From: Typhlomys cinereus
Taxonomy: Eukaryota; Chordata; Mammalia; Rodentia; Platacanthomyidae
DNA length: 64,000 nucleotides
Reading direction: 5' to 3'
Assembly (NCBI GenBank): GCA_023101885.1
Contig: JALPQD010000304.1
Location: 1,240,001 to 1,304,000 of the forward strand
Shown: piece by piece, positions 1 through 64,000 of the stretch
How positions within the stretch are numbered: position 1 is the first letter of the stretch
How the letters are laid out: each line of letters opens with the position of its first letter
Notes under the pieces: model-generated
Databases searched by the model: none
What the model saw: the letters and a program-made list of their open reading frames with translations, nothing else
What the model was told of the DNA's origin: nothing
Program-made: the position numbers and the translations under genes

Positions 1-316
1 AAATAAGAACTAACAAGCTGACTCCTGCATGCCATTTCAAAATTAATCTGACTCTTTAATACAGCTGAGAGTGTATAGTAGCAGGTTCCAAATATCAGTC
101 TATTAAAGTGCACCTCACAAAAATACCAAGAAATACTATATATTTTTTACACTGAAAATGCTATGACTAATACATTAACCAAAACTTAAAAGTAATTCAA
201 GGAAGAATTGAAAGATCATAGAGACATAAATTCTTTTCATACTAATTCTTGGCCAAAATCTCAACCTTCCTGCAGGAAGGACACAAACTAACTGAGTGTC
301 TCTTTTCCACACAGCC
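1..316 (+). other. Intron or 5' flank before the GVIN1 exon, ending in a 3' splice site
   Basis: No coding potential is seen. The stretch is AT-rich and ends in a pyrimidine tract followed by CACAG at 310-314, a good splice acceptor, directly before CC and the ATG at 317. This matches the family layout in which the whole GVIN1 protein sits in one giant exon preceded by non-coding 5' exons. Those upstream exons and the promoter must lie left of the window. No interferon response element could be identified here. Confidence 0.6.
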
Positions 317-1248
317 ATGGCCACAGCAGAGGGGATCCCTGAGAATCCTCAACTCAGAAGGCAAAGGAGGCAAGATCTCACAGAGCTGCTGACAGAAGTG
401 GGATTAGCTGTCGAATACTGGCTGCCTAAACTTCAGGAACATTTGGGTGTAACCTGTGCACAGGCCTTACGAAACCTAAAAGAAAATGAACTCCGAAAGC
501 TCAAATCTAAGACAAGATATGCATGGGAGAAAAGGGCCCTGGAAAAGCTGCTTCATCTCGCACATGCAAATAGTCCTCAAGAATTGCTGGAACATTCTGA
601 AGAAATGATAAAGGAAAGACAAAGGCAGGCAGAACAAACACTTCAGGAGCTTAGGGAACTACTCTTAGAAGGGAAACAGAGACAGGAGGAGGCTGTGAGG
701 ATGAAAGAAGATGCTTTGAGAAGAGCCATGGAGATTCCTGACGAGTACTGGCCAGAGCCTGAAGTGCCCCTCAGAGAAGTCATAGAAAACCTGCAAAGGC
801 ATCTCTACCACATGGACCAGATGTTGGCACACAGACAAAACCTGCCAGCCAGTGATCTGGTAAGGTGGGCATCTGGAGGTCTGGCCCTGCAGGGAATTTA
901 TAAGACAGGTCAACAAAAGGACCTGATAGAAAGGAGAGAAGAACTACTCATGGTCCCTAAGGAATTCTTACTTGTTGGACCTGAGCAGGGGACAAGGATG
1001 GAGACAAAAGAATTCACATCTTCTCAAGCAGAAGCCCTGTTCAGTAAGAAAATAGAAAAGTTGGGATTTGGTGTTACCATGTCAGCCAAGGGTGGAGGCT
1101 GGGGATTTAGTTTAGAAGCTGGTATGGAGAAAAGGGAACATTCGGAATCTGAGGAAACCCACCAATCTCATTCTGTGCACTCTTATTTCTGCTGTTCCAA
1201 GTTCAATTACATCCCCTTGGCAGCCTGTCACTTTCCCATAGATCAGCT
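317..1248 (+). CDS. GVIN1: GVIN1 segment 1: N-terminal helical region
   Basis: The segment reads MATAEGIPENPQLRRQRRQD and onward for about 310 residues before the frame is lost. An upstream in-frame GTG at 296 lies inside the splice acceptor, so the ATG at 317 is preferred; its context (CC before and GG after the ATG) is good for initiation. Residues about 15-90 are helical, with the motif YWLPKLQEHLG typical of VLIG N-termini. Residues about 95-140 are Glu/Arg/Gln-rich and probably coiled coil. The region near residue 240-290 is Gly/Ser-rich (SAKGGGWGFSLEAGMEKRE) and then reads into SYFCCSKFNYIPLA. After GAT-CAG at 1241-1246 the frame shifts; the abnormal reading ends at a stop at 1277-1279. 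Confidence 0.8.
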
Positions 1249-4200
1249 CAGCTCTCCAGTGCTGCCCTCCAGGAACTGAAAAGCATGGAAGACATCCTGG
1301 AACATGCTGACAGTCCAGACAGATACGCCTCACTGAGACACAGGATTGACAACTTTTTCCAGAGGTTTGGCTCTCATGCTAACCAAGGCCCCCTGCACCT
1401 GGGAGGAATCTACTGCTGGAAGGCCATTGCAGAGGGTTTCAAGAGTGAGCAGCTGGATGATGTGAGGAAACAGGCAGTGCAGGCCCTGGACAGTTACATC
1501 AGAGGTGGCTACAGTGGTTTGGGAGTAAAAGTTGGTGCAGGTATGAACACGTCCCACTCACATTCAGAAGCAAGCTCTCAGGTAACATCTTCTCAAAATC
1601 TCCAAACCAAAGTGCAGTTATGTGTAGCTCAGACAGGAGGACCACCAGAAGCAGAGGGAATTCTCCAGTGGAGAAGTGGTCTTATTGCCAGAAATCAAAC
1701 CTGGTCTGTCATTGACCGAGGACTTCAGCTGGTGCCCATTTGGGACATCATCCTTTATAACCACAGAATGGATTTTAAGGACCCCCTTCAGGTGGCTAAG
1801 TGCCTGAAAGAAAACTACAGTGCTCTGACTGGTCTCACTGCCCAGATCCAGGATGGAGAGGAAATACTGAGTGCTGGGAAGGAAGCTCGGCTTTTCCTAG
1901 AGGATGTGAAAACCTGGGATGTTTCTGAACCAGAAGAGAACCTTAGGAAGCTGGTGATGTTCATGCAAGCAATCAGTCAAAAAACAAAAAGTTATAACAT
2001 TTGGATTGATACATGCCTCTCTGATGAGGATCTGCAGAGTTTTCTAATAAATACTATTGACTCTTACAAAAAGTCACCCACCTATAAAACTCATTTTGTG
2101 AAATCTCAGCTGAGCAGCCTGCTGGATCCTCACATCTACAAAGTGACAAGCTTTCCTCGGGCACAGGCCATCATGGACTGGATCAACCAGTCACAGTCAG
2201 AAGATCAGCAAATCAAAATCACACAATTTTCTGAATTCATCGAAACTTTAAAAGATTTAAAAGAAGATCTCAAGGAAATTATGGTCAAAGCTGAGACATC
2301 AGAAACAGTAGAAGAGGCTCAAAGAAAGGCCACATGTAAGGTGACTAAAGCTCTCACTTCCTTCCTGACTTATCTTCAGGAAACAGAGCAGGAAGACATG
2401 CAGCTTCTTCTACTGTCCATTGCAGTGGGAGCTGGCTATGAGGAGGTGAGGAATTTTTTTAAGAATATCCTGGGGTGTGATGAACTAAGTTTCCTATTGG
2501 AGGAAATGCAAACAACCCAGTGTAAATATCAGGACCTCAATATTATTTGCAGCTACAGAGCCCAGGCATATCTGGTGCTCACAGCTTTAACAACTACAGA
2601 GAGAGTCACAAGCATTTCTCCAGAGAAGAAATCCCAGCGCTTGGCATTAATAAGAAAACATCTGGAACGGTCACTGTCTGCAGAGGTTGCACATGTCCTC
2701 ACAAAATATGGATCACATCATGACTGGAAACTCCTAGAGGACGACTTGAGATTACTCATTGATGGGGATTATGAAGCCACCACCTCCTCCTTGCAAATGG
2801 AGGAGGTGAAAAAACAATTGCAGAGTCTCCACCACAACAAGAAGGAGCCTTCTGAACCTAAAAACAATGAAAATTGCAAAGAAGAAGTTATAAGCAATGA
2901 ACATTTCTTAGACTTACTCCAGCGCTTAGGCCTTGAGCATTACTACCCAAAAAAGATGAGCAGAGCTGAATTCCACCTTATCTACAAGACTTCTGTGAGC
3001 AATACACAGCCCAGATCTGAACAAGAGCTTCCCTTCTACTTCCTGCAAAAGCTACTGATGCTGGACTATGAGTTGAGGTATGTGGTCTTGAAAGATGATA
3101 AAAATACAGACAGCCAGATTCCAACAGGTCCCACAAATCTGGAAACTGAGGATTTTGATCCTTTTGAAGAATTACTTGAAGATAGTGACAACCTCACTGA
3201 AAGGACAGTCACCAACTCAAAGACCCACATTCACCCAATGGATGTTCAGATGGCCATTTTTCACTGCACAGATGAATTTGCTAGACAATATCTTTTGAAC
3301 AAACTTTCCATGTGTCAGTTTGCCCTCCCTTTTTTGGTACCAAAACCCAACAATTCCCAAATCGAATTCCCTCTCTGGTCTTTCAGGGGAATTAGAAAAA
3401 GTTGGCAAGAGGGCAAGAGCTGCAGTCACAGCAACCAGCAGATGTGCCGCGTCTCCACCCCCATGGTGACCTTCATTAGAGCTGGAAACGACCTCTCTGC
3501 TTCCAAGTCTCAGATCATGAACTCTCTTCTCGGTAAACGTAAACACGATGTGTTTTTCCACAGACACTGCAGAGGGAGCAGCAAACACTGCCTCCTGATG
3601 GGGGGAGTGGTAGAAATCTGCTGGTTCTGTCCTGGCGGGGAAGATGAGGACAGATTTGACAAGTGTGTCGCCTTCACCAACCTTCATGGAGATGCAAAGG
3701 AGCACAGGCAGCAGCTCGCCTTCCTGCAGGAGGTCTCTTCTGTCCTTGTGATCCTCATGGAAGCTTCTGATCGCAATAAAGAAAACCAAAACCTTGTCCG
3801 TGACCTGTGCCACTCATCCAAACCTTTGATCTGTCTGCTTGATGACAAAGAAAAAACCGGGGCTAATAACTCTGGAAGAAGGGTGAGTATTGGCCTCAGA
3901 AAGAGAAATGAGGCTGAACTAACAGAGGAGCTCGCAACTACACTCAGACGTCTGCTAGAGCTCTCTGACACTGCTCTCAACCTAGAGGACTGTTCCCAGA
4001 TGGCTCGCAAGCAAGGATTCCTGATTGATGAAGACGAGAGGGACTGCAAGGAAGCCAGAGAAAAGGCAGAAACTATTATGGCCCTCCTTGAAGAATTGCC
4101 GTTATCTCAGATAAAGGAAAAACTATTGCCCCTTCAGGGACAGCTGTGGCACCTTTGGTGTCAAAAGGACAAAGAACTCTATGACTTGAGACAAAAAGGA

Positions 4201-6141
4201 AATCGGAGCATTGAACAGCACAAGAGTGAGATTGAGACAGAAAAACAAAAAATACGGCATCAACAGTTGAAAGAAGCTTTTCCTCTCAATGATTTGATGC
4301 ACGCTGTCCTTGAAATCCTTCAAGACCATTCAGAAACTCACAACAAACTCTACTTCTTGCAGTGGTTGAGTGTCTTTTTAGACAATCTTACCATGGGACA
4401 TGTAGAAAAATTGCGTGAAAAGCAAAGATCTTTGTGGTCTATGGTACAAGCAGAAAAACAGAAGAAACAAAAGAACATGTCACTGCAAAATCAGATGGAC
4501 GCCATCTCCAGAAAGATTCTTGACTGCACCTTGGGAATTGAGCAGCTTCTTAGAGAAGTCAGCCAGATCTATGAAGCATTGGAAGAAATTTCCTGCTCAA
4601 GAGAGAGCATTTTTCTCTGCCTCCCCCAAATTGCTGCAGACCTCATGGTATCTGGGGTTCCCATAGAGCTGATGGATGGGGATGCTTCTTATGTGCCTCT
4701 CAAGTGGGTGGCAGCTGTTTTTGACAAACTCGCTGAGAAACTGGGAGACAAGCGGCTGTATGTTCTCTCTGTGCTCGGCCTGCAGAGCTCAGGGAAGTCC
4801 ACGCTGCTGAACGCCCTCTTTGGGCTGCAGTTCACAGTCAGTGCAGGAAGGTGCACCAAGGGGGCCTACATGCAGCTCCTGAAGGTGGAGGAGACATTCA
4901 CGGGAGAACTTGGCTTTGACTTTGTGCTGGTTGTGGACACAGAAGGACTTCGGGCCCCAGAACTCAATAAGAAATCCCTAAATTGGGACAATGAGTTGGC
5001 AACCTTTGTCATTGGACTTGGAAACTTGACTCTGATCAACATTTTTGGGGAGAACCCATCAGAAATGCAAGATATCCTGCAAATAGCTGTCCAAGCCTTT
5101 CTGAGGATGAAACAAGTGAGAATCTCCCCAAGTTGCCTCTTTGTCCATCAGAATGTGGGAGAAGTGACAGCTAAAGACCAAACCATGGAAGGACGACAGC
5201 GCCTAGAGCAGAGACTAGATGAAATGACGGCATTAGCAGCTAAACATGAAGAGTGCCCACACATCACACGCTTCAGTGATGTCATCAAGTTTGATGTCAA
5301 AAATAACATCTACTATTTTGCTCATCTCTGGGATGGAAACCCACCAATGGCCCCTCCCAATCCTCGCTACAGTCACAATGTCCAGGAACTGAAGAGTAGA
5401 ATTCTTACAACTGCCCAACAAGAAACCAGAGGAAGCATCATGAAGATATCAGATGTAAAATTCCGAATTCAAGATTTATGGAAAGCGCTGGTGAGTGAGA
5501 ACTTCATTTTCAGTTTCAGGAACACCCAAGAGGTCATGGCCATGAGCAAACTGGAGACCATGTATAACCAGTGGACCTGGGAGCTGAGGAGCCACATACT
5601 GGACTTACAGAACCAGCTGAACACTCAGATCCAGAATGGAAAAATGCTGACACTCACAAGACGTGCACTTGAGGATCCAGTTACCAAGAAGTACGAAACC
5701 ATCAAGAAAGACTTCGAAAAATATTTTAAAGAAGATCCAGATCGTGAAACATTAATTCAATGGAAGTCAAATTTTGAACATAAGTTACTAATCCTTAAAG
5801 ATTCCCTTATTTCAGTCACTCAAAGAAAAGCGAATGATCTTATTAATCTTAAAGGAAGTCAAGCAAGGCTGGATAAACAAAAAACCCAATATGACAATGA
5901 ATTGCTACAGAAGGGTCAAAAGTTGGCCTTGTGTCTAAAAGGTAAACAATTAAGTGATGAACAATTACAAGAGATATTCAGCCAACTTTGGACAAGTTGG
6001 GTTTGTGATGTGGCCTCAACTGCCCCTAAAGTCATAGAACCTCAGATTGATGTAGATTCTGAAAACATCCTTTGGGAGCATTTTAAAAAGGAGAAAAACC
6101 TTCAAGAAAAACTAAAGAAAAATTCTGAAGAGCCAGTTTCA
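1249..6141 (+). CDS. GVIN1: GVIN1 segment 2: middle region and VLIG-type GTPase domain
   Basis: About 1630 residues in one open frame; the first in-frame ATG is at 1285, but homologous reading begins before it (QLSSAALQELKS). Predicted layout: helical N-terminal continuation; a Lys/Glu-rich linker; at about 2905 the URGCP-like block beginning FLDLLQRLGLEHYYPKKM; a first GTPase-like fold containing CQFALPFLVPKP, SKSQIMNSLL and EICWFCPGG; a helical linker; then the VLIG-type G domain. In the G domain the P-loop GLQSSGKST lies at about 4780-4803 and the G3-type motif DTEG at 4936-4947. The part after 5500 is helical. These motifs define large dynamin-superfamily-like GTPases. The proper frame continues past the local stop at 6151-6153 if one A near 6141 is ignored. 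Confidence 0.88.
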
Positions 6142-6142
6142 A

Positions 6143-7579
6143 ATCAATTATAACAAACATGTACAAATGAGTAAAACTTGGGTTGTTCTCTCAAAGAGTT
6201 TAGAAACACGTCATAAAGAATCCATAGATAACATCACTGATAAAATATTTTCCAGGTTTGAAGAAACAATTAAAAACATTAAGAGGCAGCAACGTGATTA
6301 TGATCAGAATGATTTCCATGAAATCCTGAAAATAATAGAAACAGAAGCAAAATCTGTAGGTCCTGAGCAAGAATACACATTTACAAGCAAATACATCATT
6401 GACTTATCATTATGTTTATTCCAAAGAGCAGCAAAGACATTTAAGGAAATGCACAAGGCATTCAAGATGGCTAATGATCCTGTGAACTATCTGGAAAGCA
6501 AGAAAGATGATTTCTTCATGAGTTTCAAGATCTCCTGTCAAGGTGCCACCTCCATTACATCATTTGTTGATTTTCTGTGGATCAAGCTCACCCCTGCTAT
6601 CTCTACCACCATATGGGGCAAAATAGGACCTAAAATAGCTGGGGAGATGCGAGGTACCTATCCACAATTCAATGGAAACAGGGCTAACCTGGAGAAACAC
6701 ATCCTCATCTCTCTGGCAGAAGAAGAAAATTTTGAGAATTATTGGCAGTACATTCATCATCCAGAATCATTTTTTAGGAGTTACATTGGAAAGCACATTA
6801 GAAGATACTGTTCAGACAAAGGAGGTGAAAAAATACAGACATTTTTAAAAATGACTTTAGGTGACATTAAGAGCGCCATCAGCACTGCCATTTATGAGTC
6901 CACAGCAAAAGCGGCAGACAAAAGCAGCACTGCATCCAGGTGGCTGGATTTGTTCTGTGAGTACCTGGGGGACAGCTTGGTCTTTCCACGCAAAGACTTG
7001 ATAAGCATCGAGCACCAGGAGATAAATGACACTGCGTTCCTCAGAGAAGCCATGAGTATAAAGTTGGATGCTGCAATGAAGCAAGTAGAAGAAGATTTTT
7101 CTGTTAAGCAATTGGATGACTTGTTTCCTGAAATTGAGAAAATTCTCTCTGAACATCTCTGTGGCTGCTGGAAACAATGTCCCTTTTGTAAAGCAATTTG
7201 TACAAACACGATTGAAAATCATGATGGAGACCACAGTGTGCCGTTCCACCGATCTGAAGCTGTCAATGGTTGGTCCTGGATTAACACAGACCACTTTTCT
7301 ATTGATTTCTGCTCTACTTCTGTGGCAAGTGATTGTTTCTTTATTCTTTCAGATGATAGAAGAATCCCATATAAGAACTATCGGCAGGCGGGAGGGGATT
7401 ATGCTACATGGAGCATCACCCCAGATGCATCCATGCAGCCTTATTGGAAATGGTTTATCTGTCACTTCAGAGCAAACCTAGAGGAAAAGTATGGGAAAAA
7501 ATTTACAGGTAGTGGCACAATTCCAAATGCGTGGACAAGAATCACAAAGAAAAATGTGCTTGATGACTTGAAAAAATAA
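6143..7579 (+). CDS. GVIN1: GVIN1 segment 3: C-terminal region with Cys/His cluster
   Basis: About 478 residues, reading INYNKHVQ into MSKTWVVLSK (the ATG at 6167 is internal, not a true start) and ending DDLKK-stop. The segment is mostly helical to residue 330. It then holds a dense Cys/His cluster at about 7160-7250, CPFCKAIC followed by several His (NHDGDH, then FH), which looks like a metal-binding knuckle. Aromatic-rich sequence follows (WKWFICHF near 7450). This C-terminal part is missing from the second VLIG copy in the window. Function of the cluster is not known to me; zinc binding is inference from residue spacing. Confidence 0.82.
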   Translation: MNYNKHVQMSKTWVVLSKSLETRHKESIDNITDKIFSRFEETIKNIKRQQRDYDQNDFHEILKIIETEAKSVGPEQEYTFTSKYIIDLSLCLFQRAAKTFKEMHKAFKMANDPVNYLESKKDDFFMSFKISCQGATSITSFVDFLWIKLTPAISTTIWGKIGPKIAGEMRGTYPQFNGNRANLEKHILISLAEEENFENYWQYIHHPESFFRSYIGKHIRRYCSDKGGEKIQTFLKMTLGDIKSAISTAIYESTAKAADKSSTASRWLDLFCEYLGDSLVFPRKDLISIEHQEINDTAFLREAMSIKLDAAMKQVEEDFSVKQLDDLFPEIEKILSEHLCGCWKQCPFCKAICTNTIENHDGDHSVPFHRSEAVNGWSWINTDHFSIDFCSTSVASDCFFILSDDRRIPYKNYRQAGGDYATWSITPDASMQPYWKWFICHFRANLEEKYGKKFTGSGTIPNAWTRITKKNVLDDLKK

Positions 7580-7733
7580 ACACTTGATTACCAAGAAAGA
7601 TCCCAAGTACACAAATTGCAGTGTTAGAAGATACAATCTTAAGACACATCCTATTTACAACTAAAACTTTAAGAAGCAACATGTATAAGTACTTCATTTC
7701 TTTTTGCTTTGATTTCTTTTGTTTAAAAATAAA
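7575..7733 (+). terminator. GVIN1 3' UTR with poly(A) signals
   Basis: AATAAA at 7575-7580 overlaps the stop codon, and a second AATAAA at 7728-7733 follows 150 bp of AT-rich 3' UTR. The second is the likelier cleavage signal by spacing. It lies inside the target duplication of the L1 insertion that follows, so a second copy of the signal sits at about 8236-8241. Confidence 0.5.
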
Positions 7734-7741
7734 GTGTTAGA

Positions 7742-8233
7742 TTTGCGGAAGAGAGGGCTGTAAGATTGTAAGAGCAAATGGATGGGAGAAGCAATGATTT
7801 GCAAGATACTCCACACAAGTTAGGGCTGAAGCAATCATAATTGGACATTGCATGCCTGGCGCAATGTCCAACACACTATTGACATCACAAAGTCTAGCAT
7901 CTGCTAAAGGCACCAAGATCCTTGGAGGCAAGGAATTAACAGCCACAGTAGTGTTCCTATGCTTAAGGTGAACACGGGAAAGGGTTCAGGGAAAAGCCAC
8001 TGGGTCCTTGTACGTCATCGGAAAGGAGGGCCCAGAGGAGAGTCAGGCATGCACAAGAAAGGACACTCTGGGAATTGGGGCAGGAGGCATTGGGGTATGG
8101 GGAGGGAGGGGTGAGGGGGAGGGGGAGCAGGGGGTTTGGGGGGAGGAGGAGGGAGGGAGGGAACTGGTGTACCTATTAAGTTTGTATGAGCGGAAATAAT
8201 AATAAAATGTATTAAAAAATAAAAAAATAAAAT
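7742..8233 (+). mobile_element. 5'-truncated L1 3' UTR insertion
   Basis: The insertion carries the 3' UTR of the same young L1 family seen elsewhere in the window: the TTTGCGGAAGAG start, the CTATGCTTAAGG segment, a long G-rich polypurine stretch (about 8090-8165) and an A-rich tail. It is flanked by a perfect 16-bp target duplication (7726-7741 and 8234-8249), so both ends are secure. It landed directly on the GVIN1 poly(A) signal region. Confidence 0.9.
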
Positions 8234-8249
8234 AAAATAAAGTGTTAGA

Positions 8250-9000
8250 ATAGGTGAACATACAGTAAAACTAAGTGAAATTGATTCAAAATTCCCACTT
8301 GATATTTTGAATGGTGGTTCTAAATATTTGTTTAAATAAATAATACTCCCTGTAAAGTCATGATAGCAGAGCCAATTAGAAACATGTTAAGCTGCCACAG
8401 ATTTCTGTTGAACTACTGAAATGATTAATCAAGTAAAATATAAATCTTAGAAGATATACCTGGACTTTAACTTGGCAGGTGGATTTTTTTCACTCAAGTT
8501 TCAAGGAAAATTTACTAGCCTTCAGTGTAACAAAATTCATGGAAAACTCACGATTCCAAATCACAATGTCATCTAAGCATATTCTAGCTAAGAATAAAGC
8601 AGACTTGACCAAGACAAAAATCTTATGTTCTTTATATTCAAGTCAATAAAAAAAGAAAAATGACCATTTTTCTCCTTTCATTATTAATCTCTTTATCGCC
8701 ATATCTTGACTGTTCCCTGTTCATGCTAGTAAAAAAAAATTATTCAAAAAGTTTAGGATTCAAAGTCTGGTGTTATATGTGAGTCTCAGGAGGAAACAAT
8801 CCTAGAAGTATGCTTGTGATGATCAGGTAGAAAGGACAACTAGAGTCATGTCTGTAGACTAGGCCAAACTTTACTAAAATGTTCCTTAAAGTCTATTCCT
8901 TAAAGACAAAAAATAACAGGACAGGGAGGATAGATTACTAGGTAAGGAGCTTTCTAAGCAAAAATGAGGACCTTAATTCAATCCTCAACCCTCACACAAA
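8250..9000. other. Intergenic, nothing recognised
   Basis: AT-rich sequence without long open frames, clear repeat signatures or RNA genes that I can see. It separates the GVIN1 3' end from the repeat-rich zone. Confidence 0.5.
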
Positions 9001-9195
9001 AACACCATGCATGGGGCAAGTGACAGAACTCAATGGTTAGACACCTGCTCCCAAACTTGGTCACCTCAGTTTAATCTGAATAAACTCACATGGTGTAAGG
9101 ATGGAGCTGACTTCCTAAAGTTGTTTTCTGACCACTTTCTGTGTTCCATGACACGCATGCACACACCTTTCTTTCTTTCCAAATGAATAATATTT
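9001..9195 (+). repeat. Old rodent SINE fragment (B4-like)
   Basis: The stretch has the layout of B4-type SINEs, including a GTTGTTTTCTGACC-like segment followed by a CA-rich end with ATGACACGCATGCACACACC. It is strongly diverged; only the 3' half is convincing. Confidence 0.45.
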
Positions 9196-9575
9196 TCAGA
9201 GGCTGGAGAAGTGGCCCCATATTTAAGACTCTGTCTGGCAAACAGAACTTCAGTTCAGATTCTGGATCCCATGAAAAAAAGCCAGGCAGAATTGGTGTTG
9301 GTCTGGACTTTAAGCTCTGGAAAAGTGGAGTCTCAGGCATCCCAGAGCAGAGCAAAAAAGAGGTAGGAGTAATCCAGGATGATTACTGAAAATACCTTTG
9401 GACCTCCTCAAGGATACATAGTGCCCTCTGATACACACAGAGACACAAATGCAGACACAGTAACAGACACAGTGTGCATGAAGGTATATACACATACATG
9501 TATATACACACATACCCACACACATACATGAACACACACATATACATGCATACATACATTCACACATACTCATTG
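9196..9575 (+). repeat. Old tRNA-derived SINE with CA-rich tail
   Basis: This is a diverged copy of the SINE family that recurs in this window: AGGCTGGAGAAGTGGC at the 5' end, a box-B-like segment near 9255, a body with GGCAGAATTGG, and CACAGTGCCCTC-like sequence near 9420. The end is a degenerate CA repeat (about 9430-9570). Confidence 0.65.
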
Positions 9576-10130
9576 TGATAGTTAAGCCTGGGTGTCAACT
9601 TGACATATTCGGTATTAACTAAGCTGGGCTGAGCCACCTCTGGAAAGGATCAACTGAGACTACTTGAAAGGATTATACATGCCCCAGATCCTATCAGAAC
9701 CTCCAAAGCTCTCAAAGGATTCTCCCAATACTGCATCAAATAAAAAGGAGCCACCAAGGAGAACAGATGCCTTCTTGCAGCTGTGCTAGGAATCGCTCTT
9801 CCTTCCAGCTACCTGGTTTCTTCGACCTTCTAGCCTTCTACTAGACTAAGACTCTAGGAGTTCTCCAGCCTTCAGCCATCACCTGCTTGACTACCGAACT
9901 GAGCAGCTAGCTATTGGCAGCCATCGTTGGAACTATCTCAGCTACTGGCAGCCATTCTTGGACTACCTCGGTTACTGGCAGCCTTCATTGGACTACCTCG
10001 GCCATATCTGTAAGCCAAATCAATAAATTTCCTATATATTTCCTATATATAAATTTCCTATATATAATATATATATACATATTCATTCTGTGAATTCTGT
10101 GAATCTAGAGAACTCTAACTAATACACACA
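9576..10130 (+). repeat. Interspersed rodent repeat with TCAACTTGAC start
   Basis: The copy begins GTGATAGTTAAGCCTGGGTG then TCAACTTGACAT and ends CTAGAGAACTCTAACTAATACA. The same two end signatures flank the copies at 30943-31370 and around the minisatellite at 45498-53709. Near 10021-10075 it contains a small local tandem of a TTTCCTATATA word followed by a TA run. I recognise it as a common rodent interspersed repeat but do not assign a family name. Confidence 0.6.
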
Positions 10131-10164
10131 TACATACAAACACATACATACAATATTTTCAAAA

Positions 10165-10295
10165 ATCAAGCATGGCAATCCATGTTTGAAATCCCAGTAC
10201 TGAGGAGGCAAAGACAAATGAATCACAGTCCAGGAAATTCAGGCAAACAGGTAAGCTCCAGAACAATGAAAGACCCTGTCCCACAAGAATAAGAC
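10165..10295 (+). repeat. Old SINE fragment
   Basis: It contains GGCAATCCATG, AAATCCCAGTACTGAGGAGG and GAAAGACCCTGTCCCA, the body of an RSINE/B4-type element. Both ends are diffuse. Confidence 0.5.
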
Positions 10296-10979
10296 TAAAT
10301 ACCTCTATCCCTCCCACCTGCCCGGGACTCTTGCTCATGGTCCAGGGAGAACACCCTGCTTCCATGTAAATTCCACCAACCCCCAGGTCACCTGTTCTCC
10401 CCAGATCCTCAGGCTGCCCCAGGCTTGGGTGGGACAAGTGAAACTCAGCTGCCATCTCCAACAGCCCCTCTGCCTCTCCTATCCACCCAGGATGCTCTCT
10501 TGAGGTCCAGGGAGGACACATTGCTCCTCAGATTTCAACAGACTCCAAAGAAAACCCAAGCAAACCTCTAGGGGACAAAGACCACACATCTGAAGTCCTC
10601 TAAAATCATCCTATCACATGGGAGAGATTCTTCACATCCAGCCCAAAGACAAGTAAACCCCTTTTTACCATCCTGCTCCCTTCAATTATTAATCACTGTA
10701 GATTAACTTTTCCATATAGCCACCCCCAAAACATATACAACTTCAGAGACTATACCACTCAACCTCACATATCACCAAGGTACTAAATCATAAACGTGCA
10801 CTAACATACTAATATTCACCCCCTATCTACTAAGCCTGACTTAATTGATATACTAATAGTCTAATAGCATCATCTAGGAAATGACAATAACAACAAACAT
10901 ACCCAACTCCAACGCAAACACTAGTAATAACTGCCCGAGAGTAGTAATACCAACTAATTCAGTTCAGTCAAAAACACAC
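10296..10979 (+). mobile_element. Probable 5' part of an old L1 (5' UTR and ORF1 leader)
   Basis: Directly upstream of a clear L1 ORF1 fragment and in the same orientation. The first 280 bp are GC-rich with two related phrases GGTCCAGGGAGAACACCCTG and GGTCCAGGGAGGACACATTG (about 10341 and 10505), like a duplicated L1 promoter monomer. The rest is AT-rich leader. The assignment rests on position and style, not on a recognised consensus. Confidence 0.35.
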
Positions 10980-11591
10980 AGAAACTGAAAGAAATTAAAT
11001 AACGACATCAACCACTTTGAATAGGAACACAACAGACACTTGGAGGAGTTGAGAAAAACAGTTTAAGAAACAAAAATAAGCATGGAGCAGTTAAAACAGT
11101 CTCAAGCAGAGTTTAAAATTGAACTAAAAGACAAGTTATCTTCAATCCAGAACTCAACAGAGTCTTATTAGCAGAACTAATGAAGCAGAAAACAGAATTT
11201 CAGATCTTGAAGACAAAGTGAAAGGATTAATCAGCTCAATGGAAGAGGTTGTTAAAGCCAAAAAGATACTTGAAAGGAATATTCAAGAGTTACAGAATAC
11301 CCTGAAGAAGTCTAACATGTGTATTCATGGAATACCAGAGCAAGAATCTCAAAATACCACACCTGAGGAAATTTTTCAAATTATCATAAATGAAAAATTC
11401 CCTCATCTAAAGAATGAGATGTCCATCCAAATACAAGAGGCATTCCTCACCCCAAGCAGATATGACCAAAATAGAAACTCGCCATGGCAAATAATAGTCA
11501 AATCACTCCACATACAAGTCAAAGAAAAGGTGTTGAGAGCCTCAAGGGAAAAAAAAGTCACTTTTAAAAGTAAACTATTAAATTAACAAAT
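10980..11591 (+). mobile_element. Old L1 (element 1), ORF1 part, left of a nested insertion
   Basis: The sequence matches the ORF1 of the younger L1 at 12180-12740 along its length: coiled-coil style, with SSMEEVVKAKKILERNIQEL and then HGIPEQESQNTTPEEIF in one frame (11218-11586). It stops at an 11-bp target duplication (11581-11591) where the younger L1 entered. Element 1 resumes at 17909. There are several frame breaks upstream of 11218. Confidence 0.85.
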
Positions 11592-11593
11592 AA

Positions 11594-11960
11594 CCCTTTG
11601 TCCCACCCCGCTCTGCCGGTCGGACGCACGCGGGGTCCAGCCAGGACTCACCCCGTGACTCTAGGTAAGCCCCAGCTGCGCCCGCCCACCAGAACCCCAG
11701 GTCAGTCCAAGGGACCCGGCTCCTACCCCACCATCCAGCCGGAGCCGCGCACATGGCTGAGGGACGAGGAGGACCTCCCCCTGCGCCCGGGCCCCGCCCC
11801 AGCTGCCCTCGGGTTAAATAGCTCCACACCGACGCCCCCATCCTCCCTTTACCCCACCCCGCTCCACTGGTCTGGACGCGTGCACAGTCCAGCCGGGCCT
11901 CACCCCGCGACCTAGGTAATCTCTGTCCCAGCCCACCCCCAGAACCTCAGGCCAAATAAT
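11594..11960 (+). promoter_or_regulatory. L1 5' UTR with about 1.4 tandem promoter monomers
   Basis: Two related GC-rich segments begin at about 11594 and 11846: both run CCCACCCCGCTC, then a GGTC-GGACGC-like word, then GTCCAGCC, CTCACCCCG and CTAGGTAA. The spacing of about 252 bp fits a tandem monomer promoter as in rodent L1 families. The segments are CpG-rich, unlike the AT-rich surroundings. Confidence 0.65.
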
Positions 11961-12002
11961 TCAGTTTAGTGAAATTGAAAGATCTTAAGAGTTAAAACGA
12001 CA

Positions 12003-13017
12003 ATGCCAAAGTCAAAGTGCAAATCCATGAGAAGCAACACTCAAGTAAACAAATTTCCCACTGAAGAAATTAATCCCATAATGTTAGACTCCAACCAGAA
12101 CAAACCCACGGAAAAAGGCCAAGAAAGCCTGACCCAGGGGAAATCAGGGAGGAATTACATAATCGAATCAATTGCTTTGAAGAGGAACACAACAGACATT
12201 TGGAGGAGTTGAGAAAAACAGTGCAAGAAACAAAAACTGGCATAGAGCAGTTAAAACAGACTCAAGCAGAGTTTAAAACTGAGCTACAAGACAAGTTATC
12301 TTCAACCCAGAACTCTACAGAGAGTCTTATCAACAGAACTAATGAAGCAGAAAACAGAATTTCAGACCTTGAAGATAAAGTGGGAGTACTAACCAGCTCA
12401 ATGGAAGAGGTTGTTAAAGCCAAAAAGATACTTGAGAGAAATATCCAAGAGATATGGGACACCCTGAAGAAGCCTAACATGCGTATTCATGGAATACCAG
12501 AGCAAGAATCTCAAAATACCACCCCTGAGGAAATTTTTCAACGATCATCAAGGAAAACTTTCCTCATATAAAAAAAGAGAGGCCCATCCATATACGAGAG
12601 GCATTCCGCACCCCAAACAGATACGACCAAAACAGAAGCACGCCACGGCAAATAATAGTTAAAACGCTCCACATTCAAGATAAAGAACTGGTGCTGAGAG
12701 CTTCAAGGGAGAAAAAACAAGTCACTTTTAAAGGTAAACCTATTAAAAAAACAAATGACTTCTCAGTCGAAACAGTAAAAGCAAGAAGAGCTTGGAGAGA
12801 CATACTTCAAGTATTGAATGAGCAAAAATGTCAACCCAGGCTGATTTACCCTGCAAAACTATCAGTCATGATTGAGGGAGAAAGAAAAACTTTCCAGCAC
12901 AAAGACAACTTGAAGGGATACATGTCCACCAAACCAGGCCTTCAAAAAATGCTAGAAATGATACTCAAGCGTGAAGAAAAAAACAGGCATATCCAGGAGA
13001 ACAGAAGGCAAATATAA
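12003..13017 (+). pseudogene. L1 element 2 ORF1 (RNA-binding chaperone), frameshifted
   Basis: ORF1p of LINE-1 is a trimeric RNA-binding protein with a coiled coil, an RRM and a C-terminal domain. Here the ATG at 12003 opens MPKSKCKSMRSNTQVNKF. The frame breaks near 12195 and again near 12541, where one base is missing relative to the sister copy at about 19817. The coiled coil lies at about 12200-12470, and the RNA-binding part runs from HGIPEQESQN (12487) to the C-terminus with MLRASREKKQVTFKGKPI (12691 on). Two frameshifts make it non-functional. The third L1 at 19503 carries a parallel copy. Confidence 0.85.
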
Positions 13018-13067
13018 CACCATTAAAAGCGAAGCAATATACTTATAAAAACTACTAAACATAATAA

Positions 13068-16000
13068 ATGTCTGGAATTAAAAATAGTTTCTCCATTATA
13101 ACACTAAATGTTAATGGAATTAACTCACCGATCAAGAGACACAGATTACAAACTTGGATTAAAAATCACAATCCATCAATCTGCTGCCTGCAGGAAACCC
13201 ATCTCACCACAAAAGATAGGCACGTTCTAAAAATAAAAGGCTGGTCAACAATTCTACAAGCCAATGGAAGCAGAAAACAGGCAGGGGTAGCCATTATGCT
13301 ATCAGACAAAGTGGATTTCAAACCAAAAAAAAATTATAAGAGACACGGATGGATACTATATTTTAGTCACAGGTACAATTCACCAGGAAGACTTCACAAT
13401 ACTGAACATTTATGCACCCAATACGGGCCCCTCCACATTCATTAAGAAAACCCTACAGCGTCTAAAGCAAGAAATCAACCCCCACACGATAATTCTTGGG
13501 GACTTCAACACCGCCCTCTCAACATGGGATAGATCAACAGGTCAAAAGCTTAACAGAGACACTCTGGAAATTAATCAAACCCTGAAAGAAATGGACCTTA
13601 CAGATCTCTATCGAACTTTTCACCCATGCAACAAAGAATACACATTTTTCTCAGCAGCACACGGAACTTTCTCCAAAATAGATCACATACTGGGCCACAA
13701 AACTAATCTACACATATACAAAGAAGTTGAAATTCTAACCTGTGCCCTATCAGACCACCACGGCCTAAAGCTGGACATCCACAACACATCAAACAAGAGA
13801 AAATACACTAACTCCTGGAAACTTAACAATATGATGCTGAATGAGAACTGGATTCAGGAAGAAATTACAAAGGAAATTCAAGATTTCCTGAAAGTGAATG
13901 ATAACGAAAATACAACTTACCAAAATCTCTGGGATACAATGATAGCTGTCCTAAGAGGTAAGTTCATAGCTCTTAATGCCTACATCAAAAAAAATGGACA
14001 CATCAGAAATAAACAACTTAACAATGCAGCTTAAAGCTTTAGAGAAACTAGAGCAATCTGATCCCAAAAGTAGTAGAAGAGAGGAGATTAGCAGAATAAG
14101 GGGAGAAATATCTGAAATCGAGATTAAGAAAATGATAGAAAAAATCAACCAGTCAAAAAGCTGGTTCTTTGAAAAAATCAATAAGATTGATACACCCCTA
14201 GCTAAACTAACCAAAAGCAAGAGAGAGAAAACCCAAATTAACAAAATTAGAAATGAACATGGAGTTATCACTACTGATACCCAAGAAATCCAGAGAATTA
14301 TAACATCATATTTCAAAAACTTATATTCTGTGAAGCTTGACAACACAAAAGAGATGGATGAATTTCTAAGTAAACACAACTTACCTAAATTGAATCAGGA
14401 AGTTGTGAATTATTTAAATAGTCCTATAACATATAAGGAAATTGAGGAAGCAATCTCGAATCTTCGCACCAAAAAATGTCCTGGACCAGATGGATTCAGC
14501 ACAGAGTTCTACCAGACATTTAAGGAGTTAATAACACCAATACTCCTTAAACTGTTCCATCAAATAGCAAAGGAAGGAACACTACCAAATTCCTTCTATG
14601 AAGCTAATAGCATCTTAATCCCAAAACCTAATAAAGATTCACTTAAAAAAGAAAACTATAGGCCGATCTCTCTGATGAACACAGATGCAAAGATTCTCAA
14701 CAAAGTCTTAGGAAATCGGATTCAACAACATATCAAAAAGATCATTCACAGGGACCAAGTAGGCTTCATCCCCGGCACACAAGGTTGGTTCAACATACGC
14801 AAATCAATAAATGTAATTCATCATGTAAACCAGTCCAAAGTCCAAGACCACATGATACTCTCGATAGATGCAGAAAAAGCCTTTGACAAAATCTAACAGC
14901 CTTTTATGACCAAAACACTAGAGACTGTAGGAATGAAAGGAACTTTTATCAATATAATAAAAGCTGTATACAACAAGCCCACAGCAAGGATTATGCTCAA
15001 TGGGGAACAATTGGAAGCATTCCCACTTCAATCAAGAACTAGACAAGGCTGTCCACTCTCACCACTTCTATTCAATATTGTACTTGAAGTCTTAGCTGAA
15101 GCCATAAGACAAGAAAGGGACATAAGAGGGATTCAAATCGGCAAGGAAGAAGTCAAGCTATCCCTATTTGCAGATGACATGATCTTATACCTGAGTGATC
15201 CCAAAAACTCCACCAGGAAGCTCCTGGAACTCATTGAGAAGTTCAGCAGGGTGGCAGGATACAAAATAAATGTGCAAAAATCAGAGGCCTTCCTATATGC
15301 CCAGAATGAAAGAAGTGAAAAAGCCTTGAGAGAAACAATCCCATTTACTATAGCCCCTAAAAAAATGAAATACCTTGGTATAAACCTAACTAAGGAGGTA
15401 AAAGACCTTTACAATGAAAACTTTAAAACCCTAAAGAAAGAAATAGCAGAAGACACCAGAAGGTGGAAAGACCTCCCTTGTTCCTGGATTGGTAGAATCA
15501 ACATTGTAAATATGACCATCCTACCAAAGGCAATATACAAATTCAATGCTATACCAATTAAAATCCCAAAGCAATTCTTTAAAGAAGTTGAACAAATAAT
15601 CTCAAAATTCATATGGAGGCACAAAAGACCCAGGATAGCAAAGACAATCCTGAGTAATAAAAACACTGCTGGAGGTATTACCATACCAAACCTTAGTCTA
15701 TACTACAAATCCATAGTTGTAAAAACTGCCTGGTACTGGCTCCAAAATAGACACACAGATCAATGGATAAGGGTTGAAGACCCAGATATAAGCCCACAAA
15801 AATACAGCCATTTGGTCTTTGACAAAGGGGCCCAAAGAATCCAATGGAAAAAGAACAGCATCTTCAACAAATGGTGCTGGCAAAATTGGATCTCCACATG
15901 CAGAAGATTAAAGCTGGACCCATACTTGTCACCATGTACAAGACTTAATTCCAAATGGATCAAGGACCTTGATTTAAGGCCAGAGACTTTGAAAACCATA

Positions 16001-16816
16001 GTTGAAAGGATAGGGAACTCCCTCGAGCTGATTGGGCTAGGCCAACATTTCCTAAACAGACATTCAGTGGCACAGTCACTGCTACCAACTCTCAACAGTT
16101 GGGATCTTGTGAAATTAAAGAGCTTTTGTTCAGATAAAGAGATTGTAACACGAGCTCAAAGGCAACCCACAGAATGGGAGAAAATCTTCACTAACCACAT
16201 ATCTGACAGAGCTCTACTGTCCAGAGTGCACAAAGAACTTAAAAAACTAAACACCAAGGAAAACAATGGCCCAATTAAAAAATGGGCCCTGGAACTTAAA
16301 AGAAACTTTACCAGGGATGAAATTAAAATGTCTAACAAATATCTGAAAAAATGCTCCACTTCCTTAGCCATCAAGGAAATGCAAATCAAAACCTCCCTGA
16401 GATATCATCTCACCCCTGTCAGGATGGCAAAAATCCACAATACAAACAACGACAAATGCTGGAGAGGATGTGGAGAGAGGGGAACTCTCCTACATTGCTG
16501 GTGGGAATGCAGGCTCATACAGCCACTCTGGCGAGCCGTCTGGAGATTCTTAAAGAAATTAAAGATTGAAATGTCATATGACCCTGCTATTCCACTTTTG
16601 GGAATAACCCCCCATGCAGCAGAGGTTCGCCTCGATAGCACAAGCTCGACCATGTTCATAGCAGCACTGTTTACAATAGCAAAGTCGTGGAATCAACGTA
16701 AATGTCCAACAGTTGACGAGTGGATAAGGAAACTGTGGTACATCTATACAATGGAGTACTACTCAGCCATCAAAAATAATGAATTACTGGAATTTGTGGG
16801 AAATGGATGTCATTAG
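13068..16816 (+). pseudogene. L1 element 2 ORF2 (endonuclease and reverse transcriptase), broken
   Basis: The product would be the L1 endonuclease/reverse transcriptase. The endonuclease starts at the ATG at 13068 with ITLNVNGINSPIKRHRLQTW and the CCLQETHL motif (about 13179). The reverse transcriptase core has [17 protein letters not shown] (about 14475) and the catalytic FADD at 15167-15178. A C-terminal Cys/His knuckle ([18 protein letters not shown]) lies at about 16457-16510. The frame is lost near 13320-13440 and again near 13980, and a CAA-to-TAA type stop sits at 14894-14896. The long intact stretch 14906-16816 suggests a fairly young copy. Confidence 0.9.
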
Positions 16817-17880
16817 AAACAATTATATTAAGTGAAGTATCCCAAACCCAGAAAATTAAGCGCCGTATGTACTCCCTAATAGGTGGCTCCTAGTACCAAA
16901 CTCACCCAGCCCACATTGAGACACTCAAAGTTAAACCTATGTAACACAGTAATTGCAAGGATTATGAACAAGAGAGATGGGGTAGGAGGGCCACACCAGA
17001 AACAAGGAGAGAGGGGACCATGTTACAGCAGAGAAAATAGGCCTCCATCAAGGACTGCAAGTAAGTAATGTGACACCGGGTTAAGTTCACAGTCGTTCTT
17101 TCCTGATCTCACCAGAAGGGGAGGGCATATAGTCTAGCAGATAAAAAGTAATCATTTTGCAAATGGGTGATAGACCCCTCCCTCACTGAGGTTTCCTACT
17201 CTTATTACATCTACCCTTGAATGTGCTATTATAACAAGACTCCAGTTTAATAGCTTTTTGTCTCTGGCCAGGGGGTGACATACAGTGCCCATCACGATGG
17301 AGTGAAGGGCATTGCAGGAGCAGCAAAACTGCAAAAGAAAATCAACAAACCACAATCCAGAACTTCAGAGACTCTATATCAATCACATAGAACTAGGCCA
17401 GCCAAATATCTCCCCATCCTGGAGCTCAGGGACATTTGCGGAAGAGGGGGCGGTAAGATTGTAAGAGCAAAAGGATGGGAGGAACAACGATTTGCAAGAT
17501 TCTCAACAATAGTTGGGGCCAAAGCAATCATAATGGGACTTTGCATGCCCTGCGCAATGTCTAGCGCACTGTTGCCCTCATAAAGTCTAGCATCTGTTAA
17601 GGGCACCGAGATCCCTGGAGGCAAGGGATTGACAGCCACAGTAGTGCTCCTATGCTTAAGGGGAACAAGAGAAAGGGCTTATGGAAATACCACTGGGTCC
17701 TTATATGCCATCGGAGAGGAGGACCCAGTGGAGAGTCAGACGTACACAATAAAGGACTCTCTGGGAATTGGGGGGGAGGCACTGGGGGATGGGGAAGGAG
17801 AGGAGGGGGAGGAGAGGATTGGGGGGAGGAGGGGGGAGAGAGGGAACTGGTAAAAAAAATTTTTTAAATGTATAATTACA
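16817..17880 (+). mobile_element. L1 element 2 3' UTR with G-rich polypurine tract
   Basis: This is the reference copy for the 3' UTR that also appears at 7742, 18729, 25448, 40690 and, reversed, at 42030. It has the ATTTGCGGAAGAGG segment (17434) and the CTATGCTTAAGG segment (17650), then an uninterrupted purine stretch at about 17770-17850 in which G runs dominate, then an AT-rich tail. The purine tract is a usual L1 3' UTR trait and could form G-quadruplexes. Confidence 0.85.
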
Positions 17881-17908
17881 TTTTTAATAAAATATTAATT
17901 AATTAATT

Positions 17909-19502
17909 AATTAACAAATGATTTCTCAATGGAAACAGTAAAAGCAAGAAAAGCTTGAAAACGTGCTTCAAGTATTAAATGAGCAAAAATGTCAAGCCAG
18001 GCTGATGTCCCCAACAAAACTATCCATCGTGATCGAGGGAGAAAGAAAAGTTTTCCAGCACAAAGACAACTTGAAGGCTTACATGTCTACCAAACCAGGC
18101 CTTCAAAAAATGTTAGAAATGATACTCGAGCTTGAATAAAAAACAAGTGTGTCCAGGAGGACAGAAGGGAAGTATAATACCACCACAACCTAAAATCCAA
18201 ACAATATACTTACAAAAGCCACTTAAAATAAAAAATGTCCGGAATTAAAAATAATTTCTCCATTGTAACATTAAATATCAATGGAATTAACTCACCGACC
18301 AGGAGACACAGATTACAGACTTGGATTAAAAATTACAACCCATCATCTGCGGCCTGTATGAAACTCATCTCACCACAAGAGATAGGCATATCCTAAAAAT
18401 AAAAGGCTGGTCCAAAATTATGCAAGCTAATGGAACCAGGAAACAGGCTGGGGTAGCCATTTTGTTGTATAACAAAGTGGACTTCAAACCAAAAAAAAAT
18501 CGTAAGAGACAGAGATGGATAATACATTTTAGTCACAGATACAATTCGCCGGGAAGACTTCATAATACTGAACACATATGCACCTAATATGGGTTCAGTC
18601 AAACCCTACAGCATTTAAGTGAGAAATCAACCGCAAAGGGATCAACACCACCCTTTCAACATGGGATAGATCAACAGGTCAAAAGCTTAACAGAGACGCA
18701 TTGAAACTTAATCAAACCCTTACTGAAAGAAACAAGGAGAGAGGGGACCATGTCACAGCAGAGAAAATAGGCCTCCATCAAGGACTGCAAGTGGTGACAT
18801 ACAATGCCCATCAGGATGGAGTGAAGGGCATTGCAGGAGCAGCAAAACTGCAAAAGAAAATCAACAAACCATAATCCAGAACTTCAGAGACTCTATATCA
18901 ACCACCTAGAACTAGGCCAGCCTAATCTCTCCCCATCCTGAAGCTCAGGGATATTTGCGGAAGAGGAGGCGGTAAGATTGTAAGAGCCCAAGGATGGGAG
19001 GAGCAATGATATGCAAGATACTCCACACAAGTTAGGGCTGAAGCAATCATAATTGGACTTTGCATGCCCTGCGCAATGCCCAACACACTATTGACCCCAC
19101 AAAGTCTAGCATTTGCTAAAGGCACCAAGATCCTTGGAGGCAAGGGATTGACAGCCACAGTAGTGTTCCTATGCTTAAGGGGAACACAGGAAAACATTCA
19201 GGGAAATGTCACTGGGTCCTTGTATGTCATTGGAGAGGAGGGTCCAGAGGAGAGTCTGGCCACTGGGTCCTTGTACATCATTGGAGAGGAGGGCCCAGAG
19301 GAGAGTCTGGCATGCACATGAAAGGATTCTCCAGGGATTCGGGAGAGGGGGGAGACACTGGGGCATGGGGAGGGAGGGGTAAGGGGAGAGGAGCAGGGGA
19401 GTTGGGAGGAGGAGAAGGGAAGAAGGGAACCGGTGTACCTACTAAGTTTGTATGAGCAGAAATAATAATAAAAAATGTTTAAAAATAAATAAATCAATCA
19501 AA
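17909..19502 (+). mobile_element. Old L1 (element 1), right part with two internal deletions
   Basis: It continues element 1 exactly where 11591 stopped (AATTAACAAATG). It covers the end of ORF1, the ORF1/ORF2 gap and the ORF2 endonuclease start (about 18238-18727), and then jumps at about 18728 straight into 3' UTR sequence equal to 16999 of element 2. About 3.4 kb of ORF2 is missing. A second gap of about 210 bp lies at about 18791. It ends in a polypurine tract and an A-rich tail near 19500. Within 19201-19315 an imperfect 60-bp segment with CACTGGGTCCTTG is repeated twice. Confidence 0.85.
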
Positions 19503-21297
19503 AAAATTAACAAAAATAAGCATCGAGCAGTTAAAACAGACTCAAGCAGAGTTTAAAACTGAACTAAAAGACAAGTTATCTTCAATCCAGAACTCAACAG
19601 AGTCTTATCAACAGAACTAACAAAGCAGAAAATAGAATTTCAGACCTTGAAGACAAAGTAGGAATATTAACCAGCTCAATTGAAGAGGTTAAAGCCAAAA
19701 AGATACTTGAGAGAAATATTCAAGAGTTATGCGACACCCTGAAGAAGCCTAACATGCGTATTCATGGAATACCAGACCAAGAATCCCAAAATACCACACA
19801 TGAGGAAATTTTCCAAACCATCATTAAGGAAAACTTTCCTCATCTAAAAAAAGAGAGACCCATCCATATATAAGAGGCATTCTGCACCCCAAACAGATTT
19901 GAACAAAATAGAAACTTGCCACCGCAAATAGTAGTTAAAACACTCCATATTCAAGATTAAGAAAGAGTGCTGAAAGCTTCAAGGGAAAAAAAATCAAGTC
20001 ACTTTTAAAGGTAAACCTATTAAAATAACAAATGACTTCTCAGTCGAAACAGTAAAAGCAAGAAGAGCTTGGAGAGACATACTTCAACTATTGAATGAGC
20101 AAAAATGTCAACCAGGCTAATATACCCCGCAAAACTATCCATCATGATCGAGGGAGAAAGAAAAATCTTCCAGCACTAAGACAAACTTTAAGGGATATAT
20201 GTCCACCAAACCAGGCCTTCAAAAAATGCTACAAATGATACTCAAGCGTGAAGAAAAAAACAGGCATATCCAGGAGAACAGAAGGGAAGTATAACACCAC
20301 TAAAAGTGAAACGATATATTTACAAAAGCCACTAAACATAATAAATGTCTGGAATTAAAAATAGTTTCTCCATTATAACACTAAATGTTAATGGAATTAA
20401 CTCACCGATCAAGAGACACAGATTACAAACTTGGATTAAAAATCAGAATCCATCGATCTGCTGCCTGCAGGAAACCCATCTCACGACAAAAGATAGATAC
20501 ATCTAAAAAATAAAAGGATGGTCCAAAATTCTGCAAGCTAATGGAACCAGGAAACAGGCAGGGGTAGCCATTATGCTAGGGTTCAAAGTGGACTTCAAAT
20601 CAAAAAAACATGATAAGAGACACACACAGATGGATACTACATTTTAGTCACAGGTACAATTCACCAGGAAGACTTCACAATAATGAACATATATGCACCC
20701 AATATGGGCCCCCCCCCACATTAATTAAGAAAACCCTACAATGTCTAAACCAAGAAATCAACCCCAAAACAATAATTCTTGGGAATTTCAACACCACCCT
20801 CTCAACACGGGATAGATCAACAAGTCACTTTGAACTTAATCAAACCATTACTGAAATGGACTTTACAGATCTCTATCATACTTTTCATCCACGTACCAAA
20901 GAATACACATTTTTCTCAGCAGCACATGGAACTTTCTCCAAAATAGATCACATATTGGGCCACAAAACGAATCTCCACATATACAGGAAAGTTAAAATTC
21001 TAGCCTGTACCCTATCAGACCAACAAAAAATAAAGCTTGGCATCCACAACACAACAAACAACAGAAAATACACTAACTCCTGGAAACTTAATACAGTGTT
21101 GCTGAATGAGAATTGGATTCAGGAAGAAATTAAAAAGGAAATTCAAGACTTCCTGAAAGCGAACGATAATGAAAATACAACTTACCAAAATCTTTGGGAC
21201 ACAATGAAAGCTGGCCTAAGAGGTAAGTTCATAGCTCTTAATGTCCACATCAAAAAAATAAAAACATCAGGAATAAATAACTTAACAATGCAGCTTA

Positions 21298-21760
21298 GCT
21301 CCCTGACCCGCCGCTCAGGACGCGCCGGCTGGGGATGCCCCCGCACCGCTGATCCTGCCTCCGCCCCCGCCTCAGCCGCCTCCTGCACCCGTCCAGCTGG
21401 GCAGCGCTGCCTCCTCCCACCCTCCTTCCGCTTCGGTCTGTGCGTCTGGACTTGGCTGGCTCCCGCCAGCCCCTTGCTATTACTTTGCCCTGAGAGATGC
21501 AGCCAGAGGTACTGGGTCCCCAAGGGCTCAAGCCCTCTTTTGGCCTGTGAAGAATTCAAGAGCCTCATTTTGTGGGTTTTGGTGATGTTGGAGGAATACT
21601 CCGCAGCCCATCACCCCCAGTCCTTATTGCTTCTGGTTTGGAGCTCCGGACCAAGGCCTTCGTCCTGGTCAGTTTTTTTAATGATTATTTAACAGTGTAA
21701 CTTTTAGACCTGTGTGATATCTATAAAACGTCCAATAAAGAAAGGCACCACAAAAAAAAA
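21298..21760 (+). mobile_element. Processed retrocopy of an unidentified mRNA inside L1 element 3
   Basis: A 463-bp block, GC-rich at its 5' end, interrupts L1 ORF2. It ends with AATAAA (21734-21739), GAAAGGCACCAC and an A run, and is bracketed by a perfect 14-bp target duplication (21284-21297 and 21761-21774). The 5' 200 bp look like a CpG-rich first exon/5' UTR. A short frame starts at an ATG near 21497 (MQPEVLGPQGLKPSFGL, then a stop). The parent gene is not recognised. The AUG-side quality and the short body suggest a small-protein mRNA or a non-coding host transcript. Confidence 0.85.
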
Positions 21761-24469
21761 AACAATGCAGCTTAAAGCTTTATAGACACTAGAGCAATCT
21801 GATCCCAAAAGCAGTAGAAGGGAGGAGATTAGAAAAATAAGGGGAGAAATATTCAAAATTGAGATTGGGAAACAATATAGAGAATCAGCCAGTCAAAAAG
21901 CTGTTTTTAAAAAAAAAAAATCAGTAAGATTGATACACCCCTAGCTAAATTAACCAAAAGCAAGAGAGAGAAAACCCAAATTAACAAAATTAGAAATGAA
22001 AATGGAGATATCATTACTGATACACAAGAAATCCAGAGAATTATAATATCATATTTTGAAAACTTATACTCTGTGAAATTTGACAACACAATGGATGAAT
22101 TCCTCAGTAAGCACAACTTACCTAAATTGAATCAGAAAGTTGTGAATTATTTAAATAGTCCTATAACATACGAGGAAATTGATGAAGTAATCTCGAATCT
22201 TCCCACCAAGAAATGTGCTGAACCACATAGATTCAGCACAGAGTTCTATCAGACATTTAAGGAGCTAATAACACCAATACTCCTTAAACTGTTCCATCAA
22301 ATAGCAAAGGAAGGAACACTACCAAATTCCTTCTATGAAGCCAATATCATCTTAATCCCAAAACCCAATAAAAATATACTTAAAAAAGAAAACTATCTGC
22401 CAATCTCTCTGATGAACACAGATGCGCAGATTCACAAGAAAGTCTTAGGATATTAGATTAAAAAATATACCAAAGAGATCATTCACGGGGATCAAGTAGG
22501 CTTTATCCCAGGCACACAAGGTTGGTTCAACATACACAAATCAATAAATGTAATTCATTATATAAGCCAGTCCAAAATCCAAGACCCCATGATACTCTCA
22601 ATAGATGCAGAAAAAGCTTTTGACAACATCCAACACCCTTTATGACCAAAACCCTAGGGACAGTTGGAATGGAAGGAACCTTTATCAATATAATAAAAGC
22701 TGTATACAGCAAGCTAACAGCAAGGATTATACTCAGTGACGAAAACTTGAAACATTCCCGCTTCGATCAGGAACTAGACAAGGCTGTCCACTCTCAATAC
22801 TTCTATTCAATATTGTATTTGAAGTCTTAGCTGAAGCCATAAGACAAGAAAGGGACATAAAAGGGATTCAAATCGGCAAGGAAGAAGTCAGGTTATCTCT
22901 ATTTACAGATGACATGATCTTATACCTGAGTGATTCCAAAAACTCCACCATGAAATTCCTGGACCTAATACAGAAGTTCAGGAGGGTGGCAGGATACATA
23001 ATAAACGTACAAAAATCAGTGGCCTTCCTCTATGCCCAGAATGAAAGAAGTGAAAAAGCCCTGAGAGAAACAATCCCATTTACTATAGCCCCTAAAAACT
23101 GAAATACCTTGGTATAAACCTAACCAAGGAAGTAAAACACTTTACAATGAAAACTTTAAAATCCTAAAGAAAGAAATTGCAGAAGCCACTAGAAGGTAGA
23201 AAGACCTCCCATGTTCCTGGTTTGACAGAATCAATATCATAAAAATGACCATCCTACCAAAAGCAATATACAGATTCAGTGCTATACCAATCAAAATCCC
23301 AAAGCAATTCTTTAAAAAGGTTGATCAGACAATCTCAAAATACATATGGAGCTACAAAAGACCCAGCATAGCAAAAACAATTGTGAGTAACAAAAACACG
23401 GCTGGAGGTATCAACATATCAAACCTCAGTTTATACTACAAATCCATAGTTGTAAAAACAGCCTGGTACTGGCTCCAAAATAGACACACAGATCAATGGA
23501 TAAGAGTTGAAGACACAGTTATAGGCCCACACAACTACAGCCATTTGATCTTTGACAAAGGGGCCCAAAGAATCCAATGGAAAAAGAACAGCATCTTCCA
23601 CAAATGGTGCTGGCAAAACTGGATGTTCATATGCAGAAGATTAAAACTGGACCCGTAATTGTCACCATGTACAAGAATTAATTCCAAATGAATCAAGGAC
23701 CTCAATATAAGGCCAGAAGACTATAAGAACCTTAGTTGAAAGGGTAGGGAACTCCCTCGAGCTGATTGGGCTAGGCCAACAGCTCCTAAACAGACATCTA
23801 ATGGCACAGTGAATACAACCAACACTCAACAGTTGGGATCTTGTGAAATTAAAGAGCTTCTGTTCAGATAAAGAGATTGTAACTCAATCACGAAGGCAAC
23901 CCACAGACTGGAGAAAATCTTCACTAACTACATATCTGATAGAGCACTATTATGCAGAGTGCACAAAGAACTTAGAAAACTAAACACCAAAGAAACTAAT
24001 GGCCCAATTAAAAAATGGGCCTTGAAAAGAAACTTTACCAGGGACGAAATTAAAATGTCTAACAAATATCTTTAAAAATGCTCCACATCCTTAGCCATCA
24101 GGGAAATGCAAATCAAAACCTCCCTGAGATATCATCGCACCCCGGTCAAGATGGCAAAAATCCACAATACAAACAACACCAAATCCTGGAAAGGATGTGG
24201 CGAAAAGGGAACTCTCCTACATTGCTGGTGGGAATGCAGGCTCACACAACCACTCAGGAGAGCCATCTGGCGATTCTTAAAAAATTTAAAGATTGAAATG
24301 CCATATGACCCTGCTATTCCACTTTTGGGAATAATCCCCCATACGGCAAAAATTCACCTCAATAGCACAAGCACGACCATGTTCATAGCACTGTTTACAA
24401 TAGCAAAGTCATGGAATCAACCCCAATGCCCAACAGTTGACGAGTGGATAAGGAAAATGTGGTACATTT

Positions 24470-24745
24470 TTTTAAAGTGTTTATTCTTTTTTTATTTTTT
24501 TATTATTTATTCAATTGTGCGTGCGTGTGTGCGTGTAGAACCACGGACGAATTCGGGAACCACCATGGACGCCTCCACTTCTTCCTTGTTTACTCTGCCC
24601 CAGGATTCATAGGCTCCGCCCTACCAGGACCAGAAACGCCAGCTGCTGCTTCCGCCTGGCGTCTATACGTGGGGTCTAGGATCCGAACTCAGGACCTTCC
24701 GCCTGCAAAGCAGAGGCTTAACCCCTGAGCCACCTCTCCAGCCCC
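24470..24745 (-). repeat. tRNA-derived SINE, reverse orientation
   Basis: A full copy of the window's main SINE, read on the minus strand: GGGGCTGGAGAGGTGGCTCA at the 5' end with an A box, a B box like GTTCGGATCC, a body and an AT-rich tail with a GT/CA microsatellite. It is flanked by a perfect 17-bp target duplication (24453-24469 and 24746-24762) within L1 element 3. Confidence 0.92.
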
Positions 24746-25176
24746 GAAAATGTGGTACATTTATACAATGGAATACTACTCAGCCATCAAAAATGATGAA
24801 TTAATGAAATTTGCAGGGACATGGATGTAATTAGAAACAATTATATTGAGAAAATTAAGTGTTGTATGTACTCCCTAATAGGCGGATCCTAGTACCAAAC
24901 CCACTTAGTGACCCACTCAAAGGTAAATCTCTGTAATACCTATAGTAATTGCAAAGATTATACACAGGAGGGAAAGGGAAGGAGGGTCCCACCACCAAAA
25001 AGAACAGAGGGGATCATGCTACAGCAGAGAAAATAGGCCACCATCAAGGACTGCAAGTAAGTAATGAGACATCTGTTTAAACTCAGACTTTCCTTCTTGT
25101 CACTTGCAACTTATGGGGTATGATCTCACCAGTAAGGGAGGGCATACATTCTGCCAGATAGAAGGTAACCATCCTG

Positions 25177-25430
25177 GACGCCTCCACCTCCTTCTGCCCC
25201 GGGATTCACAGGCTCCACCCTACCAGGACCAGAAGCGCAGGCCGCCCCCGCTTCCGCCTGGCGTCTATACGTGGGATCTGGGATCCGAACTCAGGACCTT
25301 CTGCCTGCAAGGCAGAGGTTTAACCCCTGAGCCACCTCTCCAGCCCATACACACATGCGCACGCACAGACATACACACACATGCACAATTGAATAAATAA
25401 TAATAAAAAATTTAAAAAAAAAAAAAAAAA
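25177..25430. repeat. SINE with inverted 5' half (twin-priming structure)
   Basis: Positions 25177-25347 are the reverse complement of the SINE's first 170 bp, and 25348-25430 is the forward 3' part (CA-rich, TTGAATAAATAATAAT and a poly-A run). The middle of the element is lost. A target duplication of 16-17 bp (25160-25176 and 25431-25447) encloses the whole, so this is one insertion event and not two. Confidence 0.88.
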
Positions 25431-25447
25431 AGAAGGTAACCATCCTG

Positions 25448-26215
25448 CAAATGGGAGACTGACTTCCCCCTCAGCCGGTCTCCTACTCTTATTCCATCTA
25501 CCTTTGAATCTACTCTTATAATAAGACTCTATTTTAACAGCCTTTTATCTCTGGCCAGGCGGTGACATCCAATACCCATCAGGATGGAGCTAAGGGCTGT
25601 ACAGAAGCAGCAAAACTGAAAAAAAGAAAATCAACAAACCATCATTCAGAACATCAGACACTCTGCATCAACCACCTGTAACCAGGCCAGCCTAATCTCT
25701 CCCCATCCAAAGCTCAGGGAAATTTGCGGAAGGGGGCAATGAGATTGTAAGAGCCTAAAGATGGGAAGGAGCAATGATATGCAAGATACTCCACACAAGT
25801 TAGGTCCAAAGTAATCATAATAGAACTTTGCATGTCCTGCGCAATGACCAACATATCATTGAACCCCCAAAGTCTAGCACGGATCACAGGCAGTAGGATC
25901 CTTAGAGGCAAGGGATTAACAGCCACAATAGTGTTCCTATACTAAAGGGGAACACAAAAAAGAGCTCTAGGCAATGCTACTGAGTCCTTACACCTCATCA
26001 GAAGAGGAGGACCCAGAGGAAAGTTTGACATGCACCATAAAGGATGCTCCAGTAATGGAGGGGTGGAAGCGGGCACTGGAAGAAAGGGAGGGAGGGGGAA
26101 AGGAAGGGAAAAAGAGGGGAAGGAGGAAGGGGATCCAGGGAGGGGTGGAAGGAGGAGGGGAATAAAAAATAACTTAAAAAATAGTAAAAAAAATATAAAT
26201 GGCCATGGAATTAAA
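25448..26215 (+). mobile_element. L1 element 3 3' UTR, distal part
   Basis: The sequence aligns by eye with 17160-17880: TTTGCGGAAGG at 25725, the CTATACTAAAGGGGAACAC segment at 25938, a polypurine tract at about 26060-26160 and a final A-rich tail. It is more diverged than element 2. Confidence 0.8.
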
Positions 26216-26227
26216 AAAAAAGAGTCC

Positions 26228-26535
26228 TAATAGAAATCCCATACTAACAGGGAGCCCATGAAGGGGCTCTGGGCTATGCCACTGAGTTCTGAAACCTCAC
26301 TAGGGTAGAGGATTCAAAGAGAGGTTTGGCATTCACACAAAAGTATGCTCCAGGTGATGGGAGGGAGGAAGGGGGAGGCACTGGGAGAGGGAGAGAGGGA
26401 GGGGGGTGAAAGGAAGGTAGGAAAGGGGGAAAGTGCAAGAGAGAGATGACTGGGAAGGGAAGGAGGAAGGAGGGGATGGGTTCACCTATTAAACTTGTTT
26501 GATTAGGAAAAGAAATAAAATATGGGAAGAATAAA
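26228..26535 (+). mobile_element. Older L1 3' UTR fragment
   Basis: A second, more diverged version of the L1 3' end: CCATACTAACAGGGAGCCC, GCTATGCCACTGAGTTC, then a G/A-rich tract (26340-26480), CACCTATTAAACTTGTTTGA and an A-rich tail. Confidence 0.7.
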
Positions 26536-28672
26536 AAGACCCTGGAACTAAACAGGGACTTCTTACCAAAAGAAATTCAGATGTCAAAAAAAATCTGAAA
26601 AAAATGCTCAGCTTCCCTGATTATCAGAGAATTGCAAATTAAAATTATCCTGCAATAACTTCTTACTCCAGTCAAAATTGCTAAGAACAAGAACACAAAC
26701 AACAGCTAATACTTGTGAAGATGTGGAAAAAAGTAAACACTAATTCATTGCTGGTGAAGAAAAGTGTGGAGATCCCTCAGAAAGCTAAAACTGGAGACAC
26801 CGTATGATTCAGCTATATCATTTCTGGGAATATTTCCAAAAAACTATACATCCTATTACAAAGTCACTTGTTCATCCATATTCCTTGTAGCTCTATTCAC
26901 AGCAGCAAGAAAATGGCATTAGCCAACATGCTCATCAACAGAGGAATGAGCAATGAAAATGTGGTAATGCACACAATGGAATGCTATTCTGCCATCAGGA
27001 AGGACTAGATTATGGAATACGCTGATAAATGGATGGCACTGGAAAATATATAGAGTGAGGTATATCAGACACAAAAAGACAAATGTTACATGCTCTCTCT
27101 TACATGTGGATGCTAGCATTGATCTCCTAGCTGAAGTATTTGTCTTTAACTTCCTTTAAGTGTTAAAAAATTTGGAAGTGACCAATGAGAATGAGGGTAG
27201 GGAGGGAAGGTTACAGTGAAGACTTTGGAGGAGATGATACAGAATACCGTGGTTGGCAGGGTGATGGAGAGAACGATGGAAGAAATACCTAGAGATGATG
27301 AGAGGATGGGATGCGGGAAGGACTGAGGAGCTAAAATAAAAATGTTAAAAAGGTGGGATGCAACCCAGCAGGAACCTTCTATGTTATTAATATATCAAAA
27401 AGCAATTCTTAAAAAAAAAAGAATAAGAATGGACAGCCCCTATGTAGATGAGCACGAATAGAGGGAAACAAAACAAAAATTGCCCTGGGATGCTCTCTAC
27501 CTAGATCCCAGTGACAATTAAAACAATGCTAAATGTAACAGGCATGAGACGCTTCCTGATAAGTTGTTGGTCAAAGGTCTCAAAGGCCCCCCGAACAGTA
27601 TAGGCTTTTGTTATTGCTCTTGACTGCCTCCAAAAACTGACAGTAAGACCCTATTACCGAAGGTACAACACACATGGATCATAGGACATGAAGTAAAAAC
27701 ACCAGCTGGAACTGGTCTGTAAGCTTCCTCCTTGCTGGATAGCCTATACAAAGCACTATGGAAGCTTCTCAGGGAGAAAAGAAATCAAAGATCTCATCAA
27801 TTTGTGAAACCTGAAAGTTGCAATAGTAATCAACATAGAACAGGTAACCATCAGTGTAATAGTGGCATGAACATCAAGGAGACACTTGTCGGAATGGAAC
27901 ACATTCATATTACTGTAAACTAGAACAAGAACCTATGAAAAGGAAAGAATTAGGTCCCAGGGCAAGAGCAGACTATGAATGCTTAGCTAAGAAGACAGTA
28001 CACCAAACTGCTTTGTAAATACTTGTTATTATACATATAGATTGGAAGAGCACTCAGCACTCAGACTAGAAGCCTTCTTTTACAACAGAAGGTGTTTATT
28101 ACTGAAAAATAAGTGACTTTGGACTGCTTGCCCCTAAACAGGACATATATGCCTAACACACTCCCCAAGGCTCATCAAACATCAAGAAAGAGAGGGTGGC
28201 AAGATTGTAAAAGACTGAAGTGAGACAGTTGTGGGCCAAACACTATATAATGGACATGACAGAGTCATGTTTTCTAAGATTTCATGACAGTTATGTACAC
28301 TTTCACAAGATCTGCATAGGACCTGTCTTAGCATCTCACCCTGAAAGCAGACTGATGTCAAGAAGCTCCACATCTCTCTGAAAAATTGATGAGGACTAAT
28401 GCTGATGGGGAAGAAAATGAAGATGCCTTCCTCATACCCACTGATCTATTGTACTTGCTAGAGATTAATCATGTCAGGCATATGTCATCAAAGACAAACT
28501 AGATGAAATATAGAGGGGCACAAATTGAAAAGATTTCCAAATAGGAGGGAGTCTAGGAGGGGAGATGAAGGGTTATAATAGGAAAAGAAGTGGGGATGGC
28601 ATTGGGACCAAGGGATGGAAATATTGTAAATTCACTTATAATAATGTATGCAATATAAAAAAATAAAAATTG
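26536..28672 (+). mobile_element. Old L1, end of ORF2 and long 3' UTR
   Basis: The part 26550-27060 is the diverged ORF2 C-terminus (AAGATGTGGAAAAAAG near 26718, CACAATGGAATGCTATTCTG near 26974). The rest is an older-style 3' UTR, including CTGCCTCCAAAAACTGACAG at about 27625 and GGCTCATCAAACATCAAG at about 28169, which corresponds to the GGAAGAGG region of the young copies. It ends in an A-rich stretch at 28672 where a SINE follows. Confidence 0.7.
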
Positions 28673-28985
28673 GGGCTGGAGAGGTGGCTCAGGGGTTAAG
28701 CCTCCGCCTTGCAGGCGGAAGGTCCTGAGTTCGGATCCCAGATCCCACGTATAGACGCCGGGCGGAAGCCGGGGCGGCCTGCGCTTCTGGTCCTGGTAGG
28801 GTGGAGCCTGTGAATCCCGGGGCAGAAGGAGGTGGAGGCGTCCATGGTGGTTTGCGGGTTCGTCCGTGGTTCTACACATACACAGACACACACACACACA
28901 GACACACACACACGCGCACACATACACACACACATGCACACAGTTGAATAAATAATAATAATAAAAAAATAAAAATAAATAAAAA
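28673..28985 (+). repeat. tRNA-derived SINE, forward, best-preserved copy
   Basis: It starts GGGGCTGGAGAGGTGGCTCA (A box inside) and has a B box GTTCGGATC at about 28729. The body is GC-rich to GGCGTCCATGGTGG (28837), followed by a CA-repeat zone and an AT-rich tail with AATAAATAATAATAAT. This copy can serve as the family reference for the window. The tRNA-like head shows the RNA polymerase III internal promoter. Confidence 0.9.
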
Positions 28986-29148
28986 ATAAGAAAGCAAGAA
29001 GGGAAGGGAAGGGGAGAGGAGGGGAGGGGAGAAGAGGGAGGGAAGGAGGAAGGGAGGCAAGAAAGAAAGGAAGGAAGAAAGGAAGGAAGGAAGGAAGGAA
29101 GGAAGGAAGGAAGGAAGGAAGGAAGGAAGGAAGGAAGGAAGGAAGACT
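28986..29148. repeat. GGAA-rich microsatellite following the SINE tail
   Basis: A purine stretch with irregular GAGGGA words and then a clean GGAA repeat from about 29070 to 29147. It grew at the end of the preceding SINE's A-rich tail. The short frames crossing it on either strand are artefacts. Confidence 0.85.
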
Positions 29149-30352
29149 TTCCTTTTTAGTCATTCTAGCTGATAAAAGAATTTACCTCTGAGAAGTCCAT
29201 CAGAGTCAAATAGTATTATCTCAGCATTGATCAAAATAACTAAGGTGTGTTCAAGTCAAACCATAAGTATGCTACACCATTATCTGGTCCTTAAAGGAAC
29301 AATATTGAAAATTAAGATCAAATATTTACTCAACAGAATCATCTATCTTTGAATCTCATGGGGCTGGTTTTGAACTGAAAATGTTAGGGTCATTTTAGAG
29401 TTACTTTTTAAATTTACTTTTTTCAAACCTAATAGTTAGCATTGAAGTTGAGTATAGAAAGGGTTTGTATTCCATATTGCTGATGTTACCAGAACCCAAA
29501 TGGAATCTTTTCTCAGCTTCTAAGCCTCACCCATCCATACTGACATTCCTTTCCATGATTTTGTTCAACTTTGAAATTAAAAGGAAAAAAAATAAAACAA
29601 AAAGGGAGAAAGAACACTAAAGACCAGGAGAAGAGAAAAACAGGAAAGAAAAATAATTGAAGGGGAGAAAAGGATATGAAAGGAAGAGGGCAAGGGGTTT
29701 CTCTGTCAAGAAAATTATCTTCAGGGCAAAAAGTTAGATTTCTGTGTGAAGGCGGACCACATGATATACAAGAAAAAAAAACTCCCGTAGTTGTACGTGC
29801 TAGATTTGCTGGAACCTGCAAAGCCTGAGCAATCCTGGTGCAGAGCTCTGAAGTTCTGAAGATGCAGATGCGAGAGAGCAGAAAATCACCGAGTCCACAA
29901 CACCCAGAATGAGTCAGGCTGAGGGTCAGCAAGGTCCTTGATTTTCTCTGGATTATAGATAGCAATACAAGATAAAAAACAGAAGTAGTCGTTTATAAAA
30001 AGTAAACACCAAGTTCTTCCTGAATTTGAAAGGTGCCAGGAAAGTTCTAAAGTTAATGATCAAATACGCATATCTTTCTACAAGTTTTGGCAAGCATAAA
30101 GAATCTTTCCTTGGAAATACTCATTGCCAAGGAGTAGTGAACACAGGCAATGCTGAGACATCTCCAACTCTTTCTCTCTCCTTCTCTTTCCACCACAGTG
30201 AGTAAAGGATAGTAAGAGAACAATTGGGGTGGGAAGTTCAGACAAACCTGAAAGTACCCAATATTTTCACCCAGTGTCATGTCTTCCATTAAGTGAATAA
30301 TTCCCAAATTCCTTCTTTTTATATGTGTCTGATGTGCCTAAAATTTCTTCTA
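29149..30352. other. Non-coding stretch, nothing recognised
   Basis: No convincing gene, RNA or repeat is seen. A minus-strand frame at 29513-29965 has low-complexity composition and no recognisable domain. Confidence 0.4.
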
Positions 30353-30355
30353 TGA

Positions 30356-30406
<51 letters not shown>

Positions 30407-30422
30407 TGTGTGTGTGTGTGTT
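30353..30422. repeat. GT microsatellite
   Basis: About 30 GT dinucleotides with one TATG break at about 30399. Confidence 0.95.
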
Positions 30423-30942
30423 GAGGCACACACGTGCCACAGTACGTGTGTGGAGATTGGAGGACAACATTTGGGGAAATTGACCTTTCTTTCTTCTACA
30501 TGAGTTCCAAGGATTGAACTCAAGCCACCAGGTTTGCACAGCAAGTGCCTTTACCCATTAAATCATCTTTCTAATTGATATCTCTCCTTTATCAAATTAA
30601 AAAATGTAGCCAACATGTTCAGAGTTCAAATGAGGATTAGATCCAGATACTTTAGAATCTGTCTTTCTATTAACCCACTCACGTGACCAGATGAAATCTC
30701 AATGTATTATTTTCTGTCTGTCCCTCCATCTCTACTTTCAGCCTGTCTCTTCTGTGAATTACAGGAAGCTGACCAGTATGAGCTGATAACCTCCAAGTTC
30801 TCTTACTTTCTGGAGTGGAGTCACATTAGCTTTGGTAAAATGAATATGTTGGTAGAAAGAGTTTTATAATAGAAAACTCCACTGGAGATGTTTCAGGAAC
30901 ATCAGTAAGCCTCATTCACAGTAAGATCAAGGAGCACAGTGT

Positions 30943-31370
30943 CATAGTTAAGCATAGTTGTCAACTTGACTGTTGAGGGTTTGAGCTCTAGGTACAGTTG
31001 TAGAGTTGATGGTTGAGTTAAGCACAGAGCAAACCTGAAGGAGATTATCTTGCTGATGGGGAAAGCCCAGCCCATGGTGAGTGGGATTAGGCCCTGGATA
31101 AATCACAAAAGAGCTGGTTGAGAGAGTTGGCATCCTTCTGTTCTCTTGGCCAGACATGCTGGTCTGGCAAGTAAGGATTGTACATCTCTCAGCCGTTATG
31201 CAGTGATGGTGTAGCCAGATCCCTGGACCCTGGTGTTGGTGCATGCTCTCCCGTCAAGCTGGACTGAGAACTGTAACCAGGAATCGTAAGAGAATAAAAC
31301 CCCTTGTTCCTTTAAGTCATTTAATGGTCATTTATCAGCAACCATGCAGATGGACTGCGACACACAGTCT
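30943..31370 (+). repeat. Interspersed rodent repeat with TCAACTTGAC start
   Basis: It starts TCATAGTTAAGCATAGTTG then TCAACTTGACTG, as at 9582. It contains GCCCAGCCCATGG (31067), CTGGACTGAGAACTG and AGAGAATAAAACCCCTTG (31290) before an ending like that of the same family. It is one moderately diverged copy. Confidence 0.6.
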
Positions 31371-32165
31371 ATAAGAGACTCACAAATTCAGGATGGAAAA
31401 CTGAAAGGTGACTGATGATAATGATGATAATGATTTGATTTGATTATGGAACTTTTGGTGCCTTTTCCTTATTCACTCTATTATACAATAAATTCAACTG
31501 TGAGTAAAATATGAATTATTAGAACAAGGATGTATGGACTACTACATATCAAGGTGTATATAATGACAACACTCTCAAGTCAAAAATCATTTTATTGCAA
31601 TAATTAATATTTCTAGTTTAATATAATTATGAAAGTTATCTAAGCATTTTTCAGATTAATTATTTTAAACAGGTTTTCTATAGGCTTCTTATGTACAAGA
31701 ACGACTGATTTTTCCAATCTATTTTGTCCATTTTTCTCTATCAACATACCTAATACCAAGATCTTTGAATAGTCATTTCAGTGAAACATCTTTCCACAGC
31801 CATGTTGGAGGTATAAGTTCAACCCTCTACACCTTCAGATATCACAAGTGAAGAGGGAAGAATACATAAAGCTCACCAGCAAGGTACTCTAAGTATCAAT
31901 TCTGTTTCCAACTTTTACTAATTGTAGGCTTTGTATGATTATGGATTCATTAATCATCACAAATCCAGGAGACTTTTCCTATCACCTCTTTGTAAGTCTT
32001 ACACAGTACTCTTCCTCTCACTTTAAATATGGTATTTATTCCTTAAGGCAGCATCCAAAACAGGACAAGCATTTTAAATGAAAATCATGTAACATTTCAA
32101 TCAATGTATAAGTTAAAGACTTAAATGTAAGATAGTCGATGTTCTAACAATGCTACAATGAATGA
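31371..32165. other. Non-coding stretch, nothing recognised
   Basis: AT-rich, with a small GATAAT run near 31415. No gene or repeat could be supported. Confidence 0.4.
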
Positions 32166-32440
32166 TGCCTGAATTACTTTTCTGTTGCTATGATAAAATT
32201 CCCGGACAAAAGAGAGTCTATTTGGGCTTACAGTTCTATAGACATGTGGCGGCAGTCACAGAAAGTATGGTATCAAGAGCGAAAGGCTGGATCATCACAT
32301 TACATCCATTTTCAGGAAGCAGAGAGTGCCCAAGGTATAGAACCTCAAAGCTCACCCAACGTCACCTATTTCCTCCAGTGTTTCTCAGTCTCCCCAGACA
32401 TCACCAGCAGCTAGAAACATTTCACATTCAAAACTCAACA
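32166..32440 (-). repeat. Interspersed rodent repeat fragment, reverse
   Basis: TTACTTTTCTGTTGCTATGA at 32176 is the reverse complement of the usual end of a related rodent repeat family (TCATAGCAACAGAAA). The CTATTTGGGCTTACA segment follows. The right boundary is uncertain. The long plus-strand frame here (32162-32638) lies across repeat DNA and is not treated as a gene. Confidence 0.5.
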
Positions 32441-33383
32441 GATAGGATAAAATTCTTGCCTTTAAAGAAGCTACAGTCTAATAGAAGAAACAGGGACATC
32501 CAAAGACAATTACAGCACAATGTGATAAGCTCTCTCTTTCGCAAGCTCAGAGTGCTTTCTTTGGCAGATCATGAAAGTGCCCAACCCACTGAGAATGGAG
32601 TGAGGGAACACTTCCCAGAAGAGGTGCAGATTGGCTGAGTTCTAAATGCAAAGGGGGAAAAGAACAACAAGGGAAAGGAGAGTTAAACATATAAGTTTGT
32701 AAAAAAAAATGGATTTGTAAAACAAACTAAAGAATTAAGAGATGTCTTTGAAATAAAAAAGTGTGTAGTTGTGTAGTTGTAGTTGATCACGGGAGATAAG
32801 TGGAAGTGATAAAACATGAAAATTATTATAAAGAGCTACAATACACAAATCATGGAGAGTTTGTTTTTACTTTAGAGATAATGGAAAATAATTGAAAGGT
32901 TTTATGCAATGAAGTTTTCATTTTATAAAGCTCTTTCTGGAAAACAAATGTGGAACTGCTGTGGGCAACAAGATAGTTTAATAATTGCAATGGGTGTTTC
33001 AGTCACAGGCATATGAATCAAACATTTCTTAATTTTTCCAGACATATTTGTTCTGATTCAAACCTTATATTTGAAGAAGTGAAAAAACTAATTCAACTTT
33101 GTTTTATTCTCTTTTCCTAAGTTTATGCCACTCCCCAAACTGTGCATAGTGCTTATGCCTCAGAGAGAAGGGAAAGTACGCCTCAATCATTAGTCTCACA
33201 TATTTCTAACTAGAAATTTCCAGATAACCAGAGATAATAATCTCTGTGATGATTTCATAGCATGTTTGGAAGAGAAACAAAGTCTTTCATAAGTCTATTT
33301 TTGATACCTATTACAAGAAGTCTCATCAGAGAGCCATTTCTCTTCATGGTCTTACAAAAACTATGACAAAGAAGAACAATAAC

Positions 33384-33388
<5 letters not shown>
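32441..33388. other. Non-coding stretch, nothing recognised
   Basis: No coding, RNA or repeat signature could be supported by eye. Confidence 0.4.

Positions 33389-33443
<55 letters not shown>
33389..33443. repeat. CT microsatellite
   Basis: Uninterrupted CT repeat of about 27 units. Confidence 0.95.
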
Positions 33444-33446
<3 letters not shown>

Positions 33447-34208
33447 TTCCCTCTGGGTAAACTTTTCCTTTTCCTTGGTCTTAGGAAAATACTTTCTATT
33501 TCTTCAAGATTTTATAGCAGCAGGTATCTAAAGTTTACATTTGAATGTTATGTTTTGTACTTTACCTGAAGTTACTATTCATAAATGCAACCAAATCATT
33601 GAATGGAGGTAGGAAATTAGTTGGAAGGAATACTGGAAAAACTAAGCTAACATCTTAAACTATATTGACTCGTATGCCAGGAAAGCTTCCAGGAAAACAT
33701 GCTAAGGCAAGCCCAATTAAGGTTTCTTAGAGACATTGACAGTTGGGGGATCTTCAGCTATATTTCCAAACCAAGAAAAGAAGACTTAATAGATGAGCCC
33801 AAAATACTGTAGAGCCCCAAGGCAGAGAACAGAAAATTTCTTGAGACCACAAGAACATTTGAATTTCTGTCTGTCAGGCGTAGCATACATGCCAGGCTAG
33901 TGAAGCCCTCCTTGCTCAGAGGAAAAAGGGGCAGCAAGTGCTCAGACCCAGCACTTCACAGCAGATGGACAGGGCAGTATGTCACTCAGCAGTCTTGCCA
34001 GCATTTACTAGTCAAACATCTTTGCTTTTATAGTATAACGGTCATCATAGAGAGGTAGCCATTGTTGAAAGTAGTTGGCCCATGGGTGCTTCTGGTGTCT
34101 ACTGCCTCAGGGACCATTGCCATTATCCAAGGCATGAAACTAGCTTCCTTTTAAAACCTTAGAATAAAAGGGGGAAGATTTTCTTTTATTAGAACCAGAA
34201 TGAAGAGG

Positions 34209-34251
34209 GGTTCCATGGTGTAATGGTTAGCAATTTGGACTCTGAATCCAG
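34209..34251 (+). pseudogene. Partial tRNA-Gln (CTG) gene copy
   Basis: GGTTCCATGGTGTAATGGTT, then AGCA, then GGACTCTGAATCCAG reproduces the acceptor 5' strand, D arm and anticodon arm of mammalian tRNA-Gln with anticodon CTG. The similarity ends after the anticodon stem, and the T arm and acceptor 3' strand are not found in place. A GAGTTCAGTAC word 55 bp further (about 34303) could be a displaced B box. It looks like a 5' tRNA fragment or an interrupted copy. Confidence 0.7.
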
Positions 34252-36840
34252 AACCAAAATGATATTCTTCCTCTGAAGATAATATCCATGCATGAGACCT
34301 TGAGTTCAGTACAATACCAGTGTAGTCTTCTGTTGTCTATTTCCCTAAATAAGATTGATTTAAGAAAAATTCATAATTTTAACACACTGTAGGATTTCTT
34401 TCAGTAGAGTAATACAGTATAAGACAAAAAATTGCTAACGCTTATTGAGTATCTATTCAGATATAATCTGCTACTTGTCAAAATAATCCAAGGAGATAAA
34501 TACTGTGACTATTTTCATTCGAAAATATTCTTATTTTTGAATAGGAATATTCTGATAAGTTGAATCACCTGTCTAATTCAAGAAACAAGTGATCACATTG
34601 GATCTCTACATGGATCAATATGAATCTAATCCACGTTCTAAGCCATTAGCTCTACTCATAGGAAAGATCTTAAATCCCAACAATGGACTTAATTCAATAG
34701 GGTAATGAGGTACAACAACTGACAAAGCTTTAAAGCAGGAGTAATTAATACCTGTAGATCTCCACATGCCAGCAATAGGTGAGTAGGTGTAGGCTGGCAG
34801 TGCCTGTGGAACTGGTATTACCATGTTTCTCATTATTCGTTTCCTTCTCATTAAAAAAATAAAACTGGTCTTTTCAGTTTACGACTCCAAGAAGGCACAC
34901 AAAATTCTACCGGCAAGAACAACTTTCTGTTCCCTGATCTGATTAAACTGGACTAAGACCCAGGATTCAAACTGTAAGTATCCCATTCCCACAGGCCCCA
35001 TAGTAAAGTCAGCTTCCCCTCTCCCCAAGAGGAGAAAAGAACATATGTGATGTGTGTCTGAGAAAGATATGTGGACTCAAGGCTTCTTTTTCTCTGCTTT
35101 CCTTTAGTGTTCTCTCTCTCTTTATTTTTCCTTTTCTCTTTCTTCTTTTTCTTTCTTCTCTCTCTCTCTCTCTCTCTCTGTTTCTCTCTCTCTCTCTATC
35201 TTCGTCTCTTTGTCTCATCACCCACTGATCTCTCTCCGACCTCCCATTCTGTGCACACCTCATCATCATTCTCCATTGCGCTACTGCTGTCCCCCTTTAT
35301 TTCTGTCAGTTTTCTTATTCTTGCAAATTCAGTTATGGCCCTGCTTTAAACGCATAGTTGAGAGTATTTTGTTCTTTGCTTAAATTTAGCAGCCTTGGGA
35401 GAGAGTCTGGATCAAATACGCCAAAGCTAAATCATGCCTGCTAATGTAAGTGTCATGAAGAAAGCACAAAGACAAACGTGCAGTTGCAACTCAGAGCAGC
35501 CGGAGCTCAGTGAGGAACATGCGTGGGGAAGAGACTGGGTGGACTGAGACTGGCTCAGACTCGGCACTGATACATTTGAAGCTGGCTGATCGCAGCCTGT
35601 CTCAAAGGCCCACGTTTCTTATCTTTAAAATGAAGCATGCACTAGGTAACCTGTAACACTCCTAAAGGCAGCAAGAGCTATTCTAACAATTTGCTAGAAC
35701 CTGTGATCATTCGGGGGTTGTCATTTTTACTGGAATAAGGCAAAAAGCATTGCTGTGGTGTTCCACAGTGTCCTTTAACTGTGTCCGTCTTTATCCTGAA
35801 ATGCTTATGTGAGCCAGATCTGTGTCCACGGAATCCACCAGACACTAAATGCTTTGTAAGTTTGGAACTCCCAACACAGAGTACCTACCTAGCCTGTGCA
35901 AATGCAACCAATATTAAAATAAACACAAATCATTTGTTTGCTATAGGATAGGTTTTCAAATCAAGAAGCATAAGTTAAGGTGAAAAATCCCACTTATATC
36001 TTATATATGATAGATCCCACGGGTGGTAGTGCATGTTCTTAGTTAGAGGAGCCATCCACTTAGCTAATTCCAATAAAAATAAAGTCTCTGACATGCTAAC
36101 TGTTATGAGCAGATGGTGTCCCCCAACTTTTTAGAGCCTTAGGATGAGTGATTTGGATGGCCTGGTTGGGGCTGAGCATTCTAGGGTCACTTATACTCTG
36201 CACTCTGGCCATCTGTGGCTCTGTGCGTCTCTAATCTTCCATTGCAATAGAATCTATGTTGATTGAATGCTAAGAGCTTTTCTTATCTAGGATATAATGA
36301 GAAGTGTTTAGATGGTAGTTTACTTACAAGTTTACTTTCTGTCTAGTGTCTATTACCCCCCCCCTTCTACTGTTATTTGGACAGATTTACATTACCAGGC
36401 ATGTGCTCCCTGACAAGTGGGGCTTAGAACCCATACTGAGCATAACTGATTATCCAACGACATTACATACCGCCCTTGCTCCACTGGATTCTTCCTGCCA
36501 CAGTTGTTGTTTGCAGCATTTATAGCTGAATGGGGCTGCCAGTTTCTTTTTCCTCAAGTCACTTGCTTTCTCCCCCTTGTCCTTTTCTATATCACATCCC
36601 CTATCTTCTCTCCCATTCAATACTTTCCTTCCATAATTGCTTTATTCATCTCTTTGCCTGTTTTTGTTTGTTTGCCTGCTTGCTTGTTTCCACTCTCTTC
36701 CTCTACTCCCTGACATATTTTCTTTTGTAGTATGTGGGTGTTATAGGAATTATCCATTTGAGTATAACATTCCTAAGGTTCAATGCTTGCATTCCCTTAT
36801 AAGGAAGAATGCGCAGAATCTGTCATTTTGCATTTGGGAT
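34252..36840. other. Non-coding stretch with CT-rich low complexity
   Basis: Contains a CT-rich zone at about 35088-35230 (clean runs at 35158-35180) and a C run near 36355. Otherwise there is no gene or RNA and no repeat I can name. Frames here fall in pyrimidine-rich sequence. Confidence 0.4.
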
Positions 36841-39117
36841 AATTTCTTTTTTATGTTTTTACTTATTTTTCTAGTTTTACAAGCATATTGAGTACTTATC
36901 CCTGCTTCCCTTCATCCCCCCCACCCTCCCATTCCCTTCCTTCCCTTCATCAACCCATCCCACTCCCTCCCACCCTCCTGCTTGTCTGCTTCTATGGACC
37001 CCAAGGTTCCCTCTGGCTTGTCTACTTTTGCGGGGGTTCAGGTCTCTGTGGCATACCAAGTTGCCTCTCTTCTGGCCACCCCACAGATAGGGACATTTCC
37101 CTTTACTCATCCAGCTTTAGTCCCCAAGGTTTCTACTATATGTTCTTATCTCTCTTGAGTTCCTTGACAGTCTATGGGGCATGTTGGTACGTCAGTCATT
37201 ATGCAGGTCTGGTAAGGACAAGTCTCACTGCAGTGATTCCTAGATGTAGCAGTCCTGCCTTGAATGGAATGTCTTGTCCATAGGATTATTTCTTACAATT
37301 CCATCCATTTACCAGCAAATTTCATATGTACCGCATTTTTATTAACCATTCGTCTACATCTAGGCTAATTCCATTTCTTTGCTATTGTGAATAGGGCTGT
37401 AGTAAACATAGACATATAAGTTTCTTTACAATAAGATATAATGTCCTTTGAGAATATTCTTAGGAGTGGTATCGCTGATCATACAGTAATTTGATTTTTA
37501 ACATTTTTAGGAACCTCCATACTGATCTCCAAAGAGGTTGTATAAGTTAGCATTCTCACCAATAATGAATGAGAAAACTTTTCTCACCAGCATTTGTTGT
37601 TATTTGTGCTTGGGGCTTTAGCTATTTTAATTGAAATAGTATCTCAGGGTGATTTTTAATTTGCATTCCCCTAATGTTTAGGCAAGTAGAAATTTTTAAG
37701 ATATTTATTAGAGTGTTGGATTTCATCCTGTGAAAAGTTTCATTTTAGTTTTAAGGCCCATTTTTTATTTGGTTTCTTACTATCTTGATATTTAATTTTT
37801 TGAGTCCTTTGTATACTCTGGATATTAGTCCTCTCTCAGATATGTAGCTAGCAAAGATTTTCTCCTATTCCATCAGTTGCCTTTTTGCTCAATTAACAAT
37901 ATGTTTTGCTGAACAGAAGCTTTTAATTTTATGAAATCATACTTGTTGAGTATTGTCTTATGTCCTGTACATTTGTGATCCTATTCAGAAAATGTTTACT
38001 TAGGCCAGTCAGTTCAAATGTACTCCCTACTTCTGATTCTAAGAGTTTTACAGTCTCCAGCCTATCATTAAGGTCTTTGATCCATTTGGAGTTAATTTTC
38101 TTTTTTTACGATCTTAAGAAAGTTTTTATTTTATTTTATTTTCCTATTTAACAAGTTGTTCAAATGATTGACTATATAAAAATGACATGTGGTGTGTGTT
38201 TCAGTTCTAGAGAAAAAAATTAAATTAAAACAAAATATAATAACATATGTAATCATTAAACTTTATTCCCAACTGATTTTGTCACCTGCAGTTTGGAAAT
38301 TTGGTACATACATTAAGAATGTGCCCCCCCATGTATATGTGTGTGTTTATGCATGTGATTAATTGACATAGTGAAAAATATTTTCTCAGTATGACACAAA
38401 CTTACTTCTTTATTTCAAAACATGTAACCTCTATCTCTCATTTCCATATGTTTTAGCTGCATTGATGCTACTTCAGTTATTCTCATGTACTCAATGCTCT
38501 CTGGCCTTAGGATCTCTGGCATATTTTTAATTCCTAAAAGTGTTAATAGTCAATCCTTTCTTTCAAGAGAATGATTTCTACCATGACTACACAGAAAGAC
38601 CCTATTTCATAAAGAGTGAGGATCTCTGTATTGATAAATACTTATAACTTCCTTATTAATAGAATACAATACTTAATAACCCAAAATTCTTAGATAAAGA
38701 GAATAGATGAGTTATGGTATATCTGTAGAGTAGAATGCAACAAAAACCAAAAGAAATTAACTGCTAGGAGTTAATTTTCATGCACAGTGATAGATAAGGA
38801 TCAAGTTTCATTCTTCTGCATATAGATATCTAGTTTTATTAGCATCATTTATTGAAGATGCCATCCTTTTCCAATGGATTTTTTGGACACCTATGTCAAA
38901 AATCAATTGACTAAAGGTGTATGAGCTTATATCTAGGGTCCTCAATTCTAATCCATTGATCAGATTCTCTGTTTTTAAGCCAGTGCCATGTTGTTTTAAT
39001 TACTATGCTATGGTAGTATAGTTTAAGGTCTAGTATGGTAATATCTCCAGCTGTTTTATTATTCAGGATTGGTTTCCTTATCCAGGACCTTTTGTGCTAT
39101 AACATGAAGATTGTCTT
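36841..39117 (-). mobile_element. Old L1, antisense, split by a later insertion
   Basis: On the minus strand this reads 3' UTR (36880-37270), then the ORF2 C-terminus and backwards into ORF2. Signs are GAATAGGGCTGTAGTAAACA (37391), AGCATTTGTTG (37590) and TCAGATATGTAGCTAGCAAA (37837), which mirror the ORF2 end of the young minus-strand L1 at 43300-43900. It continues at 38780-39117. It is much more diverged than the young elements. Confidence 0.8.
38101..38766. mobile_element. Insertion of about 666 bp within the old antisense L1
   Basis: The L1 sequence stops at 38100 and resumes at 38780, with a perfect 13-bp target duplication (38088-38100 and 38767-38779). The insert starts with a T-rich stretch, as expected for a minus-strand retroelement tail. 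Its body is AT-rich and not recognised, though the last 60 bp resemble a LINE ORF2 end in the forward sense. Family unknown. Confidence 0.7.
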
Positions 39118-39904
39118 ATTGAAGAAAATACTATTCAAATAAATCCTTGCAAACAAATTTCTCAAAGTACAGCAAAAATTGGAATAAGCACATCACATAT
39201 GAAAATGAAACTGAATTAAAGAAAATTGTATATCACCCAAATATTAATATATTACTATATATTGAAACAGAAGGTATACATAGAAAGTTAGCATTTCATT
39301 GGAGTACTGTAAGCATATTAGAGATATGCTGAGGGACTTTCTGTCCAGATAGTGAGGTTAAATTTCACGTTTTCAAGTCTTTCAAATGATATATATGTGA
39401 GCACAACCTACTATTTGATGTGTGTTTGAAATGTCTAGAGTATATGACTTTATGATTATTATGTTAGACACTGAAAGAGGCTTTACATGAATTCAGTTGG
39501 AGAAGGTAAATTAGCCCTCTTTCTTATATCTACTTTCCTGAAATCTCTGGTATTAAGGCAATTCAGACTTTGGGAACTATGTATCTTCTGCAGTTATACA
39601 TTAATAAGAGAGTTCTTAAAATAATAAATTTTCCTCTGAGAGTGACCAATCAATCTTTATGTATTATATGAATTATGATATTTAGAATATTTTGCAAGAA
39701 AATAAATGACACAAATAATAATTATATTACTGTGGCTCACAAGAAAGATGAGCCTCTTTATGAACAGTCTTTGGGGGTCCATCTTATGATGAGTTTGATT
39801 AAATTAAAAAGCTGTCTTCTTTTGAGCTGATTATAGACTGGATTTTCTTTGACTAACGTAAAAATAGATTCTTTCCATGAATCATCTACTTTTAAATTTT
39901 TTCA
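39118..39904. other. Non-coding stretch, nothing recognised
   Basis: AT-rich, with no gene, RNA or repeat that I can support. Confidence 0.4.
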
Positions 39905-40080
39905 GGGGCTGGGGAGATGGCTCATGGGTAAAATATTTGTTTACAAGCATGAGAACTGAGTCCAAATCACCAGAAGCCATGTAAAAGCCAGACACAGTGT
40001 TACATGTATGTGATCCCAGTAGTCATGTGGAAAGATGGGAGGCTAACAGAACTGTTTCATATGTGTGAAAGTCATAATGA
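39905..40080 (+). repeat. Rodent tRNA-derived SINE, older type
   Basis: GGGGCTGGGGAGATGGCTCA at the head, then a body with AAGCCAGACACAG and GTGATCCCAGTAGTCATG. It differs from the main SINE after its first 50 bp and resembles B4-type elements. Confidence 0.65.
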
Positions 40081-40206
40081 AACACATTCTTTTGTAAGCT
40101 AACTAAAAACTTCAATCACAGATTTTTTTTGACTGAAAGTTTTTCAATGGGGAAGATGAGACAGATTGTGGAAGACAGTGGTATTTTTGACATAAAAGAT
40201 ATTGGT

Positions 40207-40470
40207 GAGGATTAGAAAGATGCTCAGGGGTTAAGACTCTGTCTTGCAAGCAGAAGGTTCTGAGTTTGGATCCCAGGTCCCATGTAAAAACACCAGGCAG
40301 AAACAGTGGCAGCCTGTGCTTCTAGCCCTGGTTGGTAGAGCCTGAGAAATCCCAGAGCAAAGCAAAGAAGAGGTAGAAGCAATCCAAGATAATACCCAAA
40401 GTCACCCTTGTCCTCCACAGGGACACACAGTGCCCTCTGCTCTGATACACACACAGATAGATAGATGATT
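40207..40470 (+). repeat. Old copy of the main tRNA-derived SINE
   Basis: GATGCTCAGGGGTTAAGACT, then AGGTTCTGAGTTTGGATCCC (B box), a GGCAGAAACAGTGGCAGCC body and CACAGTGCCCTCTGCTCTGA. It pairs well with the copy at 9196 and marks an older subfamily with a distinct 3' body. Confidence 0.75.
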
Positions 40471-40521
<51 letters not shown>

Positions 40522-40532
40522 GATAGATAGAT

Positions 40533-40564
<32 letters not shown>
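40453..40564. repeat. GATA microsatellite on a SINE tail
   Basis: About 25 GATA units with three TGAT-type breaks (40467, 40521, 40532). Confidence 0.95.
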
Positions 40565-40565
<1 letters not shown>

Positions 40566-40689
40566 AGCTTAAAATATTGATGATGATAAAAAGCATTAAT
40601 CTCAAATACTTTTTTTACCTAGAAAAGTTATTTCTCATCACAGGATAAAACCAAGGCTAATAGGAGCAGGAATACTAGTAAAATATTGA

Positions 40690-41038
40690 GGATCCTATGG
40701 GCTCTAAGATCCTAAGAGGCAAGGGATTAACAGCCACAGTAGTGTTCCTATACTAAAAGGGAACACAAAAAAGAGCTCTAGACAATGCTACTGAGTCCTT
40801 ACACCTCATCATAGAGGAGGACCCAGAGGGAAGTTTGACATACACACTAAAGGATGCTCCAGGAATGGGGGGAAGGGCACTGGGAGAAAGGGAGGGAGGA
40901 GGGAAAGGAAGGGGAAAAGGGGGGAGGGAGCAAAGGGATCCAGGGAGGGGTGGAGGAAGGGAGGAGAATGGGGTACCTATCAAGTTTTTATGAGTGCAAA
41001 AAATAAATTTAAAAAATGTCACATGACAAAAAAAAAAG
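40690..41038 (+). mobile_element. 5'-truncated L1 3' UTR
   Basis: TAAGAGGCAAGGGATTAACA, TATACTAAAAGGGAACAC and TCCTTACACCTCATCA match the 3' UTR of L1 element 3 at 25905-26000. A polypurine tract follows (about 40866-40965), then an A-rich tail. Target duplication not resolved. Confidence 0.8.
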
Positions 41039-41660
41039 AAATCTTAGCACCAAAGTGTAAAAATCATTTGGAATTGTAGTTTCTATAGAAAGTGAAAATG
41101 GATTTTTTTTTAAAAAGGGGGAACAAAAGTTCAAATCAGTAGTTGTGTAATACTGGGCAAACTATGGGAACCATCTTTCAGCAGTGTACTGGACTATTTG
41201 CTATTTCTCCTGGACTGACATTTGCATACCACACTGATCTGTAGATCACTCACAAAAAGGTGACAACTTTCGCCCCATCATTCAGAGGCATATTCTAAAA
41301 TGCCCAGTGTGTGCCTAAAAGTATGGATAGTTCCAGTCATGCATGCCTATAATAAAGTTACTTATAAACTCTAGCTAGCAATGGAGAATAAGAGAAAATT
41401 TGGAAGAAAATATACTGTAATACAAGTCATTTAAAACTTATAAGCTGTTTATTTCTGGAAATTTATGCTTAACATTTCTGGACCATAGTGAGCTGGAGAT
41501 AAATTACAACCTCAGAAATCAATACCTCGGATTAGGGGGTGCTCCAGCATGTACTAACAAGAGCAGAGACCCCTGCTATGCCACAGCCCTGCCAAGACAG
41601 CGTTCCTGTCTACAGAACAGAATACCAATCCTGATTCTGTCCTTCTTTGGGCTTATATTC
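41039..41660. other. Non-coding stretch, nothing recognised
   Basis: No gene, RNA or repeat could be supported. Confidence 0.4.
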
Positions 41661-41663
41661 TCT

Positions 41664-41718
<55 letters not shown>

Positions 41719-41937
41719 GTGGAGGACTAAGGGTGACTTCAGGAACTAACCTGGATTCCTTCTACCTCCTTTTTGCTTCACTCTGGGATTTCCCAGGCTC
41801 CGCCCATCGGGGGCCAGAAGTACAGGCCTCCCTCATTTTCTGCTTGACATTTTTATGTAGGACCTGGGATTGGAACTCAGGACCTTCTGCTTGTGAAGCC
41901 GAGTCTTAACCTCTAAGCCATTTCTCTAGTCCAGGCT
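41661..41937 (-). repeat. Old SINE, reverse, with GT/GA microsatellite
   Basis: GT repeat then GA repeat (41661-41716) as the tail on the minus strand, followed by the SINE body and head (GGACTAGAGAAATGGCTTAG on the minus strand, ending at 41932). Its right part is included in the long duplication copied at 43926. Confidence 0.8.
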
Positions 41938-42018
41938 TGTATTCTTAGAAAGGTCTTTAGTTTCTTGATGCCTCGATTTCCTTTTCTGCTGAAGGGGACT
42001 CCTTCTACCTGCTTCTTT
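41776..42018. repeat. Left copy of a duplication of about 240 bp flanking an L1
   Basis: Runs from CTTCACTCTGGGATTTCCCA to CTCCTTCTACCTGCTTCTT. The same sequence, with a deletion of about 22 bp and a few substitutions, is found at 43926-44146. It includes half of an old SINE and unique flank. Read as an exceptionally long target-site duplication. Confidence 0.8.
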
Positions 42019-43925
42019 TTTTTTAATTTTTTTATAATACATTTTTTATTATTATTTCAACTCATACAAACTTAATAGGTACACCAGTTCCCTCCCTCCC
42101 TCCTCCTCCCCCCCAAACCCCCTGCTCCCCTTCCCCTCACCCCTCCCGCCCCATCCCCCCCATGCCTCCCGCCCCAATTCCCAGAGTCCTTTCTTGTGCA
42201 TGCCTGACTTTCCTCTGGGCCCTCCTCTCTGATGACGTACAAGGACCCAGTGGCATTTCCTTGAACCCCTTCCTGTGTTCCCCTTAAGCATAGGAACACT
42301 ACTGTGGCTGTCAATCCCTTGCCTCCAAGGATCTTGGTGCCTTTTGCAGATGATAGACTTTGTGAGGTCAATAGTGTGTTGGACATTGCGCTGGGCATAC
42401 AATGTCCAATTATGATTGCTTCGGCCCTAACTTGTGTGGAGTATCTTGCAAATCATTGCTCCTCCCATCCTTTTGCTCTTACACTCTTACCACCCCCTCT
42501 TCCGCAAATGTCCCTGAGCTTCAGGATGGGGAGAGATTAGTCTGGCCTAGTTCTAGGTGGTTGATATAGAGTCTCTGAAGTTCTGGATTGTGGTTCGTTG
42601 ATTTTCTTTTGCAGTTTTGTTGCTCCTGTAATGCCCTCCACTCCATCGTGATGGGCACTGTATGTCACCCCCTGGCCAGAGACAGAAAGCTGTTAAACTG
42701 GAGTCTTATTATAAGAGCACATTCAAGAGTAGATGTAATACTTATACCCAAAATTGGAATCGCAGGGTCATATGGCATTTGGCAATGGGAGGGGTCAATC
42801 ACCCATTTGCAAAATGGTTACTTTTTAATCTGCCAGACTATATGCCCTCCCCTTCTGGTGAGTTCATACCCCCTTAGTTGTAAATGATCAGGAACGAATT
42901 GTGAACTTAACTAGGTGTCACATTACTTTCTTGCAGTCCTTGATGGAGGCCTATTTTCTCTACTGTAACATGGTCACTTCTCTCCTTGTTTCTGGTGTGG
43001 CCCTCCAACCCCATCCCTCCTGTTCATAATCCTTGCAATTACTGTAGGTAATACATAGATTTATCTATGCGTGTCTCAAGATGGACAGGGTGGGTTTGGT
43101 ATTAGGAGCCACCTATTAGGGAGTACATACGGCGCTTAATTTTCTGGGTTTGGGATACTTCACTTAATATAATTGTTTCTAATGACATCCATTTCCCGGC
43201 AAATTCCAGTAATTCATCATTTTTGATGGCTGAGTAGTACTCCATTGTATAGATGTACCACCTTTTCCTTATCCACTCATCAACTGTTGGACATTTGGGC
43301 CGATTCCATGTCTTTGCTATTGTAAACAGTGCTGCTATGAACATGGTCGTGCTTGTGCTATCGAGGTGAACCTCTGCTGTATGGGGGGTTATTCCCAAAA
43401 GTGGAATAGCAGGGTCATATGGCATTTCAATCTTTAATTTCTTTAAGAATCTCCAGATGGCTCGCCAGAGTGGCTGTATGAGCCTGCACTCCCACCAGCA
43501 ATGTAGGAGAGTTCCCCTCTCTCCACATCCTCTCCAGCATTTGTTGTTGTTTGTGTTGTGGATTTTTGCCATCCTGACCGGGGTGAGATGATATCTCAGG
43601 GAAGTTTTGATTTGCATTTTCCTGATGGCTAAGGATGTGGAGCATTTTTTAAGATATCTGTTAGACATTTTAATTTCATCCCTAGTAAAGTTTCTTTTAA
43701 GTTCCAGGGCCCATTTTTTAATTGGGCCATTAGTTTCCTTGGTGTTTAGTTTTCTAAGTTCTTTGTGCACTCTGGACAGTAGAGCTCTGTCAGATATGTG
43801 GTTAGTGAAGATTTTCTCCCATTCTGTGGGTTGCCTTTGAGCTTGTGTTACAATCTCTTTATCTGAACAAAAGCTCTTTAATTTCACAAGATCCCAGCTG
43901 TTGAGAGTTGGTAGCAGTGACTGTG
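42019..43925 (-). mobile_element. Young L1, antisense, 5'-truncated
   Basis: On the minus strand: part of ORF2 from about 43925, the ORF2 end (stop near 43180), the 3' UTR (43100-42060) with polypurine tract (42150-42080) and an A-rich tail at 42019-42055. It is close in sequence to element 2. The 5' break corresponds to about position 16073 of element 2. Confidence 0.93.
43183..43925 (-). pseudogene. L1 ORF2 C-terminal fragment
   Basis: An open minus-strand reading of about 245 residues from [20 protein letters not shown] to the family C-terminus. It includes the knuckle [18 protein letters not shown] (about 43535-43490) and [20 protein letters not shown]. No start of its own and no endonuclease or RT core, so not functional. 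The open frame runs upstream into flanking DNA (to 44031) by chance. Confidence 0.85.
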
Positions 43926-44146
43926 CTTCACTCTGGCATTTCCCAGGCTCCGCCCATCGGGGGCCAAAATGCTTGGCATTTTTATGTAGGACCTGGGATT
44001 GGAACTCGGGACCTTCTGCTTGTGAAGCCAAGTCTTAGCCTCTAAGCCATTTCTCTAGTCCAGGCTTGTATTCTTGGAAAGGTCTTTAGTTTCTTGATGC
44101 CTCGATTTCCTTTTCTGCTTAAGGGGACTCCTTCTACCTGCTTCTT
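43926..44146. repeat. Right copy of the duplication of about 240 bp
   Basis: Matches 41776-42018 but lacks about 22 bp (in the segment after GGGGCCA near 43971). Its last 13 bp (44134-44146) were themselves used as the target of a SINE. Confidence 0.8.
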
Positions 44147-44446
44147 TTTCTTTTAATTTTTTTAATTTTTTTATTATTTATTCAATTGTGAGTGTATGTG
44201 CGTGTGTATGTATTTATGTGTGTGTGTGTGTGTGTGTGTAGAACCACGGACGAATTCGGGAACCACCATGGACGCCTCCACCTCCTTGTTACTCTGCCCC
44301 GGGATTCACAGGCTCCGCCCACCAGGACCAGAACCGCAGGCCGCCCCCGCTTCTGCCTGGCGTCTATACGTGGGGTCTAGGATCCGAACTCAGGACCTTC
44401 CTCCTGCAAGGCAGAGGCTTAACCCCTGAGACACCTCTCCAGCCCC
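44147..44446 (-). repeat. tRNA-derived SINE, reverse, in the duplicated segment
   Basis: Full copy with head on the right (GGGGCTGGAGAGGTGTCTCA on the minus strand), B box, body and a GT tail (44215-44239). Target duplication of 13 bp (44134-44146 and 44447-44459). Confidence 0.92.
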
Positions 44447-44459
44447 CTACCTGCTTCTT

Positions 44460-45497
44460 AAGTTGTATGAGACTCTCAAGATTGCACCCAGACTTTACAG
44501 GACACAGCCCCTAGCTCACTGCAGATGTGCCCCTCCCAACCCATGCACACTTTCTGTACATGACCCTTCACTCCGATTCTCAGTGGTTCCCCTGCCCAGC
44601 ATGGGCGCACCATTCCAGCTTCTGTGGAATACATGCAATATTGTGAACAGCAAGAATCGTTCACATGTGATCTAAAGTACTCTTACTGTGCTATGCCGCG
44701 ATGCTGTGGGATCACTGCTAGACACCTAGAAATCATATATCTTTCCCCAAGCTTCTGTGACAGGAATGCTGGGATTAGATGGATGCTTTCCATGTGATGC
44801 ATATGTTCATATTGTTGCTGCTGCTGCTGCTGGTGTGTGTGTGTGTGTGAGTGTGTGTGTGACATGTTTATGGTATACAAGTGTGTGTGCAGGTGTATTT
44901 ATAGTTGGGCTGTGCTTGGTGAAGTCCCAGCCGATGGAATGTTTAAGCCCCAATCAAAGAAGCTCAGTCTTTCCTGTGAAGATCATAGACATGTGGCAGG
45001 GGCCTGGTGAATTGTAAATTTTTTAAAGCAAAAAAAAATGAGGATCCTATGAGCACAAAGAAAGCAAAAATTTGGCTCCATATCCCTAGTATTTGCCTCA
45101 GTTCCCATATACAAATTAAACCTCCTAAAATACCCACCCAAAACATGCAGATAATATACACATAAATGGTTTCATTTGTCTGTTAAACTTGTATTCCCTA
45201 TAACTACTTAAAATTTACTGGTTTTTCATCTACCCAAATGATGTCTACCCTTCCTCCTTTTTGTCAGCATGATACAAACCTTCATAAGATATTATCCTAC
45301 ATGTAACAGACATCATTGGGTAGAAAAGCTTGGGAATTCTAAAAGTAGAGAAAGGCTGCGGGGAGCATAGAAGGAAAATAAAGTAACTTTGAGTACTTCA
45401 GGAATATCCTGTGTGTGAAGAATATGAATTATAGACACATTTCTAAGAAGCAAAGGACTCTGCTTATTTTTTTCAACAAAATAATCTCTGATCTCAC
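44460..45497. other. Non-coding stretch with a short TGC/TG repeat
   Basis: TGC and TG microsatellite at about 44813-44864. No gene or RNA could be supported. Confidence 0.4.
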
Positions 45498-45645
45498 ATC
45501 ATGATGGCTAATATTGATTCACAGCTTGACAGGATATGTTAATGAAAAATTTTCTTCACTGGGCTAATTGAAGTGGAAAGATATACCCTGATGTTGGTGG
45601 CAACATCCCATGGACGTGAGTCCTAGACCGAATAAAAAGAAAACA
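45498..45645 (+). repeat. Left half of an interspersed rodent repeat
   Basis: ATCATGATGGCTAATATTGA, CAGCTTGACAGGATATG and CCTAGACCGAATAAAAAG form the front of a known rodent repeat whose ending appears at 53533-53709. The array begins at the ACTGATCACTAGCATTCCC segment of this element. Confidence 0.65.
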
Positions 45646-48600
45646 CACTGATCACTAGCATTCCCTCTCTACTTCCTGACTGATCACTAGTGTCCCTCTC
45701 TACTTCCTGACTGACCACTAGCATCCCTCTATACTTCCTGACTGATCACTAGTGTCCCTCTCTACTTCCTGACTGATCACTAGTGTCCCTCTCTACTTCC
45801 TGACTGATCACTAGCATTCCCTCTCTACTTCCTGACTGATCACTAGTGTTCCCTCTCTACTTCCTGACTGATCACTAGTGTCCCTCTCTACTTCCTGACT
45901 GATCACTAGTTCCCTCTCTACTTCCTGACTGATCACTAGTGTTCCCTCTCTACTTCCTGACTGATCACTAGTGTCCCTCTACTTCCTGACTGATCACTAG
46001 TGTCCCTCTCTACTTCCTGACTGATCACTAGCGTCCCTCTCTACTTCCTGACTGATCACTAGTGCCTCTCTACTTCCTGACTGATCACTATCTTCCCTCT
46101 CTACTTCCTGACTGATCACTAGTGTCCTCTCTACTTCCTGACTGATCACTAGTGTCCCTCTCTACTTCCTGACTGATCACTAGTGTCCCTCTCTACTTCC
46201 TGACTGATCACTAGTTCCCTCTCTACTTCCTGACTGATCACTATCGTTCCCTCTCTACTTCCTGACTGATCACTAGTGTCCCTCTCTACTTCCTGACTGA
46301 TCACTAGCGTTCCCTCTCTCTACTTCCTGACTGATCACTAGTGTCCTCTCTACTTCCTGACTGATCATCTTTCCCTCTCTACTTCCTGACTGATCACTAG
46401 TGTCCTCTCTACTTCCTGACTGATCACTAGTGTCCCTCTCTACTTCCTGACTGATCACTAGCGTCCCTCTCTACTTCCTGACTGATCACTAGCATCCCTC
46501 TATACTTCCTGACTGATCACTAGTGTCCTTCTCTACTTCCTGACTGATCATTAGTGCCCTCTCTACTTCCTGACTGATCACTAGTGTCCCTCTCTACTTC
46601 CTGACTGATCACTAGCGTTCCCTCTCTACTTCCTGACTGATCATTAGTGCCCTCTCTACTTCCTGACTGATCACTAGTCCCTCTCTACTTCCTGACTGAT
46701 CACTAGTGTCCCTCTCTACTTCCTCCTGACTGATCACTAGCGTTCCCCTCTCTACTTCCTGACTGATCTCCAATGCCCTCTCTACTTCCTGACTGATCAC
46801 TAGTGTCCCTCTCTACTTCCTGACTGATCACTAGCGTTCCCTCTCTACTTCCTGACTGATCACTAGTGTGCCTCTCTACTTCCTGACTGATCACTATCAT
46901 TCCCTCTCTACTTCCTGACTGATCACTAGTGTCCTCTCTACTTCCTGACTGATCACTAGCATCCCTCTCTACTTCCTGACTGATCACTAGTGTCCCTCTC
47001 TACTTCCTGACTGATCACTAGCATTCCCTCTCTACTTCCTGACTGATCATTAGTGCCCTCTCTACTTCCTGACTGATCACTAGTGTCCCTCTCTACTTCC
47101 TGACTGATCACTAGTGTTCCTCTCTACTTCCTGACTGATCACTAGCATTCCCTCTCTACTTCCTGACTGATCACTAGTGTCCTCTCTACTTCCTGACTGA
47201 TCACTAGTGTCCCTCTCTACTTCCTGACTGATCACTAGTTCCCTCTCTACTTCCTGACTGATCACTAGTGTCCCTCTCTACTTCCTGACTGATCACTAGT
47301 GTCCCTCTCTACTTCCTGACTGATCACTAGTGTCCCTCTCTACTTCCTGACTGATCACTAGTGCCCTCTCTACTTCCTGACTGATCACTAGCGTCCCTCT
47401 CTACTTCCTGACTGATCACTAGTGTGCCTCTCTACTTCCTGACTGATCACTATCATTCCCTCTCTACTTCCTGACTGATCACTAGTGTCCCTCTCTACTT
47501 CCTGACTGATCACTAGTGTCCCTCTCTACTTCCTGACTGATCACTAGTGTCCTTCTCTACTTCCTGACTGATCATTAGTGCCCTCTCTACTTCCTGACTG
47601 ATCACTAGTGCCCTCTCTACTTCCTGACTGATCACTAGCGTTCCCTCTCTACTTCCTGACTGATCGTAGTGCCCTCTCTACTTCCTGACTGATCACTAAT
47701 GTCCCTCTCTACTTCCTGACTGATCACTAGCATCCCTCTCACTTCCGACTGATCACTAGCATCCCTCTCTACTTCCTGACTGATCACTAGCGTTCCCTCT
47801 CTACTTCCTGAATGATCACTAGTGTGCCTCTCTACTTCCTGACTGATCACTATCATTCCCTCTCTACTTCCTGACTGATCACTAGTGTCCTCTCTACTTC
47901 CTGACTGATCACTAGTGTCCCTCTCTACTTCCTGACTGATCACTAGCGTCCCTCTCTACTTCCTGACTGATCACTAGTGTGCCTCTCTACTTCCTGACTG
48001 ATCACTATCATTCCCTCTCTACTTCCTGACTGATCACTAGTGTCCCTCTCTACTTCATGACTGATCACTAGTGTCCCTCTCTACTTTCCTGACTGATCAC
48101 TAGGTCCTTCTCTACTTCCTGATGATCATTAGTGCCCTCTCTACTTCCTGACTGATCACTAGTGCCCTCTCTACTTCCTGACTGATCACTAGCGTTCCCT
48201 CTCTACTTCCTGACTGATCGTTAGTGCCCTCTCTACTTCCTGACTGATCACTAATGTCCCTCTCTACTTCCTGACTGATCACTAGCATCCCTCTCTACTT
48301 CCTGACTGATCACTAGCATCCCTCTCTACTTCCTGACTGATCACTAGTGTCCCTCTCTACTTCCTGACTGATCACTAGCGTTCCCTCTCTACTTCCTGAC
48401 TGATCATTAGTGCCCTCTCTTCTTCCTGACTGATCACTAGTGTCCCTCTCTACTTCCTGACTGATCACTAGTGTCCCTCTCTACTTCCTCCTGACTGATC
48501 ACTAGCGTTCCCTCTCTACCTCCTGACTGATCTCCAATGCCCTCTCTACTTCCTGACTGATCACTAGTGTCCCTCTCTACTTCCTGACTGATCACTAGCG

Positions 48601-51600
48601 TTCCCTCTCTACTTCCTGACTGATCACTAGTGTGCCTCTCTACTTCCTGACTGATCACTATCATTCCCTCTCTACTTCCTGACTGATCACTAGTGTCCTC
48701 TCTACTTCCTGACTGATCACTAGCATCCCTCTCTACTTCCTGACTGATCACTAGTGTCCCTCTCTACTTCCTGACTGACCACTAGCATCCCTCTATACTT
48801 CCTGACTGATCACTAGTGTCCCTCTCTACTTCCTGACTGATCACTAGTGTCCCTCTCTACTTCCTGACTGATCACTAGCATTCCCTCTCTACTTCCTGAC
48901 TGATCACTAGTGTTCCCTCTCTACTTCCTGACTGATCACTAGTGTCCCTCTCTACTTCCTGACTGATCACTAGCATTCCCTCTCTACTTCCTGACTGATC
49001 ACTAGTGTTCCCTCTCTACTTCCTGACTGATCACTAGTGTCCCTCTCTACTTCCTGACTGATCATTAGTGCCCTCTCTACTTCCTGACTGATCACTAGTG
49101 CCCTCTCTACTTCCTGACTGATCACTAGCGTTCCCTCTCTACTTCCTGACTGATCGTTAGTGCCCTCTCTACTTCCTGACTGATCACTAGTGTGCCTCTC
49201 TACTTCCTGACTGATCACTATCATTCCCTCTCTACTTCCTGACTGATCACTAGTGTCCTCTCTACTTCCTGACTGATCACTAGTGTCCCTCTCTACTTCC
49301 TGACTGATCACTAGCGTCCCTCTCTACTTCCTGACTGATCACTAGTGTGCCTCTCTACTTCCTGACTGATCACTATCATTCCCTCTCTACTTCCTGACTG
49401 ATCACTAGTGTCCCTCTCTACTTCCTGACTGATCACTAGTGTCCCTCTCTACTTCCTGACTGATCACTAGTGTCCTTCTCTACTTCCTGACTGATCATTA
49501 GTGCCCTCTCTACTTCCTGACTGATCACTAGTGTCCCTCTCTACTTCCTGACTGATCACTAGCGTTCCCTCTCTACTTCCTGACTGATCATTAGTGCCCT
49601 CTCTACTTCCTGACTGATCACTAGTGTCCCTCTCTACTTCCTGACTGATCACTAGTGTCCCTCTCTACTTCCTCCTGACTGATCACTAGCGTTCCCTCTC
49701 TACTTCCTGACTGATCTCCAATGCCCTCTCTACTTCCTGACTGATCACTAGTGTCCCTCTCTACTTCCTGACTGATCACTAGCGTTCCCTCTCTACTTCC
49801 TGACTGATCACTAGTGTGCCTCTCTACTTCCTGACTGATCACTATCATTCCCTCTCTACTTCCTGACTGATCACTAGTGTCCTCTCTACTTCCTGACTGA
49901 TCACTAGCATCCCTCTCTACTTCCTGACTGATCACTAGTGTCCCTCTCTACTTCCTGACTGATCACTAGCATTTCCTCTCTACTTCCTGACTGATCATTA
50001 GTGCCCTCTCTACTTCCTGACTGATCACTAGTGTCCCTCTCTACTTCCTGACTAATCACTAGTGTCCCTCTCTACTTCCTGACTGATCACTAGCATTCCC
50101 TCTCTACTTCCTGACTGATCACTAGTGTCCTCTCTACTTCCTGACTGATCACTAGTGTCCCTCTCTACTTCCTGACTGATCACTAGCATTCCCTCTCTAC
50201 TTCCTGACTGATCACTAGTGTGCCTCTCTACTTCCTGACTGATCACTATCATTCCCTCTCTACTTCCTGACTGATCACTAGTGTCCTCTCTACTTCCTGA
50301 CTGATCACTAGTGTCCCTCTCTACTTCCTGACTGATCACTAGCGTCCCTCTCTACTTCCTGACTGATCACTAGCATTCCCTCTCTACTTCCTGACTGATC
50401 ACTAGTGTGCCTCTCTACTTCCTGACTGATCACTATCATTCCCTCTCTACTTCCTGACTGATCACTAGTGTCCCTCTCTACTTCCTGACTGATCACTAGT
50501 GTCCTTCTCTACTTCCTGACTGATCATTAGTGCCCTCTCTACTTCCTGACTGATCACTAGTGCCCTCTCTACTTCCTGACTGATCACTAGCGTTCCCTCT
50601 CTACTTCCTGACTGATCGTTAGTGCCCTCTCTACTTCCTGACTGATCACTAGTGTCCCTCTCTACTTCCTGACTGATCTCCAATGCCCTCTCTACTTCCT
50701 GACTGATCACTAGCATTCCCTCTCTATTTCCTGACTGATCACTAATATTCCCTCTCTACTTCCTGACTGATCACTAGTGTCCCTCTCTACTTCCTGACTG
50801 ATCACTAGCGTTCCCTCTCTACTTCCTGACTGATCACTAGTGTCCCTCTCTACTTCCTGACTGATCACTAGTGTCCCTCTCTACTTCCTGACTGATCACT
50901 AGCGTTCCCTCTCTACTTGCTGACTGATCACTAGTGTCCCTCTCTACTTCCTGACTGATCACTAGCGTTCCCTCTCTACTTCCTGACTGATCACTAGTGT
51001 CCCTCTCTACTTCCTGACTGATCACTAGTGTCCCTCTCTACTTCCTGACTGATCACTAGCGTCCCTCTCTACTTCCTGACTGATCACTAGTGTGCCTCTC
51101 TACTTCCTGACTGATCACTATCATTCCCTCTCTACTTCCTGACTGATCACTAGTGTCCCTCTCTACTTCCTGACTGATCACTAGTGTCCCTCTCTACTTC
51201 CTGACTGATCACTAGTGTCCTTCTCTACTTCCTGACTGATCATTAGTGCCCTCTCTACTTCCTGACTGATCACTAGTGCCCTCTCTACTTCCTGACTGAT
51301 CACTAGCCTTCCCTCTCTACTTCCTGACTGATCGTTAGTGCCCTCTCTACTTCCTGACTGATCACTAATGTCCCTCTCTACTTCCTGACTGATCACTAGC
51401 ATCCCTCTCTACTTCCTGACTGATCACTAGCATCCCTCTCTACTTCCTGACTGATCACTAGTGTCCCTCTCTACTTCCTGACTGATCACTAGTGTCCCTC
51501 TCTACTTCCTGACTGATCACTAGTGTCCTTCTCTACTTCCTGACTGATCATTAGTGCCCTCTCTACTTCCTGACTGATCACTAGTGCCCTCTCTACTTCC

Positions 51601-53532
51601 TGACTGATCACTAGCGTTCCCTCTCTACTTCCTGACTGATCGTTAGTGCCCTCTCTACTTCCTGACTGATCACTAATGTCCCATTCTACTTCCTGACTGA
51701 TCACTAGCATCCCTCTCTACTTCCTGACTGATCACTAGCATCCCTCTCTACTTCCTGACTGATCACTAGTGTCCCTCTCTACTTCCTGACTGATCACTAG
51801 TGTCCCTCTCTACTTCCTCCTGACTGATCACTAGCGTTCCCTCTCTACTTCCTGACTGATCACTAGTGTGCCTCTCTACTTCCTGACTGATCACTATCAT
51901 TCCCTCTCTACTTCCTGACTGATCACTAGTGTCCTCTCTACTTCCTGACTGATCACTAATGTCCCTCTCTACTTCCTGACTGATCACTAGTGTCCCTCTC
52001 TACTTCCTGACTGATCACTAGCATTCCCTCTCTACTTCCTGACTGATCATTAGTGCCCTCTCTACTTCCTGACTGATCACTAGTGTCCCTCTCTACTTCC
52101 TCCTGACTGATCACTAGCGTTCCCTCTCTACTTCCTGACTGATCTCCAATGCCCTCTCTACTTCCTGACTGATCACTAGTGTCCCTCTCTACTTCCTGAC
52201 TGATCACTAGCGTTCCCTCTCTACTTCCTGACTGATCACTAGTGTGCCTCTCTACTTCCTGACTGATCACTATCATTCCCTCTCTACTTCCTGACTGATC
52301 ACTAGTGTCCTCTCTACTTCCTGACTGATCACTAATGTCCCTCTCTACTTCCTGACTGATCACTAGTGTCCCTCTCTACTTCCTGACTGATCACTAGCAT
52401 TCCCTCTCTACTTCCTGACTGATCATTAGTGCCCTCTCTACTTCCTGACTGATCACTAGTGTCCCTCTCTACTTCCTGACTGATCACTAGTGTCCCTCTC
52501 TACTTCCTGACTGATCACTAGCATTCCCTCTCTACTTCCTGACTGATCACTAGTGTCCCTCTCTACTTCTTCCTGACTGATCACTAGTGTCCCTCTCTAC
52601 TTCCTGACTGATCACTAGCGTTCCCTCTCTACTTCCTGACTGATCACTAGTGTCCCTCTCTACTTCCTGACTGATCACTATCATTCCCTCTCTACTTCCT
52701 GACTGATCACTAGTGTCCCTCTACTTCCTGACTGATCACTAGTGTCCCTCTCTACTTCCTGACTGATCACTACACGTCAGCGTCCCTCTCTACTTCCTGA
52801 CTGATCACTAGTGTGCCCTCTCTTCCTGACTGATCACTATCATTCCCTCTCTACTTCCTGACTGATCACTAGTGTCCCTCTCTACTTCCTGACTGATCAC
52901 TAGTGTCCCTCTCTACTTCCTGACTGATCACTAGTGTCCTCTCTACTTCCTGACTGATCATTAGTGCCCTCTCTACTTCCTGACTGATCACTAGTGCCCT
53001 CTCTACTCCTGACTGATCACTAGCGTTCCCTCTCTACTTCCTGACTGGATCGTTAGTGCCCTCTCTACTTCCTGACTGATCACTAGTGTCCCTCTCTACT
53101 TCCTGACTGATCTCCATGCCCTCTCTACTTCCTGACTGATCACTAGCATTCCCTCTCTTTTCCTGACTGATCACTAATATCCCTCTCTACTTCCTGACGA
53201 TCACTAGTGTCCTCTCTACTTCCTGACTGATCACTAGCGTTCCCTCTTACTCCTTGTCCCTCTACTTCCTGATGACTAATGCCCTCTTACTTCCCTGATC
53301 ATAGCGTTCCCTCTCTACTTTCCTGACTGATCACTAGTGTCCCTCTCTACTTCCTGACTGATCACTAGCGTTCCCCCTCTACTTCCTGACTGATCACTAG
53401 TGCCCTCTCTACTTCCTTGACTGAGGTCACTAGCGTTCCTCCTCTCTGACTGATCAGTTCCCCTCTACTCCTGACTCAAGCATTCCTCTCTACTTCCTGA
53501 CCGATCACTAGTGTCTCTCTCCCTTTCCTGAC
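45646..53532. repeat. Minisatellite array of 7.9 kb, unit about 31 bp
   Basis: Roughly 250 tandem copies of a unit whose constant core is TACTTCCTGACTGATCACTA. A variable part follows (GTGTCCCTC, GCGTTCCCTC, GCATTCCCTC, TCATTCCCTC, GTGCCCTC, GTGTGCCTC), giving units of 30-32 bp. The unit holds two overlapping palindromes, TGATCA and CACTAGTG. Copies are nearly uniform through most of the array and decay strongly at the right edge (53150-53530). The minus-strand open frames here (reading ISQEVERDTSDQSGSRE) are by-products of repeat length and phase and are not proposed as genes. Confidence 0.97.
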
Positions 53533-53709
53533 TGAGATGCAATGTGACCAGCCTCCTCACACTCTTACTGCCATAACTTCTCTTCCATAGTGGACTGTGT
53601 CCTTTGGGGAGGAGGTACGGGGAGATCGCAAGCTGAAATAAACCTTTCTGTCCTTTACGTTGCTTCTTGTCAGGTATGTTGTCACAGCAACAAGGATGTA
53701 ACTAACACA
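53533..53709 (+). repeat. Right half of the interspersed rodent repeat
   Basis: GATGCAATGTGACCAGCCTC, GCTGAAATAAACCTTTCTG, GTTGCTTCTTGTCAGGTATG and AGTAACTAACACA-like ending. This is the well-known tail of a common rodent repeat and continues the front at 45498 if the array is removed. Confidence 0.75.
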
Positions 53710-53833
53710 TATCTCACTTTTTCTGACTTGTCTTCCAGTATTTGTCTCATACGTAACTCCCAATCAATCCTGGGATTCGCCATAATCATCTCTCCACTTC
53801 AGGTCAGTAATTCCAGGGCCATTGTTTCCTCAG

Positions 53834-54126
53834 AATTCAGCTTCACGAAATGGAATGCTCGTGGAGAGCACGCCTTCCTCAAATCCTTGAGGAACTTACA
53901 GGGGAAGAGCTGGAAAAGTTTAAGTTCCAGCTGCTCAACATAGATCTTGCCACGGAATACGAGCACATTAAACGGGGTGCTCTACAGAATGCAACCATAG
54001 TGAAACTTGCTGACCTATTGCTCCAGCACTATGGAGAAGAGTATTCCAAGTCTGTGACCAAGGATGTCCTGAAGGCCATAAACCAACGCAGCCTGGCTGA
54101 GAAGATCACTCTGTCAGTGGAAAAAC
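53834..54126 (+). CDS. PYRIN-domain exon of the PYD-VLIG gene
   Basis: A splice acceptor (CCTCAG ending at 53833), ATG at 53850 and splice donor GTAAGT (54127 on) define an exon with 92 codons plus one base (phase 1). The protein MECSWRARLPQILEELTGEE, KFKFQLLN, KLADLLLQHYGEEY, VLKAINQRSLAEKI is a PYRIN (death-fold) domain with the usual pattern LEELTGEELEKFKF. It most resembles the MEFV/ASC-type branch. PYDs assemble inflammasomes and other death-fold filaments. The coding part starts at 53850; 53834-53849 is 5' UTR. It could belong to an independent PYD-only gene, but splice phases link it to 56587 and 57491. Confidence 0.85.
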
Positions 54127-55015
54127 GTAAGTCTTGAAATAATCCACCTCTCTTTTGTTGAACATGATTCAAAACATCCCTGAAATAATTCCGTTGTGAC
54201 TAATTCAGCAGCAAGACTGAAATGTAATAGTTTTGCAGGATTTTTATGTCCAAGTTCTTACGTTCAGGAGTTAAAGACCAAGGCCAGAATATGAGTAGAA
54301 AATTAAGGCAGAGTTTATTAAAGGAGAGAAATAATGGAATCCAAGGACATAAAGTCCATGAGGGATAAAGGACCCCAAACGAACTCAGGGACACCGGACA
54401 TGGAGGCCAAAGATTGCCAGCAGGGTTATGGATATTTGCAAACTTGAGCAAACTGGGGAAAAGTGGCCTTTTGTCATTGATGAAGTTCTAATATCGGTAA
54501 ACCTGATGGGCTTCTGGCTCCATGTGATTGGAAGCCCAGCGCAGCCCACGGTAGACTTTCTGGCAGAGCTGTTTCTTCTGAGGAACTTAGCACATTTGCA
54601 TGTGAGGAGCTCCTCCCCACCTGTACCTGGAACACATAACCATATCCTTCAGAAACAAAGAGCTGAGGGAAGCTGGTACCTTATCTCACTGAGGGTTGAC
54701 ACCACATGCCCCATTGCATAGCTATGGCGGTATCTTCCAGAAAGATTTTCTCAGCAAACTTTCTACTATGTCTAAACTGCCTGAAAACAACTATGTTAAC
54801 TGAAATCCTGCACTAGCTGCCTAACAAAAATTGCTACCTCTCTCAATAGAAACTGTGTTTCATGGTGTTTTAAAAATATTTTAGAAAGCTGAATTCACTT
54901 ACTATAAAATTAATTGTTTTAAGGCACCAATTCAGTGGCATTCACAGTGTGATGAACCAACTGACTCTATCTAGTTTCAGAAATTTTCCATTACTCTAAA
55001 CTCAAAACCCTTTCC
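54127..55015. other. Intron part, nothing recognised
   Basis: Intron 1 of the PYD-VLIG gene, which begins with a consensus donor. No further exon or named repeat could be supported in this part. The open frames seen here lack splice context. Confidence 0.45.
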
Positions 55016-55580
55016 CAGGGCTGGCAAGATGGTATAGTGGATAAAAGTGCTAGTGCACAAGTTTGACAATCTGAATTTGGTTCCCAGATTCCCAAGGTCA
55101 CAGAAAATTGTCCTCTGACCTTATTGCAGGTAAATTCATTACCAAATGGCTTGAGGAAACAAGGGTGGTTTTATTTTCTCTTATGATAGACCAATCACAG
55201 TTCTTAATCCAGCTTGGCAGGAGAGTCCATATCAATACTAGGGGTTGAAGGAACTGGCCACACCATATTCATGTGCCCACAGGACTGCTGAGAGGAAGGG
55301 ATGATCCTTGCTTGCCAGAACAGAATGTCTGGCCAAGTATACCCAAGGATGCCAACTTCAACCAGTTCCCTCCATCTTATTCACCTGTCCAGGGCCTAGT
55401 CTCACCCGCCATGGTCAGGGTCTTCTTATCATCAGTCAGAAAATCCCCTGCAGACCTGTCCAGGGCTCAGCTCCAATTCTTCACGACTGTGCCCAGAACG
55501 CAACTTCAACCGCCAAGGTGATACCTGTATCTAACTATGATAGACCTCCACATGCATGCTGTAGCACACACATGCCTGCA
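55016..55580 (+). repeat. SINE (B4-like) split by about 430 bp of other sequence
   Basis: The head CCAGGGCTGGCAAGATGGTA to TTGTCCTCTGACC (55016-55119) and the tail GACCTCCACATGCATGCTGT to GCACTTACC (about 55540-55580) belong to one rodent SINE. The 430 bp between are not part of it; no target duplication beyond GACC was found. Within intron 1. Confidence 0.55.
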
Positions 55581-55582
55581 CT

Positions 55583-55638
<56 letters not shown>
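55581..55638. repeat. CT microsatellite in intron 1
   Basis: About 28 CT units following a SINE tail. Confidence 0.95.
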
Positions 55639-55642
<4 letters not shown>

Positions 55643-56586
55643 TTTTAATTTTTTTTCCCAATAAGGAGTTTCTCCCCATTCCCTACTCTCTACTCTTCCC
55701 AGATCCTGGAAGTCATCAAGTCACAGTCACTATGTTGCATGACTGTGTCCTGGACATTTCCATATTCTAGATATTTTATCTAAATGATTTTATAATATAT
55801 GATTCTTTGTGATCGCCTCCTTTGAACTTCATTCATGCAACATATATCCATATTTCATTTATTTTATACCTGAATAAAATCCAGTTGTATGTGACACTTC
55901 ATTTTTTCATTCAATTGTTGATGAGTATTTAAGCCACTCTCTGTTTCTACAATAGTGAAATTATTAATATGTTTGTTCACATACTAGATTTACTATCTGT
56001 GTTCAACTCCTTTGAATATTTACTAAGAGATAGACTAGGAACAGCAAGTTTTTTCATGGTGGCTGAACCATTTTGCATTTTCTCAGCAATGCACAAATTT
56101 CATAATCCTTCTCTAGCACTTACTTTTTCAAGTGCTTCATGGTCATTTGTATGTCTTTGTTGAAGAAATTCAGTTCTTTTGCCTATTTTTAATCCGGTTG
56201 TTTTGGGGGTCTTTGTTTGGGTTTAGGTTTTTTGTGCGTTGCTACTGAGTTGTAGGATATTCTTAAATAATTTACAAGGTTTCCCCTTATAAGATAGTTT
56301 TGCAAATCTTTTCTCCCTTCCCACAGGTTGCCTTTTCACTCTATTTCCTTTGCTATATCAAATTTCTTAGTTCAATGTAGTCTGGTTTGATTATTATTCA
56401 TTTTGTGACATTTTTATTTCCCACATGCCTCATCTCAAGAGAGATCATTTCTTACATCTGAGAAACAGATACTAATGTTAAATTTACATAAACTGTTTAT
56501 ACCAAACTAGTGATTAAAGGTGAGAAACAGATCCTTTCTTGCTTTGCTTTAATTGTGAAGTTAACAAACATTATTTTCCTCCAAAG
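55639..56586. other. Intron part, nothing recognised
   Basis: AT-rich, ends in a pyrimidine stretch and the acceptor CCAAAG at 56581-56586. A diverged L1-like antisense flavour near 56300-56345 is possible but not firm. Confidence 0.4.
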
Positions 56587-56675
56587 CTGGATCTTCTGCT
56601 GGGAAGTCTGCAAAAAAGGCAAACAAGAGGAAACAAGAAAGCAAAGCTGAACCAGATGAAGATAAATGGCCAAAG
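56587..56675 (+). CDS. Lys-rich linker exon of the PYD-VLIG gene
   Basis: An 89-bp exon between an acceptor (TTTTCCTCCAAAG) and a donor (AAAG then GTTTGC). It starts in phase 1 and ends in phase 0. Joined to the PYD exon it reads PGSSAGKSAKKANKRKQESK and then AEPDEDKWPK without a stop. The basic KKANKRK may be a nuclear localisation signal, and the composition resembles the linker that follows the PYD in PYHIN proteins. The exon is short, so the call rests on exact phase fit on both sides. Confidence 0.65.
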
Positions 56676-57490
56676 GTTTGCAGCCCGTTTTTGTCCAAAT
56701 ATTTCTGCCTTGAAATGGGATGGTCATAGGATGTTCAATTCTCAGAGACTCCCTGTCTCCTGTATCCTTTGCACCACAGTCGCTCTGTGTCAGTACCAAC
56801 ATGCCTCTAAGGAGTTCTGGACAAGAGCCAAGTCCCAAATAGCTCTAGTCCTCTGTGACAACGGGCATATTGCTTGATTTTTCTAAGCCATTCATTACTC
56901 TCTAAAATGTTTTAACCAAGGGATGAAATGTATTCCCACCTCAATTTTGAAAGACTTGAAACCCAAATAAAAAATTGAATTTTACTTATTAAAATTCAAT
57001 TAATTTTCCTTTTAGTTTTTTCACTAGTCAAACATTTTTTTGCTCATGTGTTCTAGATCACTTTCTGTTACCTAATATAGTTTACATAGTTTTGCCTTGG
57101 CTTTTCTGCTCCGTTTATCTAAGAAGCCCCATCAACACAAGTTATGGTAGGTTTTTTCCTTTTTTTTTTTATTTTTTAGATCCTCCCATAAGCTTTTTGG
57201 TTTAATCTGCAACATTAGTTCAGTAAAATCTTTCTCCACCTTTGTTTCCCAGGAAAATCCATCATGTTATGGTGCATTTTAAATTTGATGCCATTGTGTT
57301 TTAATTTGCATAACAGTGCATTTTGTTTAACCGCATGAATTATGTTTCTTTCTTGGATCAAACCATTGTCAAACAGTAAGAGGTCTTGACTTTTTTAAAC
57401 TAAGAGCTATATTAATACATGCAAAAATAAGCTTAAATTAGTCTCTTTATTATAGAAACAGACAATATCACCTTTTCTATTCCTTTCTAG
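56676..57490. other. Intron 2, nothing recognised
   Basis: AT-rich. Ends in the pyrimidine tract TATTCCTTTCTAG (acceptor at 57489-57490). Confidence 0.5.
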
Positions 57491-59660
57491 AAAATCAAAA
57501 ACATCTTTAACCAAAAGAAATCAAATGGACCTTCTCCTAAAGTCAGAGATCAATCAAGCAATGGCAAGGAAGGAACAAATAGAAGTCCACGCTTTTATGG
57601 CTTAATCCAACGGCTCAATCTAGAATGTTATTATACCAAGAAGATGACCAAGGCCAATTTTCTCTTGATAAATAAGATTTCCTACCTTGACTTTCAACCA
57701 AAAGCTGAGGGAGATTTACCACATTGTTTTCTAGAGAGGCTTTTGGTGTTAGATTACCATTTAAGGTTCCTTGTTTTCAGAGGCAACAGAAAGACTATTT
57801 GTGATACACCCCAGACAGCTAAAACTACAGAGTCTGAAAGAAATTTGATGACATTTGAGGAATTTTTCACTCTTAAGGAACCACATCTGACTACAACACC
57901 AACTAACATCCATCCAATGGAAATCCAAATGGCAATTTTTCACTGTGCCGATGACTTTACAAGACAGTTTATTTTAACCAAACTTTCCATTTGTCAGTTT
58001 GCTCTTCCATTTTTGGTGCCCAATCCCTGCAATTCTGAAATTGAATTCCCTCTTTGGTCTCTTGGACAAATCAGAAAAAGTTGGAAGGAAGTGGAAAAAA
58101 TAGGCTGGGAGAAAAAAATCCGAAATTATGATAGCCACCTGATTAGTTCACAGCCCATACACATTGTATCATTCATAAGAATTGGGGATGCATCTACTTC
58201 TAAGTCACAGATTCTGAATTTACTCCTAAGTAAGGGCAAACATGATCATTTTTTTCACGATCATTCTAGGAAAGTCAGTAACAGCTGTCTACTGATGGAT
58301 GGGATGGTGGAAATCTGCTGGTTCTGTCCAGGTGGGAGAGCTGAAGATAGATTTGAGAACTGTATTGCCTTTGCCAATCTCCATGGAAATGCAGAAACAC
58401 ATGAGAAACAAGTCAGGTTCTTGCATGAGGTCTCCTCGGTCACTGTACTCCTCCTGTCAGCGTTAGATGTTGCAAAAATGAACACATCTATTCTACGTGA
58501 ATTTTGGGATTCGCTCAAGCCTCTCATCTGTCTGGTTGAAAATGTAGAAAATATTGTGGAGGAGAAATACGCTCCTTACAGAGCAAGAATTGGCATAAAA
58601 AATGTAAACAAGGTAGAACTGACTGATAAAATTACAGCTACATTAACACAGCTGATGAAAGAGTCTATATCACCTTCCAGCTTGCGTAACTGTGCCGACG
58701 TAGCAAAGCGGCATGGGTTTATCATTGATGAGGACCAAAGACACTTCCAGGAAGCAGGAAAAAAAGCAGACAACATTGTAGGTCTCTTGAAAAAAGTAAA
58801 ATTGTCTCAGATTAAAGAAAAGTTACTACCACTTCAGGGACAGCTATGGCATGATTGGTGCAAGAAAGACAAGGAATTCTATCACCTGACAGAAAAGAGA
58901 AACAAGAACATTGAACAATACAAGAATGAGATGGAGAAGGAAAAGCAAAATATACGCTGGGAACAATATCACAAAGTAATTAACCTTAATGATCTGATGA
59001 TGTCACTCCTTGAAAGTCTTCAATCACACCCAGAAACTCACACTGAGCTCTACTTTCTGCAAAAACTGAGTGTGTTGCTGGATGAACTAACCAAGACAGA
59101 CTTAGAAACCCTGCACCAGAGGCACAGTTTCCTGCAGACGCAGGTGCAGACAGAGAAGCCAAAGCAATCAAAGGCAGATTCCATCAAGCGTTGGAAGGCT
59201 GATCTACAAGCTGTTTCCAAAGAAATCAGCAATTCCACCCTAGGACCTGAGCATCTCCTCAGAGAGTTGGGCCAGATCTATGAAGCCCTGGAAGAAACTT
59301 CCTCCCAGACAAATACACTGTACCTGTCCATTCCCCAAATGGTTGCTGACCTTATGGTATCTGGAGTCCCTATCGAGCTGATGGATGGGGATGCTTCTTA
59401 TGTGCCCGTGAAGTGGGTGGCAGCTGTTTTTGACAAACTCACTGAGAAACTGGGAGACAAGCGGGTATTTGTTCTTTCTGTCCTTGGACTGCAGGGCTCA
59501 GGAAAGTCTACTCTGCTGAATGCCATGTTTGGGCTCCAGGTCAGTCTCAGTATTAAGAGGTGTACTCGAGGGGCCTTCATGCAGCTCTTGAAGGTGGAAG
59601 AGATGCTCAGAGAAGAGCTGGGCTTTGATTTCTTACTTGTCCTGGACTCAGAAGGACTGA
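57491..59660 (+). CDS. GVIN1-like: PYD-VLIG large exon, first part: URGCP-like block and GTPase P-loop
   Basis: The frame is open from the splice acceptor, 51 codons before the first ATG (57644), reading KIKNIFNQKKSNGPSPKVRD and then RFYGLIQRLNLECYYTKKM. This aligns with gene A from about 2905 on. Further matches: CQFALPFLVPNP, SKSQILNLLL, EICWFCPGG, DEDQRHFQEAGKKAD, VSGVPIELMDGDASYVP, the P-loop GLQGSGKST (about 59488-59511) and the G3-type DSEG at 59645-59656. It lacks the long N-terminal half of GVIN1, which the PYRIN and linker exons replace. The ATG at 57644 would be the start only if the upstream exons are not used. The frame is lost just after GLRA near 59665. Confidence 0.88.
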
Positions 59661-61277
59661 GAGCAGCCTCCGCCCAACAACAAAGCACACAACGAGGAAA
59701 ATGAACTGGCAACCTTTCTCATTGGACTTGGAAACTTAACTTTAATCAATATTTTTGGACCAAACCTATCAGAAACTCAAGATGTTCTACAAATAGTTTT
59801 TCATGCCCTTCTCAGGATGAAAAAACTGAATATCTCCCCAAGTTGCCTGTTTGTTCATCAGAGCACAGAAGACATCATAGATACAAATCAAAGTATGGCG
59901 AGACGAAGACGGCTGCAAGAGAAATTAAATGAAATGGTACTTGCTGCAGCTAAATATGAACAGCGCTCTGATGTACGCAACCTCAGCGATGTCATCGAGT
60001 TTGACATCAAAACCCACATCAACTATTTTGCCCGTCTGTGGGAAGGTTATCCCCCAATGGCTCCACCCAATCCCTGTTATAGCCGCAATGTCCAGGAACT
60101 GAAAACTAGGATTCTTTGGCTTGCCAGGGAAAAATGCAGGGGCAGTATTTTGAAAATATCAGAATTTAAAGTCCGGATACGGGACTTGTGGAAAGCCCTG
60201 GTGAATGAGAACTTCATTTTCAGATTCAGGAACACAAAAGAGGTGATTGCTATGAACAAGCTGGAAACCACATACAACAGATGGGCCTGGGAGCTGCGAA
60301 GTCATGTGATGAGCTTGCAGAATCAGCTGACCAACCAGATTCAGAATGGATTCAATAAGGAGATACAGAGAAGTTCAATTGAGAACCAAGTTGTGGGAAA
60401 ACATGAAGCCATTAAACGAGAACTTGAAAAATTCTTTAGAGAAGAACGTGATAGAGATGTATTGGATCAGTGGAAAGAAAAATTTGAAGATGATCTGACG
60501 ACGCTTCAAGAAGTGCTTGTAGCAGAAACTATGAGAAAATGTGAGGATGTGATTAATGCAACTAAATTCCAAGACTATTTAAAGAGGGAAAAGGTAAAAA
60601 TTGAACATAAGTTACAGGAAAAAATCAGAGGGATGACCATGTCTTGCAAAGGCACTGAGGTACGTGAGAAGGAGCTTAAGGAGATGTTCAACAGGATCTG
60701 GTCAGAGAGCATCTCCGTTCCACTGCCTCCCTCACTCCCATCTACAGAGGAGCCTGACGTCGATGCTGACCTTGAGAACATTCTGCTAGAATATTTCAAG
60801 CAGCACCCTAATATTGTCAATAAAATTAGATATCGTGGTACAAAGAAACCATTTTCTATCAATTATTCCAAGCATGTTATCACTTCTCAAAAGTCACAAA
60901 TTTATGAGCCTTGTGTGGAAGATTTTGAAAAAGACATCATAAAGAAGACAACAGCCGAAATTATGAAAGTAGTTAAAGAAGCCCTAAGTATATGGGAACA
61001 GCACAATAACGGGTACAGCGCTAGCTACTTTCATGAAATTCTACGAGTGATTGATATTAAGACAGCGGACGCAGCTCAAGAAGCCACATTCATACTAACC
61101 AACAGATACAAATTTGAACTTGCCCTAGAGCTATTCCAAGAGGCAGCAAATATTTTCAAAAGGATAAAGACTGCATTTAAAGAAGCAAATAACCCTATCT
61201 TGTATCTAGAGAACCAAAAAGAGGAAATTTTTAAGAACTTTAAGTTGTCCTACAAAAACTGCCAAAACAATGATTGA
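59661..61277 (+). CDS. GVIN1-like: PYD-VLIG large exon, second part after a frameshift
   Basis: Open from 59661, reading PPNNKAHNEENELATFLIGL and FVHQSTEDIIDTNQSM, and continuing in register with gene A (NELATF), so one extra base near 59665 is the likely cause. About 538 residues, mostly helical after the G domain (RFRNTKEVIAMNKLETTYN, NPILYLENQKEEIFKNFKL). It stops at 61275-61277, some 330 residues before the end of gene A. The aromatic and Cys/His C-terminus is absent. Total predicted product with the shift ignored: about 1383 residues. Type could equally be given as pseudogene. Confidence 0.82.
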   Translation, partial: EQPPPNNKAHNEENELATFLIGLGNLTLINIFGPNLSETQDVLQIVFHALLRMKKLNISPSCLFVHQSTEDIIDTNQSMARRRRLQEKLNEMVLAAAKYEQRSDVRNLSDVIEFDIKTHINYFARLWEGYPPMAPPNPCYSRNVQELKTRILWLAREKCRGSILKISEFKVRIRDLWKALVNENFIFRFRNTKEVIAMNKLETTYNRWAWELRSHVMSLQNQLTNQIQNGFNKEIQRSSIENQVVGKHEAIKRELEKFFREERDRDVLDQWKEKFEDDLTTLQEVLVAETMRKCEDVINATKFQDYLKREKVKIEHKLQEKIRGMTMSCKGTEVREKELKEMFNRIWSESISVPLPPSLPSTEEPDVDADLENILLEYFKQHPNIVNKIRYRGTKKPFSINYSKHVITSQKSQIYEPCVEDFEKDIIKKTTAEIMKVVKEALSIWEQHNNGYSASYFHEILRVIDIKTADAAQEATFILTNRYKFELALELFQEAANIFKRIKTAFKEANNPILYLENQKEEIFKNFKLSYKNCQNND

Positions 61278-61359
61278 TTTCTTCTTGGGGCAAAGGATGT
61301 CTCCTGCCTTGCAAACTAGTGTAAACACTCAAAAAAAAAAAAAAAAAAAAAAAAAAAAA
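61278..61359. other. Short 3' flank and A29 run
   Basis: After the stop, homology to gene A fades within about 20 bp. A pure run of 29 A follows (61331-61359). No target duplication was found, so whether this is a retroelement tail cannot be decided. Confidence 0.6.
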
Positions 61360-62912
61360 CAGTTACTTCTCAGCTTTCTTGTCCTCTGTTACCTTCTCTT
61401 CTGTGACATTTCTATAATCCAGAAAATGAAATCTAACCAATTAAGCAAATAGTTTTGTGAGGGGCTTTAGAATTAATGTATGATTAATAATCTCGGAGAT
61501 ATTGTTTTACAAAAAGTTCAAATAAAATGCATGTTATAAATAAAATATTCAATTCACTTTTCTGAATAATATAACAAGTAATGTAAAAATTTTTACAAAC
61601 CAAATAGAAATAAAAATGATAAAAAATTAACTGAGTGTATAGAACTAACTTCTTCCCATCCCTTTTCTTTCTTTTCCTTCTTCCTTTCTTCCTTCTTCCT
61701 TTTTCCTTCCTTCCTTCCTCCCTCCCATTCCTTCTTCTCTGCCTCCTTCTTTCCTTCTTTCTTCTGTTAGCTTAACGCTCAGTTAAGTAGCTACTAGCCA
61801 GGGAATCTGGTACATGCCAGAAACATACAGTAATAAAGATCGGAGCTTCTGGGCGTTATTTTAAGTGCGCAAAGAACAGTCTCTTTTTCTCTTCTCTCTA
61901 GATTGTTAATAAAACTCATGTTTGCTACTGCCATCTTGTAGGTCATGTTTTTTTCCTGATCGGTTCTCTAGTATTTGGTTTACAAATTTTGTTCAAACAC
62001 TAGTTGAAAGAAAGGAACAAAAATTACTGGATATAAAAAGTAATGGGATTTATACCCATTGAGATGGAGATAAAGTGAACAGAGGAAACCAGGCTTAGCT
62101 TGGTCTTTCTTGGGGAAACCATCAGAAAATGCCTTTCAGTTGAGGAAGTTGAAGCCTGAGCCAAATCTAGAAAAATGAGAATTGTCAAGCAAAAGAAAAA
62201 TTCCAGGCAGAGAGAAAAAGCTTATACATTTAGAAGAAGTAAAGGAAAGATAAAAACAGTATATAAATGTTCCATTACAAAACCCTATCTGATGATACCA
62301 TGCTCTCTCTAATATGATATCATAATAAGTATTTTCCTCTATAGTATTTTTTCCAATAACCCATAACCCTAAAATAAATATAGAAGTCCAAACTGAGGGA
62401 ATTATATAAATATTTACCCACTGTTATCTGAAAGTACAGAGGCCATCAGTACTAAAGACAGAGGAACTGAGAGATGTCAATATTACAGGAGCCTGACTGT
62501 ACAGTATAAGAGAATCTCTACACTCCTTGTAAATTTACTTTTCAACCAAAAACCACACTCTAAGTTATTGGAGTTTTATATAGCATTCAATACTTAAATA
62601 ATTTAATAATATAAATTTATTTCCTTTTTAAAGTTTTTCTTTACTCATTGCAGTTCTTTGATTCTTCATACAAATTTAAAAAACTACTTACCAATTTGTT
62701 TTTAAAAAAAACTCTGAGGATTTTTGATAGAAGTGACATTCAATACATAGATAATTAAATCTATCATTCCATAGATGTCTTCCAAACACTAAGTTAGTTA
62801 CACTTTGACATTTATTTAGATCTTCTTTCATTTACCACTGCAATGTTTCATCATAAAACAGAGTCCAGGAATAGATCGAAGTTTATATGGCCAATTTATG
62901 ATACCGTTATCC
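61360..62912. other. 3' flank with CT-rich stretch and possible poly(A) signals
   Basis: AATAAA words at about 61521 and 61909 could end the PYD-VLIG transcript. A CT/TTCC-rich low-complexity stretch lies at 61665-61770. No other gene or named repeat could be supported. Confidence 0.4.
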
Positions 62913-62943
62913 ACTGTTTTTTTATTTTTTTATTATTTATTCA

Positions 62944-62991
<48 letters not shown>

Positions 62992-63189
62992 ACCACGGGA
63001 GAATTCGGGAATCCACCATGGACGCCTCCACCTCCTCCGCCCCGGGATTCACAGGCTCCGCCCTACCAGGACCAGAAATGCAGGCCGCCCCTGCTTCTGC
63101 CTGGCATCTATACATGGGATCTGGGATCTGAACTCAGGACCTTCTGCCTGCAAGGCAGAGGCTTAACCCCTGAGCTACCTCTCCAGCCC
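62913..63189 (-). repeat. tRNA-derived SINE, reverse, with GT tail
   Basis: Full copy with a GT repeat (62946-62988) in its tail zone and its head at the right (GGGGCTGGAGAGGTAGCTCA on the minus strand). A 9-bp target duplication CCGTTATCC lies at 62904-62912 and 63190-63198. Confidence 0.9.
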
Positions 63190-63250
63190 CCGTTATCCTT
63201 CTTACTGTTTTAAGAAGGAAAAAGATAACACTTTCAAGAAACAGTACCAG

Positions 63251-63412
63251 GGGCTGGATAGATGGCTCAAGGGTTAAGCCTCTGCCTTGCAAGCAGAGGG
63301 TCCTGAGTTCGGATCCTATATCCCATGTACAAACACCCGGCAGAAGTGGAAGCAGGGGTAGCCTGCGCTTCTGGTCCTGGTGGGCAGAGCCTGTGAATCC
63401 CGGATCAGAGAA
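63251..63412 (+). repeat. tRNA-derived SINE, forward, 3'-truncated
   Basis: GGGGCTGGATAGATGGCTCA head, B box GTTCGGATCC, body to GTGAATCCCGGATCAGAG, then directly an A-rich tail, without the GGCGTCC and CA-repeat 3' part of the reference copy. Confidence 0.88.
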
Positions 63413-64000
63413 AAAAAGAAAGAAACAATATCAGAAAAATAAGACATCCATAGAGGAGAAAATGAAATTCAAATTTTGTTTCATAGCAAAAGTAATAGCT
63501 AATAGGCCTAAATATAAGACTTAGAACTGCCAATTTCAAGGAAATGGAAAAAAATATCTTTATGATACTAGAGTAGACAAGAGGTTTTTTAAAAAAACTT
63601 GTCCACATATATGGTACAAAAGAAAATTTTATTAAATTAACTATAATATGAGAAGCATTTGATAATAGAAAACAAAATACTAAGACAAGAAAACAAAATG
63701 TTATACCATAGAGCAAAAAGCTATTTGCAAATATGCATCCAAGCAAAGCCTTACATACAGAATATATAAAAAGTCGAAGAAGGCATTAGACTAAGTCAAT
63801 GAAGGGCAAACCCAACAATAACTGTTCCTTCCCCACACAAATACATGATACCCAAATCCAAGTTGCAGGTATCAAGGGGGCTGTTGTACCCTGCTCTTCC
63901 TGGGGTCAAAGAATATTGTCTATCCTGGCAATTCATTCAGGTTTTTAAACTCCATTTCTGGCTTAGCAAGTCATTTTATGATTAGCAAGCTAACAGTCAG
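63413..64000. other. Non-coding stretch, nothing recognised
   Basis: AT-rich. The minus-strand frame across 63405-63746 is hydrophobic because of T-rich codons and shows no domain. Confidence 0.4.

What the first reader, a model, noticed from the sequence alone, without database searches (positions are those of the whole stretch)
53834..61277. A PYRIN domain spliced onto a very large GTPase (PYD-linker-VLIG)
Seen: a PYRIN exon with clean acceptor, ATG and GTAAGT donor (phase 1), an 89-bp Lys-rich exon with correct sites (phase 1 to 0), and a VLIG exon whose frame is open from its acceptor (phase 0). The three join without a stop. Known: PYDs nucleate inflammasome-type filaments, and VLIG/GVIN proteins are interferon-induced giant GTPases. 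Inference: this would be a GTPase with its own death-fold adaptor, an architecture I do not know as described for GVIN proteins.
Basis: partly seen in the sequence, partly recalled or inferred. Interest (0 to 1): 0.88.

Follow-up and report, generated by a model that had tools for sequence, protein, structure and literature searches.

The report
Pyrin-domain GTPase gene, frame-broken here
The stretch holds a real three-exon gene, also seen in squirrels, rabbit, horse, bats and cattle, that joins an inflammasome-type pyrin domain to an interferon-type large GTPase; as assembled, this animal's copy is broken inside the GTPase part, and the paper searches made here turned up no description of the protein.

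Summary
The observation largely holds: a PYRIN exon (ATG 53850, ends 54126), an 89-bp Lys-rich exon (56587-56675) and a VLIG exon (57491-61277) join in frame. This is not a chance neighbourhood. Eleven protein clusters carry a PYD plus VLIG domains; the seven full-length ones (1,370-1,413 aa) align with all three window exons and end at, or within 8 residues of, the same C-terminus. Named sources are rodents, rabbit, horse, bats and cattle. One (P0002) fills a 4,677-base contig, too short for the introns, so it looks like a transcript. PYD and GTPase trees both place the window beside muroid rodents in a PYD-VLIG lineage; the GTPase tree separates it from nine ordinary VLIGs of this genome; the PYD is nearest pyrin/MEFV. 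The protein is shorter than an ordinary VLIG by about 830 N-terminal and 340 C-terminal residues. Eight paper searches gave no description. Likely role (inferred): GTP-driven clustering of PYDs that recruit ASC or another PYD protein.

The parts
53834..54126 (+). Exon with the PYRIN domain; coding from ATG 53850, 277 coding nt, donor phase 1; preceded by an acceptor, so a 5' non-coding exon is likely further upstream
   Evidence: Pfam PYRIN 6.3e-21; AF2 model pLDDT 87.3, best Foldseek E-value to human pyrin PYD 2mpc, 3.3e-6; splice signals
56587..56675 (+). Lys-rich linker exon, 89 bp, phase 1 to 0
   Evidence: Matches the linker of P0003 and P0005 (E 3.5e-6 and 3.5e-5); splice signals
57491..61277 (+). 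VLIG exon: URGCP domain, catalytic URGCP_GTPase domain, helical tail; in two overlapping frames
   Evidence: Frames 57491-59704 and 59661-61277; Pfam; orthologue alignment
59486..59512 (+). P-loop (G1) GLQGSGKST of the catalytic GTPase domain
   Evidence: sequence position; invariant GxxxxGKST positions in 23-row alignment A3
59645..59659 (+). G3 motif DSEGL, last intact GTPase motif before the frame change
   Evidence: sequence position; alignment
59661..59704 (+). Place of the frame change: overlap of the two open frames; as assembled the product stops at 59702-59704 after 859 aa
61521..61526 (+). First AATAAA after the stop, candidate polyadenylation signal (one of six in 61278-62500)
   Evidence: motif match only

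Best explanation
This is the local orthologue of an apparently undescribed mammalian gene, here called PYD-VLIG, in single copy in this genome. It encodes about 1,385 aa: a pyrin(MEFV)-like PYD, a Lys-rich linker, then the core of a VLIG/GVIN protein (a GBP-like URGCP domain without a standard P-loop, a helical stretch, a catalytic large-GTPase domain and a helical tail). Shown: architecture, orthology, shared exon phase with MEFV and ASC PYD exons, frame damage in this copy. Inferred: as in GBP-type GTPases, GTP binding lets the GTPase core dimerise or assemble on a target, which clusters the PYDs so that they nucleate or join filaments of ASC or another PYD protein and signal that a coated target is present. 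As assembled, this copy carries one frame change in the catalytic domain, so it is freshly inactivated, polymorphic, or an assembly error at one place. Odds: gene and architecture real 0.93; frame change biologically real 0.65; PYD works by recruiting a PYD partner to activate signalling 0.45. The overall figure is for the whole statement, mechanism included.
Against: Seven of the 14 other-species rows in the GTPase-tree lineage have no PYD in their record; three of these (P0010, P0013, P0016) are frames starting inside exon 3 on 'lgn' contigs of 4.9 kb, which could be genomic pieces of exon 3 or transcripts without the PYD. No expression, interferon induction or ASC binding was tested. ASC-like charges are only partly kept in the 12 VLIG PYDs: E13 in 12 of 12, K22 in 11, R41 in 11, D54 in 11; K21, K26 and D51 in 0, D48 in 1 (which of these matter in ASC is recalled). 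The window's copy is broken. The MEFV-sister join is 94/83, just under the starred level.
Confidence: 0.5

Rival explanations
1. Same gene, but the PYD is inhibitory: the protein sequesters ASC or pyrin as PYD-only proteins do, and the GTPase core places or switches the brake.
For: ASC-type charge positions K21, K26, D51 are absent and D48 is in 1 of 12 VLIG PYDs, which could mean binding without propagation; PYD-only regulators exist and their structures are among the close PDB matches (4qob, 2hm2).
Against: The nearest PYD is pyrin's, a sensor PYD, not POP1's; pyrin itself lacks K21, D48 and D51 too.
Confidence: 0.25
2. The PYD is for homotypic assembly only: it strengthens polymerisation of the GTPase coat on its target and does not call an inflammasome.
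For: GVIN1 is reported to form coats around bacteria (PMC11974893, abstract); PYDs self-assemble; interface match to ASC is only partial.
Against: No direct evidence either way; the long variable linker (49.7% mean pairwise identity) suits a free signalling head.
Confidence: 0.2
3. Not one gene: the PYD exon belongs elsewhere and gene-prediction programs chained it to the nearby VLIG exon in several genomes.
For: Most named orthologues look like automatic models, and seven other-species rows of the lineage lack the PYD. P0101 is clearly a faulty model with L1 domains.
Against: P0002 holds PYD, linker and GTPase core in one frame on a contig shorter than the introns allow; the small linker exon is conserved between the two; phases fit; PYD and GTPase trees agree on the window's place beside muroids.
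Confidence: 0.05
4. For this genome only: the frame change is an assembly error and the gene is intact.
For: One frame change and no other stop in about 1,260 exon-3 codons; the window's deviation at otherwise invariant columns, 25 of 466, is within the range of the 15 other rows, 0.5-6.4%.
Against: Five other VLIG loci of this assembly are open over 2,194-2,435 aa (L007, L009, L010, L011, L015), so the assembly is not generally full of false indels; broken VLIG copies are common in the cluster.
Confidence: 0.35

Closest known systems
GVIN1/VLIG interferon-induced very large GTPases
   Same: URGCP and URGCP_GTPase domains in the same order and one giant exon; 52-55% identity to the VLIG at the start of the window over the core; two large-GTPase-like domains joined by a helical stretch, as GVIN1 is described (PMC11974893, passages)
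   Different: PYD and linker stand where about 830 N-terminal residues of an ordinary VLIG are; about 340 C-terminal residues absent; separate lineage, 100/100 on a stem of 0.39
CARD6
   Same: N-terminal death-fold domain joined to a URGCP domain (P0094, Pteropus alecto: PF00619 with PF25496)
   Different: CARD instead of PYD; P0094 has no URGCP_GTPase domain listed; 27% identity over 35% of the query
Pyrin (MEFV)
   Same: Nearest PYD by tree (94/83), by PDB sequence search (2mpc, 1.2e-16) and by Foldseek E-value; same 277-nt phase-1 PYD exon
   Different: Pyrin entries found carry B-box and, in five of the seven, PRY/SPRY domains instead of a GTPase (PF00643, PF13765, PF00622)
Guanylate-binding proteins (GBP1)

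Membership tests
VLIG/GVIN family | URGCP and URGCP_GTPase (VLIG-type G) domains in tandem | tested here: met
   Pfam 2.2e-96, and 1e-71 plus 3e-40
VLIG/GVIN family | Giant length of about 2,400 aa with N- and C-terminal VLIG regions (length of open VLIG frames in this genome) | tested here: not met
   Family members are 1,370-1,413 aa; ordinary VLIG extends about 830 aa before and 340 aa after the matched core
VLIG/GVIN family | Interferon induction | not testable with these tools
   No expression data; GAAANNGAAA and TTCNNNGAA scans not interpretable without a transcription start
PYD-VLIG orthologue group | PYD, linker and VLIG core in one frame order, sharing junctions and C-terminus with orthologues | tested here: met
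   trees
PYD-VLIG orthologue group | Uninterrupted frame from ATG to the family's stop in this genome | tested here: not met
   Frame change in 59661-59704
PYD inflammasome sensor | N-terminal PYD of standard fold | tested here: met
   Pfam 6.3e-21; model and Foldseek
PYD inflammasome sensor | Residues for ASC-type PYD contacts | tested here: inconclusive
   E13, K22, R41, D54 kept in 11-12 of 12; K21, K26, D51 in 0 and D48 in 1 of 12; pyrin shows a similar loss
PYD inflammasome sensor | Nucleates ASC filaments and activates caspase-1 | not testable with these tools
   needs a cell or filament assay

The most novel reading that the evidence does not exclude
PYD-VLIG is an unrecognised inflammasome-type sensor of placental mammals: an interferon-type GTPase that coats an intracellular target and signals directly through its own pyrin-like PYD, joining cell-autonomous coating and inflammasome assembly in one polypeptide. 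It would have escaped notice because no human or mouse protein of this kind is named in the listings, while horse, cattle, bats, rabbit and squirrels keep it.
Probability: 0.35. Interest if true: 0.88.

Novelty: new variant of a known kind. Interest (0 to 1): 0.72.

Why it matters
GBPs and GVIN1 coat microbes, and inflammasome sensors are in general separate proteins (general knowledge). A conserved protein with both parts would be a direct physical link and gives a simple test: does an intact horse, rabbit or squirrel PYD-VLIG form ASC specks in a GTP-dependent way? With CARD6 it suggests that VLIG-type cores were joined to death-fold domains more than once. If human and mouse truly lack it, which was not tested here, mouse models would miss a defence branch that other mammals have.

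Tried and rejected
Chance PYD beside a VLIG: rejected by orthologues and two trees. 3' truncation of the gene: rejected; the stop at 61277 is the family's C-terminus. Second PYD-VLIG in this genome: none seen. The PYD protein search gave 5 matches, the PF02758 search 46, the exon-3 search 41; of the PYD matches only the window's lies within 10 kb of a VLIG match. Those searches score only the best candidates. The orphan PYD exon L039 was examined over 28 kb (L056-L058): many frames read as L1-derived to my eye and no VLIG was seen in the ORF lists; no profile search was run on them. Decay outside the frame change: no clear sign. Interferon elements: GAAANNGAAA 17 matches against 6.07 expected (0 of 100 shuffles reach 17), nearest upstream of exon 1 at 44106, 41977 and 41088; TTCNNNGAA 30 against 29.23 expected; only 40700-42000 was looked at further, and without a transcription start nothing can be concluded. 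Induction of three GVINs by IFN-omega in Rousettus (PMC7083018, passages) does not say which GVINs. Foldseek on the whole 1,120-aa P0014 model was weak (2 matches at E <= 0.001); the VIA second look covers residues 18-357 only, so the catalytic G domain and tail were barely tested there. Literature: eight searches, listings seen; abstract and passages of PMC11974893; passages of PMC7615758, PMC4646227, PMC7083018. The library lacks most subscription journals. The main protein search scored only the 8,000 candidates sharing most words.

Full report
Observation. The window is G000:C304:1240001-1304000 of a 2.68-Gb genome. Pfam calls the pieces PYRIN (6.3e-21), URGCP (2.2e-96) and URGCP_GTPase (1e-71 and 3e-40). 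The joined frame is open to 59701. Exon 3 is, however, two overlapping frames, 57491-59704 and 59661-61277. The change falls just after the G3 motif DSEGL (59645-59659), so as assembled the product would have 122 + 737 = 859 aa and lack the rest of the GTPase domain. The acceptor at 53834 suggests a further 5' exon: the rabbit model P0004 reads IELHI before its PYD methionine and the window reads IQLHE in the same place.

Relatives. A search of 5.8 billion proteins with the joined 847-aa sequence (100 proteins listed, only the 8,000 best candidates scored), plus two searches with residues 1-150 of P0001 and P0005 (3 and 10 proteins), gave eleven clusters that carry PF02758 with VLIG domains: ten with PF25496 and PF25683, and P0101 with PF25683 only. 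The sources name Apodemus, Ictidomys, Oryctolagus, Equus przewalskii, Rhinolophus, Pipistrellus, Marmota, Bos mutus, Myodes and Scotinomys (P0101, which also carries L1 domains, a faulty model); P0002 is an unnamed 'lgn' entry. The seven full-length members have 1,370-1,413 aa and align with all three window exons; five end at the window's last column and P0002 and P0008 end 5 and 8 residues earlier. P0002 is a 1,382-aa frame on a 4,677-base contig, while the window gene spans 7.4 kb with introns of about 2.5 and 0.8 kb, so P0002 looks like a transcript; in the GTPase tree it pairs with Ictidomys (100/100). No primate, carnivore, Mus or Rattus name is printed for these clusters; members inside clusters are not named, so this is absence from a listing, not proof of loss.

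Against this: seven of the 14 other-species rows of the lineage in the GTPase tree have no PYD in their record (Microtus, Thomomys, Saccopteryx, Galemys and three 'lgn' entries). P0010, P0013 and P0016 start inside exon 3 on contigs of about 4.9 kb. They may be genomic pieces or incomplete models, or they may be transcripts that start without the PYD; I cannot tell.

Origin. In the GTPase-core tree (33 rows) the 15 rows of the PYD-VLIG lineage are held together 100/100 on a stem of 0.39, apart from nine ordinary VLIGs of this genome, and the window joins Apodemus and Microtus at 100/100. In the PYD tree (46 rows) the 12 VLIG PYDs hold together 99/97, the window joins the muroids 99/91, and MEFV is the sister group (94/83, just under the starred level). 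The MEFV and ASC PYD exons of this genome (L026, L038; named) also show 277 coding nt and a phase-1 donor, which fits an exon copied from a pyrin-like gene before rodents, rabbit, horse, cattle and bats parted. That dating is inference; no Afrotheria or Xenarthra entry was seen.

Constraint. Among seven full-length orthologues mean pairwise identity is 68.5% in the PYD, 49.7% in the linker, 80.4% in URGCP+G and 72.9% in the C-terminal part; the PYD is kept better than the linker beside it. The window row deviates at 25 of 466 columns otherwise invariant (5.4%), within the range of the 15 other rows (0.5-6.4%), so the frame change is young or not real.

Mechanism. Inferred from GBP/GVIN behaviour and PYD sensors in general: assembly of the GTPase core on a target brings PYDs together, and these nucleate a PYD partner. 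ASC-type charge positions are only partly kept, so ASC is a candidate, not a shown partner; pyrin, self-assembly only, or an inhibitory role are the alternatives.

Novelty. Eight full-text searches listed no paper on a PYD-bearing VLIG; the library is open-licence PMC only. [quoted passage not shown] CARD6 (P0094: CARD with URGCP) is the nearest precedent, so I rate this a new variant of a known kind.

Noticed in passing
45647-53535: A minisatellite of about 254 copies of a 31-bp unit (89% matches) ends some 300 bp before the PYD exon and probably lies between that exon and its promoter.
   Followed up: no
296-7579: An ordinary VLIG copy in three overlapping frames (296-1279, 1153-6153, 6116-7579), so apparently broken at two places; nearest kin are other VLIGs of this genome.
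   Followed up: partly
L039 / L058 87-476 (G000:C228:647201-647446, minus strand): An orphan PYD exon with ATG and a phase-1 donor, in the contig that also holds VLIGs, about 176 kb from the nearest VLIG match; the tree sets it beside MEFV plus VLIG PYDs (95/78). Possibly a remnant or a further PYD gene.
   Followed up: partly
P0093: A zebrafish entry named GTPase IMAP family member 8 carries the URGCP domain (PF25496) with PF04548, another mix of immune GTPase modules.
   Followed up: no
11128-16816: L1 retrotransposon frames (Transposase_22 and RVT_1 domains) between the two VLIG-type genes.
   Followed up: no
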